Both the position numbers and the translations under genes were made by a program. Below are positions 1-64,000 of a DNA stretch of 64,000 nucleotides, in pieces. The notes below the pieces were generated by a model. It was not told the origin of the DNA and made no database searches. It saw nothing but the letters and a program-made list of their open reading frames with translations. The stretch lies in contig WIUZ02000020.1 of the NCBI GenBank assembly GCA_015956445.1, forward strand, positions 707,746-771,745. The letters run 5' to 3'. How positions within the stretch are numbered: the stretch's first letter is position 1; every line of letters begins with the position of its first letter. The stretch comes from Thelephora terrestris. Its lineage: Eukaryota > Basidiomycota > Agaricomycetes > Thelephorales > Thelephoraceae.

Positions 1-582
1 GTCGGCCTGGCAGAGGATCTGGGCAAGGTAATCGTAGGCAGGGGGCATCCGGGAGAGTATCATCATGGCTTTGATGAAATCTGGGACTGCTGCATTGGCT
101 TCAGCGAGTCGACCAAAGTGGGCCATGATTTTATCTATCGCCGGGATGGGGTCCGCATTTCCGGGGATCTGTACGTCCAGAGCGCTTTTGAACTCCGAAT
201 AGATCCCCATTACGCCGGGTTTCCCATATTCCGCATCGATTGCCTGATACAAGGCCCAAGCGTCCTCTTCGGACTTGTGTTTTGCCTGGATGTCAGGGCT
301 TAGCCTCAGGAATATATTTCCGAGGGCTTTGGAATTGTTTTCCTCCCACGCTTCGAGTGCGTCTTCGTCAATGTCTTCACCGCCCTCCTGTGCCGGAATT
401 TCTTCAGCATCATTGGTGGCAGGGACAGCTGCTATGTATGGTCGTACCGTTTTGGTGGGCTTTCCCTTTTTCATCAGTCTCCACTGTCCTTGTGCCATCA
501 AGAAACTTCTGACGGCAGGGGCCCATCGCTGATAGTTGGGGCCTTCGAGGACGGGGACGAGAGAGGTAAGCTGAGACGACAT
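1..582 (-). CDS. copia Gag polyprotein N-terminus (partial)
   Basis: The start codon is at 582-580 and 194 codons stay open to the left edge of the window. The translation begins MSSQLTSLVPVLEGPNYQRW, the N-terminus typical of copia Gag proteins (LEGxNYxxW, the DUF4219/UBN2-type capsid family). Further features of the family are an FLMAQGQW segment near residue 33, a long acidic helix (about residues 85-110), and a LYQAIDAEYG-like stretch near residue 130. Gag assembles the virus-like particle in the cytoplasm that packages element RNA. The reading frame is intact as far as it can be seen. The assignment rests on the conserved Gag N-terminus and on the LTR and primer site upstream. Other frames here give only short spurious ORFs. 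Confidence 0.82.
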   Translation of the reverse strand, partial: MSSQLTSLVPVLEGPNYQRWAPAVRSFLMAQGQWRLMKKGKPTKTVRPYIAAVPATNDAEEIPAQEGGEDIDEDALEAWEENNSKALGNIFLRLSPDIQAKHKSEEDAWALYQAIDAEYGKPGVMGIYSEFKSALDVQIPGNADPIPAIDKIMAHFGRLAEANAAVPDFIKAMMILSRMPPAYDYLAQILCQAD

Positions 583-991
583 TTTTTCTTTGGTTTTGGG
601 GGGTGGAAGTGCCTACGCCCAAAATAAGAGTCATCAGTTAATGAACGCTTCTATGCCAAATGCAATGAAAGAGGGAAGAATTTAGCCTTTCCCTTCTTGA
701 GGATTACTTTAGTGAGAGGTTTATTGCATGTTGCCTCAGTCCACACCGTCGGCAGATGTTAATCGACTACCCTCCCCTTATGGGGTCTACGAATGTGTGT
801 TGTGCTCAGCTTAGCCAATCACTGTTTCATCCCCTTTTGGGGTTTTGACTTTTTGTTCTAAGTCCCCTTCCTGCGCAGTGGATAGCGCAGTGGCAGCCAC
901 AGAGGGCGCACTAAGGTAAGATTAGAGCCTGTTCACAGCGCAGCCACAGAGGCGCAGCTTGGAACACAGGGCGTAGCCCGGGCTCATAACC
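583..991 (-). promoter_or_regulatory. copia leader with half-tRNA(iMet) primer-binding site
   Basis: Directly next to the LTR, 980-991 reads GGGCTCATAACC on the plus strand. This matches the anticodon stem-loop of eukaryotic initiator tRNA-Met. On the sense (minus) strand it is therefore complementary to the 3' end of a 5'-half tRNA, the priming mode known for Drosophila copia. The rest of the leader has no ORF. It contains short GCGCAGTG/GCGCAG-type repeats at 875-955. Confidence 0.65.
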
Positions 992-1347
992 TGTTGAGCA
1001 GGTAGAGTATATTCTATACTACTACATGGCGTACTCTAGTTCTTACCTGAGAGGGGAAGATATAGTAGTGCAAGTGGGAGAGAGAGAGAGAGAGAAGCGA
1101 TTGATTGATCTATGGACACATGTGGGGTATATATACTATCTACTCTATTATCGTCACATCTATACAGTGTGACTGATGCATGGTCTGTGCGGCGGCTTAA
1201 GGCACGCGCGCGTCATACCGATCGATCGGGTCACTGATGTGACACCGTCCCTTCGGGTCGCTTTATTCAGCGCTCTCCGGCATCGGCTCTCGCACGAAGT
1301 GGTAGAGCCGGTTGACCCGTTGCCGGGCACAGACCTTCGGTTCAACA
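992..1347 (-). repeat. copia 5' LTR
   Basis: 356 bp with inverted ends TGTTGA...TCAACA. It carries a (GA)n tract (1078-1097), a sense-strand TATA box (TATATATA, 1129-1136) and the motif CATGGTCTGTGCG at 1179-1191. It differs from the solo LTR at 30072-30424 by roughly ten substitutions and small indels. Confidence 0.88.
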
Positions 1348-2589
1348 AAACCGTGGTCTACGTCGTGGACAGCCTTCCGCTCGCCCTTACATTTGCATGT
1401 TTTATTCTGTTGGCGATTATTGCTTACAAAGTTTAGCAGCTTTACCTTCACCCTTCCTTCCTTATTTTATCCCACACTCTTTTACACACACCTCACCATC
1501 ACCGACACCCCGCTACCCTCTGGACACCGCAGTGTATAGGGTCCCCTTCTAAGACGCATCGGAGATGCAACTTGTCTCGTATTTGCGCTTTGCCTCCACT
1601 GACGCTGGGGAGCTTGCATAGCTATTGGCCCCTCATGCCAACCTGCTCCCCCCTGATGCGCCGCTGGACAAGGACCCACATCCGGTAGCCCCCCCTTACC
1701 CCTTTTTCACTTCCATGCAACTCCAGAACTTGAACCTAATCCGACACCGACACCACCTGCCCCTGACCGAGGGACAGCAGGACATACAGGAATTCGATCG
1801 GAGGTGGTTCGTTCCCGCCTTTTTCCTCATCACTTGCCTCCTTCCTTCTATGGAGCGCACACGAATTTTTTCCACCACAACATGCAGGGCCAATGCCCCT
1901 AATTTTTTCCATACCCTGTCTCTTTCGCAGAGCATGCCCAAACCGGATTCAGTCTCTTTCTATGCCCCATTTTCTCTTTTATGTAGCCTGAGCCCCGAAC
2001 CCAGTAGTTACATGGACTTTTTCTTTTTCTTCCCTGCCCCCGCGCAGCTAAAATGGGATGTCAGTCTTCGTAGGAGTTTGGTATTACTTAGTGTTTTACC
2101 ACGTGTTCTGTCCATATGGATGAGCAGTAGGTTAGGAGTTGCTGTAGCACGTTAAATCAGAATTTAAAAAAATAAAAATAAAAAGACGACGATCGGCGCG
2201 GAGGCGTACTGAGCTGGGCAGTATTTGGGTTGACCAAAAAACCAGTTCTCTCGTGACCTGTTGGACTAATTAGGAGGTGGGGGGAAACTGCACTGACGTT
2301 CAGTCTGCCTCACCCAAGTTTTATTCGAAATTCAAAAGGTGGAAGTGTGGCGGGGGATGGAAAGGGCTGCGGAACTAATCCAAACTGGCGCACTTCAGCA
2401 AATTTTCCAGCGTCGAGGGTCTAGTTTCGGTGCTCGGAAATGAGAACCGGCGACGTAGGGGAATGTCTTCGGTAGCTTATGTACCTGGATTTTGTCCGCG
2501 GGGTACGCGATCAATCCCATCCCTTCTCTTCCCTTTACCACCATCATCCCACTTTAGCGCTCAACCAATTTCTCTTGTTACTGTACCCA
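1348..2589. other. no gene recognised; possibly LINE 5' UTR
   Basis: Between the copia LTR and the LINE ORF1 I see only short, compositionally driven ORFs and pyrimidine-rich stretches. Nothing resembles a known protein. The right part may be the 5' untranslated region of the LINE that starts near 2590. Confidence 0.4.
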
Positions 2590-2616
2590 TGTCTCACCCA
2601 GGTCAATCTCCTGACA

Positions 2617-3140
2617 ACCCTGGCTCTCACAACCCTCTGGAAGGGCCCACAGTCTGCAGATCGTCTCCCCGAAACCTAAGTCTCCAATCAGCACTGGATT
2701 CGCACTTACTGGTCCAGGCAACCCCCAAGCCACCACCACGGAATTCACCTTTGCTCCTCCTTCCCCTTTCCCCGAGTCTGCCATCAGGCTCACGACCATC
2801 CAGCATATTCCGCCCTTCATGGACGGACGACAAGCTGCTAACAAGAGGAAGGACAGGCCTAACCCACCCGCTCTTAACTTAAATGACCCGGTTTCTTTCC
2901 CTCGCCCTGCCTCCGTTGCGGGTTCACGTGCAAACTCACCAGACTCCGTGAAAAAACCAAAAACAGCACATACTAAAATCTCACAAACAAAGTCTATGGG
3001 CAAAAGGAGAATGTCCCTTTGCCCTAACGCCTCTCTCCCCTCTTCACCTGTCATCGGACGTCGTATTTCCTCCACAGACCCGGACAGGAACACTCGCAAA
3101 CAAGAATCTGTGGACATCACCCATAGGATGCAAGAACGCC
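2617..3140 (+). pseudogene. LINE ORF1, N-terminal segment
   Basis: The frame that contains the ATG at 2819 is open from 2617. It encodes a Pro/Ser-rich, basic segment with MDGRQAANKRKD and then ITHRMQERL at its end. It is cut at 3140 by element Y1. If Y1 and one copy of the ACGCC duplication are removed, codons continue without interruption into 6331 (RMQERL-ATQERMRKHTD). The likely start lies further upstream, where an ATG at 2590 opens a neighbouring frame (MSHPGQSPDNPG), so a small indel or an intron may separate the two. No enzymatic domain is visible. LINE ORF1 proteins bind RNA, and disordered basic N-termini are usual in them. Confidence 0.5.
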
Positions 3141-4156
3141 TGTCAGGCCGATGCGACCTCTACAGTTCAATAGCACTCTTGCTATCCAAACCTATCACAC
3201 TCAGGGGTCAAACACACAGTAATCACCCTGTTGCAAACCCAGGGATATTGGAAGTCTCTTCACAGAATAGAGATGGAGAGAAGGAGAAAGAAGGAGACAA
3301 GGGTCTTCAGGCACTCTTGCTCTAAGCACACAGCAGTAGAGGTCATGGAGAGTCTGATGTATTGGTAGTTACTAGCACTTCACTATCAACAAACTTCGTG
3401 ATAACCTATTTTCTACCAATGTCCTGGTGTTGTTACTGCTTAAGGTTTTAATAGTGTTATCTGTTGTTTTTGGTCTTTTTGCATGATAACGCTATCGCCT
3501 GTGGAGATAGTTACCTCAGCATCCATGCTCTACCCATCCTCTAGCGCCACAGGTCCTAAGGGCCCTGCTTTTGTACAAGACCTCCGTCTCGCACTCTTGT
3601 ACCATGTCGCACTGGCCACTGCCAATGGGACTACGTACTCAGCTGTCCTAGAGGGTTCCTAGAGTCACGGAGAATCTGATGATAACAAATCTAAGGAGTA
3701 CAGGCTAAACTACTCTGAGTACATATACTACTTAGATTTGTGACGTGACAGTGACATGTAACTACACTAATGATACAAACACAGACAAACATGGTCCGTG
3801 CACAGCACTGCATGGTCTGTGCGTTACATGGTGACTAATGCTACAAATTATCAGCTGATAAACGAAAGTATGGCGGCCAATAGCAATTTGAGAGCATTAC
3901 AAAACAGTTACAAAGCATGACGTATCCTGAGAATGTTCGGAAGGAATGTGGGTATGGCTGACTAACAGTCAATGGCAAAAGGGGAGCATATGACTAAGAA
4001 ATAGGGGCATATGATGTCATGTGGGTCATGCGCAGTAAACAATAGAAATGATGACTCAACTCCTGAGTCGTGGAAGGGGCGTGGCATTTGGTATATAACC
4101 AAAGGGGGTTGGATGACTGGGTCTTTCAACAAACCCATCTTTGTTACACAACCAAC
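3141..4156 (+). promoter_or_regulatory. Y1 5' region and promoter
   Basis: No convincing coding. The sequence CATGGTCYGTGCR occurs twice (3790-3802 and 3811-3823). A TATA box (TATATAA) lies at 4092-4098, about 60 bp upstream of the ATG at 4157. Two related stretches around the word AACAAATCTAAG/ACTTAGATTTG (3687-3740) form an imperfect inverted repeat. Confidence 0.5.
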
Positions 4157-5863
4157 ATGCCTCGTGCCAACATCCGCTCTACCTCTCGTTGTGCCTCCGT
4201 TTCTCCTGTCATGGAGAACAACTTCAACATCAATCGCTTTTCCCATGCTCGTCGTGATCGTTCTTGCCCTTATCCTACTCTCGGGAACGTCATGGATCGT
4301 TCCGCCACCGCCGACCCTAATGAGGGTTTTACCGACTTAGGTTTGGGATGTCGGTTGACATATTTGGCGTGTCTACTGACGTTCTGTTTTAGGTTTTAGG
4401 GACTTCATCCAAGCTTCTCGTAGGGTGTCTCGGCGCAAGTTGGCGCGTATTGAGACCAACCCTTATGCAGAAGAACTCCTGACTCGTGGGGTCAAGTTTG
4501 TTACTGAAATGAACGAGACCTACAACTCGATCCTTGAGGCCAGTGTTATTCATACGAGTAACGTTGGTACTATGTTGATGGATGAGTTGGCCTATGTTCA
4601 GGCCCGAGTTGATAGTAGGAAGGAGGATATCGCTAAGCTTGAAGAGTGGAAGGGGACCACTCAAGACATCATGCAAGGACAGGAAGACGTGATCGTTCGG
4701 CAGGGTGCCGACATCAATATGCTGAAGGGAGAGTTCGTTACTCTCAAGGATTTGATCCGGAGTCTGGTTACTAAGACCGGAGAATTGGAAGACGATAAGG
4801 TATGGGGGCAGGGATCGAAGATAATTGATTTCTTCTAACCCTATTCCTTTAGGTTCGCCTTACTCGTTGTATCTCCGAGTTGACCAGAGAAGTCTGGGAT
4901 CTCTAGAGGAGGTGCAACAAACCGGAGGTCCGAGTTGAAGAAGAGGAGTTGGAGGTTCCGCATCGGGCTGGTTTGCTGATAGTCCCTAATCGGGCTGAGT
5001 CGCCGCCTGCTCGTTTCACTGGGGGCAGGGGCATCTGGAATCGGTGATTACATCCCGATTACATGGTGAGTTCATGTGCACCTTTCAATGATTGTAATCG
5101 CCAATTCCAGGTTGATTACATTTAAAATGTTACCTTGACATGTAATTCAACTGTGCCCACCAACTCCATTTGAAATTTCCTCAAAGTGTTCCCAAGCAAT
5201 GTTTCCTGAATGTGCCCACTGGGCACATTGTGAAAACATCTCATGTTTTTGAGCGCATTTATATGACATCTCAGACGATTGAAGAACATGTTGACTACAT
5301 TGCAGTATCATTTTTGCTGACAGGTAAAAAACATCCCAGAAACATTTGTAGAGAACATTCCAAATGTAATTGGTGGACATTGGCTAGATTACATGTCAAG
5401 GTAACATTTGAGATGTAACCAACATGGAATTGGCAATTACAATCATTGAAAAGTGCACATGAACTCACCATGTAATCAAGATGTAATCACTGATTCCAGG
5501 TGCCCTTGCCCCCAGTGTTTGTTGGTCCGTCACGAGAACAGGTTGGTTCCCGTTGATGATGAGGTCATTGAGATTGGGAGTGACGAGTTCTACCAGAACA
5601 TAGGAGTCATCCGTAGGGACACTCCTCGTCCTGAGTTCGTGTCTACTCCTTGGGGTAGTCGTCGTCAATGGCCTGCCTTGGAGTATGACCCGTATGCTGA
5701 GTTCGTTCCTGATAGTGAACCGAACTCTGATACGGAACTTCCAGATTACGATGACTTGTCGGACGTGGACCCGAATGAGATTAGGGAGCAGAACTGGTTG
5801 GATGAGGAGTTGGTGAGATCGGCCTTGGAGGTAGTACAAAGGATTCGCAGAGATATTGATTAA
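4157..5863 (+). pseudogene. Y1 cargo gene: coiled-coil protein with acidic tail, disrupted
   Basis: Exons 4157-4340, 4393-4799 and 4853-5863 are separated by 52- and 53-nt GT-AG introns with CTGAC and CTAAC branch sites. The protein starts MPRANIRSTSRCAS. It has a basic FRDFIQASRRVSRRKLARIE segment, then a long helical region likely to form coiled coil (exon 2). It ends with PVDDEVIEIGSDEFYQ and a very acidic PNSDTELPDYDDLSDVDP tail. Exon 3 carries an in-frame TAG at 4904-4906 where Y2 has CAG, and the V1 MITE sits at 5017-5517, so this copy is broken. In Y2 the same exon is open. Between copies the last 113 codons differ by about 4 amino acids but about 30 silent changes. I do not recognise the family. 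Coiled-coil structural or DNA/RNA-binding roles are possible. Confidence 0.65.
5017..5517. mobile_element. V1, CACTA-type MITE
   Basis: 501 bp with ends CACTGGGGGCA...TGCCCCCAGTG and TSD TTT (5014-5016, 5518-5520). The arms are inverted repeats over much of the length (repeated words GATTACAT, TCATGTGCAC, AATGTTACCTTGACATGTAAT). Y2 at 33781-33795 preserves the empty site (CTCGTTTGTTGG), which proves the 3-bp duplication. A second copy is V2 at 26632-27132. Confidence 0.85.
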
Positions 5864-6325
5864 ATAACTCTTTTGTACTATGGCTCCTTAGAATTAATCT
5901 TCTATCTTGTCTATTGCGTGTGATCCATGTGTCGTTAAGCATAATGGTTTTCATAAGTCCAATCCAAGGGTCAGATTAATAAGCCAGTTGACTTCTGCAA
6001 GAGGTCAGCACACGTCACTTATTAATACATCCCTTGTTGTCGGTAGCTTGAATATCTACTAGTCATCCAGGGGCAACGGAGGGCCAGGTAGGGGGGATCT
6101 TTGTATGAAGGTCCGCCGGTACATGTTCATGTATTATACCTTGGGTCTTCTGGGGTATCTTGACTAGTAGCACGTTCCATGTATTGGACTTTGAGTCGTT
6201 AAGCATAGGGCATACTGCATAATAAACAGTTTACTGCCGTGTTTAGGGCAGGGCACCAACTGACTTAGTGGTGATGAGGCGTTAAATAAAAGGAAATAAA
6301 GGGGATAAACGGCGAAATCATCACA
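5864..6325 (+). other. Y1 3' flank, non-coding
   Basis: This stretch matches 32979-33442 in Y2 in reverse. It has no ORF, and it holds the words GGTATCTTGACTAGTAGCACG and GTTAAGCATA in both copies. It probably contains the polyadenylation region of the Y gene and the element's right end. Confidence 0.5.
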
Positions 6326-6330
6326 ACGCC

Positions 6331-8912
6331 TCGCCACTCAGGAACGCATGCGTAAACACACTGACATCCTCAAGTACGCCTCACTCAATCCTCCTGCTAT
6401 CCCTATCCCCCTCTCCCCTGCACAATCAGGCACCCCTGTTTCCGGATGGGAACTCACGCCACAACCTCAACCCCCTACATGCCAGAAACAGGAGTCTGCC
6501 TCGCCCATCGAGATGGATGCCCAAATCTGTCCCATTACGGGACTACCCCTCTTCCTCTCCCCCTCGACCTCTCCTGGCCTCTCGTACGTGGCCCCAGAGT
6601 ACGCACAACCCACCCCCACACCCGCCCCATGAGATCAAATGTGATCTTCAATACCAACTTTTGTACCTTCCATCCTCCAGTGCCTCAATGCCCAAGTGGG
6701 ATTTGTCTCACGTGATGACAGACTGGGCTACATTCAGGAACACAAAGAACGCATTGCAGCAGTTGTCATGGACCAATCATTCAAGACTTCTGTCAAAGCC
6801 ATTGACGGAGGTGACATGTCCGGAAACCCCAAGTCCAAAGTCATCAACAGGAGATTCTTCTCTGAACCTGTATTGACAATTGAGACTGACACGATCCACA
6901 TCCCCTCTGACAGAACCGTCCATACTCTGGAAATCCCTATTCCTCCTGGCCCACTCCCCTGTGCCAACACTGCAACAATCGAGACCAGACTCACTAACCT
7001 TTCAGTAGCCGTCAATGGCCTCCTCGATAACAGCGCCATCCTCCTCCACCGCCAGGAATTCGCAATGGGACAGAACCTTGTCAATGGGGCCATCCTGCGA
7101 TCCAATGACAACAATCTCAAAACTATCAACTCCCACCTCGACGCTAGACTTGAACAACTATGTGAAGATCACAAGACCCTCCATGAGTACGTTGGCGAAT
7201 CTGCCAGACGTACAGGTCAAGCAGTCGGTCAATTGATTGATGGCTCAAATCAGCAACGAGATGCCATTCTTCGCCTAGCTGCTGCGGTCTACAACAGAAT
7301 GGACGATCTCGAACACATTGTCAAAGAACAACCCCAACCTATCCTTGACACTAAGTCTGCCATAGACTCACTGGCTACACACATGGCAGCCATGCAGAAA
7401 TCACTGTCTGACATGGAGAAAAGGCTCAACTCCCTCCATAATAATCTCGCTGACCCTTCTTCACAAAACCTCAATATCCGCACATCGGCCCCCTCTCCAC
7501 CCCCCACCATGGCAAATACCCCGAGACCTCCCACTCCCAAAATCTCAACCAAACCTCCCTACAATCCTGCAACTCACAAAACCGAGCTCAATGACGACCA
7601 ATACATCACATGTTTCCAAAGCAACCTCCACGAAGGCTTTGAATGGTTTGTCCAAAATGTCTGGGACCTAGACAATGACCACATAAACTGGTGGGCCAGG
7701 GTAGTAAGCCTCGGAAGATGGGGCTACATCAATGAAAAAGGATTCCCTACAGGAATAGGATGGGGCGTCCAAACACAGAGGAAACACAACTTCTTATACC
7801 TTTCCATCCAGCACGCTTTCGGAGGAGGCAATTACAACCGATTTCTCCTTCCCCCTTCCAGCGCAATCACTACAACCGATGAAACTGAAATCTGTAACCA
7901 GTACAACTGGCAAACTTTCAGCAGACGCTTGAGGTTCACTGACAGGCCCAAAGTTGGCCCCATCTCCATCAACTGGGCACCAGGATGGACTCGAGAGGAG
8001 ATGGTCGCCAAATCGAACCACTACAGACAGATGCTCCGGAACTCCAACCACGCCCAGTCCAAAGCTCCCTCCAACTATGACCTCCAAACCACCGGGGGTC
8101 CACCACAACAACAACAAACCAGACAGGTCAGATTCAACGGTAAACTCAACATCCCCGACACCTCCCCCCCTACCGCCTCCTCTTCGAAAATCCCCTCCAC
8201 CACTCCCACCAACCTCTCCAACCCCTTAGGAGCCGAGTTTAACACTAACGAGCTCTTTGCTCGTGTGGACCTGGATAACGATTCAGAATACTACGAGGAC
8301 ACTCACAAGGATGACAACACAGCGAAACCCGCCACCAGATCCTACGCCTCTGTCTCTGGAACGGTCAATACCCCTCTCATCTCCAAAAACTCCAATCTGA
8401 AATTCAGACCCCCTGCCCAGGATCACCGCAACATCTATGTTCTCAAATTCCCAAGAGACAATAAACCTACCCCTGGAACCCAGATCCCCCCTCCTGCTGT
8501 CATCAGCAAAATCAACACAGCCTGCAAACAAGCCTACAACATCAAGGCCATGCTGGCCAAGTGGACCCAGGCAGGCAACCTGTCTGTTTCATTCTCCCCC
8601 CAATCTTCTATCAAGAGCATCGACAACGCCTCAGGCACCATCATCAAAGAACTCCCTCCAGATTACCCTGATGTCACCTTTGCCAAACCCTCTCCCTGGT
8701 CCAAAATAGTCTATAAAAGTGTGCCCTGCAGAGCATTCACCATGGACAAAGTCAACGGTGACAAAATGGCCCACAACGCCACATGGTCCAAGGAATCTCT
8801 TCTCAAGGAAGTCAAGTCTTCTCACCCCCTTCTGACCACTGCCAAATTCATACATGACCCTGACTGGACCCTCAAGGAAGTTCCTGATGAACTTCAACAT
8901 TTCAACCTTACC
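6331..8912 (+). pseudogene. LINE ORF1, central segment
   Basis: The frame continues from 3140 (ATQERMRKHTDIL...). It meets in-frame stops at about 6630-6655 and is then open from 6681 to 8912 (VGFVSRDDRLGYIQ... to ELQHFNLT). The stops could mark decay or an intron of about 90 nt, which I could not phase. The protein has a helical, coiled-coil-like region (about 6990-7480: repeated DNNLKTI, LDARLEQL, RMDDLEH, MEKRLNSLHNNL), a Pro-rich linker, and a globular W-rich part (NVWDLDNDHINWWARVV, 7656-7695). This order matches LINE/Gag-like RNA-binding ORF1 proteins, in which a coiled coil mediates trimerisation. The segment is cut at 8912 by element X1, and the frame resumes at 11300 (FNLT-FTIEDPDG) when X1 and one TTACC are removed. 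Confidence 0.6.
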
Positions 8913-8932
8913 TGTCAGGGTTGAAGGCCTGC

Positions 8933-9556
8933 TTACTGTTTGTGGGGCGCTAGAGGATTAGCGGACGGGTGAGGGGTATCGGGTCTGGTTTTGAGGGGGG
9001 TTCCGGGTGTAGAGACGAGAGGGGGAGGGATATCAAGAGAGAGAGGGGACTCTGTCTGATAAGGGTGTACGGGCGAGTGGTAATCTTGGCAGAACTGGTG
9101 GAGTTGCTGTACGAGGGGTTCGAAGTCTTGATCGCTAAGGCGTTCGAAGTTGACGAGATATTCTATAACCGAATAAGGTAGTTCAGTTGGGATTTCCCAC
9201 CAAAGAACGATGATAGCAGGAGAGTGAGTATGGATGTTAGTGGTGAGATGAACTCGTGGGGAGGGAAAGTAAAAGGCGGGACTGATACTGAAGTAGACGG
9301 TGGCAAGGACGCTTTCGGTAAGATCCGAATTCCAAAGGAATTGATGATCGGCTCCTAGGAGAAAGGGGGGAGTAGTGACTCCGGCGTCGAGAGCGGCAAA
9401 GGGACGGTAGTAAGGGAAATGGGTGAGTAAACCGTTGGTTCGGTTTACTTGAAGACTTCTGATGAGCTTATACTCCCAGATAGATCTCCTAGCGTCAGGG
9501 ATGACTGGTCGCTGAACGGGGCTTGTAGAGGGGAAAGGGTTAGGAGCGCTGAACAT
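8933..9556 (-). CDS. X gene 1, conserved protein of unknown function (207 aa)
   Basis: An intact single-exon frame starts MFSAPNPFPSTSPVQ and ends PLAPHKQ, with its stop only 20 bp from the element terminus. A sense TATA box (TATATAA) is at 9702-9708 and the motif CGCACAGACCATG lies about 50 bp further upstream (9759-9771). The protein has a disordered Pro/Ser start, a compact middle (about residues 25-165, with RSIWEYKLIRSLQ, FLLGADHQFLWNSD and ALWWEIPTELPYS-like segments) and a Pro/Thr-rich tail. It has no signal peptide, membrane helix or cysteine motif. The X2 copy is also intact and equal in length. By hand alignment there are about 10 replacements against about 45 silent differences, so the protein was under selection. 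I do not recognise the family. Use by the element itself (for example structural or packaging) is an inference. Confidence 0.75.
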   Translation of the reverse strand: MFSAPNPFPSTSPVQRPVIPDARRSIWEYKLIRSLQVNRTNGLLTHFPYYRPFAALDAGVTTPPFLLGADHQFLWNSDLTESVLATVYFSISPAFYFPSPRVHLTTNIHTHSPAIIVLWWEIPTELPYSVIEYLVNFERLSDQDFEPLVQQLHQFCQDYHSPVHPYQTESPLSLDIPPPLVSTPGTPLKTRPDTPHPSANPLAPHKQ

Positions 9557-10216
9557 ACACTAGCAGGAGAATTCCTGCTGAAATGAGTTAGAAAGGGTAA
9601 GACGTGAGGAGAATTCCTCAGCTTACTTTTATTCAAGTTGTGGGTAGAGGAGTACAGAAGAGATTGAGAATGGGGAAAAGAAAAGAGCGAACGCTCTTCC
9701 TTATATACCCAATCCTCTACAGGAGTCATAATTCTAAGACGAACCAAACAGGGATCAACATGGTCTGTGCGTAGTTTAGGGTAGGTTGAATGAGTTAGAT
9801 CGAGGGACTTAGGGTGACGAATGGTAATTGCTAATACGGAGTTAATAGAAGAACGGACTAATGGAAGCGTCTCAGGGGATTTCTCGTGTTTCGTGGTAGT
9901 AATAGAAGCATGGGGGGGATTTCTCATGATCGATGGGGATTTCTCTTGTTTCGCGGTAGTAGTAGAAGACAGACAGGGAATTCCCATGATCGATGGGGAT
10001 TTCTCGGAATTTGATGGAATCGGATTGGGGCTGGGGGTTCATTTATCCTAAAGGGGATATTGTTGGATAATAGATTATTGTTCTCCTCTTTCGGTTTTCG
10101 TTGAGTCAAGGTGTATTTAAGTCATGGGGATAAATGATCGTTTTCCCTCATCGTCTCTTTTCCACTCCCACCAAACACCAGTACCATCTCTTCCTCTTAA
10201 ATCGTCATCCTTCATC
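9557..10216. promoter_or_regulatory. divergent promoter of X1
   Basis: A 660-bp intergenic region serves both X genes. For gene 1 there is a TATA box at 9702-9708 and CATGGTCTGTGCG at 9759-9771. For gene 2 there is a TATTTAAG box near 10112. Between them lies a short tandem array (about 9875-10010) built on GGGGATTTCTC and on ATGATCGATGGGGATTTCTC, the kind of repeat that often holds activator sites. Confidence 0.5.
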
Positions 10217-11189
10217 ATGTCTGCCTTTGACGCTAATACCGCCATGCTCAACGCTGCCGCCACCCCCTTCACTCCGTCTTTCGAGACGGACGCTCCCTAC
10301 CTCGTGGAGCAACACTTATACGACACTCCCGCTGCCATCGCTCAGGACAACGAGGCGTCCATTAGCTTCCTTACGGCCCACAACGCTCCTCCTCAGATTT
10401 GGGAGGAGGCCGGCTATGAAGACCCCCGTCTCGATCGTTTCGATGCTCCCCATGCTGGGGCAAGGCGTCTTCTTAGCGGCATGGCGGAAGCGGAGTACAA
10501 CGATCCTATCCGGGCTCGTTTGGATCACCCTGGAGTTCCTCGTTTGTTGGATGCTATGGAGCGGGATAGGGAAGATAGAATCTTTAGGCTGGAGAAGAGG
10601 ATGGATACTATGTACGTGGTTGTTAACAGTTTGAACAAGGATTTCTCTCACTTTGCTTTGGAACATTGGGGACCCTTCCAGGCATCTCTCTTCCGGTACT
10701 TCGGCCATCAATGTCGAGGAGCTTATTGCACCGACCCCCCTTGCAAGTCCCCAGTCATCCCTTCGCCACCGCCAGGATCAGGGCATTCCTCTCCCTCTAT
10801 CCCCTCCCTGGAGTCCTGCCCCAGTTCGTCAGATGGTGGAGCGATCCCAGAAGAAGAAGAACCGCAAGAATCCGATGACTCGTTCTGGTCAACGTTGTCG
10901 TCCCTCCGACAAGTCACGTCAGGTTCGGATGAAGTTGAAGGTGGAAGTGGCGGGTCTCCAGGACCGCTATGGATTCGCCTTAGTGAGTGCAGCCTTGTCG
11001 GACGTGAAGCGGGAGATGCATGATAGCCTATATCATGATGTGTTGGGGTGTAGAGAATGTTGGCAGGATCCGGTGACGCGGGCGTGGTCTTATTGTCCTG
11101 AGAGCGTTCACAACCCTCACCACTTCGCTCATCGTTGTCCTCTTCCTCAGGACTGTTCATGCGATGTTGACCCGTTTGTTCTTGTCTAA
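10217..11189 (+). CDS. X gene 2, coiled-coil protein with Cys/His-rich C-terminus
   Basis: The frame starting MSAFDANTAMLNAA runs to about 10749. It includes a helix LLDAMERDREDRIFRLEKRM and a Cys cluster HQCRGAYCTDPPCKSP. The conserved C-terminal half is in the +1 frame: MVERSQKKKNRKNP, then CRECWQDP and a C-x8-HH-x2-H-x-C-x5-C-x-C pattern near the stop. A GT-AG segment of 79 nt (10750-10828) joins the two halves in phase. The donor GTCATC is weak, so a +1 frameshift is also possible. Both halves are kept in X2 and the C-terminal half in X3. Putative zinc binding and nucleic-acid contact are inferences from the Cys/His pattern and the basic patch. The promoter region is shared with gene 1. 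Confidence 0.6.
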
Positions 11190-11299
11190 GCTTGTAGTTC
11201 CCTTTATTTACCTTTGTATTATTATTACTGCGAATGCGACAAATGTCTTGAATTATTTGTGAGATCTTGGCTACTATGTCACGCGTTCGTGACATTACC

Positions 11300-11828
11300 T
11301 TCACCATTGAGGACCCAGACGGCTCCATTGCCCTCAACGTCCGACAGTCCGAAATTTACATGTTCGCCACCGGCGTACGTGCAGTGGAGTGGACCGAGAA
11401 GATTAACCTGAAACAATGCCCAACGTTGCTGGACACTGGATGCCACTCACTCCCACTGCACAGAAGTCTGTCACCTCTGTGGCAGCACCAAACATTCGGA
11501 ACATACACACAACACCAACTGCCAGAAATGCCCCGCTTCGAAGAAACCAATTGATGAGATCAGCTCAGCCAACTGGAGATGCATTCACTTCTGCTGTCGC
11601 AGTTGTGGTCAAGCACACCCCTCCGATAGCCTGGACTGCCAATCCCGAAGCACTGCAATTGCCGAGGCCAGGAAGAAGATGAAAGTACCCATCGAACAAA
11701 CCATCCTTGACCCAAGCACCCTACAAGTCCCTGCTGCTGGTTGGAACACTGTCTCTCACCAGAAACCCTCTAACAAACACCACTTGAATGGTTGTCCCTA
11801 TGCCCTCAAACGAGGTGGAGGAATCTAA
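11300..11828 (+). pseudogene. LINE ORF1, C-terminal zinc-knuckle segment
   Basis: After the X1 insertion the ORF1 frame resumes (FTIEDPDGSIALNVRQSEIYMF). It shifts by one base near 11425 and then runs to a stop at 11826-11828. The shifted part holds two cysteine clusters. The first is VCHLCGSTKHSEHTHNTNCQKC and the second CCRSCGQAHPSDSLDC, the latter a C-x2-C-x4-H-x6-C knuckle. Such CCHC knuckles are the usual nucleic-acid binding end of LINE ORF1 and Gag proteins. The single-base shift suggests decay after insertion. Confidence 0.6.
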
Positions 11829-11876
11829 TCCCTCTCTTCCTCTCCTATCCAAACCACATTCTCTACATCCAAGCAA

Positions 11877-12224
11877 ATGTCCCTCATGTATCAAGACAAC
11901 CTCACTATGGATAACTTATTAGCCGAACTAGACCAATTTTCACCTAATATCAACAAAGACAACCTCTATGTCCCCGCCCCCCAACCTTCTTCCTCCTCTT
12001 ACACCCCCTCCTTCCCTATCTCCTCCAACCAGCTTCGGGTATGCTCCCAGAACTGCAGGAAAGACCACAAAACCATCCACTCCCTACTCAACTCATTTGG
12101 CCTGGAAACAGACATCTTCTTCATACAAGAAGTCTCCTACTATTGCATAGGAATGGATTCCCGGGGCAGTATGCCCTGGGTCCTGCAGGTTTTTCATTTG
12201 GTTCTGTCCCGCAAAAAACATTGA
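11877..12224 (+). pseudogene. LINE ORF2, start of APE-type endonuclease (truncated)
   Basis: The reading frame begins 49 bp after the ORF1 stop. It contains LRVCSQNCRKDHKTIHSLL followed by ETDIFFIQEV. This is the pattern of the N-terminus of APE-like endonucleases of LINEs (xxxQNxxK...IFFIQE), where the Asn and Glu are catalytic or metal-binding. The frame then degenerates (a second frame carries GPAGFSFGSVP) and ends where Helitron sequence begins. The endonuclease body, RT and 3' end are missing. Confidence 0.5.
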
Positions 12225-12717
12225 CTTTATCGCAGCACGTGCATGTTCTCATGACGGCGCCAGAAATTTGCAAATACCTCCTGAGAACCTAAAACAGAAA
12301 TGGTTGACCGTCATTGCCCCTAGTACATCATGAAAGGAGTGTGATGAGATAATGCCTGTGTCTGCTTGAGCACGTCTTGCCCAGTGCCCGGTCAAGCTTA
12401 AGATTGCTACTGCGCCTCGGCAAAAACCTCAACCCGTCGCGGGACGATGTTTTTCTTCTTTGTAGGCAGTCATCACTTTTACGCCATCCATCAAAACCCC
12501 TGTAGTATGCTGCGAGTGTGATCGGCCGACCGTATCGGTCCGACAAACAAGGTTTCGGCCGACACCAAGTCGAAAACAATGACTCAGTCACTCAGTACTC
12601 AACCCCGGACCGACGCTTTGTGCCGATACAGTGTCCCCTTTCCACACCTTCCGTCCTCTCTCTTCCCCACGCTTCTTTGTTTCTCTCTTTCATCTTTTTT
12701 CCACTCCCACCACCACA
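12225..12717 (+). promoter_or_regulatory. Helitron 5' region
   Basis: No coding sequence. Two related words, CGGCCGACCGTATCGGTCCGAC and TTTCGGCCGACACC, lie at 12522-12566. A pyrimidine-rich leader with CCACTCCCACCACCACA (12701-12717) precedes the ATG at 12718. Confidence 0.35.
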
Positions 12718-13098
12718 ATGAACTCCTCGTACCAAAAAATCTTTGTTGGAACCATTGCCTCTGTTCCTGTATCCATCGCCATCCAACCGACAACTGCGAC
12801 ATCAACAATCCTCCTCTCTGCCGCATATCGGCTCCAACTTCTTCCTCTGTTTAATCGCTTCGGTCTATATACGTGTGACGTCACGTTGTCTGTTCCAACC
12901 AGACGTGGTTTCTACACTTCCAAGCTCTCTCTGCAATGTTCTCACGTTTCAGGTGTAAGCGACGTTGTTCTAGGATTGGATTGGATGACAGCCTGCAGCG
13001 CCGTCCTATGTGATGACGGTTCTGAACTACTGGACCCACCACACCTCACAGTTACACCGTTTTCACCTGGTCACTATTGGTCTCGAAATGAAGGTGAA
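12718..13098 (+). CDS. Helitron RepHel, probable first exon
   Basis: An ATG after a pyrimidine-rich leader starts MNSSYQKIFVGTIASVPVS, and the frame continues through VVLGLDWMTACSAVLCDDGS to SPGHYWSRNEGE. The LDW...VLCDDGS segment is reminiscent of N-terminal regions that precede RepHel in basidiomycete Helitrons; this is from memory and was not verified. The downstream RepHel body is in another frame. The join must be a short intron whose acceptor is most likely the AG at 13126-13127, or else a one-base indel. None of the candidate donors is canonical in both phase and length. Confidence 0.5.
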
Positions 13099-13118
13099 GT
13101 TTACTTTTTTCTTCTTCG

Positions 13119-16100
13119 GTGGAACAGTCTGTTGAAAACCTCGTAGACGCGCCTCCTCCCGGTAACAATCTGATTGACACGGCACTGGCTCTTGATAAAC
13201 TTAATGAATGCCTGACAGATGATTCCACTGCCGATTGCTCTGCTTTTTTTGCTGCTCATGGTATGGATGTTGAAGACTCGTCATTGGATCGGTCAGACAC
13301 TCTTGCTCATCTATTGAATGGTTATTGTGCCAACCACGTAGCTAGTGGATGTTCTGAAATTTCTCACAATGTCAGATCACCCGTGGAGATGGCGATTGCA
13401 GTCACAGAGATGGTCATTGATGGGAACGCACGTAAGCAGATATCTTCCGAGCATCTTCGTGTAGCCTGTTCCGCAATTGGAATTCAGTCTGGTGGCTGCC
13501 GGCCAGAGAGTCCAACACTTTTGAGAAAGCTGGAACAGCGTTGTACCGACTTGCGACAGCTCTTAGGCCGCACCAATATAGAAAATGCATTTAGTGCGGT
13601 TGAAAGCCTTGGAAAACGGGCCCTTCAGCAGCTTGCTGATCAACATCACCTGGACTTACACGCCGGGCACAATGATGTCGACAATATTCGGACGAAGTTG
13701 GTTGATCACCTCTCCTCAGGTGCTTGTCAGGCATCTCGGTCCAGTTTATGTTCATCTATCCAGGATGAGTTTCAGAACACTGTGTATAGTGACCTTGAAA
13801 CACACATCCTTGGATTTGCTGCCAAAAAAGGGTCTGTTCGGAAGAAGACATTGAAACAGATTCTGAAATGTCGTGGTGTTGAGTTCAGTGGAGATGATGG
13901 CATTGGCGGTCTTCGAAAACTGTTGCGCTCGTATGTTACACAACTTCAAAAAGGCAAACAATCAGAATTATCTCGGAACCAACGCGTTCAAGATCAGTCT
14001 GAACATGAGAAGAAGTTGGGTGAGATTCGTAGCACCTGGCCACAGCCTGCTAGTATGAAACAAAAGGAGGAATGCATTCGAAATTTTCGCGCAGCTACGT
14101 CATCCAAATCCCTTCAACAATTTACGTGTGCCTGTTGTGCAGAAGCTGTGAATTCTTCTGAATGCAAAGTTGTGTCAATTGAGGATATTGACTTGAGTCT
14201 CATGCGCAACCGTACAGACCATGTCTTTGATGCCAGTCAAAGTATTCCATCCGATTTACCTTTCGTTGATGGACCACTTGCTGATATACTCGTTGATCCG
14301 AATGGTGTGATAGAGATTGAGGAAGGATTGTCACTCCAACTGTGTCATCGCTGTAGCTCAAGTCTTTCTCGAAACAAACTCCCACGTTTAGCGATCGCAA
14401 ACCTGAACGTTTTGGGGCCTGTTCCGCAGGAAATGAAGGAAATGACAATAGTTGAGGAAATGCTCATTGCTCGTTGCCGCGCCAAGCAATGTGTTGTCAA
14501 GTTGCAGGACCATCGAAATGATGTTAGTTTGCCATCATCGCAGCGTGGGTTTAAGGGTCATATCATTGTCTATCCTCAGAAAGTAGAATCACTCGCAAAT
14601 GTCCTACCTCCGCCTGTTGATGACATTGTCCATCCGATTTGTGTCCTTTTTGTTGGCTCCACACTGCCATCTCAATCGTGGTTGAAAGATAAGGCCCACC
14701 CGCTAGTCATCAGGAGAGAACTTGTGCGGCAGAATCTACTCTGGCTGAAGGCACACAACCCACTCTACAAAGATGTTGAGATCAGTGAAGAGCATTTACA
14801 AGCATTACCGATAGACGACATACTAAACTACAAGATTGAACACGTTAAACCCTCTGATAAGACTGATGCACTCGGGTCACGATATGACACAAATCCCTTG
14901 TCAGAGACTAATCAATCTGCGCCGCCTCCTGACGAGACAACACATATCCAATTCTCTAACATCGTGATCACCGACGTTGACGGTAATGCTCCTCCAAAAG
15001 ATCTCATAGCCGCTGCCTTGCGTCATTACAAACGGGGTGGATCGTTTCTTGCTGCGCCTCACGAGCCAACACCTGTGAATGAGTTTTTCAATCCAGGTCT
15101 GCTACCAATGATGTACCCTACTTTATTTCCATATGGCATTGGTGGTGCCGAGGACAGACGTCGGATGAATGCAATTTCATTCGAAAATCACGTGAAGCAC
15201 TTTCTTGCTCTTGCCAATCATAGATTTCAGGAACACTATTCGTTTATTTTTGCTGCGTTCAACATAATCCAGCGACGGAAAATGTTGCTCCACACGAGTT
15301 TGAAAATCAAGCATCCGAGATTCAAATCGTGGGCACGCAGATTCCAAACCGTTTCACCAGATGCAATTGAGAGGGTCATAGAACGATCATCTGATGGAAA
15401 TTATGCCACCGCGCACGATAACGAGGAACGAAAAGTGTTGGACCTAATGAATGAGGTAAACACAATCACTTCTCATGTCCCTGGATCTGCCCCTTCACGT
15501 GTGGCAATGAGGAATGAGATCAGAGCCTTGACAATGAAGATTGGATTACCGAGCTTCTACATCACAGTCAATCCTGCCGACGTCCGAAATCCAGTTGTGA
15601 AGTTTTTAGCCGGCGAAGATATTGACGTTGATGCATTACTTCCAGAACAGGTTCCAAATTCCTGGGAGCAATCTATCCTCATTGCAAAAAATCCCGTGAT
15701 CGCTGCACGGTTTTTTGATTGCTATCTGAAGGCCTTCATTTCGACGTTGCTCGGATATGATCCAACACAAAAGGACCTAACTGGTGGGGTGCTCGGTCTT
15801 GTGAAGGGTTACTATGGCTGTGTTGAAGCTCAGGGACGCGGGACACTGCATTGTCACATGTTGGTATGGCTCGAAGGCACTCTCAATCCAAACGAGATTT
15901 GTGACCATGTTTTGAAGGAGGGTGATGCTGAATGGGGGCAGCGGCTTCTCCGGTTCTTAGATGACACCATTACAAACATTATTCCCAGCGACCCCGATCC
16001 TGAACTTTCAATTCCCTTGTCAATTCATCACCCTTGTTCGGTCAGAGGTGTAGATCTGGATGAACCCAATATCAGCCTTCAATTGAAGTCGCGGTTGAAA

Positions 16101-18014
16101 GACTTATACCACGTGGCAAAGGAGTGCCAAATCCATTCTCATACGAAAACTTGCTACAAGCATCATAAGGCGGAACGGACCCTTCACTGCAGGTTTGACC
16201 ACAATGAGAACAATTTTTGTGAAGAGACGAAATTTGACCCAGAAACCGCCGAGATATGTCTCCGTTGTTTGCAGGGTCTAGTGAATGATTTCAATGCCAC
16301 CATGCTTGAAGCGATTCGATGCAACATGGACATCAAGTTTATTGGTTCCGGGGAATCTGCAAAAGCCATTCTCTATTATATCACAGATTATATTACCAAG
16401 ACTGAATTGAAGACGCACGTTGCATTTTCTGCCCTGCAACTTGCTGTCGAAAGACTTGGCAAACACGATCCGACTGCTGATGAAGCGACGGTCAGGGCAA
16501 AGCGGCTATTGCAGAAATGTGCTTACGCAATGCTCTCTCACCGAGAGCTTTCGGGACAGCAGGTTGCTGCATGGCTCATCGGGAGTGGTGATCATTATAC
16601 CAGTCACCAGTTTCGTCACCTGTACTGGACAGCATTTGAAGCCAACATAAATGCTGAGAACCCATCACCCAAATGCTACAAAGCACGGCGTCAGACATTA
16701 ACGGAACAAATTGATGGCCTCGAGAACGATTTGAGCACTGATACTCAATGTGATTCTGAAACAGATCGATCAGAAACACAGAAAGAAAACACCCGATGTG
16801 AACGGTCTGAGAGTGACAAGGAAGACGATGAGGAAAGTGATACCGGTGATGATGAAGAAAAGGACACAAGTGAAGATGAGAATGACGTACACCTTTCTTT
16901 CTCTCGAAGTGGCCATGTCTTCGAGCGAAGTTCTCAGGTCGAAAATTACAGGTTACGTGCAAAAGAGCTTGAAAACCTTTCGGTTTGGGAATTTGTGTCC
17001 ACTGTAGACCAGATGTCGAAGTCAAGTACACAGCAGGATTTTGATGAGGAGATAGACGATATAGATGATGAAGATGAGCTGCTTGTAGACAATGTCGATG
17101 TTGGTACTGGTCCGTACGAACTCCATCCCAAGCACAGCGAATACCAGAAAAAGCTACAACATGTTCACACCCTTCACTGGAAGCATTTGGTTCCTGTCCC
17201 GATTGGTCCTGCCCTCCCACGACATGACCGCCCTGAACTGTACCCAAAATACATGCGGTTGATGTTAATCCTCTTCAAGCCATGGCGTACAGAAGCTGAC
17301 CTACATGGGGGTATGAACGATTGGGCGCAAGCATTTGATGAGTTTGTAAAATCTTGCTCACCTGAAATAAGGAAGATGTTAGATAATATGCAACTTCTTC
17401 ATGAGTGCAAAGATTCCAAAAACTCACATTGGGCCAAAAGAAATAGAATTTTCGATGAAGAAAGGCGAGCTACACGAAGTGAGCACAATGTGGAAGTTGG
17501 CATGGAAGAGATTATGAATCACATTGATTCGGTGGATAATTACCACAATCGAGCTATTGCCGAATCCCTGGCAAACATTACAGATTGTTTGTCAGAGTTG
17601 CAAGCTGCAGGAATGTTTTCACATACCGAACGTACCGAAAATCTCCCTTCCCCAAGCATTGCGCGATCTGAGAGGCTCATGCTACCAGTCGATGACACAC
17701 TTGAAGACCAATGGAAGCATACGTATGATGACCGCCGGAATGCCTGGAAGAAGAAATTGAGTAACGCTCATGGTGAGATGCCCGCCACCTCCCCAACCAG
17801 GAACGCACAATCGTTAGCCATCATGAGTGCCACTGATGCCAATCCTGCTCCAGTTGAAGGTCAAATCATGCAGTTGGAGTTGCCATCGTCATCCGGTGTA
17901 CCTAACATATCCATCGATGAGGTAGTCAATGTGTGGTCCCTCAATGTTGAACAAGCTAGAACATTTAGGATCATCACTTCACACTCGATTGATTCGAAAG
18001 TGAAACCGTTATGA
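13119..18014 (+). pseudogene. Helitron RepHel: N-terminal, zinc-finger and Rep (HUH) domains
   Basis: The frame is open for 1631 codons (probable exon start 13128, phase 0) and ends in TGA at 18012-18014. Landmarks in order are: FTCACCAEAV (zinc-type cysteines, about residue 336), LCHRCSSSLSRNKLP followed by an IARCRAK segment, NEFFNPGLLPMMYPTLFPYG (Helitron-like N domain, about residue 655), the rolling-circle HUH motif GRGTLHCHMLVW (about residue 910), and the two catalytic tyrosines in YYITDYITKTEL (about residues 1085-1091). A long acidic insert (about 1210-1260) precedes the helicase. Rep nicks and rejoins single DNA strands in rolling-circle transposition. The TGA falls just before the Walker A region and replaces an expected Arg codon (CGA to TGA), so this copy is inactivated unless read through. 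Confidence 0.88.
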
Positions 18015-18377
18015 ATGTATATAGGTGGACCAGGTGGAACTGGAAAGTCACGAATAATCCATGCGTTGACTGACTTCTTTGGACGGAAGCAACAGTCAAG
18101 GAGGTTACGGCTGGCGTCATTCACAGGAGCAGCCGCAAAGAATATCGGTGGAACCACCCTGCACACAGCACTGTCTATGAATCCGGCAAGCAAAAAATTA
18201 GTTGGCACCAAGACACGTGCAGATTTGATTGCGATGTGGGACGGCGTGGATTATCTTCTTATCGACGAAGTTTCTATGATCGGTTGTCACCTCTTAGCTG
18301 ATATTCATAATGCTCTTGTGAACGCTACAGGACGGACAGAGCCATTTGGTGGTGTCAGTGTGATATTTGCTGGCGAC
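18015..18377 (+). pseudogene. Helitron RepHel: helicase domain, first part
   Basis: The same frame continues directly after the TGA. Walker A is GGPGGTGKS (about 18024-18050), followed by SFTGAAAKNIGGTTLHTAL (motif Ia) and Walker B LLIDEVSMIG (about 18255-18284), then GGVSVIFAGD. These are the hallmarks of PIF1-type superfamily 1B helicases, which unwind DNA during Helitron transposition. The coding sequence is cut at 18377 by X2 and resumes at 20633 with FAQLPPIGD, giving the intact GD-F-x-QLPP helicase motif when X2 and one GCGAC are removed. Confidence 0.88.
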
Positions 18378-18482
18378 TGTCACGAACGCGTGACATAGTA
18401 GCCAAGATCACACAAGTAATTCAAGACATTGGTCTTATTCGTAGTAATAATAGTACAAAGGCGGCAGATGAAAACTACAAAC

Positions 18483-19386
18483 TTAAACAAGGACAAAAGG
18501 GTCCACATCACAGGCACAGTCCTGAGCAAACGGACAACGATGAGCGAAGTGGTGAGGATTATGAACGCTCTGAGGACAGTACGAGTACGCTCGTGTTACC
18601 GGATCCTGCCAGCACTCCCTGCACCCCAACACATCATGATACAAGCTATCATGCATCTCCCGCTTCACGTCTGTCAAGGCCGCGCTCACTAATGCGAACC
18701 CATAACGGTCCTGGAGACCCGTCACTTCCACCTTCAACTTCATCCGAACCTGACGTGACGTGTCGGAGGGACGACAACGTTGACCAGAACGAGTCATCAG
18801 ACTCTTGCGGTTCTTCTTCTTCTGGGACCTCTCCACCATCTGACGAACTGGGGCAGGACTCCAGGGAGGGGATGGAGGGAGAGGAATTCCCTGATCCTGG
18901 TGGTGGCGAAGGGATGACTGGGGACTTGCAAGGGGGGTCGGTGCAATAAGCCCCATGGCACTGGTGTCCGAAATATCGGAAGAGAGATGCCTGGAAAGGT
19001 CCCCAATGTTCCAAAGCAAAGTGAGAGAAGTCATCATTCAAGCTGTTCATGATGACGTACATAAGATCCACACGCTTCTCCAATTTCGCAATCCTATCCT
19101 CCCTCTCCCTCTCCATGGCGTCCAACAAAAGGATGGCTCCAGGGTGTCCAGCTTGAACTCGAGGCCTAGAAAGCCTGGGGTCTTCGTACCCAGCTTGTTC
19201 CCAAAACTCGGCGGGAGCATTATGAGCAGTAAGGAAGTTAATGGCGACTTGGTTGTCGTGGGCGATGTTGGCAGGGGAGTCATACAAATGTTGCTCCACG
19301 TCGAAGGGAGCATCCGTCTCGAAAGACGGAGTAAAGGGGGTGGCGGCAGCACTGAGCACGGCGTTGTTGGCAACGAAGGCAGACAT
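18483..19386 (-). CDS. X2 gene 2, coiled-coil and Cys/His-rich protein
   Basis: The ATG at 19386 opens MSAFVANNAVLSAA. The frame runs through LLDAMEREREDRIAKLEKR and the Cys cluster HQCHGAYCTDPPCKSP, then switches by +1 to MVERSQKKKNRKS and the C-terminal Cys/His pattern ending VDPFVLV, exactly as in X1. Relative to X1 about 27 residues are absent near residue 75-100 (an in-frame deletion), yet both frames remain open. Keeping the same two-frame layout in two diverged copies argues for a real splice or frameshift, not for decay. Function unknown; zinc binding is inferred. Confidence 0.6.
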
Positions 19387-19983
19387 AGTAGTAATAATAT
19401 TTGAGAGAGGAGAGTAGTGCTGGTGATTGTGGGTGGAAAAGAGGCGATGGAGGAAACAATCATTAATCCCCCTGACTTAAATACATCCTGACTCAAGAGA
19501 AGAGCCGGAAAGAGAAAACAATAACCCATTATCCATTAAGGTCCTAATTAGGATAAACAAACCCTCAGCCCCGATCGCGATCCCATCAAACCCTGAGAAA
19601 TCCCCATCGATCATGAGAAATTCCCACCACGCTTCTATTACTACCATGAAACACGAGAAATCCCCGAATGCTTCCATCGACTCGCGCCTCTACTGTTCCC
19701 GTATTAGTAATTACCATCCGTCGTTCTAAGTCCCCTCTCTCTGACTCATCTACCCTACCCTAAACTACGCACAGACCATGTTGACTCCTGTTTGACTCGT
19801 TGCAGAATAATGACTCCTGTAGAGGATTGGGTATATAAGGAAGAGCGTTCGCTCCTTCTTTTCCCCATTCTCAATCTCTTCTGTACTCCTCTACCCACAA
19901 CTTGAATAACAAAGTAAGCTGAGGAATTCTCCTCACGCCTTACCTTCTCTGACTCATTCAAGCAGGAATTCTCCTGCCAGTGT
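19387..19983. promoter_or_regulatory. divergent promoter of X2
   Basis: It contains the motif CGCACAGACCATG at 19768-19780 and a TATA box (TATATAA) at 19832-19838, about 52 bp apart and in the same order and orientation as in X1. Repeats with GAGAAATCCCC lie on the gene 2 side (19590-19670). Confidence 0.5.
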
Positions 19984-20607
19984 ATGTTCAGTCCCCCAAA
20001 TCCTTTCCCCTCTACCAGTCCAGTCCAACAACCAAGCATCCCTGACGCCAGGAGATCTATCTGGGAGTATAAACTTATCAGAAGTCTCCAAGTAAACCGA
20101 ACCGTCGGCTTACTCACCCATTTCCCTTATTATCGACCCTTTGCAGCTCTCGACGCCGGAGTCACTACTCCCCCCTTCCTCCTAGGAGCAGATCATCAAT
20201 TCCTTTGGAATTCGGATCTTATGGAGAGCGTCCTTGCGACTGTTTACTTCAGTATCAGTCCAGCCTTTTACTTTCCCTCGCCTCGTGTTCATCTTACCAC
20301 TAACATCCATACCCACTCCCCTGCTATCATCATTCTCTGGTGGGAGATCCCAACTGAATTACCTTATTCGGTTATAGAATACCTTGTCAATTTCGAACGC
20401 CTTAGCGACCAAGACTTCGAACCTTTTGTGCAGCAACTCAACCAGTTCTGCCAAGACTACCACTCACCCGTTCACCCTTATCAGACAGAGTCACCCCTCT
20501 CTCTTGATATTCCTCCTCCCCTCGTTTCCACACCCAGAACCCCTTTCAAAACTAGACCCGACACCCCTCACCCTTCCGCTAATCCTCTAGCGCCCCACAA
20601 ACAGTAA
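19984..20607 (+). CDS. X2 gene 1, conserved protein of unknown function (207 aa)
   Basis: An intact single-exon frame starts MFSPPNPFPSTSPVQQ and ends PLAPHKQ. Its length is the same as the X1 copy. The stop is 20 bp from the element end, so any transcript must terminate in flanking DNA. Differences from X1 are mostly at third codon positions (about 45 silent, about 10 replacements by hand count). No domain is recognised. The middle of the protein is conserved (FPYYRPFAALDAGVTTPPFL), with Pro/Ser-rich ends. A TATA box and upstream motif precede it at 19832-19838 and 19768-19780. Confidence 0.75.
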   Translation: MFSPPNPFPSTSPVQQPSIPDARRSIWEYKLIRSLQVNRTVGLLTHFPYYRPFAALDAGVTTPPFLLGADHQFLWNSDLMESVLATVYFSISPAFYFPSPRVHLTTNIHTHSPAIIILWWEIPTELPYSVIEYLVNFERLSDQDFEPFVQQLNQFCQDYHSPVHPYQTESPLSLDIPPPLVSTPRTPFKTRPDTPHPSANPLAPHKQ

Positions 20608-20632
20608 GCAGGCCTACAACCCTGACAGCGAC

Positions 20633-21877
20633 TTCGCTCAGTTACCGCCCATTGGAGACACAAAACTCTATGCACACCTGAACTATAACAAGCTTCGTGT
20701 AGACACTCCATCAGGTCAAAAAACGGTCTTCGGTAAGCTTCTGTGGCGTGCTGTAGACACGGTCGTTATGTTGAACAAGCAGATGCGGCAGGCTGGTGAG
20801 ACAAATACCCGATTTTTTTCCCTACTGAACAGGCTAAGAGATGGTTCGTGCACTGAAGAAGATCTTGTGTTACTGAATACCCGCTTGATTTCTGTTGCTG
20901 AGGAACAGTTGTCAGATGTATCTTGGCAAAATGCACCGATGATTGTCTCGGAGAACGCTGTGAAAGATGCAATAAATGTAAAGGCTACATTGGCATTTGC
21001 GGAAAGAATGGGTCAAGTTGTGGAGTGGTTTGAAGCTATAGACACATACCGTGGAACAAAAGTCACAGACCCAGATGTACATGAGTACTTGCTTGCCCAA
21101 CCGTCCGGGAAAACTGGCCAGTGGTTAGGCAAAATTCCATTGGTGCTCGGAATGCCTGTCATTGTGAATCAAAACTTTGACATTGGAGGTGGTCTCGTGG
21201 ACGGAAGTTTTGGGTATCTGAGGGAGTTCCAGTCACAGGAGGACGCTGATGGAACTCGGTCGTTGAAGTCGTGCATCGTAGAGGTTCCTGACATCACGTG
21301 CGAACCCCTACCTCATCTTCCCCCTAAACACGTTGCAGTCATCTCAGATGCTGTCGAAATGCGACCCATCACTCACCCGGCCTCTGGAAAGAGCTGCACA
21401 ATGCGACATTTTCAAATCCCACTGACGCCAGGTTTCGCCATGACCGCCCACAAAGCACAGGGGCTTACTCTGCTGCATGTGATCATTGACTTTGTCAGCT
21501 GCAGGGGCACTGAGTCCCCATACGTCATGGCATCACAATGTACCAGCCTGGAAGGGCTCCTAATCATGAGGCCATTCCCTATCTCCAAGATTTCTTGCCA
21601 TCGGTCTCAAGAAGCGAGAGACGAGTTCAATCGGCTGGAGCTTGCGCGATGGCAAACGATCGCCATCCATGGAACCCCACAAAAGCAAAACTTTGCGAGA
21701 GGGAAGCTGTCGACCGGAGCAAGTGGTCACTCGATGCAAATCGAGAACCTTTTTGCAAACGGTAGCCCCACCGATCCGGCAACAGCTGCACAGCTTCTTC
21801 AACAAATTCAAAACGAGGGTACCCGTGTCGAACAAGGTGCGCCACAACCCGCTAAAAACTTGCTAAGCTTAGTTTGA
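20633..21877 (+). pseudogene. Helitron RepHel: helicase domain, C-terminal part
   Basis: The frame resumes after X2 with FAQLPPIGDTKLYAHL and stays open to the TGA at 21875-21877. Visible helicase motifs are NKQMRQAGETNTRFFSLLNR (motif III/IV region), TPGFAMTAHKAQGLTL (motif V, TxHKxQGxT, about 21433-21477) and YVMASQCTSLEGLLIMRPF (motif VI, about 21520-21580), which is the typical Helitron helicase end. A short variable tail follows. Together with the upstream pieces this is a near full-length RepHel, broken by one nonsense codon and one insertion. Confidence 0.88.
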
Positions 21878-22085
21878 GGGTCCAGACCCCAATCAAATTC
21901 GCAAGCGGTGAAGAACTGGCCAGTCTACCGCCCGAATTACAAAGCGAACTAAACGATGACAGCTTTAAAAACCCACGTACGCTTTAATCCTTTCTCTTCC
22001 CCCTTCGACGTACTCTCTCCTTACTCATAGCTCAACCTTTTTGTTTGTTTCTGTTTTAACATGCCACCCTCTTTCAAACACAGGG

Positions 22086-22650
22086 TTCAGCTATCTTTTC
22101 TCCATGGGTCATGGACCATACATCGTGACAATTCTCCATGGGTCATGGGCCATGCAATGTTGTACAACGCATTGTACAACCCATGACCCATGGAGAAAAG
22201 ATACCATTGTACAACCCATGACCCATGGGTAATGGAATAGTATCCGTTGCCCATGCCCCATGGGTTGTACAATGGTATCTGTTGCCCATGCCCCATGGGT
22301 TGTACAACACTATCCCTTCGCCATGGGTCATGGGTTGTACAACACTATCCTTTCCCCATGGGGCATGGGTTGTACAACACTACCCATTCTCCATGCCCCA
22401 TGGGTTGTACAACACTATCTGATTCCCATGCCCCATGGGTTGTACAACACTATCCATTCTCCATGGTGCATGGGTTGTACAACACTATCTATTTTCCATG
22501 CCCCATGGGTTGTACAATGCTATCCAATTCCCATGCCCCATGGGTTGTACATCACTATCCAATTCCCATGCACCATGGGTTGTACAACAGCATCTTGTGC
22601 CCATGGGGCATCAGTTGCAGAATGGTGTCCTTTCTCCATGTCCCATGGAT
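22086..22650 (+). repeat. Z1 left satellite array (35-bp unit)
   Basis: About 16 units of roughly 35 bp, each with a CATG-GGGG-CATG or CATG-CCCC-CATG core, then GGGTTGTACAACACTATC. The 10-bp palindrome GTTGTACAAC is nearly invariant. The mirror array lies at 23940-24397. Confidence 0.85.
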
Positions 22651-22904
22651 TATATCACTATTCCAGGAAAGGAGATACTTTATAAATCAACCATTAGCTG
22701 TGTGAATTTGAAAAAATTAGACTCTGTTTGTATGCATGATAGACCATATATCAGTTTGTGGCTCTAACCTAATGGAAACTAAACTTAACCTGATAATAGC
22801 CACAACCTAATCCTCAATCTAACCTGAGCCAATGTAAACTTGACCCATGAACCTAAGCCTAACCTAATCCTAAACCTGGTCTAATCCCAAATCTAACCCT
22901 AACC

Positions 22905-22962
22905 TGACCTGACCTAACCTAACCTAACCTAACCTAACCTAACCTATACCTAACCTAACCTG
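22905..22962 (+). repeat. (CCTAA)n tract in Z1 left arm
   Basis: About ten tandem CCTAA units, with a looser AACCTAA-rich border from 22770. The mirror (TTAGG)n tract is at 23613-23690 and a further copy is in Z3 at 32318-32378. The unit is 5 bp, not the 6-bp TTAGGG telomere repeat usual in fungi. Confidence 0.8.
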
Positions 22963-23939
22963 GTATGGGAAAACCTAACCTACCTATCATGACCTGTTTC
23001 AGCCTAATGTCATGTATGCCAGCCAAGACTAACTTCACCCAGTTGCAAACATATGACTTGGGTCACAGGACCATAAAGCAAACTGCAGTCCCCTCACTCT
23101 GTGCCCAACCATCCCATAAGCCCACAGACGCACATATATATCATCAGCAACCCAGCATCATGCTTATCACCCATGTTCAACCACAAACCACTCTCACCCT
23201 TTGTTCTGTGCCATCTCACAGACAAACCACAACTCAAGTTCATCCACCTCCTTGGGCCCACAAGCAAGTGGCCTACAAACATATAGTTTATAGACTTATA
23301 ACATATTCCACACAAGGATTAATATGGGTGGGTGAGCTAGAGTTATGGTTAGGCTTTGCGATAGCACAGAACAAAGGGTGAGAGTGGTTTGTGGTTGAAC
23401 ATGGGTGATAAGCATGATGCTGGGTTGCTGATGATATATATGTGCGTCTGTGGGCTTATGGGATGGTTGGGCGCAGAGTGAGGGGACTGCAGTTTGCTTT
23501 ATGGTCCTGTGACCCAAGTCATATGTTTGCAACTGGGTGAAGTTAGTCTTGGCTGGCATACATGACATTAGGCTGAAACAGGTCATGATAGGTAGGTTAG
23601 GTTTTCCCATACCAGGTTAGGTTAGGTATAGGTTAGGTTAGGTATAGGTTAGGTTAGGTTAGGTTAGGTTAGGTTAGGTCAGGTCAGGTTAGGGTTAGAT
23701 TTGGGATTAGACCAGGTTTAGGCTTAGGTTAGGCTTAGGTTCATGGGTCAAGTTTACATTGGCTCAGGTTAGATTGAGGATTAGGTTGTGGCTATTATCA
23801 GGTTAAGTTTAGTTTCCATTAGGTTAGAGCCACAAACTGATATATGGTCTATCATGCATACAAACAGAGTCTAATTTTTTCAAATTCACACAGCTAATGG
23901 TTGATTTATAAAGTATCTCCTTTCCTGGAATAGTGATAT

Positions 23940-24397
23940 AATCCATGGGACATGGAGAAAGGACACCATTCTGCAACTGATGCCCCATGGGCACAAGATG
24001 CTGTTGTACAACCCATGGTGCATGGGAATTGGATAGTGATGTACAACCCATGGGGCATGGGAATTGGATAGCATTGTACAACCCATGGGGCATGGAGAAT
24101 GGGTAGTGTTGTACAACCCATGCCCCATGGGGAAAGGATAGTGTTGTACAACCCATGACCCATGGGGAAGGGATAGTGTTGTACAACCCATGGGGCATGG
24201 GCAACAGATACCATTGTACAACCCATGGGGCATGGGCAACGGATACTATTCCATTACCCATGGGTCATGGGTTGTACAATGGTATCTTTTCTCCATGGGT
24301 CATGGGTTGTACAATGCGTTGTACAACATTGCATGGCCCATGACCCATGGAGAATTGTCACGATGTATGGTCCATGACCCATGGAGAAAAGATAGCT
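23940..24397 (-). repeat. Z1 right satellite array
   Basis: Inverted counterpart of 22086-22650, with a few units fewer (about 13). The arms therefore differ in repeat number although the flanking arm sequence is almost identical. Confidence 0.8.
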
Positions 24398-25726
24398 GAA
24401 GGGGCTCTTTCAAAGACCGCACGGAACGGAAAGGAATCTACACCCTTCCCACTCCTCTCCTCTCAAAAAGCCGAGACGCTTTGTGTAACCTCGACACCCA
24501 CACTGCTCTTCAACCTTCACTGTCTGGTCTCTGGGGCAAAAAGGCAAACAACAAGACGACCCACTTCAAGGCCACTCATTCGAACAAAGACTTGGTGGTC
24601 AACATTTTTGGAGAAGTGCTTGGGCGCGCCGGCGGGACCGCTCTTGGCGCACTCGGGGGATCGAACCTGAAGGAAGGCCAGGTGGGCAACTATACCATTG
24701 CTCGCTTGTGAAACGTCTCACCCCTACAAACTAAAGATCATTGATGATGGTGTTGCAACTTTTATTCGAGACGTTCTTGCCCTTGACGTTCCCACGGAGG
24801 CACCACCGGAGTTGACTGACTTCTACAGAGATCAAGTCAGAACTCTGAATGAGATCTTCGATTTGGATCTCGGCTTTTCGGTATGAAGCTTCTCCATCCT
24901 TGAAGTAGCCTCACTAACCGTTCGCCTTCAGCAATATCCCAAACGTGACTGGGTTAGGGCGATCCCCAAACATGACGAAAACCAAGTCATTTCTATCGTC
25001 CTCCCCTATAAGTACCGTGTACATTTCCTGTGGTCCATGCCTTGCTGTTGCGTCTTAAATGATTGTATTTCCCAGATTCCCAAAGACTCGGGAAAGCGAG
25101 TAGTCACGCGTTCTAGGAAAAGTGATGACATGGATGTCGCTGATTCGGCAGTAAGTTAACCCTTTTTTACTCCAGCAACTATCTGGTAACATCTGAACCC
25201 GCCAGAAATTACCTTGGACACCACCTATACTGCAAGCCGCCTCTCTGACTTTGATCCCAACGTCATCCGCTTGGCACATGCAAAACTCGCACAGCAACCA
25301 CTCCAGGATCCTAGGGGAAATCTTATTGCACCTTGGTTGGCCCCAGAGGCACTTCGTCCAGGAACATTTGTGAACGTCGAGGCCAAGCTAGCTGTCCACC
25401 ATTTTAACGTGGAGAATGAGCCTAGCAGCGTGAGTCTGCAGCCTTGTTCCTCGCTTCTCGTTTAACGTATCTTTACTGATTAGACCTACCAGATCGTTGC
25501 CACCCGAGTCAAGATATTGGCCGAATCCCCGCTCCCCTACGAACCCGACTCGTCTAGCACAATTCAAACCACGCAAACTTCCTCCCAACCCTCCTCTTCC
25601 CAGAACCTTGAATGCGGACTGTTTGACGAACTCAGCGAAACTGTTGAAGAAGCCAACGCCCAAACTTCTGATGCGGAAGTAATGGCGACCCTCGAAGAAT
25701 CGCGCAAAAGGTCGCACCCCAAATAG

Positions 25727-26336
25727 CTATCCTCGAAAAAAAAATTCTCTCAAGAATGTGGCGAGGTTCTTGTCCTGATAGCTTCCCCAGTAGTTCCGTC
25801 TGTATAGTTTAGTCACTCTATGTTCAAATGTATTGTGTTTGCATCCACTGATCATACCGGATCATCCGTCAGCCACTTGAACCCATCAACTCTCAGCCCC
25901 GGGCTCTGCCGCTTGTCGGCCCTAGGCCTTTGTTGCTTCGGGCGAACCAATTCTAGGCTTTCCCTCCCACAAAGACTGGATCAGTATCTCACCTGATTTC
26001 GCACCTCCACACAGACTGTCAGGAACATGGTATTTTTAAACTTTTTATAACACGCTCTCTCTTCGAACTCTTACCAATTCTTATGTTTGAATGCTTCACG
26101 TTCCTTATCCTTCACACCAATCATTCAAAACACACACACGCGCGTACTATTCCCAGCGAATGGTAACAACATGGCTATACAAAGTGCTATCAACGTCCCA
26201 TCAGAAATCGACTTTATCTACGGCAGGCCTAAAGGTCATCAATTGTCCATCCCGGAGATCGTAGTGCTGGCCCCTCCTCACAAGGACCTCCCCGAACATG
26301 GCGTCACCATCTTCGGCACTCAGCTGAACGACTAGT
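25727..26336. other. non-coding region between Helitron-linked gene and W
   Basis: No convincing gene. TGTCAGG at 26017, the same heptamer that starts X and Y, may be the left end of a W element. A 54-codon ORF at 26171-26335 (MAIQSAINVPSEID...) ends one base before the W stop region on the other strand. It has no support beyond being open. Confidence 0.35.
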
Positions 26337-26631
26337 TCAAGCCGATAAGAAGAGATGCCTTCGAGCGGACCGATCAGCCTCCCAGATGTCACCGAACTGC
26401 GGAACACTTGGTCCCACATCTCCATCACCAGGTGACTGCTCGGCAGCACTATCGACGTAGTCGACAAGCGACCCTCCGTCTCCCTCATTGGACCCCTGGG
26501 TGGGATCCTGTCGTGCAAGGTGAAGCTGGTGTCGGAGTTGGATCTCAGACTCGACCTGTCGGTAGGGACGGTTGACCCGGTATCGGAAGGATCGTCCCTC
26601 ACCTCGACCAGACTGGTCACCATCCGACTCA

Positions 26632-27132
26632 CACTGGGGGCAAGGGCACCTGGAATTGGTGATTACATCTTGATTACATGGTGAGTTCATGTGCACTTTT
26701 CAATGATTGTAATCACCAATTCCAGGTTGATTACATTTCAAATGTTACCTTGACATGTAATCCAGCTAATGTCCACCAATTCCATTTGAAATGTTCTCTA
26801 CAAATGTTTCTGGGATGTTTTTGACCTGTCAGCACAAATGATACTGCAATGTAGTCAACATGTTCTTTGATCGTCTGAGATGTAATCTAAATGCGCTCAA
26901 AAACATGAGATGTTTTCACAATGTACCCAGTGGGCACATTCAGGAAACATTGCTTGGGAACATGTTGAGGAAATTTCAAATGGAGTTGGTGGGCACAGTT
27001 GAATTACATGTCAAGGTAACATTTGAAATGTAATCAACCTGGAATGGGGAATTACAATCATTGAAAAGTGCACATGAACTCACCATGTAATCAAGATGTA
27101 ATCACTGATTCCAGGTGCCCCTGCCCCCAGTG
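26632..27132. mobile_element. V2, CACTA-type MITE
   Basis: 501 bp, the same length and sequence family as V1, ends CACTGGGGGCA...TGCCCCCAGTG, TSD TCA (26629-26631, 27133-27135). It is inserted in the last exon of W, whose frame closes on removal. Confidence 0.85.
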
Positions 27133-27712
27133 TCAACTGGTCGAGGGTAAGGATTAGCTGATGCGGTCATGCGATGAGCAGGACGGCGTCGAGAGCGTTT
27201 GCAACGTTGCCCCTTAGTCACCAGACGTACCTCGGCAACTCTTGGAGCATCTTCGGCCCGGTCAACTTCCATGACCTCATCCTTGATCTTGACCAGCTGA
27301 TGGATCGGCTGCAGGATGCAACACCCACAGTTCTCCTTGTCGGACACGGCCAGAGTAGAAGCCGGAGCCGGAGTCGGAACGGGAACCACGTTCTCAATCG
27401 GAGGTGTCGCATAGGACGACGGGTTAGGCGACGGGAGTACCACCTCGTCGGCTTACTCCAACTCGAACGGAGCGTCGGCTGTCCCCTGACCAACCAACAC
27501 CGGACCCTCCTTGCAGTTGCAGGTCTTGTCCTGCAAGGACGTGACCTGCGCCGTCAACACGGCCACCACGTCTTCGAGCTGTTCAGTCTAGAAGAAGTCT
27601 CTCAGTCATTGCATAAACCTGCAAAGGCTGAAAGTACCTTTTCATCCCTCCTGGCCAACGCACCCTTGATGTTGTTGTCCCGAACCTTCAGGCCGGCGAT
27701 CAACTCTTGATG

Positions 27713-27999
27713 CACTGGGTCCAGGATAGGATAGGTTTCTGGGGATTATTCTAAATAATATTCAGAATATAATTAGAATAATAAACATGTCTTATTTTAA
27801 ACATATTCTAGCCATATCCTAGGATTATTTTATTCAAATCTGATGCCCAGAGCCAACTCTGCTGAGAGTTCATTTGCATTTGCATATTCCTTGAATGTGG
27901 GCAGAATCTGTTTTGAAAATAACACATTTATTATTTTAATTATATTCAGAATATTGATTAGAATAATCCCCCAAAACCTATTCTACCCTGGACCCAGTG
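27713..27999. mobile_element. T, small CACTA-type MITE
   Basis: 287 bp, terminal inverted repeats of about 70 bp starting CACTGGGTCCAGG and including GGATTATTCTAA, TSD ATG (27710-27712, 28000-28002). The interior is AT-rich (TTCAGAATAT, TAATTATA). It is inserted in exon 3 of W. Confidence 0.8.
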
Positions 28000-28501
28000 A
28001 TGGTTGGCAACCATTGCCTCCAACGCCTCGTTCGTTCCCTGCTGGAAGGCAGCCAAGGTCTCCTTCATCTGAAGACCCTCCGCTGACAGACGAAGGACGT
28101 CTGCCTTTGCCTCTTTCACCTCGCGCTCCAATCGTTCAACCTAGGCAGTTTGATTAGTCGAGAGTCATACTCAAATATTCAAACGGAGAACCTACCCGGC
28201 TTTCCCCCTCCCGAACAAGCGACCACAAGAGACTGGTGGAAGCGGTAGCATGGCGGACGGCCCGAGGAACGGTTGCCCCATGCTCCAACAGGTCCTGATC
28301 ATAGATCCCCCTTTGCAGGGTATACCAGAGCTCCTTCTTGATCGGATGCTCCAGCTCCCCAAACCTACCCCTCATCTGGAAGGCCACCTTCTCGGCGATC
28401 ATGGTACGGACCCAGAGCTCATTGTCCCAGGTCAACCCCATCAGATGTGGGATCGTCTCCCTGAGACGTTCGGCGTCCACCTGATTGACGACCTCCAAGA
28501 T

Positions 28502-28599
28502 CTAGAAGCTGTTAGCTCGACCTCAATGCCGAAAGAACGAACCTCTACCTAGAGGAAGGCGTTAGCGCTAATACAAGAAGCCCTAGTTCTCCCCCATAC
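28502..28599 (-). other. tandem introns in W with zero-length exon
   Basis: Exon 1 of W is followed by two complete intron-like units back to back: 28599-28549 (51 nt, GTATGG...GCTAAC...CTCTAG) and 28548-28502 (47 nt, GTAGAG...GCTAAC...TTCTAG). Removing both joins TTDDQ to ILEVVNQV in phase. The AG/GT junction at 28549/28548 would work as a recursive splice site. Confidence 0.5.
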
Positions 28600-28731
28600 C
28601 TGATCATCCGTGGTATAGGGAGTCCCCGCCGCATTGGCGTAGGTCTTGCGAGCGGCGGCACAACAGTCGATACAGGAGATGGTGGAGATGCCGTTGGCGA
28701 CTTTGTATGTGTGGTTGTTTGGGAAAGACAT

Positions 28732-29242
28732 TTGGTGAGATGATGGGGAAGTTGCTGGTGTTGCTGATCAAGGATGGCTCCAAGAAGATGTCCTTCTTAT
28801 AGCCTAGGTGGGTGATCCTTCACGTGACCTACCTCGACAAACCTCATTGGTCCAGGTCACATCAACTTCTGCCCCTGTACCATCATCGTTGGCTTACTAC
28901 ATCAAGCTGACACCTCGGCCCGCGGGTCGGCCTTGGAAGAACTTCGTTCCGGAACGCCTAGAACACGCGCGCACTAAAAATAGGTCTCAAGACCCTGATG
29001 ACCCCTTCATGACATCATGACCCCCTTTTACGACCCCTTATGACATCATGATAACGACCAACCCTGGACCCTGATCACACACGTGGGCACAGGGTATCAA
29101 CATTTGGACACTGTGCTTCTAATCGGATAGTAACCCTATCTGATCTAGTTGTGCTTTGGAAGCAGAGTAGGCCTGAGCCGAAAAAGGCGGCCGAAGAATA
29201 TAATCCCTGGTGCCACTTAGGAAGAACGATATTCCCGGGTGC
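28732..29242. other. W promoter side and intergenic DNA
   Basis: TATAAG at 28796-28801 (minus sense) lies about 65 bp upstream of the W start. The rest holds repeats of ATGACATCATGA and GACCCCTT (29005-29055) and no gene. Confidence 0.4.
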
Positions 29243-29712
29243 TGTCACGAACGCATGACATATTGTCCAAAATCACACAGATAATTCAAGACATTGTTCG
29301 TATTCCTGGTAATAAGAGTACAAAGCGAAGTAACAAGTATTACAAAACTAAACCAAGACAAAGGGGTCTACGTCGCAAGGACAGTCCTGGGGAAACGGGC
29401 AACGATGAGCAAAGTGGTGAGGATTATGTACGCTTTGAGGACAGTACGAGTACTCCCGAGTTACCGGGTCCTGCCAACACTCCCTACACCCTAACACATC
29501 ATGAAACAAACTCTCATGCATCTCCCACTTCACGTCCGTCAACGCGTTGCTCACTAATGCGAACCCATAGCGGTCCTGAAGACTCGCTACCTCCACCTTC
29601 AACTTCATCCAAACCTGACGTGACTTGTCGGAGGGACGACAACGTTGACCAGTACGAGTCATCGGATTCTTGCGCCCTTTCTTCTTCTGGGTCCTCTCCA
29701 CCATCTGACGAC
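29243..29712 (-). pseudogene. X3, fragment with the C-terminal part of X gene 2
   Basis: It starts with the X end TGTCACGAACGCATGACA and matches X2 from 18378 to about 18840. The reverse strand encodes MVERTQKKKGRKNP, DRYGFALVSNALTDVKWEMHES, CRECWQDP and the Cys/His end VDPFVLV without a stop. Homology ends abruptly near 29712, so the promoter, gene 1 and the other terminus are gone. Many changes from X1 and X2 are silent, so this copy also diverged under constraint before truncation. Confidence 0.7.
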
Positions 29713-30071
29713 GCGGTGAACAGGGGCTTTGTGGGCTAAGGTCCAATGGGGAGAAGATGGGGTGCCCTGTCAACGTCAATGAAGGTGGTCCTTGGTCGTA
29801 CGATGCCTCCTAGCTCCGTAGGGACACGTAGGGAACTGTAGGGAAATGTAGTGAAATGTCGGGAATGTCGGGAATGTCGGGACGTGTAGGGAGAAGTAGA
29901 TATCAAGAGGGAACTAAAGATAACTAAAGATAACAGAAGGGAATCAATGAAACAGACAAAGGAACAACGAGGGAAAACTTCGGGACGACGACGAGAACTT
30001 CGGGAGGTCGGGATCTTCGGGATGACGACAGGACGCTAGAGACAACGACGAGAACGCAGGGACGCAGGTAT
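29713..30071. other. GA-rich DNA without genes
   Basis: Short imperfect tandem words such as GTAGGGAAATGTAG and GTCGGGAAT (29830-29890). It carries GGTAT at 30067-30071, the left target duplication of the solo LTR. Confidence 0.5.
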
Positions 30072-30424
30072 TGTTGAGCAGGTAGAGTATATTCTATACT
30101 ACTACATGGCGTACTCTAGTTCTTACCTGAGAGGGGAAGATATAGTAGTGCAAGTGGGGGAGAGAGAGAGAGAAGCGATTGATTGATCTATGGACACATG
30201 AGGGGTATATATACTATCTACTCTATTAACGTCACATCTATACAGTGTGACTGATGCATGGTCCGTGCGGCGGCTTAAGGCACGCGCGCGTCATACCGAT
30301 CGATCGGGTCACTGATGTGACACCGTCCCTTCGGGTCACTTATTCAGCGCTCTCCGGCATCAGCTCTCGCACAAAGCGGTGGAGCCGGTTGACCCGTTGC
30401 CGGGCACAGACCTTCGGTTCAACA
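30072..30424 (-). repeat. solo copia LTR with 5-bp TSD
   Basis: 353 bp, about 97 percent like the LTR at 992-1347 by eye, with TGTTGA...TCAACA ends and TSD GGTAT at 30067-30071 and 30425-30429. It was left by recombination between the two LTRs of a full element. Confidence 0.92.
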
Positions 30425-30429
30425 GGTAT

Positions 30430-30655
30430 GACGACGAGAACGATAGGGAAGACGCAGGAGGCTATAGGGAGACGACAACGACGAGAGGAGAACGATAGGG
30501 AGAGGAAAACATGGGAATCAGTCCCCTGGATTGGTCTCTGGTGAGTCTATCGAATACAGAGGCTTATATACTAATCTAGGAGGCTCTGAGAACGTAGGAA
30601 GCAAGAGGGAACAAACCAAATGATGTCAAAAGACCTAATGACGAGTCTATGACAT
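30430..30655. other. short spacer, no gene
   Basis: GA-rich, with a minus-sense TATATAAG box near 30566-30573 that has no recognisable gene behind it. The last ten bases (TCTATGACAT) are the presumed left target site of Z3. Confidence 0.4.
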
Positions 30656-32978
30656 CACAGGGTTCAGCTATCTTTTCTCCATGGGTCATGGACCATACAT
30701 CGTGACAATTCTCCATGGGTCATGGGCCATGCAATGTTGTACAACGCGTTGTACAACCCATGACCCATGGAGAAAAGATACCATTGTACAACCCATGACC
30801 CATGGGTAATGGAATAGTATCCGTTGCCCATGCCCCATGGGTTGTACAATGGTATCTGTTGCCCATGCCCCATGGGTTGTACAACACTATCCCTTCCCCA
30901 TGCCTCATGGGTTGTACAATGCTATCCTTTCCCCATGGGGCATGGGTTGTACAACGCTATCCATTTCCCATGCCCCATGGGTTGTACAATGCTATCTGTT
31001 CCCCATGGGTCATGGGTTGTACAACGCTATCCATTCTCCATGGTGCATGGGTTGTACAACGCTATCCATTCTCCATGGGGCATGGGTTGTACAACACTAT
31101 CCATTTCCCATGGGTCATGGGTTGTACAACACTATCCAATTCCCATGCCCCATGGGTTGTACAACGCTATCCGTTCCCCATGGGTCATGGGTTGTACAAC
31201 GCTATCCATTCTCCATGGGGCATGGGTTGTACAACACTATCCATTTTCCATGCCCCATGGGTTGTACAACACTATCCATTTCCCATGGGGCATGGGTTGT
31301 ACAACGCTATCCAATTCCCATGCCCCATGGGTTGTACAACACTATCTGTTCCCCATGGGGCATGGGTTGTACAACGCTATCCATTCTCCATGGGGCATGG
31401 GTTGTACAACGCTATCCAATTCCCATGCCCCATGGGTTGTACAACGCTATCTGTTCCCCATGGGTCATGGGTTGTACAACGCTATCCATTCTCCATGGGG
31501 CATGGGTTGTACAACACTATCCATTTTCCATGCCCCATGGGTTGTACAACACTATCCATTTCCCATGGGGCATGGGTTGTACAACGCTATCCAATTCCCA
31601 TGCCCCATGGGTTGTACAACGCTATCTGTTCCCCATGGGTCATGGGTTGTACAACGCTATCCATTCTCCATGGGGCATGGGTTGTACAACACTATCCATT
31701 TTCCATGCCCCATGGGTTGTACAACACTATCCATTTCCCATGGGGCATGGGTTGTACAACGCTATCCAATTCCCATGCCCCATGGGTTGTACAACACTAT
31801 CTGTTCTCCATGGGGCATGGGTTGTACAACGCTATCCATTCTCCATGGGGCATGGGTTGTACAACGCTATCCATTCTCCATGGGGCATGGGTTGTACAAC
31901 ACTATCTATTTTCCATGCCCCATGGGTTGTACAATGCTATCCAATTCCCATGCCCCATGGGTTGTACATCACTATCCAATTCCCATGCACCATGGGTTGT
32001 ACAACAGCATCTTGTGCCCATGGGGCATCAGTTGCAGAATGGTGTCCTTTCTCCATGTCCCATGGATTATATCACTATTCCAGGAAAGGAGATACTTTAT
32101 AAATCAACCATTAGCTGTGTGAATTTGAAAAAATTAGACTCTGTTTGTATGCATGATAGACCATATATCAGTTTGTGGCTCTAACCTAATGGAAACTAAA
32201 CTTAACCTGATAATAGCCACAACCTAATCCTCAATCTAACCTGAGCCAATGTAAACTTGACCCATGAACCTAAGCCTAACCTAATCCTAAACCTGGTCTA
32301 ATCCCAAATCTAACCCTAACCTGACCTGACCTAACCTAACCTAACCTAACCTAACCTAACCTATACCTAACCTAACCTGGTATGGGCAAACCTAACCTAC
32401 CTATCATGACCTGTTTCAGCCTAATGTCATGTATGCCAGCCAAGACTAACTTCACCCAGTTGCAAACATATGACTTGGGTCACAGGACCATAAAGCAAAC
32501 TGCAGTCCCCTCACTCTGCGCCCAACCATCCCATAAGCCCACAGACGCACATATATATCATCAGTAACCCAGCATCATGCTTATCACCCATGTTCAACCA
32601 CAAACCACTCTCACCCTTTGTTCTGTGCTATCTCAAAACCTAACCATAACTCTAGCTCACCCACCCATATTGATCCTTGTGTGGAATATGTTATAAGTCT
32701 ATAAACCATATGTTTGTAGGCCACTTGCTTGTGGGCCCAAGGAGGTGGATGAACTTGAGTTGTGGTTTGTCTGTGAGATGGCACAGAACAAAGGGTGAGA
32801 GTGGTTTGTGGTTGAACATGGGTGATAAGCATGATGCTGTGTTACTGATGATATATATGTGCGTCTGTGGGCTTATGGGATGGTTGGGCGCAGAGTGAGG
32901 GGACTGCAGTTTGCTTTATGGTCCTGTGACCCGAGTCATATGTTTGCAACTGGGTGAAGTTAGTCTTGGCTGGCATAC
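30656..32978 (+). mobile_element. Z3, second foldback copy, right arm truncated
   Basis: It begins CACAGGGTTCAGC like Z1. The left satellite array is expanded (30663-32060, about 40 units), and is followed by the same unique stretch, CCTAA tract and spacer. The spacer (about 32630-32780) is inverted relative to Z1. The right arm stops at GGCATAC (32978), where element Y2 begins, so the mirror array and the right TSD are missing. Confidence 0.8.
30663..32060 (+). repeat. expanded 35-bp satellite array
   Basis: About 40 tandem units of 35 bp. Since 35 is not a multiple of 3 and the unit lacks stops, all three forward frames stay open for more than 400 codons (repeating PMGHGLYNAI, HAPWVVQRYP, GCTTLSILHG). 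These are satellite artefacts and not genes. Confidence 0.9.
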
Positions 32979-34562
32979 TGTGATGATTTCGCCGTTTACC
33001 CCCTTTCACTCCCTTTATTTAACGCCTCATCACCACTAAGTCAGTTGGTGCCCTGCCCTAAACACGGCGGTAAACTGTTTATTATGCAGTATGCTCTATG
33101 CTTAACGACTCAAAGTCCAATACGTGGAACGTGCTACTAGTCAAGATACCCCAGAAGACCCGAGGTATAATACGTGAACATGTACCGGCGGACCTTCATA
33201 CGAAGATCCCCCCTACCTGGCCCTCCGTTGCCCCTGGACGACTAGTAGATATTCAGGCTACCGACAACAAGGGATGTATTAATAAGCGTCGCGCGCTGAC
33301 CTCTCGCAGAAGTCAACCGGCTTATTAATCTGACCCTTGGATTGGACTTATGAAAACCATTATGCTTTACGACTCATGGATCACGCGCAATAGACAAAAT
33401 AGAAAGAAGATTAATTGAAAGCCAACAGTACAAAAGAGTTATCTAATCAATATCTCTTCGGATCCTTTGTACTACTTCCAATGCCGATCTCACCAACTCC
33501 TCATTCAGCCAGTTCTGCTCCCGGATCTCGTTCGGGTCTACGTCCGACAGGTCGTCGTAATCTGGAAGCTCTGTGTCAGAGTTCGGTTCGCTATCAGGAA
33601 CGAACTCGGCATACGGATCGTACTCCAGAGCAGGCCATTGACGGCGGCTACCCCAAGGAGTAGACACGAATCCAGGACGAGGGGTGTCCCTACGAACAAC
33701 TCCCAAGTTCTGATAGAACTCGTCGCTCCCGATCTCGATAACCTCATCATCAACGGGAACCAACCTGTTCTCGTGACGAACCAACAAACGAGCAGGTGGC
33801 GACTCAGCCCGGTTAGGGATGATCGGCGACCCGGCCCGATGCAGAACTTCGTCTCCCTCTTCTTCCTCAACTCGGACCTCCGGCTCGTTACACCTCCTCT
33901 GGAGATCCCGGACCTCTCCGGTCAACTCGGAGACACGACGAGTAAGGTGAACCTAAAGGAATAGGGTTAGAAGACATCAAAAACCTTCAACCCCTACCCC
34001 TTACCTTATCGTCCTCCAATTCTCCGGTTTTGGTAACCAGAGCCCGAACCAAGTCCTTGAGGGTAGTCACCTCTCCCTAGAGGGAAATGTGGGTTAGAGA
34101 AGTCAATTATCTCCCGACCCCACATTTACCTTAAACAGATCAATATCGGCCCCCTGCCGAACAATGCTATCTTCCTGTCCATGGATAACCCCTTGCATAT
34201 CCTCTTTCCAATTCTCCAAGGCCTCTATCTCTTCGCGACGACCATCAATGCGCTCGTTGACATGAGCCACTTCATCCATTAACATGGACCCAACGTTCCC
34301 CGTATGGAGAACGCTGGCCTCCAACACAGAGTTGAAGGTCTCGTTGGACTCGGTCACGAACTCAACACCCCTGTTGAGGAGTTCGTTCGCATAAGGGTTA
34401 GTCTCAATTCGCGCCAACTTGCGCCGAGACACCCTTCGAGCGGCCTGGAGAAAGTCCCTGAAACCTAAAAGGAGTTAGCTTGGTTTCCTAAATCGGAATT
34501 CGCAAGCAGGGCCCCCACCTAAATCAGAGAACCCCTCATTAGGGTCGGCGGTGGCGGTCCGG
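32979..34562 (-). mobile_element. Y2, second copy of the Y family, 5'-truncated
   Basis: It starts with the Y terminus TGTGATGATTTCGCC, inserted into the Z3 arm after GGCATAC, and matches Y1 in reverse up to exon 1. It is cut at 34562 by the gypsy LTR, so the Y promoter and left terminus are missing. Confidence 0.8.
33443..34562 (-). pseudogene. Y2 cargo gene, 5'-truncated but with open exons
   Basis: Minus-strand exons are 34562-34519 (end of exon 1, DPNEGFSDLG), 34465-34130, 34076-34005 and 33952-33443. Introns 34518-34466, 34129-34077 and 34004-33953 are 52-53 nt. The intron at 34129-34077 has no counterpart in Y1, where AAG and GGAGAG are continuous at 4727/4728. The protein matches Y1: FRDFLQAARRVSRRKLARIE, coiled-coil helix, VEEEEGDEVLHRAGSP, LLVRHENRLVPVDDEVIE and the acidic tail. 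The Y1 nonsense codon is CAG here, and no V MITE is present. Only the start is lost, through the rearrangement that brought in the gypsy LTR. Confidence 0.7.
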
Positions 34563-35867
34563 TGAACTACCCAGTCTCGCTAAGTCGTGGGAACAAGTAG
34601 CAAGAAGAGGGAGCTGAAGGGTGTGGGTGACCGGTTGTGCAGACGTCGGTAGGGTAAAGCAGGTAGAGGTAGAGAGGAGTAGGGAGGAGTAGGGAGGAGT
34701 AGGGAGGAGTAGGGAGAAGTAGGGAGGGAATAGGAGGTGGTGGCGATAGAATAGAGTCTCAATAGACAAGCGTCGCGACGAAGAGGGTCGCGGCGGGATA
34801 GGTGGCTAAGAAGGAAGCTATCAGCGCGAGACGAGAGAACGAGCGAATACCTGAGACGAGAAGAAACTAGTAGAGGTGGTGAACACTGCGTTCGCCACAA
34901 AGAGCTAAGAGCTGAGCACTGCGCTCAAGACTGGAGTAGAGCACTGCGCTCGCGAGACGAGTAGAGAAGGTCGAGAAGCACTGCGCTTCACGTCGAGAGA
35001 AGTCGAGACGAGGAAAGAGAAAAGCTAGAGGGTTCTTCGAGCACTGCGCTCAAAGAGAACTTGGTCGCGAGGAACGAAGAGTGTTGGAGGCTTTAGACAG
35101 CGCAAGGCTGAGTTGAACTTTAGAGGGAAAGGGGGAACTGCACTTCGTTATTCGAACCAGGCCTATCTACTGACACTTATATAGTGGGTAGAGAGAGAGG
35201 TCGAAAGTAGAACAGGAAAAGAGGGAGAAAGAGAAGTGAACAAAGCGAACGTCGCGAGAGAACGGGAGTCGTGAAGGTCGTGAAGGGCGTAGGGAGGTCA
35301 TACAAAGCGAAGAGCGGATCGGATAGAGAGAACAAGAACGCGGGAGGAACGAACAAGGCGGCGGGAAGGGGTGAGGGAGGAATGAAGGCATCGTGGGAAA
35401 CTACGAAGCTACAGAATGGATGATCGAACCAAGACGTCAAAAGATGGCTGAAGTGGAACAGGCGGGAGTCGGGCAACGCGGCGAGAGGATCGGGGCGGCG
35501 TCGACGTGCAACAAAGGAGCGGGAGGCACGTGTTCCAGAGTCGGGACGACGGACCGATGCGGGGGATCCGAACAACGACGAACAAGGGGTCGAGTCATTG
35601 TCGAGAGGCGGAAGTGATCGGAGGGCACGCGGGATCGGGGAAGCCGGACTCGGAATGTGGACTTAGAGAGTTTTGGTGAAGTCCAGACGGGCGGGAGGTC
35701 GCGAGACTGGCGGGAGACTGGCGAGAGTCGATGGAGCGTCAGGTCGAGGAGGGAGGCTCGCGATACGTCGCGACACAGGGCAGGCAGGTGGGGAAGGGAC
35801 CCGAATCGCTGGAGGGAGGATGGGTGATGGATCTGAGTCGGAGGGCCAGGAAAACGGAGTCAGGTCA
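34563..35867 (-). repeat. gypsy 3' LTR
   Basis: 1305 bp. It contains five short hairpins with the loop ACTGC (34879-34897, 34914-34928, 34940-34952, 34976-34990, 35039-35051) and a GTAGGGAGGA tandem tract (34676-34735). Sense-strand TATATAA is at about 35179-35185. Confidence 0.92.
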
Positions 35868-36048
35868 TCTCCTCGGGACTTGAGATATCAACCATCCCTG
35901 GTTGCCACGAGGGAGGCGCGAGGCGAACACGAGGCTGACACGAGGCGTTCGAATCGGGTAAGTGCGCGAGACAAAAGGAAAAACTTCTCGCTGCCACATC
36001 ATCACCTCTCTTCTTCGCAGACTCTCTCGACAACCTCTCTACTCTTCA
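35868..36048 (+). other. region between gypsy 3' LTR and antisense gene
   Basis: In gag-pol sense this holds the purine-rich CCCGAGGAGA next to the LTR (polypurine-tract candidate, 35868-35877). For the antisense gene it would hold the leader, with an intron-like GTAAGT...CGCAG (35958-36020). Confidence 0.4.
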
Positions 36049-37786
36049 ATGGACTATGCTGGCGACTGGACTCCGTCGAAGGGACCCAACGGGATCGCGC
36101 CGTTCGCGGAGCTCGATCAACTAGGGGAGGACTGTCTCTTTCCTCCGGAGAAAGACGAGTGGTCGAAGCCGGAGATCAGGCAGCTCATCGCGGGGTCTCC
36201 CGACTGCGTGAACCTCGTCTGGCAGTCGGTACTGGCGGTGTGGCGGCTCAAGACTCTGGAGGGGCGCCTCGAGGAAGAGAAGGAGCTACGAGGGCCGTGG
36301 GCGGATCACTTGTCGGCGTGGTTGGTGAGTGACGTTACTTAGGGGCTAGGAGAGGCGGAAGCTAACTGCGCGAGGGTAGTCGAGGCATCGGGACGTTTGT
36401 AGGGCCTTCCATATTGAGCCACTGAGGCTCGTTACAGACTTCGCGGAGGCCGCCCACAAGGTCGGGCATATCGAAGCAGAGATGGTTCCGGACTTCGGGA
36501 ACTCGACTGGGACAGCGGCTGGGACGACGGCGGGAACGACGAGTCATAGGGCGCCAACGCCAGCGCCAAGCGCGAGGATTTCTACTGAACCGGCTCCAAT
36601 GGCTACGGAACCTGCAGAAGACGTCGAGATGGTGGGCGAGGAGATCGCACCAGCTCCAGCGCGAGTCGATAAGGGAAAGGGGAGGGTTAGAGAGAGGTTC
36701 GAGGTTGTGGTGCCGCCAAGGGCGAAGCCAACACCGAAGACGAGAGCTCAGGCTGTGGAGCCATCCGTTGGGACGAAGCGGGTGCTCTCGAGCTCGCCTA
36801 GCAAGGAGAGGGGCCGTCGACGTCGAAAAAGTCGAGGAAGTCGCGCCGGAACCAGCGGGTGGAGTCAGACGAGTCGGAGAAGGAGGAGCCGGCGTTGCTG
36901 GATCTGAGTGGAGAGACGGTCGTCGAGGGTGATCCGTTGGACGTCGAGCGTATTCCTCTTGCCAGAGGGGCGGTGAGTCCGTCAGTCGAGAGTCCGGAGC
37001 GAGGGTGCTGACGTTCTGTAGACTTGCGGTCTCTGTTCTCGCAAGAAGAAGAGCCAGAGGAGGTGCGCTCCTTTGTGGTATCCTGGCCAAGACCAGAAGG
37101 TGAAGTGCGCGCCCTGTGGCGTCGGGAGGAAGGCCTGCTCCTTCGGGCTGAAGAGCTTTGGGATCGGGAAGTGGCCGAACATCGAGCCTTCTGAAGCCGG
37201 GAAGGCACTGCGTAGGAAGGACGCCGAGAAACATCGCTCGAAGAGCGCGATGGCGACGGAACTCGGAACGGTGGAGGTGGGCAGGATGAGGCTGAGGGAT
37301 GTCGCGCCCTCGATGTCGACGAGATCGAGGTCGGGAGCTGCTGGGGCTTCTTTTCAGGCTCCGGTTCAAGTCTCGGGGGGTGTGAGACCTCCAGACGTTG
37401 CCACGGTCTTCTTCGCTGACCTGGCTCCGTTGGGTGATGCGGCGGGAGGGTCTGGACAGTCGAGGTTCGATCTGCAACTCAGACGAACCGAACTTCGCTC
37501 CATCCTGCGTCGAGAACGCGCGGACGCCAACGAGATCGTGGCGAGGGTCGAGGATCGTCGCCTGGTCGGGAAGGAGATCCTCGCGGCGTTGAACGAGGCC
37601 ATCATCGCTGACGGTGGTGAGGGCGTCTACGAGGACTCGGACCTCGAGTACGTGACGGACGTTCCGCCGGGAGATAGCGACTTCGAGTTGTCGGATGCGG
37701 GAGAGGGATCGGGGGCTGGGGATAGTGCGGGAGGAGAAGGTGGTGAAGAGGAGGGTGGAGGGGACGAGGGGGTAGTGAGCGAGTGA
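36049..37786 (+). pseudogene. antisense gene in the gypsy element with Zn2Cys6-like cluster
   Basis: Exon 1 (36049-36324) encodes MDYAGDWTPSKGPNG... and ends at a canonical intron (36325-36379, GTGAGT...CTAAC...TAG). Exon 2 (36380-36972) continues in phase (SRHRDVCRAFHIEPLRL) through a Pro/Ala-rich linker. A one-base shift near 36810 is needed to keep the frame (KKSRKSRRNQRVESDESEKE). Intron 2 is 36973-37021 (CTGAC branch). Exon 3 (37022-37786) opens with TCGLCSRKKKSQRRC and then CAPCGVGRKAC, giving C-x2-C-x9-C-x13-C-x2-C-x6-C, like a fungal Zn2Cys6 cluster with longer loops. A helical region and an acidic Gly/Glu tail follow. The gene has its own introns and faces the gag-pol genes. A DNA-binding role is inferred from the cluster and its basic residues. 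Confidence 0.65.
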
Positions 37787-38448
37787 GGATGGGGAGGTAA
37801 ATTCAATCTGCGCATATCTTGGACTATCAACAATACTGTGTCTTCGTTTTTGTGTCGTGAATAGATGTCGGTTTTCTTGGTTTTGTAACGTCGTGAGGGG
37901 AAAGCGAGCCGGGAGGGAGGGAAGTAAATCGGGAGGGAGTCGGGAGTCGTTGGCGGTTGGTGAATGAAAATAGGAGAGCTAAAGGAGTGGGGGACATTGC
38001 GACGAATCACAACGCAAGGTTAGTAGTATGCGGTGTGACCAGATCCGAAGATCAGTCGCAAAGCGAGGGAAAAATTGGGTGAGGACCACTACTCGAGGTA
38101 GTGTCTCTAGTGGGTCTCACGAAGAGTTACCTCACTATCAGCGAGCGCGAGCGTTCGCGAGGGTATGGGGCTCCTCGGGACTTGAAATCATGACCGTCCC
38201 CGGTCACAAGATCAGTCCGAGCGCAATCTGCAAGAATAAGTAAAGAGAAATGAGTCCGGGATAAGACGGAAAAAGCATAGGAAAGAAATCGGGAGGCATA
38301 AGACGAAGAGAGGGAAACATAGAGAAAAAAAAAAAAAAAAATTTCAAACGAGTGGATGGGGTCAGACGATAGATATAGGGATAGGAAGGGGAAACATAAG
38401 GTGAAGGTGGTCCAAAAAGAAAACTTGAGAAATTAAATAACAAGAGAT
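37787..38448. other. gypsy spacer between pol end and antisense gene
   Basis: No ORF of note. It contains an A17 tract (about 38324-38341), and AT-rich stretches that may hold the convergent 3' ends of pol and of the antisense gene. Confidence 0.5.
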
Positions 38449-41400
38449 TCATAAAGAGGGAGCGTCCAAGTGAATGTAAGTAGAGGAATCGGAGTCCAAC
38501 GAGCCAAAGTACAGGGTGTCCTCGGGGTCGTCTTCGGTAGAGTCAAACTCGTCGTCGAGAACGTCGGGAACAATAGGAACCGTGGCGCGAGTGCGGGGAA
38601 AGTAGGGGATAAGTCGAAAACCAGCGACGCGAAGCTGAGCCTGGGAACCGTCGAGCTCGGCGATGACATAGGAGGTGCCGATAGTCTTGCGGACCACAAC
38701 CATAGGACCAGTGTAGCGAGGCTTGGTCTTCCGGTTGAGGGCTTCCTCGATACGGTTGTTGCGGACTAAGACGAGAGCTCCAGGCTTGAAGTCGAAGTCA
38801 ATGATGCGGGAGGCGTGCTCTTTTTCGAACCGTTCAAGGTTCTTGATCCTAGACTGAGTGACGAGTTGGCGCATCGTCGCGAGATCTTCGGGACGCTTCG
38901 CGAGCTGTTGAGCCCGGATGGCGATGAGTTCCTCGGTAGAAACGCCGAAGTCTTGAGTGGGAGCAAGATAGGTAGCCTCGAGAATGTCGAAGGGGAGAAG
39001 GGGGTGAACACCGTGAACCATATAGTAGGGGGAGTAACCAGTAGCCTTGCGGACGGTAACACGCTCGGCCCAGAACACGAGAGGGAGAACTTGACGCCAC
39101 TTAGACTCGTTACCTTTGCAGGTCTTCATCACGGCTTCGCGAACGTCGAAATGCTTGGACTCGATGATGCCATTCGCGCGGGAGTTGTAGCCAGAGATGC
39201 GGATGTGTCGAATGCCATAGCGAGCAGCGATAAGGTCGAGGGCAGCGATGTAAGCGGTACCGTTGTCAGTGACTAACTCGTCGAGAGCGCCCCAGCGACA
39301 AAGGATGTCCTGGAAGATAAAGTCGGCGATAACGGAGTGGGAGTCGGAGGTGGTAGCGTGTCCTTCGGGATATGAAGTCATCGCGCAGCGAGCATGGATG
39401 ACATAACGGTAGTTCCCGACCTTGGGCATAAGGAACGTGTCGATGTGGGCTTTGCGGAAGAGGGAAGGGACGTCGGGGACCATAGGGGGAATGAAGAAGT
39501 ACTCAGTTTGACGAAACTGGCACTCTCGGCAGGTCTTGACGAACCATCGAACGTCTTCGTTGAGGAAGGGCCACCAGAAGCGAATCAGCAAGTTCCTAGT
39601 CGTAGCGAAGACACCCTTGTGACCGAGATTGTCGTGAGCATACTCGATGAGGGGGTAGCGGGCGTCGGGAGGGGGAACCAGCTGGGAGTAACCGTCTCGA
39701 TGTTTCCGGAACAGGCGGGAGTCCAAGATGAAGTAATCGTAGGCCTGTCGGATGAACTGTCGATACTCCTGATCAGAGAGGTCTGGCGGACGTTCGAGGG
39801 TGGTGAGAAAGTGGCGGATCTTCGAGAGCTTGGCCTCGCGGCGCAGAGCCTTCTCGGAACGGGGAATCTCGCCGGCTTTCTCAGCGGGAGGGAAGGAGGA
39901 GGAGAGGGACGACTCGGGATCGAGGTCTGGATCTTCGGTGGCTATGTGGGAGGAGACGAGGGAGAGAGGTGGTGCGGAGTCGAAGAGAGAAGGTGGGGAA
40001 GTAGCCTCGATAAAGAAACCAGATTGACTGTCGATCCAGTCTTCTAAGTCGTCACCTTCGTCGGGAAGGGGGTCATCGGAAGCGCGAGGACGTCGGGAGA
40101 GTCCGTCCGCTCCGGTATGCTTCTCGGCAGGGACGTGTACGAGCTCGAAGTCGAAGAGGAGAATAGCAGCAATCCACCGGTTGATAGCGTCGTTAGGATG
40201 GAGAGTAGGGTTATTGAGCATCCCCTTGATGAATTTGGCATCCATCTCGACGATAAGGCGTTTGACTCCGATGGTGTAGAGCTGCGTCTGCTTCAGAGCG
40301 CGGAAGAGGCCATAGAGCTCCAGTTTAGCCTGAGAATAGCGGGACTCTCGCTCGTTGAAGGTGATAGACCCAAATCGACTAGGATAGCGCTTCTTATCGT
40401 CCCCAATCTGGAAGATAATGTAGCCGGCGCCATTCATGCAAGAGTCGACGGCGAGAATGACGGGGTTCTCGGAGTCGTAGTCGATGGGTCTGAGAGCGGG
40501 AGAGTTCGCGATAGCTGACTTAAGCGTAGCGATGGCTTGGAGGTGCTCGGGGCCGATGGCGAAGGGTTCGTCCTTGCGAGTAAGCTGAATAAGCGGGCGG
40601 GCAATGAGGGTGTAATCCTTGATGAAGATACGAAGGACGCCACAAGTGCCTAAGAAAGCTCGTACTTCGGAGACATTCGTCGGGACGGGCCAGTTTTCGA
40701 TAGCGCGAATGCGGGAGGAATCCGCGATACGGCCGTCATAGGTGCAGATGTGTCCGAGAATGTCAGCGCGAGGGACTCCAATGAAAGCTTTCTTGCCGCT
40801 AAACGTGGCTCCGTAGGCTTTGACACGCTGGATGATACGGTGGACGGACTCAAAATGCTCCCAGACAAAGCGTCGAATGCCTGGGTTGTCGGGGATAGTC
40901 TCGAAGGTACCGTCGGGAAGCTCGTATCGTGTGCGGGGACCTTTGATCGGGACGTCGTCAGCGAAGGGCTGAGTGCAGTGGGGGATCTCGGGTCGGAGGA
41001 TATGCGTGATGTCGCCTTGGAGAACAGCAGGAGAATTCGTCCAGCCCATCGGGAGGACTGTAAGACGAAAGGGACCTAAAGGAGTATTGAACGTTGTCAT
41101 GTCGCGAGAGGAGGGATGGAGTTGCCGCTGGTCGAATGAGACGTAGAGATCTAGCGTGGTGTAGATCGACCTAGCAGCGAAGTCCTCGGCCACTACGTCA
41201 GTGTAGGGAGGCATAGCGGCGTTGCGAATGGTAACAGCGTTCAGGGGCTCCAGAGAGTGAACGAGACGAAGAGACTTGCCGTCCTTCTTATAGACGCAGA
41301 ACCAGCGACTATTGTAGGAGGAGGAGGACGGCTCGTAGACACCGGATCTCCACTTGTCTTCGATGATCTTCGTGACGTCGTTCAGAATACCGCGAGGGAT

Positions 41401-42507
41401 AGGGCCTTGTCGATGAACCCAGGGAGTGTGCGAGATATGGGGGATCTGAATTGGCGCGAAATACTGTGGGTCAAAGCTACCTCTCTCTTCGTCGGTCCAG
41501 GCGAAGGCGGTATTGTGGGTGCAGACGATCCACTCAGCAAGCTTGACTTCTTCAGGGAGAAGGAGATCTCTTCCTAAGTCCATCTGGTCTCGTCGTTCTT
41601 GGGTGAGGCGACCAGTAGGGACGAAGTCGGGAGGACGAGTTGGAAGCGGGGGCATGCCTGCTAGGGGATCGGGATGGTCTCGACGAGTGATCCGGAAGTT
41701 CTCGGGGAGGGTGGTCGCGACGGGTCGAGTCTTATTGGCTACCTTCTTATAGGCGAAGGCTGAGGCAAGGTAGGGGTCGTCGGGAGGGGATAGACTCTGG
41801 GCGTGACGGTCGGTATACCATTGGCTTAGAGCCGAGAACTGGTTGAGGGGACCGGGAGACGGGCTCGGGAGTGTTTCCTGGAGCGTAGCGAGAGCAGAGG
41901 AGAGAGTACGTCGAGAGGGGGAAGTGGAGAGAAGGGAGACAAAGGATACAAGTGGGCTCTCGGGGGACTGCGTGCTCGTGGGGAGACACTCGCGCGAGAA
42001 TGGTACGGGAGGAGAGCGAGAGGGGGTATCTGGAGGATAAACGTAATGATCAACAGAAACGGGATGGAGAGAAACGGAATCTATGTCTACGGAAGCGGAA
42101 GTAAAAGGGGAATGCTCAGGGGAAACAGAAAACGAAGCGGGAGAAACGGAACCGGGAGGAGAAAACAGTCGAGAGAAAGTGAAAACAGAGTGGGAAGGAA
42201 CTGGAGGAGAGTGGGACGATCGCGAAGAATCTACAGACAAGGAAGAACTGGAAGAGGAACAAGAGTCAAAAGGAGAGAAAACTACCGAGGAACGAGAGGG
42301 AAACTGGTGAGATGGAAAGGAGGAGAAAGAGGGTATATGGCCTGGAAGACCACGGGAGGAAACACGGACGGAAGACGATTCTGCGGGGCTGGGATGAGGA
42401 GGATAGCGAAGGGGAAGATGGGTATCGGGATGCTTCGCCGGTACAGAATCGTCTAGTGTTGAAAATTTGCGGACTGTGCGTTTCCGTGTTTCTCGGGAGG
42501 GCAGCAA
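38449..42507 (-). CDS. pol: gypsy Pol: reverse transcriptase, RNase H, integrase
   Basis: 1352 codons without a stop. After a Ser/Pro-rich start, the RT has WFCVYKKDGKSLRLVHSLEP, motif A LDLYVSFDQRQ and the catalytic FADD box (QPFADDVPIKGP, about residues 513-524). RNase H follows (ILAVDSCMNGAGY, SQAKLELYGL, IVEMDAKF, ADGLSRR). The integrase has an HHCC zinc region (HDNLGHKG...CRECQFRQ), a D-D35-E core (Asp in HIDTF about 1022, Asp in TDNGTAY about 1080, Glu in GIIESKHF about 1115) and a basic C-terminal barrel (PGALVLVRNNRIE...KPRYTGPM). The reading frame overlaps the protease frame by 55 nt in the -1 register, with the heptamer A-AAT-TTT (42468-42462) directly before the protease stop. It looks catalytically complete. 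Only flanking gag frames show damage. Confidence 0.92.
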   Translation of the reverse strand: MLPSRETRKRTVRKFSTLDDSVPAKHPDTHLPLRYPPHPSPAESSSVRVSSRGLPGHIPSFSSFPSHQFPSRSSVVFSPFDSCSSSSSSLSVDSSRSSHSPPVPSHSVFTFSRLFSPPGSVSPASFSVSPEHSPFTSASVDIDSVSLHPVSVDHYVYPPDTPSRSPPVPFSRECLPTSTQSPESPLVSFVSLLSTSPSRRTLSSALATLQETLPSPSPGPLNQFSALSQWYTDRHAQSLSPPDDPYLASAFAYKKVANKTRPVATTLPENFRITRRDHPDPLAGMPPLPTRPPDFVPTGRLTQERRDQMDLGRDLLLPEEVKLAEWIVCTHNTAFAWTDEERGSFDPQYFAPIQIPHISHTPWVHRQGPIPRGILNDVTKIIEDKWRSGVYEPSSSSYNSRWFCVYKKDGKSLRLVHSLEPLNAVTIRNAAMPPYTDVVAEDFAARSIYTTLDLYVSFDQRQLHPSSRDMTTFNTPLGPFRLTVLPMGWTNSPAVLQGDITHILRPEIPHCTQPFADDVPIKGPRTRYELPDGTFETIPDNPGIRRFVWEHFESVHRIIQRVKAYGATFSGKKAFIGVPRADILGHICTYDGRIADSSRIRAIENWPVPTNVSEVRAFLGTCGVLRIFIKDYTLIARPLIQLTRKDEPFAIGPEHLQAIATLKSAIANSPALRPIDYDSENPVILAVDSCMNGAGYIIFQIGDDKKRYPSRFGSITFNERESRYSQAKLELYGLFRALKQTQLYTIGVKRLIVEMDAKFIKGMLNNPTLHPNDAINRWIAAILLFDFELVHVPAEKHTGADGLSRRPRASDDPLPDEGDDLEDWIDSQSGFFIEATSPPSLFDSAPPLSLVSSHIATEDPDLDPESSLSSSFPPAEKAGEIPRSEKALRREAKLSKIRHFLTTLERPPDLSDQEYRQFIRQAYDYFILDSRLFRKHRDGYSQLVPPPDARYPLIEYAHDNLGHKGVFATTRNLLIRFWWPFLNEDVRWFVKTCRECQFRQTEYFFIPPMVPDVPSLFRKAHIDTFLMPKVGNYRYVIHARCAMTSYPEGHATTSDSHSVIADFIFQDILCRWGALDELVTDNGTAYIAALDLIAARYGIRHIRISGYNSRANGIIESKHFDVREAVMKTCKGNESKWRQVLPLVFWAERVTVRKATGYSPYYMVHGVHPLLPFDILEATYLAPTQDFGVSTEELIAIRAQQLAKRPEDLATMRQLVTQSRIKNLERFEKEHASRIIDFDFKPGALVLVRNNRIEEALNRKTKPRYTGPMVVVRKTIGTSYVIAELDGSQAQLRVAGFRLIPYFPRTRATVPIVPDVLDDEFDSTEDDPEDTLYFGSLDSDSSTYIHLDAPSL

Positions 42508-43577
42508 GAGGCTCTATTAGGACGAGGCTCCGTCGCGAAGACGTAGGGAGTACCGGTGCTAGGGTCTTTGACGTGGATCTCGTGGTTCCCGCCGGAACGG
42601 CTGACTTCCGAGCAGTTCACGACGTCAAAGAAGGGTCTTCCTAGCAGGACTTCAAAGGGAGCGTCGTCTACGACCTGGATCTGGAGGTGAATCGTGATAG
42701 GTCCAAGCTTGACCGGGTGATTCTCGATGAGTCCTAGAGTCGTGGTCCTAGAGGAGTTAGCAGACTCCATGGACATAGCCTTGTTTGCTGCGATAGGTGC
42801 TTTGATGCGTTCCCAGATGTCTTTTCGCATGACTACTATCTGTGCTCCACCGTCGAGGATGCATTCGGGCTCAACGCCGGGCGCGAAGGTGGGACGAATG
42901 ACGCGAAGAGGTAGGGAGGCCGCGGCGGCAGACGAAGCCGGGTCGTACTTCACGAGATCGAAGTAGACGGAAGACGGGAGAGAACCGCTAGTCGTAGCAC
43001 CGTTCGGGAGGTCGTCGTCGTCGATTTCCACTAAGTTGGCTGATACCTTCTTTGAAGTAACGAGGTCCTTCATATGTCGACGGACGTCGGAAGATACAGC
43101 GAGAAGCTCGCGACTGCTGAGGGTTACCTTCGCATCGAGCACCCGATTGGCGATATCGGAGGTGTTAACGTCTGTCTCGATGGCGGCTTGGTAACGGGAC
43201 TTAGGTTCCTCGGCAGTGGGCTTGGCGGGAATCGAGACGGGACGCATGGGTCCTTGTGAACGTGGGATAGGGAGAGCTCCAGCGCGAACTCCAGGTCTTC
43301 CGAAGACGTTAGGGGTAGGAGGAGTGGGCTCAGAAGTCGAGAGCTGGGACGTCGAGGGCTGAGATGGCTTAGAGCAGACCTGATCGGGAGTGGAGCGGGA
43401 GCTGGCTGAGACTGGGCGAGAGGGGGAAACTGGGAGGAGGAAGAGGAGGGAACGTTCACAGAGGGACTCTTGGGGGGAGGAGGAGTGGGAGACGACCGTC
43501 TCTCCTAGGAGGGCCGACTCTCCTGGCGATCTCAACACCGTCGAACTGCACCTTCTTGGAACCCTTCTCGACTGCAA
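42453..43577 (-). CDS. gypsy protease region
   Basis: The frame covers a Pro/Ser linker, a conserved helical part (YQAAIETDVNTSDIANRVLD, LSSRELLAVSSDVRRHMKDLV) and a retropepsin-like domain, with ECILDGGAQIVVM (catalytic Asp in the D-G-G box, about residue 236) and VLLGRPFFDVVN as the second conserved strand. It ends in TAG at 42455-42453, six bases past the slippery heptamer. Its frame is +1 relative to Gag, and another open frame lies between (43459-43124), so either indels have accumulated in the linker or the ORFs are separate. Retropepsin cleaves the Gag-Pol precursor. Confidence 0.75.
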   Translation of the reverse strand: MQSRRVPRRCSSTVLRSPGESALLGETVVSHSSSPQESLCERSLLFLLPVSPSRPVSASSRSTPDQVCSKPSQPSTSQLSTSEPTPPTPNVFGRPGVRAGALPIPRSQGPMRPVSIPAKPTAEEPKSRYQAAIETDVNTSDIANRVLDAKVTLSSRELLAVSSDVRRHMKDLVTSKKVSANLVEIDDDDLPNGATTSGSLPSSVYFDLVKYDPASSAAAASLPLRVIRPTFAPGVEPECILDGGAQIVVMRKDIWERIKAPIAANKAMSMESANSSRTTTLGLIENHPVKLGPITIHLQIQVVDDAPFEVLLGRPFFDVVNCSEVSRSGGNHEIHVKDPSTGTPYVFATEPRPNRASCCPPEKHGNAQSANFQH

Positions 43578-45315
43578 GAACCTGGGCCTCGCGGAGTGAG
43601 TCGATCTGAGCCTGTATCATCGAGAGCTGCTCATCGGTGTTGTCGGTGCTATCGGGACAGTTCGCGAAGTTGCACGAAGACTCGTGAGGAGAGACGTCAA
43701 ACTCGAAGATACATTCGTCGAGAGTTTCCAGGTAGTGGGTAGAAACGACTTCTGGGGCGGGAGCCTCTCGTTGAATGCCTTCTGAGTTCCACCAGTTGTC
43801 AACACGCTCGCGCATGTTCTTACCGGGGATATGACGAGGGGGGAATCGGCCGTCTGGGAGCGCAATCTTCCCGAAGTCGTTGCGAATGACTCTGCCGTCG
43901 CGCATATACTCGAGAGCTAGTGGACAGTCGCGCACGAAATGGTCAGGCTCGCTACAAAACATGCAGTTCTGCTGATACTGCTGCTGGTAGTGATCTGAAC
44001 GCTGTGGAGCCTGGTAGGGCTCCGGGCGTTGTGCGGACTGGGGGTTCCACCGGGGGGTACTCTGATAAGCTCCTCCCGGAGCGGGACGAGGAGTATCTGG
44101 GCGATAGCGAGGAGCGGGAGGATTCGCGGGAGGGGTACGAGGACGCTGAGTATGAGCATTGGAGGTGAAAACACGGGTGAGGTCGGAGACAGCCTGGAGG
44201 AGCTGGCCGACGGTGTCCTGCTCTTGCTTTACGATCGTAGTAGTAGCTGGCTGAGCCTCGTCTGCGAGGACGAACAAGGCAGCCTCGTGAATGTCGTCGA
44301 ACTCGTATCCCTCACTCGGGACGGTGTCGGGGACCTTAATCGCGAGACGTCGCCTGATAGACTGGCGAACGTCGAGAGGGAAGCCCTGGAGATAGAGCCC
44401 GTTGCGCTCGTGCTCGGAGAGACGATTCCTTCGGAGGAGATAGGTGGAGTAGGTAACGAAGCGACGGAAGTATCGTCCGAGATCGTCGCGAGACATGTCG
44501 TTGAGACGCTGGGTCCTCTCTAAGAGACGCTGCATATCGCCTCTAGAGTACCGGCGGTCGCTACCGAGATGTGGGTAACACTTAGCAACTTCTGCCTGGA
44601 ATTGCTTGAGCGTGGGGTTACCCTCATCGACAACGGAAGGGAGGTAGCGCCAAGAGGCACTCTCTGGGCCTGCGTAGCGTATAGCCCATCGAATAGCATC
44701 CTTATCGGCGAGGCCAGCGCGAGCAGCGAGCTCTGCGACATCGATAAAGAACTCGTCGAAGAAGTCTGCATCGTCTGAAAATTTGGGGGCCTCGCGGTTG
44801 CCCGGCATAGGCATGTTTACTGTAGTCATAGCTGGAACTGGTGGCGGGACGATTGGCGCGAGGGGAGGGATGGGGGATTCTGGTCGTGACACGGGTGGGA
44901 GGGTGGGAGATAACTGGGCTGGTGTCAAGATGAGAGGAGAATCCGGGGCTACAGACGATAGAGGAGAGGTGGGATGCGAGATAGGCTCGAGAACTGGAGA
45001 GGGGGGAAGATAGTCGTGTGCTGCTGTCGGAGACGAAGGGGGGGTGCTGAAAGGTGAATCCTCAGAGTCGGAAGGCGGGAGGGGAGTAGAAGTGGCGGCA
45101 GGCAAATTTTGTCGGGCAGAGATGATGTTATCGATGGCGGTGAGGATATCCTGAGTTTCAACAGCAGCTATCTGGGCAACGAGAAGATCTTCCCTGGCTC
45201 GGGAGAGAGTCGCGAGTTCGTGAGCTCGAGCGCGAGTAAGAACTGGGGTAGGACGAGTAGGCTGATGACGCGCGCTCGTGCACGTCCTCGGGGAATGACT
45301 GATGTCTTCTAACAA
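43456..45315 (-). CDS. gag: gypsy Gag
   Basis: 619 codons from the ATG at 45315, 40 bp inside the 5' LTR boundary. A variable Pro-rich first third is followed by a capsid-like part (PGNREAPKFSDDADFFDEFF, DKDAIRWAIRYAGPESASWR, DLGRYFRRFVTYSTYL). The CCHC zinc knuckle CMFCSEPDHFVRDCP lies at about residues 450-464. Gag forms the particle and binds genomic RNA through the knuckle. The frame ends after PPRRDGRLPLLLPPRVPL in a C-rich stretch, where a base may have been gained or lost, because comparable linkers should lead on into the protease. Confidence 0.85.
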   Translation of the reverse strand: MLEDISHSPRTCTSARHQPTRPTPVLTRARAHELATLSRAREDLLVAQIAAVETQDILTAIDNIISARQNLPAATSTPLPPSDSEDSPFSTPPSSPTAAHDYLPPSPVLEPISHPTSPLSSVAPDSPLILTPAQLSPTLPPVSRPESPIPPLAPIVPPPVPAMTTVNMPMPGNREAPKFSDDADFFDEFFIDVAELAARAGLADKDAIRWAIRYAGPESASWRYLPSVVDEGNPTLKQFQAEVAKCYPHLGSDRRYSRGDMQRLLERTQRLNDMSRDDLGRYFRRFVTYSTYLLRRNRLSEHERNGLYLQGFPLDVRQSIRRRLAIKVPDTVPSEGYEFDDIHEAALFVLADEAQPATTTIVKQEQDTVGQLLQAVSDLTRVFTSNAHTQRPRTPPANPPAPRYRPDTPRPAPGGAYQSTPRWNPQSAQRPEPYQAPQRSDHYQQQYQQNCMFCSEPDHFVRDCPLALEYMRDGRVIRNDFGKIALPDGRFPPRHIPGKNMRERVDNWWNSEGIQREAPAPEVVSTHYLETLDECIFEFDVSPHESSCNFANCPDSTDNTDEQLSMIQAQIDSLREAQVLAVEKGSKKVQFDGVEIARRVGPPRRDGRLPLLLPPRVPL

Positions 45316-45355
45316 GGAGGTGACGTTCTGAACCGGTCCGGCGTGGGTTCCAAAA
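45316..45355 (-). promoter_or_regulatory. gypsy leader with primer-site candidate
   Basis: Reading from the 5' LTR inward, the sense strand begins TTTTGGAACCCACGCCGG. TGGAACCCACG has the TGG start expected of a site that pairs with a tRNA CCA end. I cannot name the tRNA. Confidence 0.4.
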
Positions 45356-46658
45356 TGAACTACCCAGTCTCGCTAAGTCGTGGGAACACGTAGCAAGAAG
45401 AGGGAGCTGAAGGGTGTGGGTGACCGGTTGTGCAGACGTCGGTAGGGTAAAGCAGGTAGAGGTAGGGAGGAGTAGGGAGAGTAGGGAGAAGTAGGGAGAA
45501 GTAGGGAGAAGTAGGGAGGGAATAGGAAGTGGTGGCAATAGAGTAGAGTCTCAATAGACAAGCGTCGCGACGAAGAGGGTCGCGGCGGGATAGGTGGCTA
45601 AGAAGGAAGCTATCAGCGCGAGACGAGAGGAACGAGAGAATACCTGAGACGAGAAGAAACTAGTAGAGGTGGTGAACACTGCGTTCGCCACGAAGAGCTA
45701 AGAGCTGAGCACTGCGCTCAAGACTGGAGTAGAGCACTGCGCTCGCGAGACGAGTAGAGAAGGTCGAGAAGCACTGCGCTTCACGTCGAGAGAAGTCGAG
45801 ACGAGGAAAGAGAAAAGCTAGAGGGTTCTTCGAGCACTGCGCTCAAAGAGAACTTGGTCGCGAGGAACGAAGAGTGTTGAGGGCTTTAGACAGCGCAAGG
45901 CTGAGTTGAACTTTAGAGGGAAAGGGGAACTGCACTTCGTTATTCGAACCAGGCCTATCTACTGACACTTATATAGTGGGTAGAGAGAGGTCGAAAGTAG
46001 AACATGAAAAGAGGGAGAAAGAGAAGTGAACAAGCGAACGTCGCGAGAGAACGGGAGTCGTGAAGGTCGTGAAGGGCGTAGGGAGGTCATACAAAGCGAA
46101 GAGCGGATCGGATAGAGAGAACAAGAACGCGGGAGGAACGAACAAGGCGGCGGGAAGGGGTGAGGGAGGAATGAAGGCATCGTGGGAAACTACGAAGCTA
46201 CAGAATGGATGATCGAACCAAGACGTCAAAGATGGCTGAAGTGGAACAGGCGGGAGTCGGGCAACGCGGCGAGAGGATCGGGGCGGCGTCGACGTGCAAC
46301 AAAGGAGCGGGAGGCCAGTGTTCCAGAGTCGGGACGACGGACCGATGCGGGGGATCCGAACAACGACGAACAAAGGGGTCGAGTCATTGTCGAGAGGCGG
46401 AAGTGATCGGAGGGCACGCGGGATCGGGGAAGCCGGACTCGGAATGTGGACTTAGAGAGTTTTGGTGAAGTCCAGACGGGCGGGAGGTCGCGAGGACTGG
46501 CGGGAGACTGGCGAGAGTCGATGGAGCGTCAGGTCGAGGAGGGAGGCTCGCGATACGTCGCGACACAGGGCAGGCAGGTGGGGAAGGGACCCGAATCGCT
46601 GGAGGGAGGATGGGTGATGGATCTGAGTCGGAGGGCCAGGGAAAACGGAGTCAGGTCA
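45356..46658 (-). repeat. gypsy 5' LTR
   Basis: 1303 bp, the pair of 34563-35867, with only a small number of substitutions and short indels between them. It has the same five ACTGC-loop hairpins (about 45674-45846). The low divergence indicates a fairly recent insertion. Confidence 0.92.
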
Positions 46659-49600
46659 ACGTCAAAGACAACCCTCCTCAACCCCCCATCTCACCAACTC
46701 CTCCAATTGAACTTGAGAGGTTCAGAACGGAGGCAGATGAGTTTGGGCGTTTTAGAGTCTATAATCGAGTCCGATATCAGAACTCTCTAACACACCCATC
46801 CCAGATCACAACGACTTTATAGAATCTGGGGAAACTCACCAAGCATGCGCAGATAATCTTGCTTCCGGTCTCCGGATGCCAAATGGGTTTATGACAGGTT
46901 TATCCAGCCTGATGGGCCTGTTTGTGAATGCAACCGTCGCCCTCCTTATTCAGTGGTTCTGTTCACACTGGGGGCAGGGGTTGGTTTACTGAGTCAGTAA
47001 GTGTGAGTAAATCACAAGTAAATGGAAAAAGAACCTAGCAAAATACTTGCCTGGCAAGCGCAAAGCAAATTCACAATTTACTGAGCCAATTTACCTGCAA
47101 TTTACTGGGTTCAGTATGCGCTCAGTATGTTTACAGTTTACTGGGTCATGTGACCACAGTTTCCCTGTTCGGTAAACCTTGGAAAAATTCACGATTTGCT
47201 GACTAAATTTACCTGCAATTTACTGAGCCACTTGCCCAATCAGTATGTTTTCAATTTGCTGAGTGGTTTGATCACGGTTTACTGGACTCAGTAAACTGGA
47301 AAAAAACCAAACTGGTTTACTGACGATGTCCCTGATTGGTCAATTTTAAAAATAACCGAAAATTTACCTGGATGTGTCATTGTCAGTAAACTGCAAGTTT
47401 TCTTTCAGTAAATTGGAAATACATGTCAGGTAAACTGGGAAAACACGTGACAATTTGATTATGGTTTACTGGACTCAGTAAATCACAAAAAAACCTAACC
47501 GGTTTACTGACGATGTACCTGATTGGCTAATTTGAAAAAACTCGAAAATTTACCAGGACGTGTCTTTATCACTAAACTGCAAGTTTTCTTTCAGTAAATC
47601 GCAAGTACACGTAAAGTAAACCAGAAAACACGTAAACTTTGAATTTACTTACAGTTTACACGTGTTTTCTGGTTTACTTTACGTGTACTTGCGATTTACT
47701 GAAAGAAAACTTGCAGTTTAGTGATAAAGACACGTCCTGGTAAATTTTCGAGTTTTTTTCAAATTAGCCAATCAGGTACATCGTCAGTAAACCGGTTAGG
47801 TTTTTTGTGATTTACTGAGTCCAGTAACCATAATCAAATTGTCACGTGTTTTCCCAGTTTACCTGACATGTATTTCCAATTTACTGAAAGAAAACTTGCA
47901 GTTTACTGACAATGACACATCCAGGTAAATTTTCGGTTATTTTTAAAATTGACCAATCAGGGACATCGTCAGTAAACCAGTTTGGTTTTTTTCCAGTTTA
48001 CTGAGTCCAGTAAACTGTGATCAAACCACTCAGCAAATTGAAAACATACTGATTGGGCAAGTGGCTCAGTAAATTGCAGGTAAATTTAGTCAGCAAATCG
48101 TGAATTTTTCCAAGGTTTACCGAACAGGGAAACTGTGGTCACATGACCCAGTAAACTGTAAACATACTGAGCGCATACTGAACCCAGTAAATTGCAGGTA
48201 AATTGGCTCAGTAAATTGTGAATTTGCTTTGCGCTTGCCAGGCAAGTATTTTGCTAGGTTCTTTTTCCATTTACTTGTGATTTACTCACACTTTACTGAC
48301 TCAGTAAACCAACCCTGCCCCAGTGTCAGGACCGGTCACAAGTCCACAGCCGATGTTCAACGCCTGATCGACGACGTCATCTTACACAAGGACTTCAAGG
48401 CCGAGGAACTCCAGGGTGTTAAACTGGCTAGTGAGCTCAAGAAGCTTGATGCCTTTGAGTCGAGCCTCGAAGGTCAGGGGTGGAACAAGGCCAACGTCAA
48501 GATCTCCGTGCCATGTCCCAAGGAGAAGGTTGCGAGTCAGACGCCATGGAGTTCGAGATCGAGGGACCTATATCGAGATCTGACGTCCATTATCAAGCAC
48601 GCCTGTCAGGATGAGGCAACAGCAGAGTCGTTTCACACGATGCCATTCGAGGAGAGATGGAGGCCGACAAGTGACGCACCATCAATCCGACTGTACGGAG
48701 AAGCGTATACCTCAGATGAGATGATCACTGCGTATCAAGAAGTTCAGAACCTTCCCCCAGATCCAGACCACCCTGATGCCGAGAGTGTTGTGGTGGAAAT
48801 GGCTCCGTACTCAGATGCGACAATGCTTGCACAGTTTGGAACCGCATCCCTATGGCCTGTCTATTTTATTTTGGGAACCTCTCCAAATATATCCGCTGCC
48901 AGCCCTCCTCGCATGCGGCTCATGGGGCCTATTTTCCTTCGGTATGTTTATTTACGTTACACTCTCTATAGATCATCAATAACTGATATGTGACATAGCT
49001 GACTCGTTTTCCGATTGGTATCAAGAGAAATTTGACATCGTTCCCTCGGCCGCAAATCACGCACTGTAAACGAGAGCTTGTTCAGGCGCTCTGGTTGCTG
49101 ATTCTCAGTTCCCCTGACTTCATACATGCGTATCAATTCGGGATTTTTATCTGCTTCGCTGACCAGGTAATCCGTCGCGTGTTCCCTCGGTTCTTTGCAT
49201 ATATGGCCGATTACCCAGAGAAGTAAGTCCCAAATCCACATCTATCTCAAGTTTATCTTATTGACGCTATGTACATTTGGAAGAGTGCTTCTAACATGTG
49301 TGCGGAATATGGGTACATGTCCATGTCCACGATGTCTCATCAAGAAAGAGTACATCAAGGGCCTGGGGACCACAGTCGACAGACAAGAAGGGCGAAGCTT
49401 CGGGAATGTAATGAAAGGTACCGGGCCCAAGTCGAAAGAGCACGGGAGATCATCTACAAAAAGGGGTATGCTGTCAATTCGAAGGCTGTCAACAGTGTGA
49501 TTGGCTCGGAATCATTTACACCAACGCGTGTGAGTAGATTGACCCCTATCAAAATGAGTGCAATATTAATTACGTTGCAGAGCGCATTCATTTCGGCCCT

Positions 49601-51520
49601 TGATAAGTTTGGGCAGAAGTTTTTCTCTCTCTTTGTTGTGGACCTCATGCACGAATTCGAACTGGGTGTTTGGAAGGCCGTACTAATACACCTTCTCCGG
49701 ATCCTCTACACCCAAGGCCCAGGGGTCGTTGTGGAATTGACCGTCGGTGAGTTGGCAATTGTCACTTGCTTTTTTCCTTGTTTTGATGTGTATAGATTCC
49801 GACAGGTTCCAACGTTCGGGCTTGACACGATCCGAAAATTCTCCAACAACGTCTCGGCAATGAAAAAACTTGCGGCCCGAGATTTTGAAGACATCTTACA
49901 GGTACGTTCACAACTGGCGGTGATACGATTGACTCATATATTTCAGTGTATTATCCCAGATTGAGGGGCTGCTGCCCAGAAAGGACGAGAAGGTCGTCCT
50001 TGACCTTGTCTTCATCCTTTCCACTTGGCATGCATATGCCAAGCTACGCCTTCACACCGACCACACACTGGCCTCCTTCGACGCCCTGACGAAACCACTT
50101 GGAACTGCCCTCGCTACTTCAGTGGAAAGTTTAGCGACAACTTTGACACCAAGGAGCTTCCGAAGGAGGCTGAGGCTCGGAAGCGAGTGCGACCACTGAC
50201 AGGAAGACAAACAGGAAGGCATCATCTGGTAAAGCAAAGTTCAACCTCTCCACCTACAAACTTCACGCCCTGGGAGATTACGCCGACACTATCCGTCAGC
50301 GAGGAACAACCGATTCGTATAGCACAGATGGTAAGATTTTGCTACACGTCTACTTTATGATATACTAATCAGTTAATTAGGGTGAATGCGAGCATAGGCG
50401 TGTCAAACGCTTCTATGCTCGTACAAACCATCGACTGGTTGCTAAGTCGATTAGCAATCAAGAAGCACGTCAACGTCTTTTGGAAGACTTACGAAGAAAA
50501 AGAATGGCCAGTGGTGCTTCCAATGAAGATCCTCCCAACGTCTCTTCAGCCTCAAGCTACGCCATGTCAAAGCCCTGGAAGGAGAGCAGAACTGTTCGCA
50601 ACTGGGTGCCTGAACAAGGCCAGATCCTTTATTCAGGTGGGTATGCACATCTTCTATACCAATCACCAACTAAACACACCCTTAGGACTTTCTCTGGAAT
50701 CTCAAGAGCCACGCTTTGTTGCAGCTACTCTCCCAGGATGACGAGCCACCAGTGAAGACATATTGAATACTGATATTGGCAAGGGCGGCAAGATATCTGT
50801 TCACAAGACGCTTCGCATCAACTACACGGCATACGACCTCCAGGCATTCGGACGTCATCAACCTTCGCACACGCCCTGACATTATGACTACTTCCCCCAA
50901 CCACGATCGCTCCCACCCTTATCGATACGGCCGGGTGATTGATATATTCACTGTTCCCATCCACTACAGGGGACAAAGAGGACCGTTGGTGATTCCAGAA
51001 GGCAGGAGATCAAAGTCATTTGGGTGCGCTGGTTTGAACAGGATCTCACTTACGAGGACGGCTTCTCTCACCTTCGCATCCCACGCCTGCAATTCGTCAA
51101 CCCTAATGACGCCACTGAGTGGCACAGTTTTATATCGCCGTCCGAAGTCCTGCGTGCCAGCCACATAATTCCGGCCTTCAAATGGGACCTCATGGATCCT
51201 CAGCCCTTCCTGAAGAGTCTCACGCGGTCAGGTTCCTCATGGACGACTGGAATTATTATTATGTGAATATGTAAGTGCTGCCTCATACTACCTCCTTATC
51301 TGTCCGCAATCTAATTCCTTCTCCACAGATTTGTTGATCGTGATATGTTCATGCGGTATCGTGGTGGGGTCGGGCACCTCTACATGCGTGCAATCGAGGT
51401 TTGGCTTGCCGAGACGGGATGGGTGCCGATGACGCCTAACATCCAGTGCATCGGACTCAGATATCGGCCCAGAGGACAGCGAGGACAACGAAAATGAAGA
51501 CTCAGATGATGGCCGCGAAG
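46659..51520 (+). pseudogene. Plavaka-type (CACTA group) transposase, decayed
   Basis: Pieces in order are: PPIELERFRTEADEFGRFRVYN (46700-46770); after MITE U, RTGHKSTADVQRLIDDVILH (48331 on), PFEERWRPTSD and FGTASLWPVYF (to 48945); then RELVQALWLLILSSPDF, RRVFPRFFAYMADYPEK, CPCPRCLIKKEYIKGLGT, IIYKKGYAVNSKAVNSVI, FVVDLMHEFELGVWKAVLIHLLR (49640-49700), FRQVPTFGLDTIRKFSNNVS and FDTKELPKEAEAR; finally HRRVKRFYART (50400), WVRWFEQDLTYEDGF (51020) and FVDRDMFMRYRGG (51330-51370). This is the order of the large transposases of basidiomycete Plavaka elements. Several real introns remain (for example the one ending at 51328). Numerous frameshifts and stops show that it is dead. The 5' part starts directly at the gypsy LTR, so the true N-terminus is missing. 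Confidence 0.8.
46966..48325. mobile_element. U, 1.36-kb palindromic CACTA-type MITE
   Basis: Ends CACTGGGGGCAGGGG and CCCTGCCCCAGTG, TSD TCA (46963-46965, 48326-48328). Two arms of about 680 bp are almost perfect inverted copies that meet near 47645. The words CAGTAAA and TTTACTG recur more than 20 times per arm. It has no coding capacity. It is inserted in the Plavaka pseudogene. Confidence 0.88.
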
Positions 51521-52489
51521 ACAACAGCAACGAAGACTCTCAGGATGAAAATCCAACGAGGGAGATACCTCGTCGAGCCACACCACGGAGTCTGAGGACA
51601 CAAACGATAGCTTGGATGAGGATCATGATGAGCTGTACGCAACCAATGGAGATAACGGAGAAACCCTGGATGCGAGTATGGGTTCGCTGGCTTGTAGCTT
51701 CACAATAGTCTTTCCGAATAGTATATTGTCAGGTATCTACGGCTCACGATTTATCACTGTGCACATATATGTACCGTTCACTTTGGGATAGACATAAAAT
51801 GGTTCAGCAGATCCGTCGTTAAATTTTTGACAATATTCCGCCCCGTAAGGCTGAGATATCAATCATATATTTTACAATGTCCTACGTAAACCCGTGTAAT
51901 TCTAATAACCGATCGTGACCGATCAACTCAACTCTCACCTTTCTCCTCTCGCCACCACCAGAATCCCCAGCAGCCATCCCCTCCACATTTCCCTTTTTAC
52001 TTCTAACCTCCTGGCGGCCCAGCCGAAGGGAGCCCTTCATTCGACCCTTTTTACTTCTAACTCCTGGCGGCCCAGCCGAAGGGAGCTTTTGGACTGGCTG
52101 CTTCGTTCTACTCCTGGCATTATTGAGTCAACGCCTTTATTTTCCTTTGGTTACTGTACCCCTCGCCTTATCCCCAGTCTTCCACTCCTCCAACGCCTGC
52201 TAAGCCAACTCGTCGACCGGCGCGTCGGAGCACCATCCCCGTCGACAAGTTGAATTTCCTCTTGTGTAAGAAATGTTTTCACTCACCTCCGAGAACACGC
52301 TGTTGATATCCTTACAGACAACTCTCGCCAGATCCTCGCTAGGTACCTCGACCAGGCTGCAAGCCATGGCGACGCCGTTCGGAACCTCTGCAGTGGTATC
52401 CTCAGTCTCCTGGGACTCCAACAAACTCGCCCTTAAAACCACAACCTGACTTCAAACGCTCGCAACTCATTCCCCCGCCATTTTCTGTC
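51521..52489. other. non-coding, with a local duplication
   Basis: No gene recognised. A 42-bp segment (CCCTTTTTACTTCTAAC...GGGAGC) is repeated at 51991-52033 and 52045-52086. Confidence 0.5.
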
Positions 52490-52816
52490 TGGATTGGAAT
52501 CATTCCATCCGACGTCCTGTTCCACCATAGGGAGGCCTTCGGCGCTTTCTTCCCCATCAACAGGTACAACGGGACATCCCCCTCGCGCTTCGTTGCAACC
52601 GGTCTTCGTTCTCAAACCCACGACGTCTATCACGCGGATTGGATTCAATTCATGCAAGACCTTACCAATGCTCGAATCTGTCGACTTCCCACCGTCCCTG
52701 AATCCACCAAGCAGGATGGACGCCCACCAAAGCGAACGGTCGCGGCTACTGACCTCGTTGAGCTTTGGAACGCCTCGTTCTTCAAACCCCACGATGTCGG
52801 ACCTCACGGACACTAA
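52490..52816 (+). pseudogene. hypothetical protein fragment
   Basis: An open frame, without its own start here, encodes WIGIIPSDVLFHHREAFGAF, RFVATGLRSQTHDVYHADW, DGRPPKRTVAATDL and LWNASFFKPHDVG before TAA. The balanced composition and pattern look like a real protein end. It gives me a faint memory of hypothetical proteins in other mushroom genomes, but I cannot name a family. No start, promoter or intron could be assigned. The frame is open upstream beyond 52415. Confidence 0.35.
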
Positions 52817-52840
52817 ATCGAAGTCAACCTTCAAATCATG

Positions 52841-52858
52841 CCCCCCCCCCCCCCCCCC
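52841..52858 (+). repeat. C18 homopolymer
   Basis: A run of 18 C residues, unusually long and prone to sequencing or assembly error. It lies between the 52490-52816 fragment and a Pro-rich ORF. Confidence 0.9.
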
Positions 52859-53840
52859 AAAGCTTCAACGGCCCTCAAGTAAACTCGCAAACCGTCGTCA
52901 TTGGTCAATCGATGCCACGCAGACCCCTACCAACGCCATCCCAGTCCTCGGCCGAAACAAGGGGCGCTCACCCAACGTGGCCAATGTTTCTCGCTCCGCT
53001 CCCGCCAGCAATGTCAAATCTACCGTCCTCCAGACCCATATGGAAGACCCTCTCCCGATTCGTGACGATATGACGGATATTGATAGCGAGGGCAGCCGTC
53101 CAAGCACCCCTGCCCCAAAAGTCCCTACCCGACAGCAGCGATCTATTTTTCAATACCGACCCCCGCGCCGCTCCGTCGTCTTCGATGTCCACCAGTTTTC
53201 CTTTCAGCCCGAGCACTCCCTCCCCAACCGTCCGCAACAGCTGTCCTTTCAGCCTGAGCACTCCCTTCCCAACCGCCCGCAAACACCATTGCGCCTCTTC
53301 CGACGGTGTGTCGTTCAACATGGAGGATTCCTCCGACAACTCAGAGGGTCTCCGCAATCTATTCTCCGATCTGCGCCAGTGTTCTGACCGCCCAGCACCG
53401 CTGTTCATCGTTCCCATCCCTGAAGACTCACGGCTAGTGTCGGCCCTCAAGTGTACTCCCTCCATTGCTCCATGGCTGATCCCCGCCTTCCCCTTCTCGC
53501 CCTTACATATGTCACCAATGTTACGCCTTTCATGTGTTCCGGTTTCATAGTTTTGGTAGTCGTTCAGATTGCTACCCTTTGCTTTCCGTCGTTTTCGCAG
53601 TTTTCCTCGGCCGTTCCCGGTCGCGGTCGCCTCACACGGACATCTTCCCACCTCTTGACGAGTGTCTTTGTACGATAACGTTCCCTCCGACAACATTAGC
53701 TCTTTTCATTCCACAATTCCCTTCCCCGGAACCACTCGCAGACACCATTGTGCCCTAGTGGCGGTTTCTACCAAGTCCTACTCTCCCTTCCTTCCATCGC
53801 TTGTAAATATTTGTCACTGTTCATCAACAGTTAAAATGAG
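52859..53840. other. Pro/Ser-rich ORFs and a two-unit minisatellite, no gene assigned
   Basis: Overlapping ORFs in three frames give low-complexity peptides. The segment CTTTCAGCCCGAGCACTCCC...CCGC is tandemly repeated at 53202-53240 and 53247-53285 (peptide FQPEHSLPNRPQ twice). Confidence 0.4.
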
Positions 53841-53849
53841 TACAAACGA

Positions 53850-54560
53850 CGTGGATACATATCTACCATCCGCCTTTGGTAATCCTAAAATATATCAGTT
53901 TTTCGTTGTGCCCGCAAGACAACCGTCAATATACAACACCTACATAAGTCACAACTTTTATTTCGTGTGCCTGACTAGTGACCCGGGTCTTCACGAGGCC
54001 TATGTCGCGATGATGACTGGATCACCTAATCAGCGAATAGATCGTATACCGTACAAAACGTACATAAATCACAAGAAAAGTTTACGGTACACCTGGCTAA
54101 CTAACCGGGTCTTCATGAGGCCCGTGTCAGGTTGGTGACCGAATGGTCTGTTCGATACCGCGTATACAATGCGGTGTTCACAATACGGCCTCTACATAAG
54201 ACCCTGGTAAGTTTTCCGGTTTGCCCAACTATCTAATCAGGTCCTCACAAGGCCCGTGTCAGGCTGGCAATTGGCTCGTTTACCGTTTGAGGCTATTGTA
54301 AATGATTTGTTTTACATACTGAGCAACACATACTGGCTGTCGATATTACGACCGCGCTATACAGTTAACGCCCAAGTGGTATATTGTACAATACCTACAT
54401 AACCTCCAGGTCGACTTTACAGCGCGCTCAAGCTTTAAATAAAGTCCTCACGAGGCGCGTGTCGAGTTGACGAACAGTTCGCCCGCCCAACATCACGTTC
54501 ATAAGGTGCAATTTGCCTTTTGAAGATATCATAAACAAATCGTGGCGTTCATGTATCCCG
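53850..54560 (+). repeat. degenerate dispersed repeat (four copies)
   Basis: The word GGGTCTTCACGAGGCCTATGTC and variants recur near 53984, 54107, 54239 and 54451, each followed by a region of similar AT-rich composition with TACATAA. Spacings are about 125, 130 and 210 bp. The nature of the repeat is unknown. Confidence 0.45.
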
Positions 54561-57500
54561 TACACGATAAAACAAAACCTAGTTGATTAGAGATCACCTA
54601 TATAAACCTATTCTTAAAGTGACGCGGCCCTTGTGAACTCCCCGTTAACTTAACAATGTTTCGTTAAGGCGTTGAGGGTTTATAAACCTTGTTCCGCGTC
54701 GTAAGCGTTTTCCCCTTTTCCCGATGTGCTCCTGATCTCAACCCCCCGATGTCTAACAGGTCCCTGGTCTCAGTTCGGAGGTTCTACATTATCAAGACGC
54801 TTTGCGTGGCATGTATAGCGCTCGCAGGTTCAATGCAAGTCTGCCTTTTGCCTTCAGAATGGTGTCAGCGTATGTCACTCGGTCGGAAAGAAAGCTCTCG
54901 AACGTAAGGTTTCCGAGCGTGTGACCATCCCTGACCTTCCTCCTGCCTTACGGCATGTATGTTTTCCAAACCGGGCGGACGTCTTGAGTAATTCCATCCC
55001 CTCATCATTTCATTCGCACATTCACGATCGGACTTTTACTTGTGATGTTGGACGTGCAAAGTCGAGGCCGCAAGTCGGGAGCCCCTATGGGACTCTCATT
55101 GTTGGACAGAACCGTCGGGTGTGCCGACACGCGGCCGATATCTAAACTCAATTGTGAGTTGTTGAGCTCTTTCCCCCGCTACTGTTTCTCCTGAGATCCC
55201 CGACACAGCTTTCTAACATTGAAACGTCTCCGCATTGTCGTGAAGTGCGCTACGGGCACCTTTTTGTTATCCCCGTCCTAGTCCAGACTCACTGTGGGGC
55301 GCCAGGAAACGCGATCCATCCGAGTTGCCGATCTCCCTCCGACTCAGCTCCGTTCACCAGTCACTTCCTGTGCGCACTATCAAGCATCACAATTTAGAAA
55401 GGTGATAACATCTGCTATCCGGATACAGAACCATCTGTCAAGAGACGATTTCTCCACCCTCCAATTGAGTTTCCCGCACAAACTTCTGGAATCCCTCTAC
55501 CCACACGCCCAAAGATTACTCAACGACATTTCACATGATGGGGCAGCTCGGGCAGGAGCGGCTTCCGATCTCGCGCGCAAGTACAGCTTTCCACGGTGCT
55601 CCCGCTTGCCGAACAAACACAGATAACAGGAACCGAACAGTCTGTCTGCTTCACAATAAGATTCGGATCACCCGTGTACCTCCGATCGACGGAGGCCTCC
55701 CCCTCATCCGACCACAATCAAGCCGCGGCCCGCCACCCAGTCATGGGCATCTCGCACCGTTCCTGAGCGTTGGCCACAGCGTCCCGATGGGACTTCCTGG
55801 ATGTCGACGGTCACCTCGCACAAATATCCACCGGGTACTTTGAATTCCGACGCTCCGCCACACCTATTGTGTGTCCCGTTGATGGGATCTTGAGCATGGC
55901 CCCCTTTATCTATGCATAGTCCATCAATGCAAACATACGGATTGCGTTCACAACACGTTTTTTGCTGTTCCAATTGGCAAAGTTGTACAAACTCACTTGT
56001 CGTTCAACAGATACAATTGCGAACACTGCGACGTCTCTCAGTAGAGGGTTCAATGAATGTTGAAGCGAACAGGACATTCTCGTCTGAGATCTCATCACGT
56101 TCCATTCAAATGTTCGCGCCCAGCCGCGACTTCGTCTGGAAACGGTACGTGATGCCCTGATCCCCACAAATGTGGATCGTTTATTCAAACCGTTTGAATT
56201 CCAAGAAGGGTGTTCCCATGCACGTCGGCTTCAGGGCTTCGTGGGAGGCCGGCGAACCAGACATAGCATATGTTCATCCCGCTTTCCTAGGAGTTTCTGA
56301 TTCACATCCCCCAGACCGGATCCCTGCGGGGTTCTCGTGGTGGTTTGTAGGATATACGGACGTGGTGGCTATTCGTTTCTCTGATTTGGCCCCACCCCGT
56401 TCTGCCGATCGATCGCGTATGATGCCCTGAATCATCGCCCGAAGATCCCTCAAAAATGAAACATTACTTCCTATACTTGACCACACAAAGCGACCACGGG
56501 TTCTAATTACAATCCGTACTGATTATCCCTCTTTAATCTTAGGAGATTTCGGGCTGTGGGCTACGGTTGGTGTTTCATAGAACAGTAATTTTGGAATTTC
56601 AAAAAACGGGACTTTGAACAGTGCGGCGAGGCGTGTTCACATGTGAGGACTCTCCTCTGTTTCCCGGTTAGTTTGCTTCTAAGCATATGCCGCCATCCCG
56701 CGAGTACTCGATGAGAGGTTCAGCGCTGCCACCTGCCACCGAACTGACTTCTCTTCCCGTCCTCGCTCAAACTAACCTGTTCCGATTTTCTTGCTCGAAG
56801 TCACGGTTCGGTTTCGCTCCCGCCGGTGGCTCTGCACGCCTAAGATGTGAAAGAGGATATGTTTTGGCCCCATGGACTGATGCGAATTCTACGTCCAGAT
56901 TCAGCCCTTGGTGTAGTTGGTTTCTGCGAAGGTTTCACAGACCACCGAGCTGATAAAACCGAAGGTTGGGCGGTGCACGAGACCAATTCCGAAGTGCCGG
57001 CGTGCTCTCACGTACTCTCGTTCCAGGTCCCGGGTTCCTCGTTGGCCATTACGAACTTTATCTCTGGTGATGCGTGGTCTTTTGGGCTCGTGCTCCACAG
57101 GAATCGGGCCTAGGGCTAGGGCTAAGTTGAAAGGGTCCGCTAGTGGGGCGCACCTGAGTACGACACTACTGGCCATTAAGTCCTATCCTGTGAAGGCACC
57201 AGAAGTTCATCTACTATACCGGATACGCACAGGGCGTATACTCAACTCCCCACTGAGTAAAGTGAGAAACAAACCTAGTGACCACACGTAAAAGTGCAGG
57301 CAAACCCTAATTCGAGACTCATGTACGATCGAAATGAGTATCTTCATCGTAATAAGATTATCTCCAGGCGATAAGAAGGATATGGTAGAGTTCCCGCCGC
57401 GGAGATGAAAATTTGGGGCGTGGCAGCGGGCGATATCTATACGTGATAGCACGGACCCCGACCTTACCAAGTTCGCTGTAGTCAACGACCGTAAACCTCC

Positions 57501-60500
57501 AAACCTTATTCAGTGACAAGTAATTACACACACATACGTACATCAGGTTTCAGGAGATGTAAGGGACTCGAATCGGGTCCATCTAGGCACCTAGGGATCG
57601 TGTGGATACCCCAATACATAAGATACGCGTAAAGGGGATCGAGATGAATGGAGAAAACGCGTGATTCGGTGGCCCTGAACGTACACTCTGAGAGCTTCAC
57701 AGTCAGTCGAAATCCTTGCGCTCGTCTTCGACCAGTGCCTTCAATCCCTCCTTGATGGGACCCTGGTCTACCAACCTTTTCCCCTGCATAGCGCAAGCAT
57801 GGCATCGGGGTGGTCATGGTGCGGAAAGAGGATAGGAGGCGATGTTTCAGTGCAATGTTCCACCTTCATGCCTCCAAAGTTAACGCAATGAAAGTTAATC
57901 ATACTCACGTCACGTAGCCGAACGATGGTAGGAATGGTTTGGACGTCCCAAGGCTGCTGCCTCCATTCATTCTCCGGACTCTTCCATCTGGGCAAATGGA
58001 GCGAACGAGGAAAGGGTTAGTCAGTGAATTATGCTCAAGCTCAGCCGAATCAAAGCGTAGCGTCGTGCCCTAATGATGGGAGTTTCGCCGAAAGACCCGA
58101 GGCAATGGGACGAGCTCTCTGAAAACCAAAAAATGAATTGGTAGTCCGCTCGTTTCCTTGAGGCCTTTCGACCTCGGAATCGTCCGTGACTTTTCCTCAT
58201 CCGCATTGTAGATCGTCAAGATTATGTCACTCACTCTGGTTTCTGCCCGACATAGATTATCAACGCGGATGCAGCATCCTCCTTATCGAAGATTTCCTCG
58301 ACCACTTCCTTCACCGCACGACAATCCTAAGGTCAAAATTTCGTCAAACAAACCGAGGAAACCCACTCCGATGTGTTGGCCATAGTAGGGTGAACGTACC
58401 GGACACCACATGATTCCATCGTCGCCCTTCGAGGCATAGAAAATCGCAAATTGTTCCTCGATATCCCCCCAAGATTTAGGCTTAATCTTGCTTTCACAAA
58501 GAGGCATGGCCCTGTCGATAATTCACAGAACGCGGTTTGCTCCGTTTTCGAGCTAGTTCTGGATCAAGGTCGGGTGTGAATATTTGATACCGATACCCAC
58601 CCACGGCGGGGTACTGACTGAGTGGGACAAGATTGATAAAATCTGACACAACACCTCTCCGAGGTAGCGTAGGCGCTCAGTATGTTAGTAAGTGCACGGT
58701 TTACGAGCGTGGTGGGGAAGATTACATCGGACTGGCAATGGCCCTGATCAAATTTACATAAGATATTAACTCCGGTAGGACTAAGCTGGAATCCAGTAGG
58801 ACCGATGCTCCGAGATCAACCCGCCACTCCGGATGAGCAAGCAAGTCGCTCATGGTTCTGTACGAGAGATTTGTGGTGAGAACCTGGAGCCAGTTGTAAA
58901 AGACTGTCCGTGACATTCATCAGCACTCTGCCGTACGCCACTTGACCCTCCGGGACGTTGGCGTTTGAGGATAGTGGGCGGCCTCCGTAGCAGGGTTCAA
59001 GGAAAACCATTAAAACCATTACAATCCTGCATGTTTCGCCAACGTCCTTTTTCCGACATCTGTGAGCACTTTCCGTCTTCAACCGCGAGGAAGGGATTAG
59101 AGAGAGCCACGGATCGGATTTCAAAACTGATCGGCGATTTCACCTTGTCTTCATTCTCGACTTCCAACTTGTGATCTTCAACATTACTGGTAAATACCTC
59201 CAAGGTACATGTTGAGCTGCTACATATATATTAATTATCCTTCGCTGTTCCATAGGTCGCGGCGTTCTCTAAAATGAACCTGTGGATTTTGTTTTATCAA
59301 GTGAAACAAAGCCACGATTCCCTAACCTTCAACGGTATCACATCAACTCCGTCACAGCCCTGACACCGCTCAGAGGCTGCCTGGAACTGCGACAGATTGA
59401 AGGCAATCTTGATCATGTAGCGGACAGGCTTACCAGCGCGCGCTGCCGAGAAACCCATTGCCAGCGCAAGGGCCCGGACTCGATGAGCGTGAGCATAACG
59501 ATCCGGGTTATTATAACCACTGCTGGAGACTACCCACGTTTTTCATTTGCGCACAAGCCCTCAATAATGCTGGCGTAGAAGCCGTCCTTTTTTATCAAAT
59601 GTTGCGGCTTGGTACGGGTGGTATTGGGGCGCTGGAACGGAGGAAGATGATTGCATCATCTTGACTTCGGTGTGGGGTTCAACGCTGGAGGGGTGGGAAC
59701 TGATGGGTTTTGATCCAAGTATGAGTGGGGTGGCAGGGACGGAAATGAGGACCGTGCACCGCCTGGGATTGATGCCCCGACATCAGAACATGAGGTACAA
59801 ATACATCTTTTCTTCGCTCTTGCCCGCTCATTGATTCTTAGAATGATGAACGGGGTCCCTCGATCGGCATCCTGAGGTCCCCGCCGTGATTGTTCGCAGG
59901 GAGCTCGCTTGCGTTCTGGGTGAGGGAACGACCACACGGCGCGAACCATCATTCGTGCATCCACTGCGGTGGGAGGCTCACGCCTGCGACCCGGTACCAT
60001 TGTGTGGGTCAGATTTTAATTTACGTGTTCATGCAGCGGGGATGGATTGATCAAAGCACCCAAGATATTTCTACCGGTTTCAGAACCCCTCGTGACCAAC
60101 TGCTATGCAGCCCAGCGCACCGCACCTCCAATGATACCCCCACGGTTTGTTGGGGCGATATCCACGAGCGCAAAAAGAGGTTGGTAGCATGCGAGCAAGC
60201 GGTATCCTGTCCCTTCGCACCTGAACCAGGCATGATTTACGTGATCACAGTCCTAGGAAAGCAGCGAGCTGTACCGTCACTCCTTCGGGTCACACCTTTG
60301 GGTAGTTCTGCGCACAAGAGGCCCGGCATGAGTGGACCCCAGATCTCACCAACGCTGTGATTCGGCTTTGTATCCGCAGATTGTTCAAGAAGTGGAAGCG
60401 AGAAGGGCTCTCCGTATGGTGGAGGCTTGCGAATGCTGTCGCTCAACGCCATGCAGAACGAGGACAGGGGTGAGTTTATTATCAAAGATAAATCTCTCTG

Positions 60501-61277
60501 GATAGGTTCATCCGATACCAACTGCTGGTGCAGCTTAATTCTTCGCTGTCGTTTATCTCCAAGAATTCTCCGACAAACAGATACTCCAATGTCATTATCT
60601 TTGGGTTGGTTCCTCCAATAAGCCAGGATACCGTCTTGTGAGAGCTCATATCTCAACCATCAATACGTAGGACCGAGCAGTCTTTGAGTGTAACCCGGAA
60701 GAAGCCCATCTTTTGTGAGGACGGCGAGCATTCCACGGTCAGCCCACCTCGAGTAGTTCGGGCACCAACGCAGTTTGAAGAGATAACGCAAGACCAACAC
60801 CCAGAAGGTGGGAAAACGGCGTTTTCTGCAGCAAGCCTCAGAGAATTTGTCATGCACTTGTTTGCCTCGAGTTTCTCGCCCTCGCGCTGGGGAGTACGGG
60901 ATCCGAATCATCGGGGGTTCAAAAAGGTGTGATTGAACACGGTTGGCAATTTAGATGCTATGAAATTGACACTAAATGCTTGAACTCCGCACGATAAGAG
61001 TGCCCCATGCTAAGGCCAAGAAAGTGCCCTCCTCGTAGCGAAGCAACCTTCGAGCTCCTTGAGGATCAAAGTGAAAAAGATCCACGAAGTAGCAAAGCCA
61101 CGGGGTTAAAATAATGAACCGCAAAACAATATAGTATGTGATCCCCAACGCCAGTGAAAAGTCCAAATGCGAGCAACTAAGATGAGACTAGAATGATGGG
61201 AGAGATGGGAGGCCTGGCTTCGGAAAACAATATGCAAACTGCCCGCGCATTTGACAAGCAAAGAAAGCAAAAACAGC
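54561..61277. other. long region without recognisable genes
   Basis: Only ORFs under about 160 codons, with no conserved motif, signal peptide or splice pattern that I could support. Short stretches (for example minus 58507-58283, SKIKPKSWGDIEEQFAIFYA and GDDGIMWCPVRSPYYGQH) look protein-like and may be decayed exons. Nothing in it resembles the mobile elements to the left. Confidence 0.4.
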
Positions 61278-62764
61278 TCACAAGAAAACCAACACAGAAA
61301 GTTGTCTATCTCTTGTAGTATCTCCGCTGCCTTGGGAGTATCCTCCGCCCTGAGACATATATTGATAAGGCTGGCTGGTGGGGGACGGGGTGTAAGCCGG
61401 AGGAGAAGCATAAGTGTTCCACATGTTGCTGTTTCCGGTCGTCAGGTACTTGTATTGGTTGCATGATGACAGGCAATCAGAGAGACCGCTCTGCTGCAAG
61501 ACCTGGGTAGTGGTAGAAGTGGACACCGAGAGCTGTGTCGAGACGTCGGTCTTGGTAGAGGTGGGATGTAGGTGAGTGTGTTGGTCATCGTTTTCTCGTC
61601 CAGGACGGTCGATGTGAGAGTGCGTTCTACAGTGTTGGTCTGGAAGCATCCCATCAGCACGATTCAAGGATGTGCTCGGGGCACTCACCATGTCAATGAT
61701 ATCCGTCGAAACCCAGATACTGGTGACGGTGGTCGGGAGAATTGAGACGTCCGTCTTAGTGATAAAGTCCGTGAGGACATTCATGACCGTGTCAGTCATG
61801 GTCACAGTCGTAGGATCGACCATGATGCTGGTCGAAGTGAGGGTGACGGGCAAAGTCTCGGTTTTGGTGACGAAGAGAGTGTCTGTCTTGAGATCAGTCA
61901 TGGTCAAAGTGCTGAACATAGTGGTCGAGAGGGTCTGGTGTTATCCGAAATCAAAATCCGCGCTCAAACGCTTTGAATATAGAAAGAAAATACCTCTGTG
62001 CAAGTGACAGTAGAAGTCATCGTCTCGATGGACTTCTCGGTGACGGTCATTGTGTAAGGGGGGGCAATATTGCCTAGAATGCGAGATCAGATATCGCCGC
62101 AACAACAATCCATAGATAACCCAACGAAGGGTTAATCCAGATGGGCGGTTTGACTCACTGCGTATTCTCGTGGTTGATGATGATTGTCGTCTGATAACAA
62201 CCCCAGGTGTTACTGTTGCCCCACTACAAAAATAACCACGATCAGCACAGATCACGCGCAACCCGGTGAACTTGGCTCCCAGCGGGTTGCCAGGAACAAG
62301 AGTAAGGTGAGGACGTACCCAGCTCTCCGGGCTGCACATTCCATCAGATCCCTTCTGGTATCCATAACCACAATCCATCTGGGAGTATCCTCCGTTGGTA
62401 AAAGACGAATATGGCATCTGTTGAGACGGATACGAGGACTGGGAGGGAGGGGGGGTGTATTGAGACGGCGGAGCGCCGTAAGCAGGAGATCCCGTCTCCA
62501 TCGGCAGCATCGAGCTCATGCCCGAACCAGAGTAGCCTGGGTATGAAGGGGCCGGATTTCCATAACCAGAACCCGAGTTGCTCGGGGACGGAGGCGGAGG
62601 AATACCAGAGTTGCTCGATGATGGAGGAGCCGGATTGCTGTTGCCCGACATCTGTGGATTCGGAACCAGGAAAGTCCCAAGGGAACCTGAGCAGTAGCAT
62701 AACTCAACGCCGAAAGGATGACGGCGAAAGAGCGGATGACGGAGGTGACGGATGATGGAGCCAT
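61278..62764 (-). CDS. secreted Ser/Thr-rich protein, multi-exon
   Basis: The start MAPSSVTSVIRSFAVILSAL...ATAQ is a clear signal peptide. After a 35-nt GT-AG gap (or a frame slip) the protein continues MSGNSNPAPPSSSNSG, a Pro/Ser/Gly-rich part with MDCGYGYQKGSDGMCSPESW. Introns with good sites follow (donor GTACGT after ESW near 62320; donor GTGAGT near 62157; donor GTATTT near 61995; donor GTGAGT near 61690). The later exons are Thr/Ser-rich (TVTEKSIETMTSTVTCTE, TDTLFVTKTETLPVTLTST). A last Cys segment (GLSDCLSSCNQYKY) precedes the end. One more base shift near 61570 is needed. This layout suits a glycosylated cell-wall or secreted protein. It is the only likely host gene here. Confidence 0.6.
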
Positions 62765-64000
62765 TGTACTTTAGCTTATCAGTTCTTAAAATGATGCGGA
62801 CCAGCGAATGGTCGTTGTTCTTGCGGGTTCTTAAGAGAAATTCAACCGCTCGGTGTACGAAGGAGGGAGCACGGGCAGGTGGCAAAGAATGTAAAATTAA
62901 AAGAAAGGGGGTGCGGTCGACGCAAAGGTGTGTGCCTTGAAGTTTTCCAGCAAAGCGGGTCGAGGCGACAGAATCAAGCTGACGATGCTGGCAAAGATTC
63001 GAGGTGCTAGAAAGCTTAAGACACGACGCAAGCGTTCTAAGATTCGTTCCATCAGTATCCATGCCTCGCCACGGCGTAATCGTGTCACCGGCAAAGAGAA
63101 CGAAAAGAAAAAGTCGAAGAAAAGAGTGAGAGAGAACGAAGGAAGAGAGGGAGGAAGAGCCTTGAACAAGATGGACGAGTGGTCCCTTAAACATGACTAC
63201 TCGTATGTATTGCCGTGGAAACGACAAACGCGCGGAAAACATCTCTCGGCGTGGGGATTGGCCCGGAAGCGGATGGGGATCGGGCCATGAAACCTCGTCG
63301 TCAGGTCACAAAGGATGAGGCCGTCCCCGTTTCCCACCGTAACATAACTCAGATCATGCCAAGGGGCGGTCCATCAACCGACACAAGGGTAAAATCTCCG
63401 AACAGGGAGCTCACGTCGACAGGTGCGCGGTTTTGTAAGCCAATCGAAGAAATCATGATCATCGTGATTATAACACCCACTGTCGACCAGGAAACTATGA
63501 ACATTATGATGAAATGTCCCCTTGCACACAACATGATCTTGAGCGCATTCCTTGCACGTATCCGCGAAATGTCCCTCCAATCGTGGCGTTGTGAGCGCGG
63601 TCTCCAACTGGCCGCTTCGGTTCTGCCCACGGGTACTGTGAGAACAAGAGGCGATCACTCTCCAGCAACGGATCGATCGAAGAAGTCGAGACTCACCGGC
63701 AAGTAATGCAACGGAAAAAAACATGTGCAACCGAAACGGAGTTGCGAGAGACTACCCTGATGCGTTCACAGCTAAAGCGCTAAACATTCGACATACCCTC
63801 GGAGATATTCGTACGCAACGAGAGTGAATCCAAATTGTGGGCTGCTCCGAAGGACACGAGCAGGCCACCTTTCCAAAAGCCTTAAAGCCCTCTTCTCGCC
63901 CTGGACAACGAGCATCATGTTAGCGCACAGTGGATGGAAACAGGGAGCGGAATGATCGCGGACATACAAATTTTACCAAAAGCGTCCATGACCCCCTTGT
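62765..64000. other. upstream DNA and short ORFs, no gene assigned
   Basis: A basic ORF (62928-63290) and ORFs at 63215-63706 and 63730-63374 overlap on both strands. None has convincing motifs. A pyrimidine-rich minus-strand stretch at 63075-63165 could be a promoter or leader of an unrecognised gene. Confidence 0.35.

Follow-up and report, generated by a model that had tools for sequence, protein, structure and literature searches.

A gene-bearing 2.3-kb mobile unit of Thelephora terrestris that is built like a Gypsy-type LTR

Introduction

The usual view is that long terminal repeats (LTRs) are control DNA and that solo LTRs are debris, and solo LTRs flanked by 5-bp target-site duplications (TSDs) are common in fungi. 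The window, that is, the whole 64,000-nucleotide stretch of the Thelephora terrestris genome analyzed here, holds two units, X1 and X2, that are bounded in this way and carry conserved genes. What kind of element are they? A preliminary description offered two readings, a very long LTR with genes of its own or a non-autonomous cargo mobilized in trans. Both remain, and the LTR option has gained support from the 2.9-kb to 3.3-kb gene-bearing LTRs of two chromoviruses of the same genome (Y and Z) and from U3-R-like signals within X. No prior account of genes inside fungal LTRs, or of X itself, was found in the literature (open-licence papers).

Results

Units, ends, and duplications

The window contains two complete X units, for which the coordinates and duplications first reported proved exact, and one truncated copy:

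8913..11294, minus strand: X1, complete unit of 2382 bp, TGTCA...TGACA, with TSD TTACC at 8908-8912 and 11295-11299
at 11294, minus strand: family 'left' end of X1, end sequence TGTCACGAACGCGTGACA
18378..20627, plus strand: X2, complete unit of 2250 bp, with TSD GCGAC at 18373-18377 and 20628-20632
29243..29711, plus strand: third X copy, of which only the left 469 bp are kept, adjoining an interrupted Y copy

Excision of X1 restores a host frame of 840 aa between stops and excision of X2 one of 535 aa, as the earlier observation of host frames closing on excision had it. The latter frame contains VIFAGD|FAQLPPIGD, a string from which the host gene may be read as helicase-like. The family is far larger than the two full copies originally noticed: 219 left and 320 right ends (≤3 mismatches) were located in the T. 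terrestris assembly, so that a unit of ~2.3 kb is present in hundreds of copies in a fungal genome.

An exact TSD of its own flanks 51 of the 53 units having both ends recognized. Strand-matched pairing of flanks, in a sample that left out one mis-listed pair spanning two contigs, gave exact duplications for 21/21 pairs, with no left end found for 1 of 22 pairs. The duplications are weakly and symmetrically biased: position 1 favors G (p = 1e-5 in 96 right flanks, 1e-4 in 83 left flanks) and position 5 favors C (p = 0.016 and 0.001, respectively), the two sets of flanks being partly from the same units, and a bias of this type is absent at an offset of 30 bp. The inverted terminal sequence is TGTCA alone (5 bp), and the termini TGTCA...TGACA agree with the TGTNR type of Gypsy LTRs, the rule given for these LTRs in PMC2836005. 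The left end of X is near-palindromic.

When the window was searched for TGTCA...TGACA flanked by a 5-bp TSD, X1, X2, and one further pair came up, against a mean of 0.9 in 20 shuffles. Since a TSD by itself is insufficient at this background, the case for X as a mobile unit is founded on shared sequence and empty sites. Chance origin is ruled out by the shared units, the empty sites, and the shifted-frame controls described below, and the ends, TSDs, and copy number of the family are established. The insertions are very young relative to the divergence among copies. Despite this, near relatives within the genome are missing for almost all X copies examined, so that where new copies come from is a question that can be tested.

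Conserved genes

The same two divergent genes are present in both complete units, in line with the preliminary description; its treatment of gene 2 as one open reading frame did not hold, the gene consisting of two overlapping frames (A and B) joined via a 70-nt intron.

8933..9556, minus strand: X1 gene 1, 207 aa, stop codon 20 nt short of the unit end
19984..20607, plus strand: X2 gene 1, open reading frame of 207 aa
10217..11023, plus strand: X1 gene 2 with the intron retained (frame A), 268 aa counted from the family start MSAFDAN, the frame extending open 31 codons upstream
10612..10681, plus strand: X1 gene 2 intron, 70 nt, GTACGT...CCAG, with frame A open across it
10682..11189, plus strand: X1 gene 2 frame B exon by splice reading, ending DVDPFVLV, spliced product 300 aa
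18649..19386, minus strand: X2 gene 2 with the intron retained (frame A), 245 aa, from open frame and selection
18991..19060, minus strand: X2 gene 2 intron, 70 nt, GTACGT...CCAG, same splice in gene models
18483..18990, minus strand: X2 gene 2 frame B exon from splice reading and selection, spliced product 277 aa, rich in Cys/His at its end

Gene 1 is under strong purifying selection. The excess of silent change between X1 and X2, estimated by hand at about 10 replacements against 45 silent differences, was recovered on recounting (12.5 vs 55.5; dN/dS 0.051). The preliminary description had named a dN/dS near 1 across many copies as a result that would refute it; the median for gene 1 is clearly elsewhere, at 0.065 (465 pairs), and the same bases read in shifted frames as a control give about 2.1 and 2.8. 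Gene 1 has exactly 207 codons in 26 of 31 copies and in-frame stops in three of the 31. Its stop lies 20 nt inside the end of X, and the gene has no 3′ end of its own within the unit.

The products of gene 2 in X2 are 245 aa long with the intron retained and 277 aa long when spliced. The 70-nt intron is conserved in all 30 copies scored, and the identical splice appears in NCBI or own-genome gene models (P0033, P0039, P0040, P0041, P0044); the spliced product falls short of its usual end in 6/30 copies. In stretches read mainly in one frame dN/dS is 0.05-0.12. Each of the two frames, A and B, is under constraint in its own part, which rules out a single open reading frame, and silent change is low in both across the overlap. 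Selection, frame overlap, and conserved splice sites are thus established for X, whose gene frames have been annotated as host 'hypothetical proteins'.

As first noticed, nothing in X resembles a transposase, reverse transcriptase (RT), or integrase: neither gene gave a Pfam match at cut-off (best E 0.05), and no Pfam integrase or transposase matched the X frames. Against PDB sequence profiles the best E values, 0.23 and 0.45, were not significant. Database searches for homologs of the X proteins outside Thelephora returned T. terrestris entries and JGI and ENA/other records that carry no organism label.

Promoter and polyadenylation-type signals

9699..9707, minus strand: X1 TATATAAGG (TATA), upstream of gene 1, present in 31/31 copies
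9628..9633, minus strand: X1 AATAAA in the gene 1 leader, 74 nt past the TATA start, from a motif scan of 31 copies
19832..19840, plus strand: X2 TATATAAGG, with the downstream variant AATAAC, not AATAAA

The LTR-like TATA motif is found in every one of the 31 X copies. AATAAA follows at +73 to +76 from it in 23 of them, and the remaining eight, X2 included, have one-base variants; only 38 AATAAA occur in total on the whole plus strand of all 31 units. Judged by the order of these motifs, TATA and then AATAAA, X appears to be built like a repeat carrying U3-R-like signals.

Resident chromoviruses with gene-bearing LTRs

Y and Z are resident Ty3/gypsy chromoviruses with LTRs of 3.3 kb and 2.9 kb, respectively. 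One copy of the Y repeat lies in the window:

26017..29243, plus strand: Y copy, interrupted and incomplete, a gene-bearing LTR identified by sequence comparison in the window

Y is an LTR by its arrangement: on three contigs it lies in direct repeat 9.3 kb apart around gag and a pol with protease, RT, RNase H, integrase, and chromodomain. It flanks both sides in four of eight pol copies, which are 99-100% alike, and 411 left ends were counted. The Y LTR has the same terminal pentamer as X, and a 5-bp TSD in two copies. The LTRs of Y and Z contain a conserved antisense gene, as is demonstrated by frames that are 33-36% identical between them in three of four cases (23% in the fourth) and by a dN/dS of 0.08-0.16 for the 114-aa exon in ten pairs within Y; a second, overlapping frame of Y is weakly constrained (0.35-1.10). 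No gene 1 counterpart was seen in Y or Z, and five profile comparisons (shallow alignments, probability <1%) detected no homology between the X proteins and the LTR gene of Y and Z.

The right-end sequence TGTCAGGG is common to X, Y, and Z. X and Y are identical at the first 8 bases of the right end and at 9 of 10 bases of the left end (TGTCASGAAC), where Z differs, so that the left-end likeness may be due to chance.

Search for an internal region

Some full X elements would be expected, since Y has 8 pol copies per 411 left ends and X has 219-320 ends. The arrangement that the preliminary description had proposed to look for, an internal retroelement between two directly repeated X units, was not found: X lay in one orientation on both sides at 0 of 180 integrase/pol positions (200/320 right and 100/219 left ends covered, with 5 of 19 one-sided rows left undecided), and no direct repeat around gag-pol with a primer-binding site and purine tract was seen in the ends examined. 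Among the loci examined, Y-type gag/pol occurs only at L077, adjoining Y; the same look-up gave one match, at 24%, to the other Gypsy element of the window.

The junctions gave a similar picture. No sequence is shared at the junction among the 96 right and 83 left flanks, the stretches shared by 74 right flanks in BLAST are the same host repeats and none begin at the junction in register, and there is no purine-tract excess left of X (7 vs 9 at a control offset). No parent of X with an internal part was found in the assembly.

Discussion

In its construction X resembles a gene-bearing Gypsy-type LTR, and it most likely is one, observed solely as solo copies; this reading takes about half of our confidence. 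We do not claim its membership as an LTR, because direct repeats around an internal region were sought and not found. Counted in favor are the TGTNR ends, the 5-bp TSDs and their bias, the shared right-end sequence, the TATA/AATAAA pair, a gene 1 stop 20 nt from the end, and the gene-bearing LTRs of Y and Z; counted against are the failure to find an internal region or any of the full X elements expected from the Y counts, the imperfect AATAAA in 8/31 copies, the lack of homology to the Y/Z gene, the absence of gene 1 from Y and Z, and the weak constraint on the second Y frame.

As a Gypsy-type LTR, X would be organized as U3-R-U5 of the Ty3/gypsy kind and would have been inserted by a Gypsy-type integrase, and LTR-LTR recombination would have removed the internal gag-pol and left solo X. 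Its genes would be accessory genes, perhaps regulatory, belonging to the repeat itself as in Y and Z. Gene 1 would be read outward from the TATA box, its message having to continue beyond the unit end. Gene 2 would be transcribed from the central region in antisense to the strand driven by the TATA box, and could give two proteins by keeping or removing the 70-nt intron, a switch that may operate in living cells.

It is possible, though less likely, that X is instead complete as it stands: a 2.3-kb LTR-like replicon ('retro-satellite') without second LTR, RT, or integrase, inserted through its LTR-like ends by the integrase of chromovirus Y or Z, with a set of three proteins, one overlapping pair of which is switched by intron retention, that are maintained under strong selection and help it to be copied or to reach the chromovirus machinery. 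The units examined do stand alone, with no internal region, integrase, or pol between X pairs, and their proteins are conserved across lineages as expected of functions that the unit needs. The end agreement with Y (at the left possibly by chance) and young insertions whose full-length parents were not found in the assembly also fit. However, we know of no route by which a one-LTR unit could be copied through RNA, a TATA followed by AATAAA and a gene 1 without its 3′ end are both easier to understand in an LTR, and Y likewise has left ends far in excess of pol copies.

That an unrecognized recombinase in gene 1 or gene 2 makes X an autonomous DNA transposon seems improbable. Orphan proteins under strong purifying selection, with no significant Pfam or PDB-sequence match, would fit, and the absence of near-identical copies would suit cut-and-paste; but the proteins are short (207, 245, and 277 aa) with no Pfam integrase or transposase match, the terminal inverted repeat is only 5 bp, and the unit does not contain a 3′ end for gene 1. 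A Ginger transposon was rejected, as Pfam gave no Gypsy-integrase-like transposase and the inverted ends are TGTCA only vs about 40-270 bp. We give almost no credence to ordinary solo LTRs or MITE-like repeats with accidental open frames, already refuted by selection on gene 1. Such solo LTRs are common, and the decayed copies, with their stops in gene 1 and shortened gene 2 products, would agree; the low gene 1 dN/dS against that of shifted frames, the constant 207 codons, and the invariant intron would not. A non-coding non-autonomous element (MITE or solo LTR debris) was likewise rejected on the dN/dS of gene 1 and of the singly read stretches of gene 2.

In a single fungus, conserved genes whose frames overlap are present both in X and in the LTRs of two chromoviruses. 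Should X be an LTR, counts of solo LTRs conceal a lineage of gene-bearing retroelements with accessory genes within the repeat; should it stand alone, it represents a new kind of parasitism on a retrotransposon.

Comparison with known systems

Y and Z come with TGTCA...TGACA ends, units of 2-3 kb, and an antisense gene with overlapping frames in the LTR, all as in X, and a 5-bp TSD is seen in two Y copies; they differ from X in that some copies are joined to pol, in an LTR gene with no detectable homology to the X genes, and in that no sense gene resembling gene 1 was seen in them. TRIM and LARD are non-autonomous LTR elements without their own RT or integrase, as is X, but their LTRs are paired and conserved genes are lacking. 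MMTV sag and HTLV-1 HBZ are retroviral genes in or driven from LTRs, and resemble X in the use of an LTR for protein coding and in antisense transcription, whereas their LTRs belong to complete retroviruses; we know of no sequence relation between them and the X genes. The HTLV antisense promoter is located in the 3′ LTR, according to PMC7264820.

Ginger DNA transposons, including TDD-4/TDD-5, as described in PMC2836005, share with X the TGTNR ends, a 4-5-bp TSD, and a Gypsy-type integrase, in X only as the implied enzyme; this integrase is encoded by the Ginger elements themselves, whose TIRs measure about 40-270 bp, and X has neither. Boty of Botrytis, with brtn as an antisense accessory gene in an LTR retrotransposon, enters here by a title in the reference list of PMC7264820. 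Maize Grande, rice RIRE2, and Silene Retand are LTR retrotransposons with antisense additional ORFs described in PMC7264820, and have in common with X an antisense accessory gene whose function is not established. In these plant elements that gene sits between pol and the 3′ LTR, whereas X has two genes inside the LTR-like unit itself.

Insertion and age of the X units

The window, taken from contig 13 of a 40.6 Mb genome (60 contigs), holds two complete copies of X, a mobile unit of ~2.3 kb with TGTCA...TGACA ends.

8913-11294: X1, orientation opposite to X2, target site duplication (TSD) TTACC
18378-20627: X2, orientation opposite to X1, TSD GCGAC

The preliminary description of X is confirmed and enlarged. 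Both 5-bp TSDs are exact, and the host frames said to close upon excision do so: X1 taken out with one TSD leaves an open frame of 840 aa, and X2 one of 535 aa, which extends beyond the N-terminal ORF of a Helitron and in which a helicase-like VIFAGDFAQLPPIGD string spans the empty-site junction. This Helitron, with DUF6570 and Helitron_like_N, lies at 13119-18014 and runs on into the frame past X2, its downstream helicase-like frame being split by X2. Identity between the two X copies is 88.6% and 86.8% over the two main blocks, falling to 78% over a third. Elsewhere in the window are a near-perfect palindrome of ~1.36 kb (46965-48326, 98% identical to its own reverse complement) and long 35-bp tandem repeat arrays (22075-24400 and 30660-32080), one of which is open in three forward frames simultaneously (460, 432, and 421 aa).

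A pattern search of the genome allowing up to 3 mismatches found 219 left and 320 right X ends, and reversed control patterns gave zero matches. Loci of the first search, which was biased towards X2-like copies, supplied a set of 31 complete units of 2.2-2.5 kb; the 5-bp TSD is exact in 29, off by one base in L002 and unmatched in L006. It is also exact in L032, which is longer and holds a nested insert, and in all 21 additional units for which both ends could be located (22 were tried, one of them yielding no left end), giving 51 of 53 overall, a count in which recognition of ends by pattern favours well-kept, young copies. The TSDs lean towards G at position 1 and C at position 5, as expected of an integrase acting symmetrically; this bias, for which left and right flanks derive partly from the same units, is absent 30 bp away. 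At C6:233727-238293 (L014, L022), one X unit is nested in another, near the latter's right end.

Once L006 is excluded, the 5-base TSDs of the other 52 units contain a single mismatch, so the insertions are young. The median divergence between nearest neighbours among the 31 units is nevertheless 8.8%, one pair being closer than 3%. The best other full-length matches to X2 reach 90-91% (94% partial) among 40 of 405 candidates scored, and the best match to the L018 copy 87% (93% partial) among 40 of 399. Close source copies were unfound in this genome for nearly all units examined; they have either disappeared or persist in other members of the population. Several old copies, 70-76% identical to X2, are clustered in both orientations at L079, so the family long predates its young insertions.

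Coding sequences of X

Relatives in T. terrestris, JGI, and ENA or other records extend down to 70% identity for gene 1 and 38% for gene 2, and searches of Pfam and PDB sequences matched neither gene to a known family. Selection on gene 1, proposed from X1 and X2, holds over 465 pairs, with a median dN/dS of 0.065, far from 1 (dS 0.71, dN 0.043); the same bases read in the other two frames give medians of 2.1 and 2.8. Gene 1 has exactly 207 codons in 26 of the 31 copies and in-frame stops in three; it is clearly broken in L012 and L078 and of other length in three more. By parsimony counts, the ratio is ~0.10 on terminal branches of the gene 1 tree and 0.058 on inner ones, and this rise suggests that only ~5% of tip divergence arose unconstrained.

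Coding selection extends to the second divergent gene, which is not a single ORF: gene 2 consists of two overlapping frames with a 70-nt switch intron. Median dN/dS is 0.05-0.12 in the first three 150-nt stretches of frame A (245 aa in X2) and 0.09-0.11 in the last two coding stretches of frame B. Where the frames overlap (element ~410-559), both show few silent changes (dS ~0.08), and the ratio is 0.61 in A and 0.33 in B. Where frame A stops (260-409), its ratio is 1.17, so constraint is not established for its last part. The intron measures 70 nt in 30 of 30 copies scored (31 in the set), its donor starting GT in 29 of 30 and its acceptor ending AG in 30 of 31. Since frame A is open across the intron and constrained there (0.05, element 560-709), the X2 product would be 245 aa with the intron kept and 277 aa with it spliced out. 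The predicted spliced product is exactly 277 aa in 20 of 30 copies; it reaches the usual ...FVLV end in 24 and misses it in six. Among the database models read, P0033, P0039, P0040, P0041, and P0044 use the splice, and P0014, P0019, P0020, and P0022 keep frame A. Both forms are probably in use.

Nature of the X unit

We consider it about an even chance that X is a gene-bearing Gypsy-type LTR seen as solo units only, and favour this over two rivals. All 31 copies have TATATAAGG upstream of gene 1, followed after 73-76 nt by AATAAA in 23 and by one-base variants in the other eight, X2 included; AATAAA occurs 38 times in total on that strand over all 31 units. The gene 1 stop is 20 nt from the unit end, so the message must end outside the unit. 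Both this order of signals and the message end fit an LTR more readily than a gene pair standing on its own. The stretch from the AATAAA position to gene 1 also contains a pair of short perfect palindromes, TGAGGAATTCTCCTCA and GCAGGAATTCTCCTGC, located at 19920-19977 in X2 and correspondingly in X1.

A self-standing unit mobilised in trans is a possible though less probable reading, to which the failure to find an X-flanked element lends weight. X pairs in direct repeat around an internal retroelement, as the preliminary description envisaged, were sought and none was found: 0 of 180 integrase or pol positions (144 integrase matches and 36 of 58 pol matches, some elements counted twice), checked against X ends (200 of the 320 right ones, 100 of the 219 left ones), are bracketed by X in one orientation. 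Nineteen rows are one-sided, and in 14 an adjacent X unit has its own TSD (the others are C11, C12:1292675, C13:567132, C17:33635, and C56); an X-flanked Gypsy element in this assembly is therefore unlikely. X flanks (96 right, 83 left) share no junction sequence, a test that needs two like copies and is weak for rare full elements. That X is a DNA transposon with an unrecognised enzyme seems improbable.

Gene-bearing LTRs of chromoviruses Y and Z

The preferred LTR reading has a parallel in two Ty3/gypsy chromoviruses of the same genome.

Window 26017-29243: Y copy
L142:69-3002: Z LTR, 2934 bp, one copy read

Y, 3.3 kb, is nested in the X copy L032 (L032:1488-4810) with its own 5-bp TSD, and a second at L034:4094-7383 has another. 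On three contigs, Y copies stand in direct repeat 9.3 kb apart around an internal part, which was read once, between two of them (L141), encoding gag (484 aa) and pol (1272 aa, with protease, RT, RNase H, integrase, and chromodomain), which makes Y a chromovirus LTR. The genome holds 411 Y left ends and eight pol copies of 99-100% identity, one of which contains a stop; Y LTRs were seen to flank four of the eight on both sides. The pol of Z is 63% identical, in three copies, one with a stop. Another Gypsy-type element, at window 34563-46658, has ~1.3-kb LTRs 98% identical and minus-strand ORFs for pol and protease.

Inside both Y and Z LTRs lies an antisense, apparently multi-exon gene, its frames 35, 36, and 33% identical between the two and the last 23%. 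Over ten Y pairs (one joined row left out, some rows with stops or gaps), dN/dS is 0.08-0.16 for a 114-aa exon (dS 0.27-1.39), 0.05-0.25 for a coil exon, and 0.21-0.46 and 0.35-1.10 for the first and second overlapping frames; the upstream exons are thus under constraint, and the second overlapping frame is at best weakly so. It occupies the place and strand that gene 2 has in X. Since X proteins have no match to this antisense gene, this is a likeness of plan, not demonstrated descent.

Some plant LTR elements also carry antisense extra genes, sited between pol and the 3' LTR (PMC7264820). Within the literature searched, genes that lie within the repeat and have a splice-switched overlap appear to be new.
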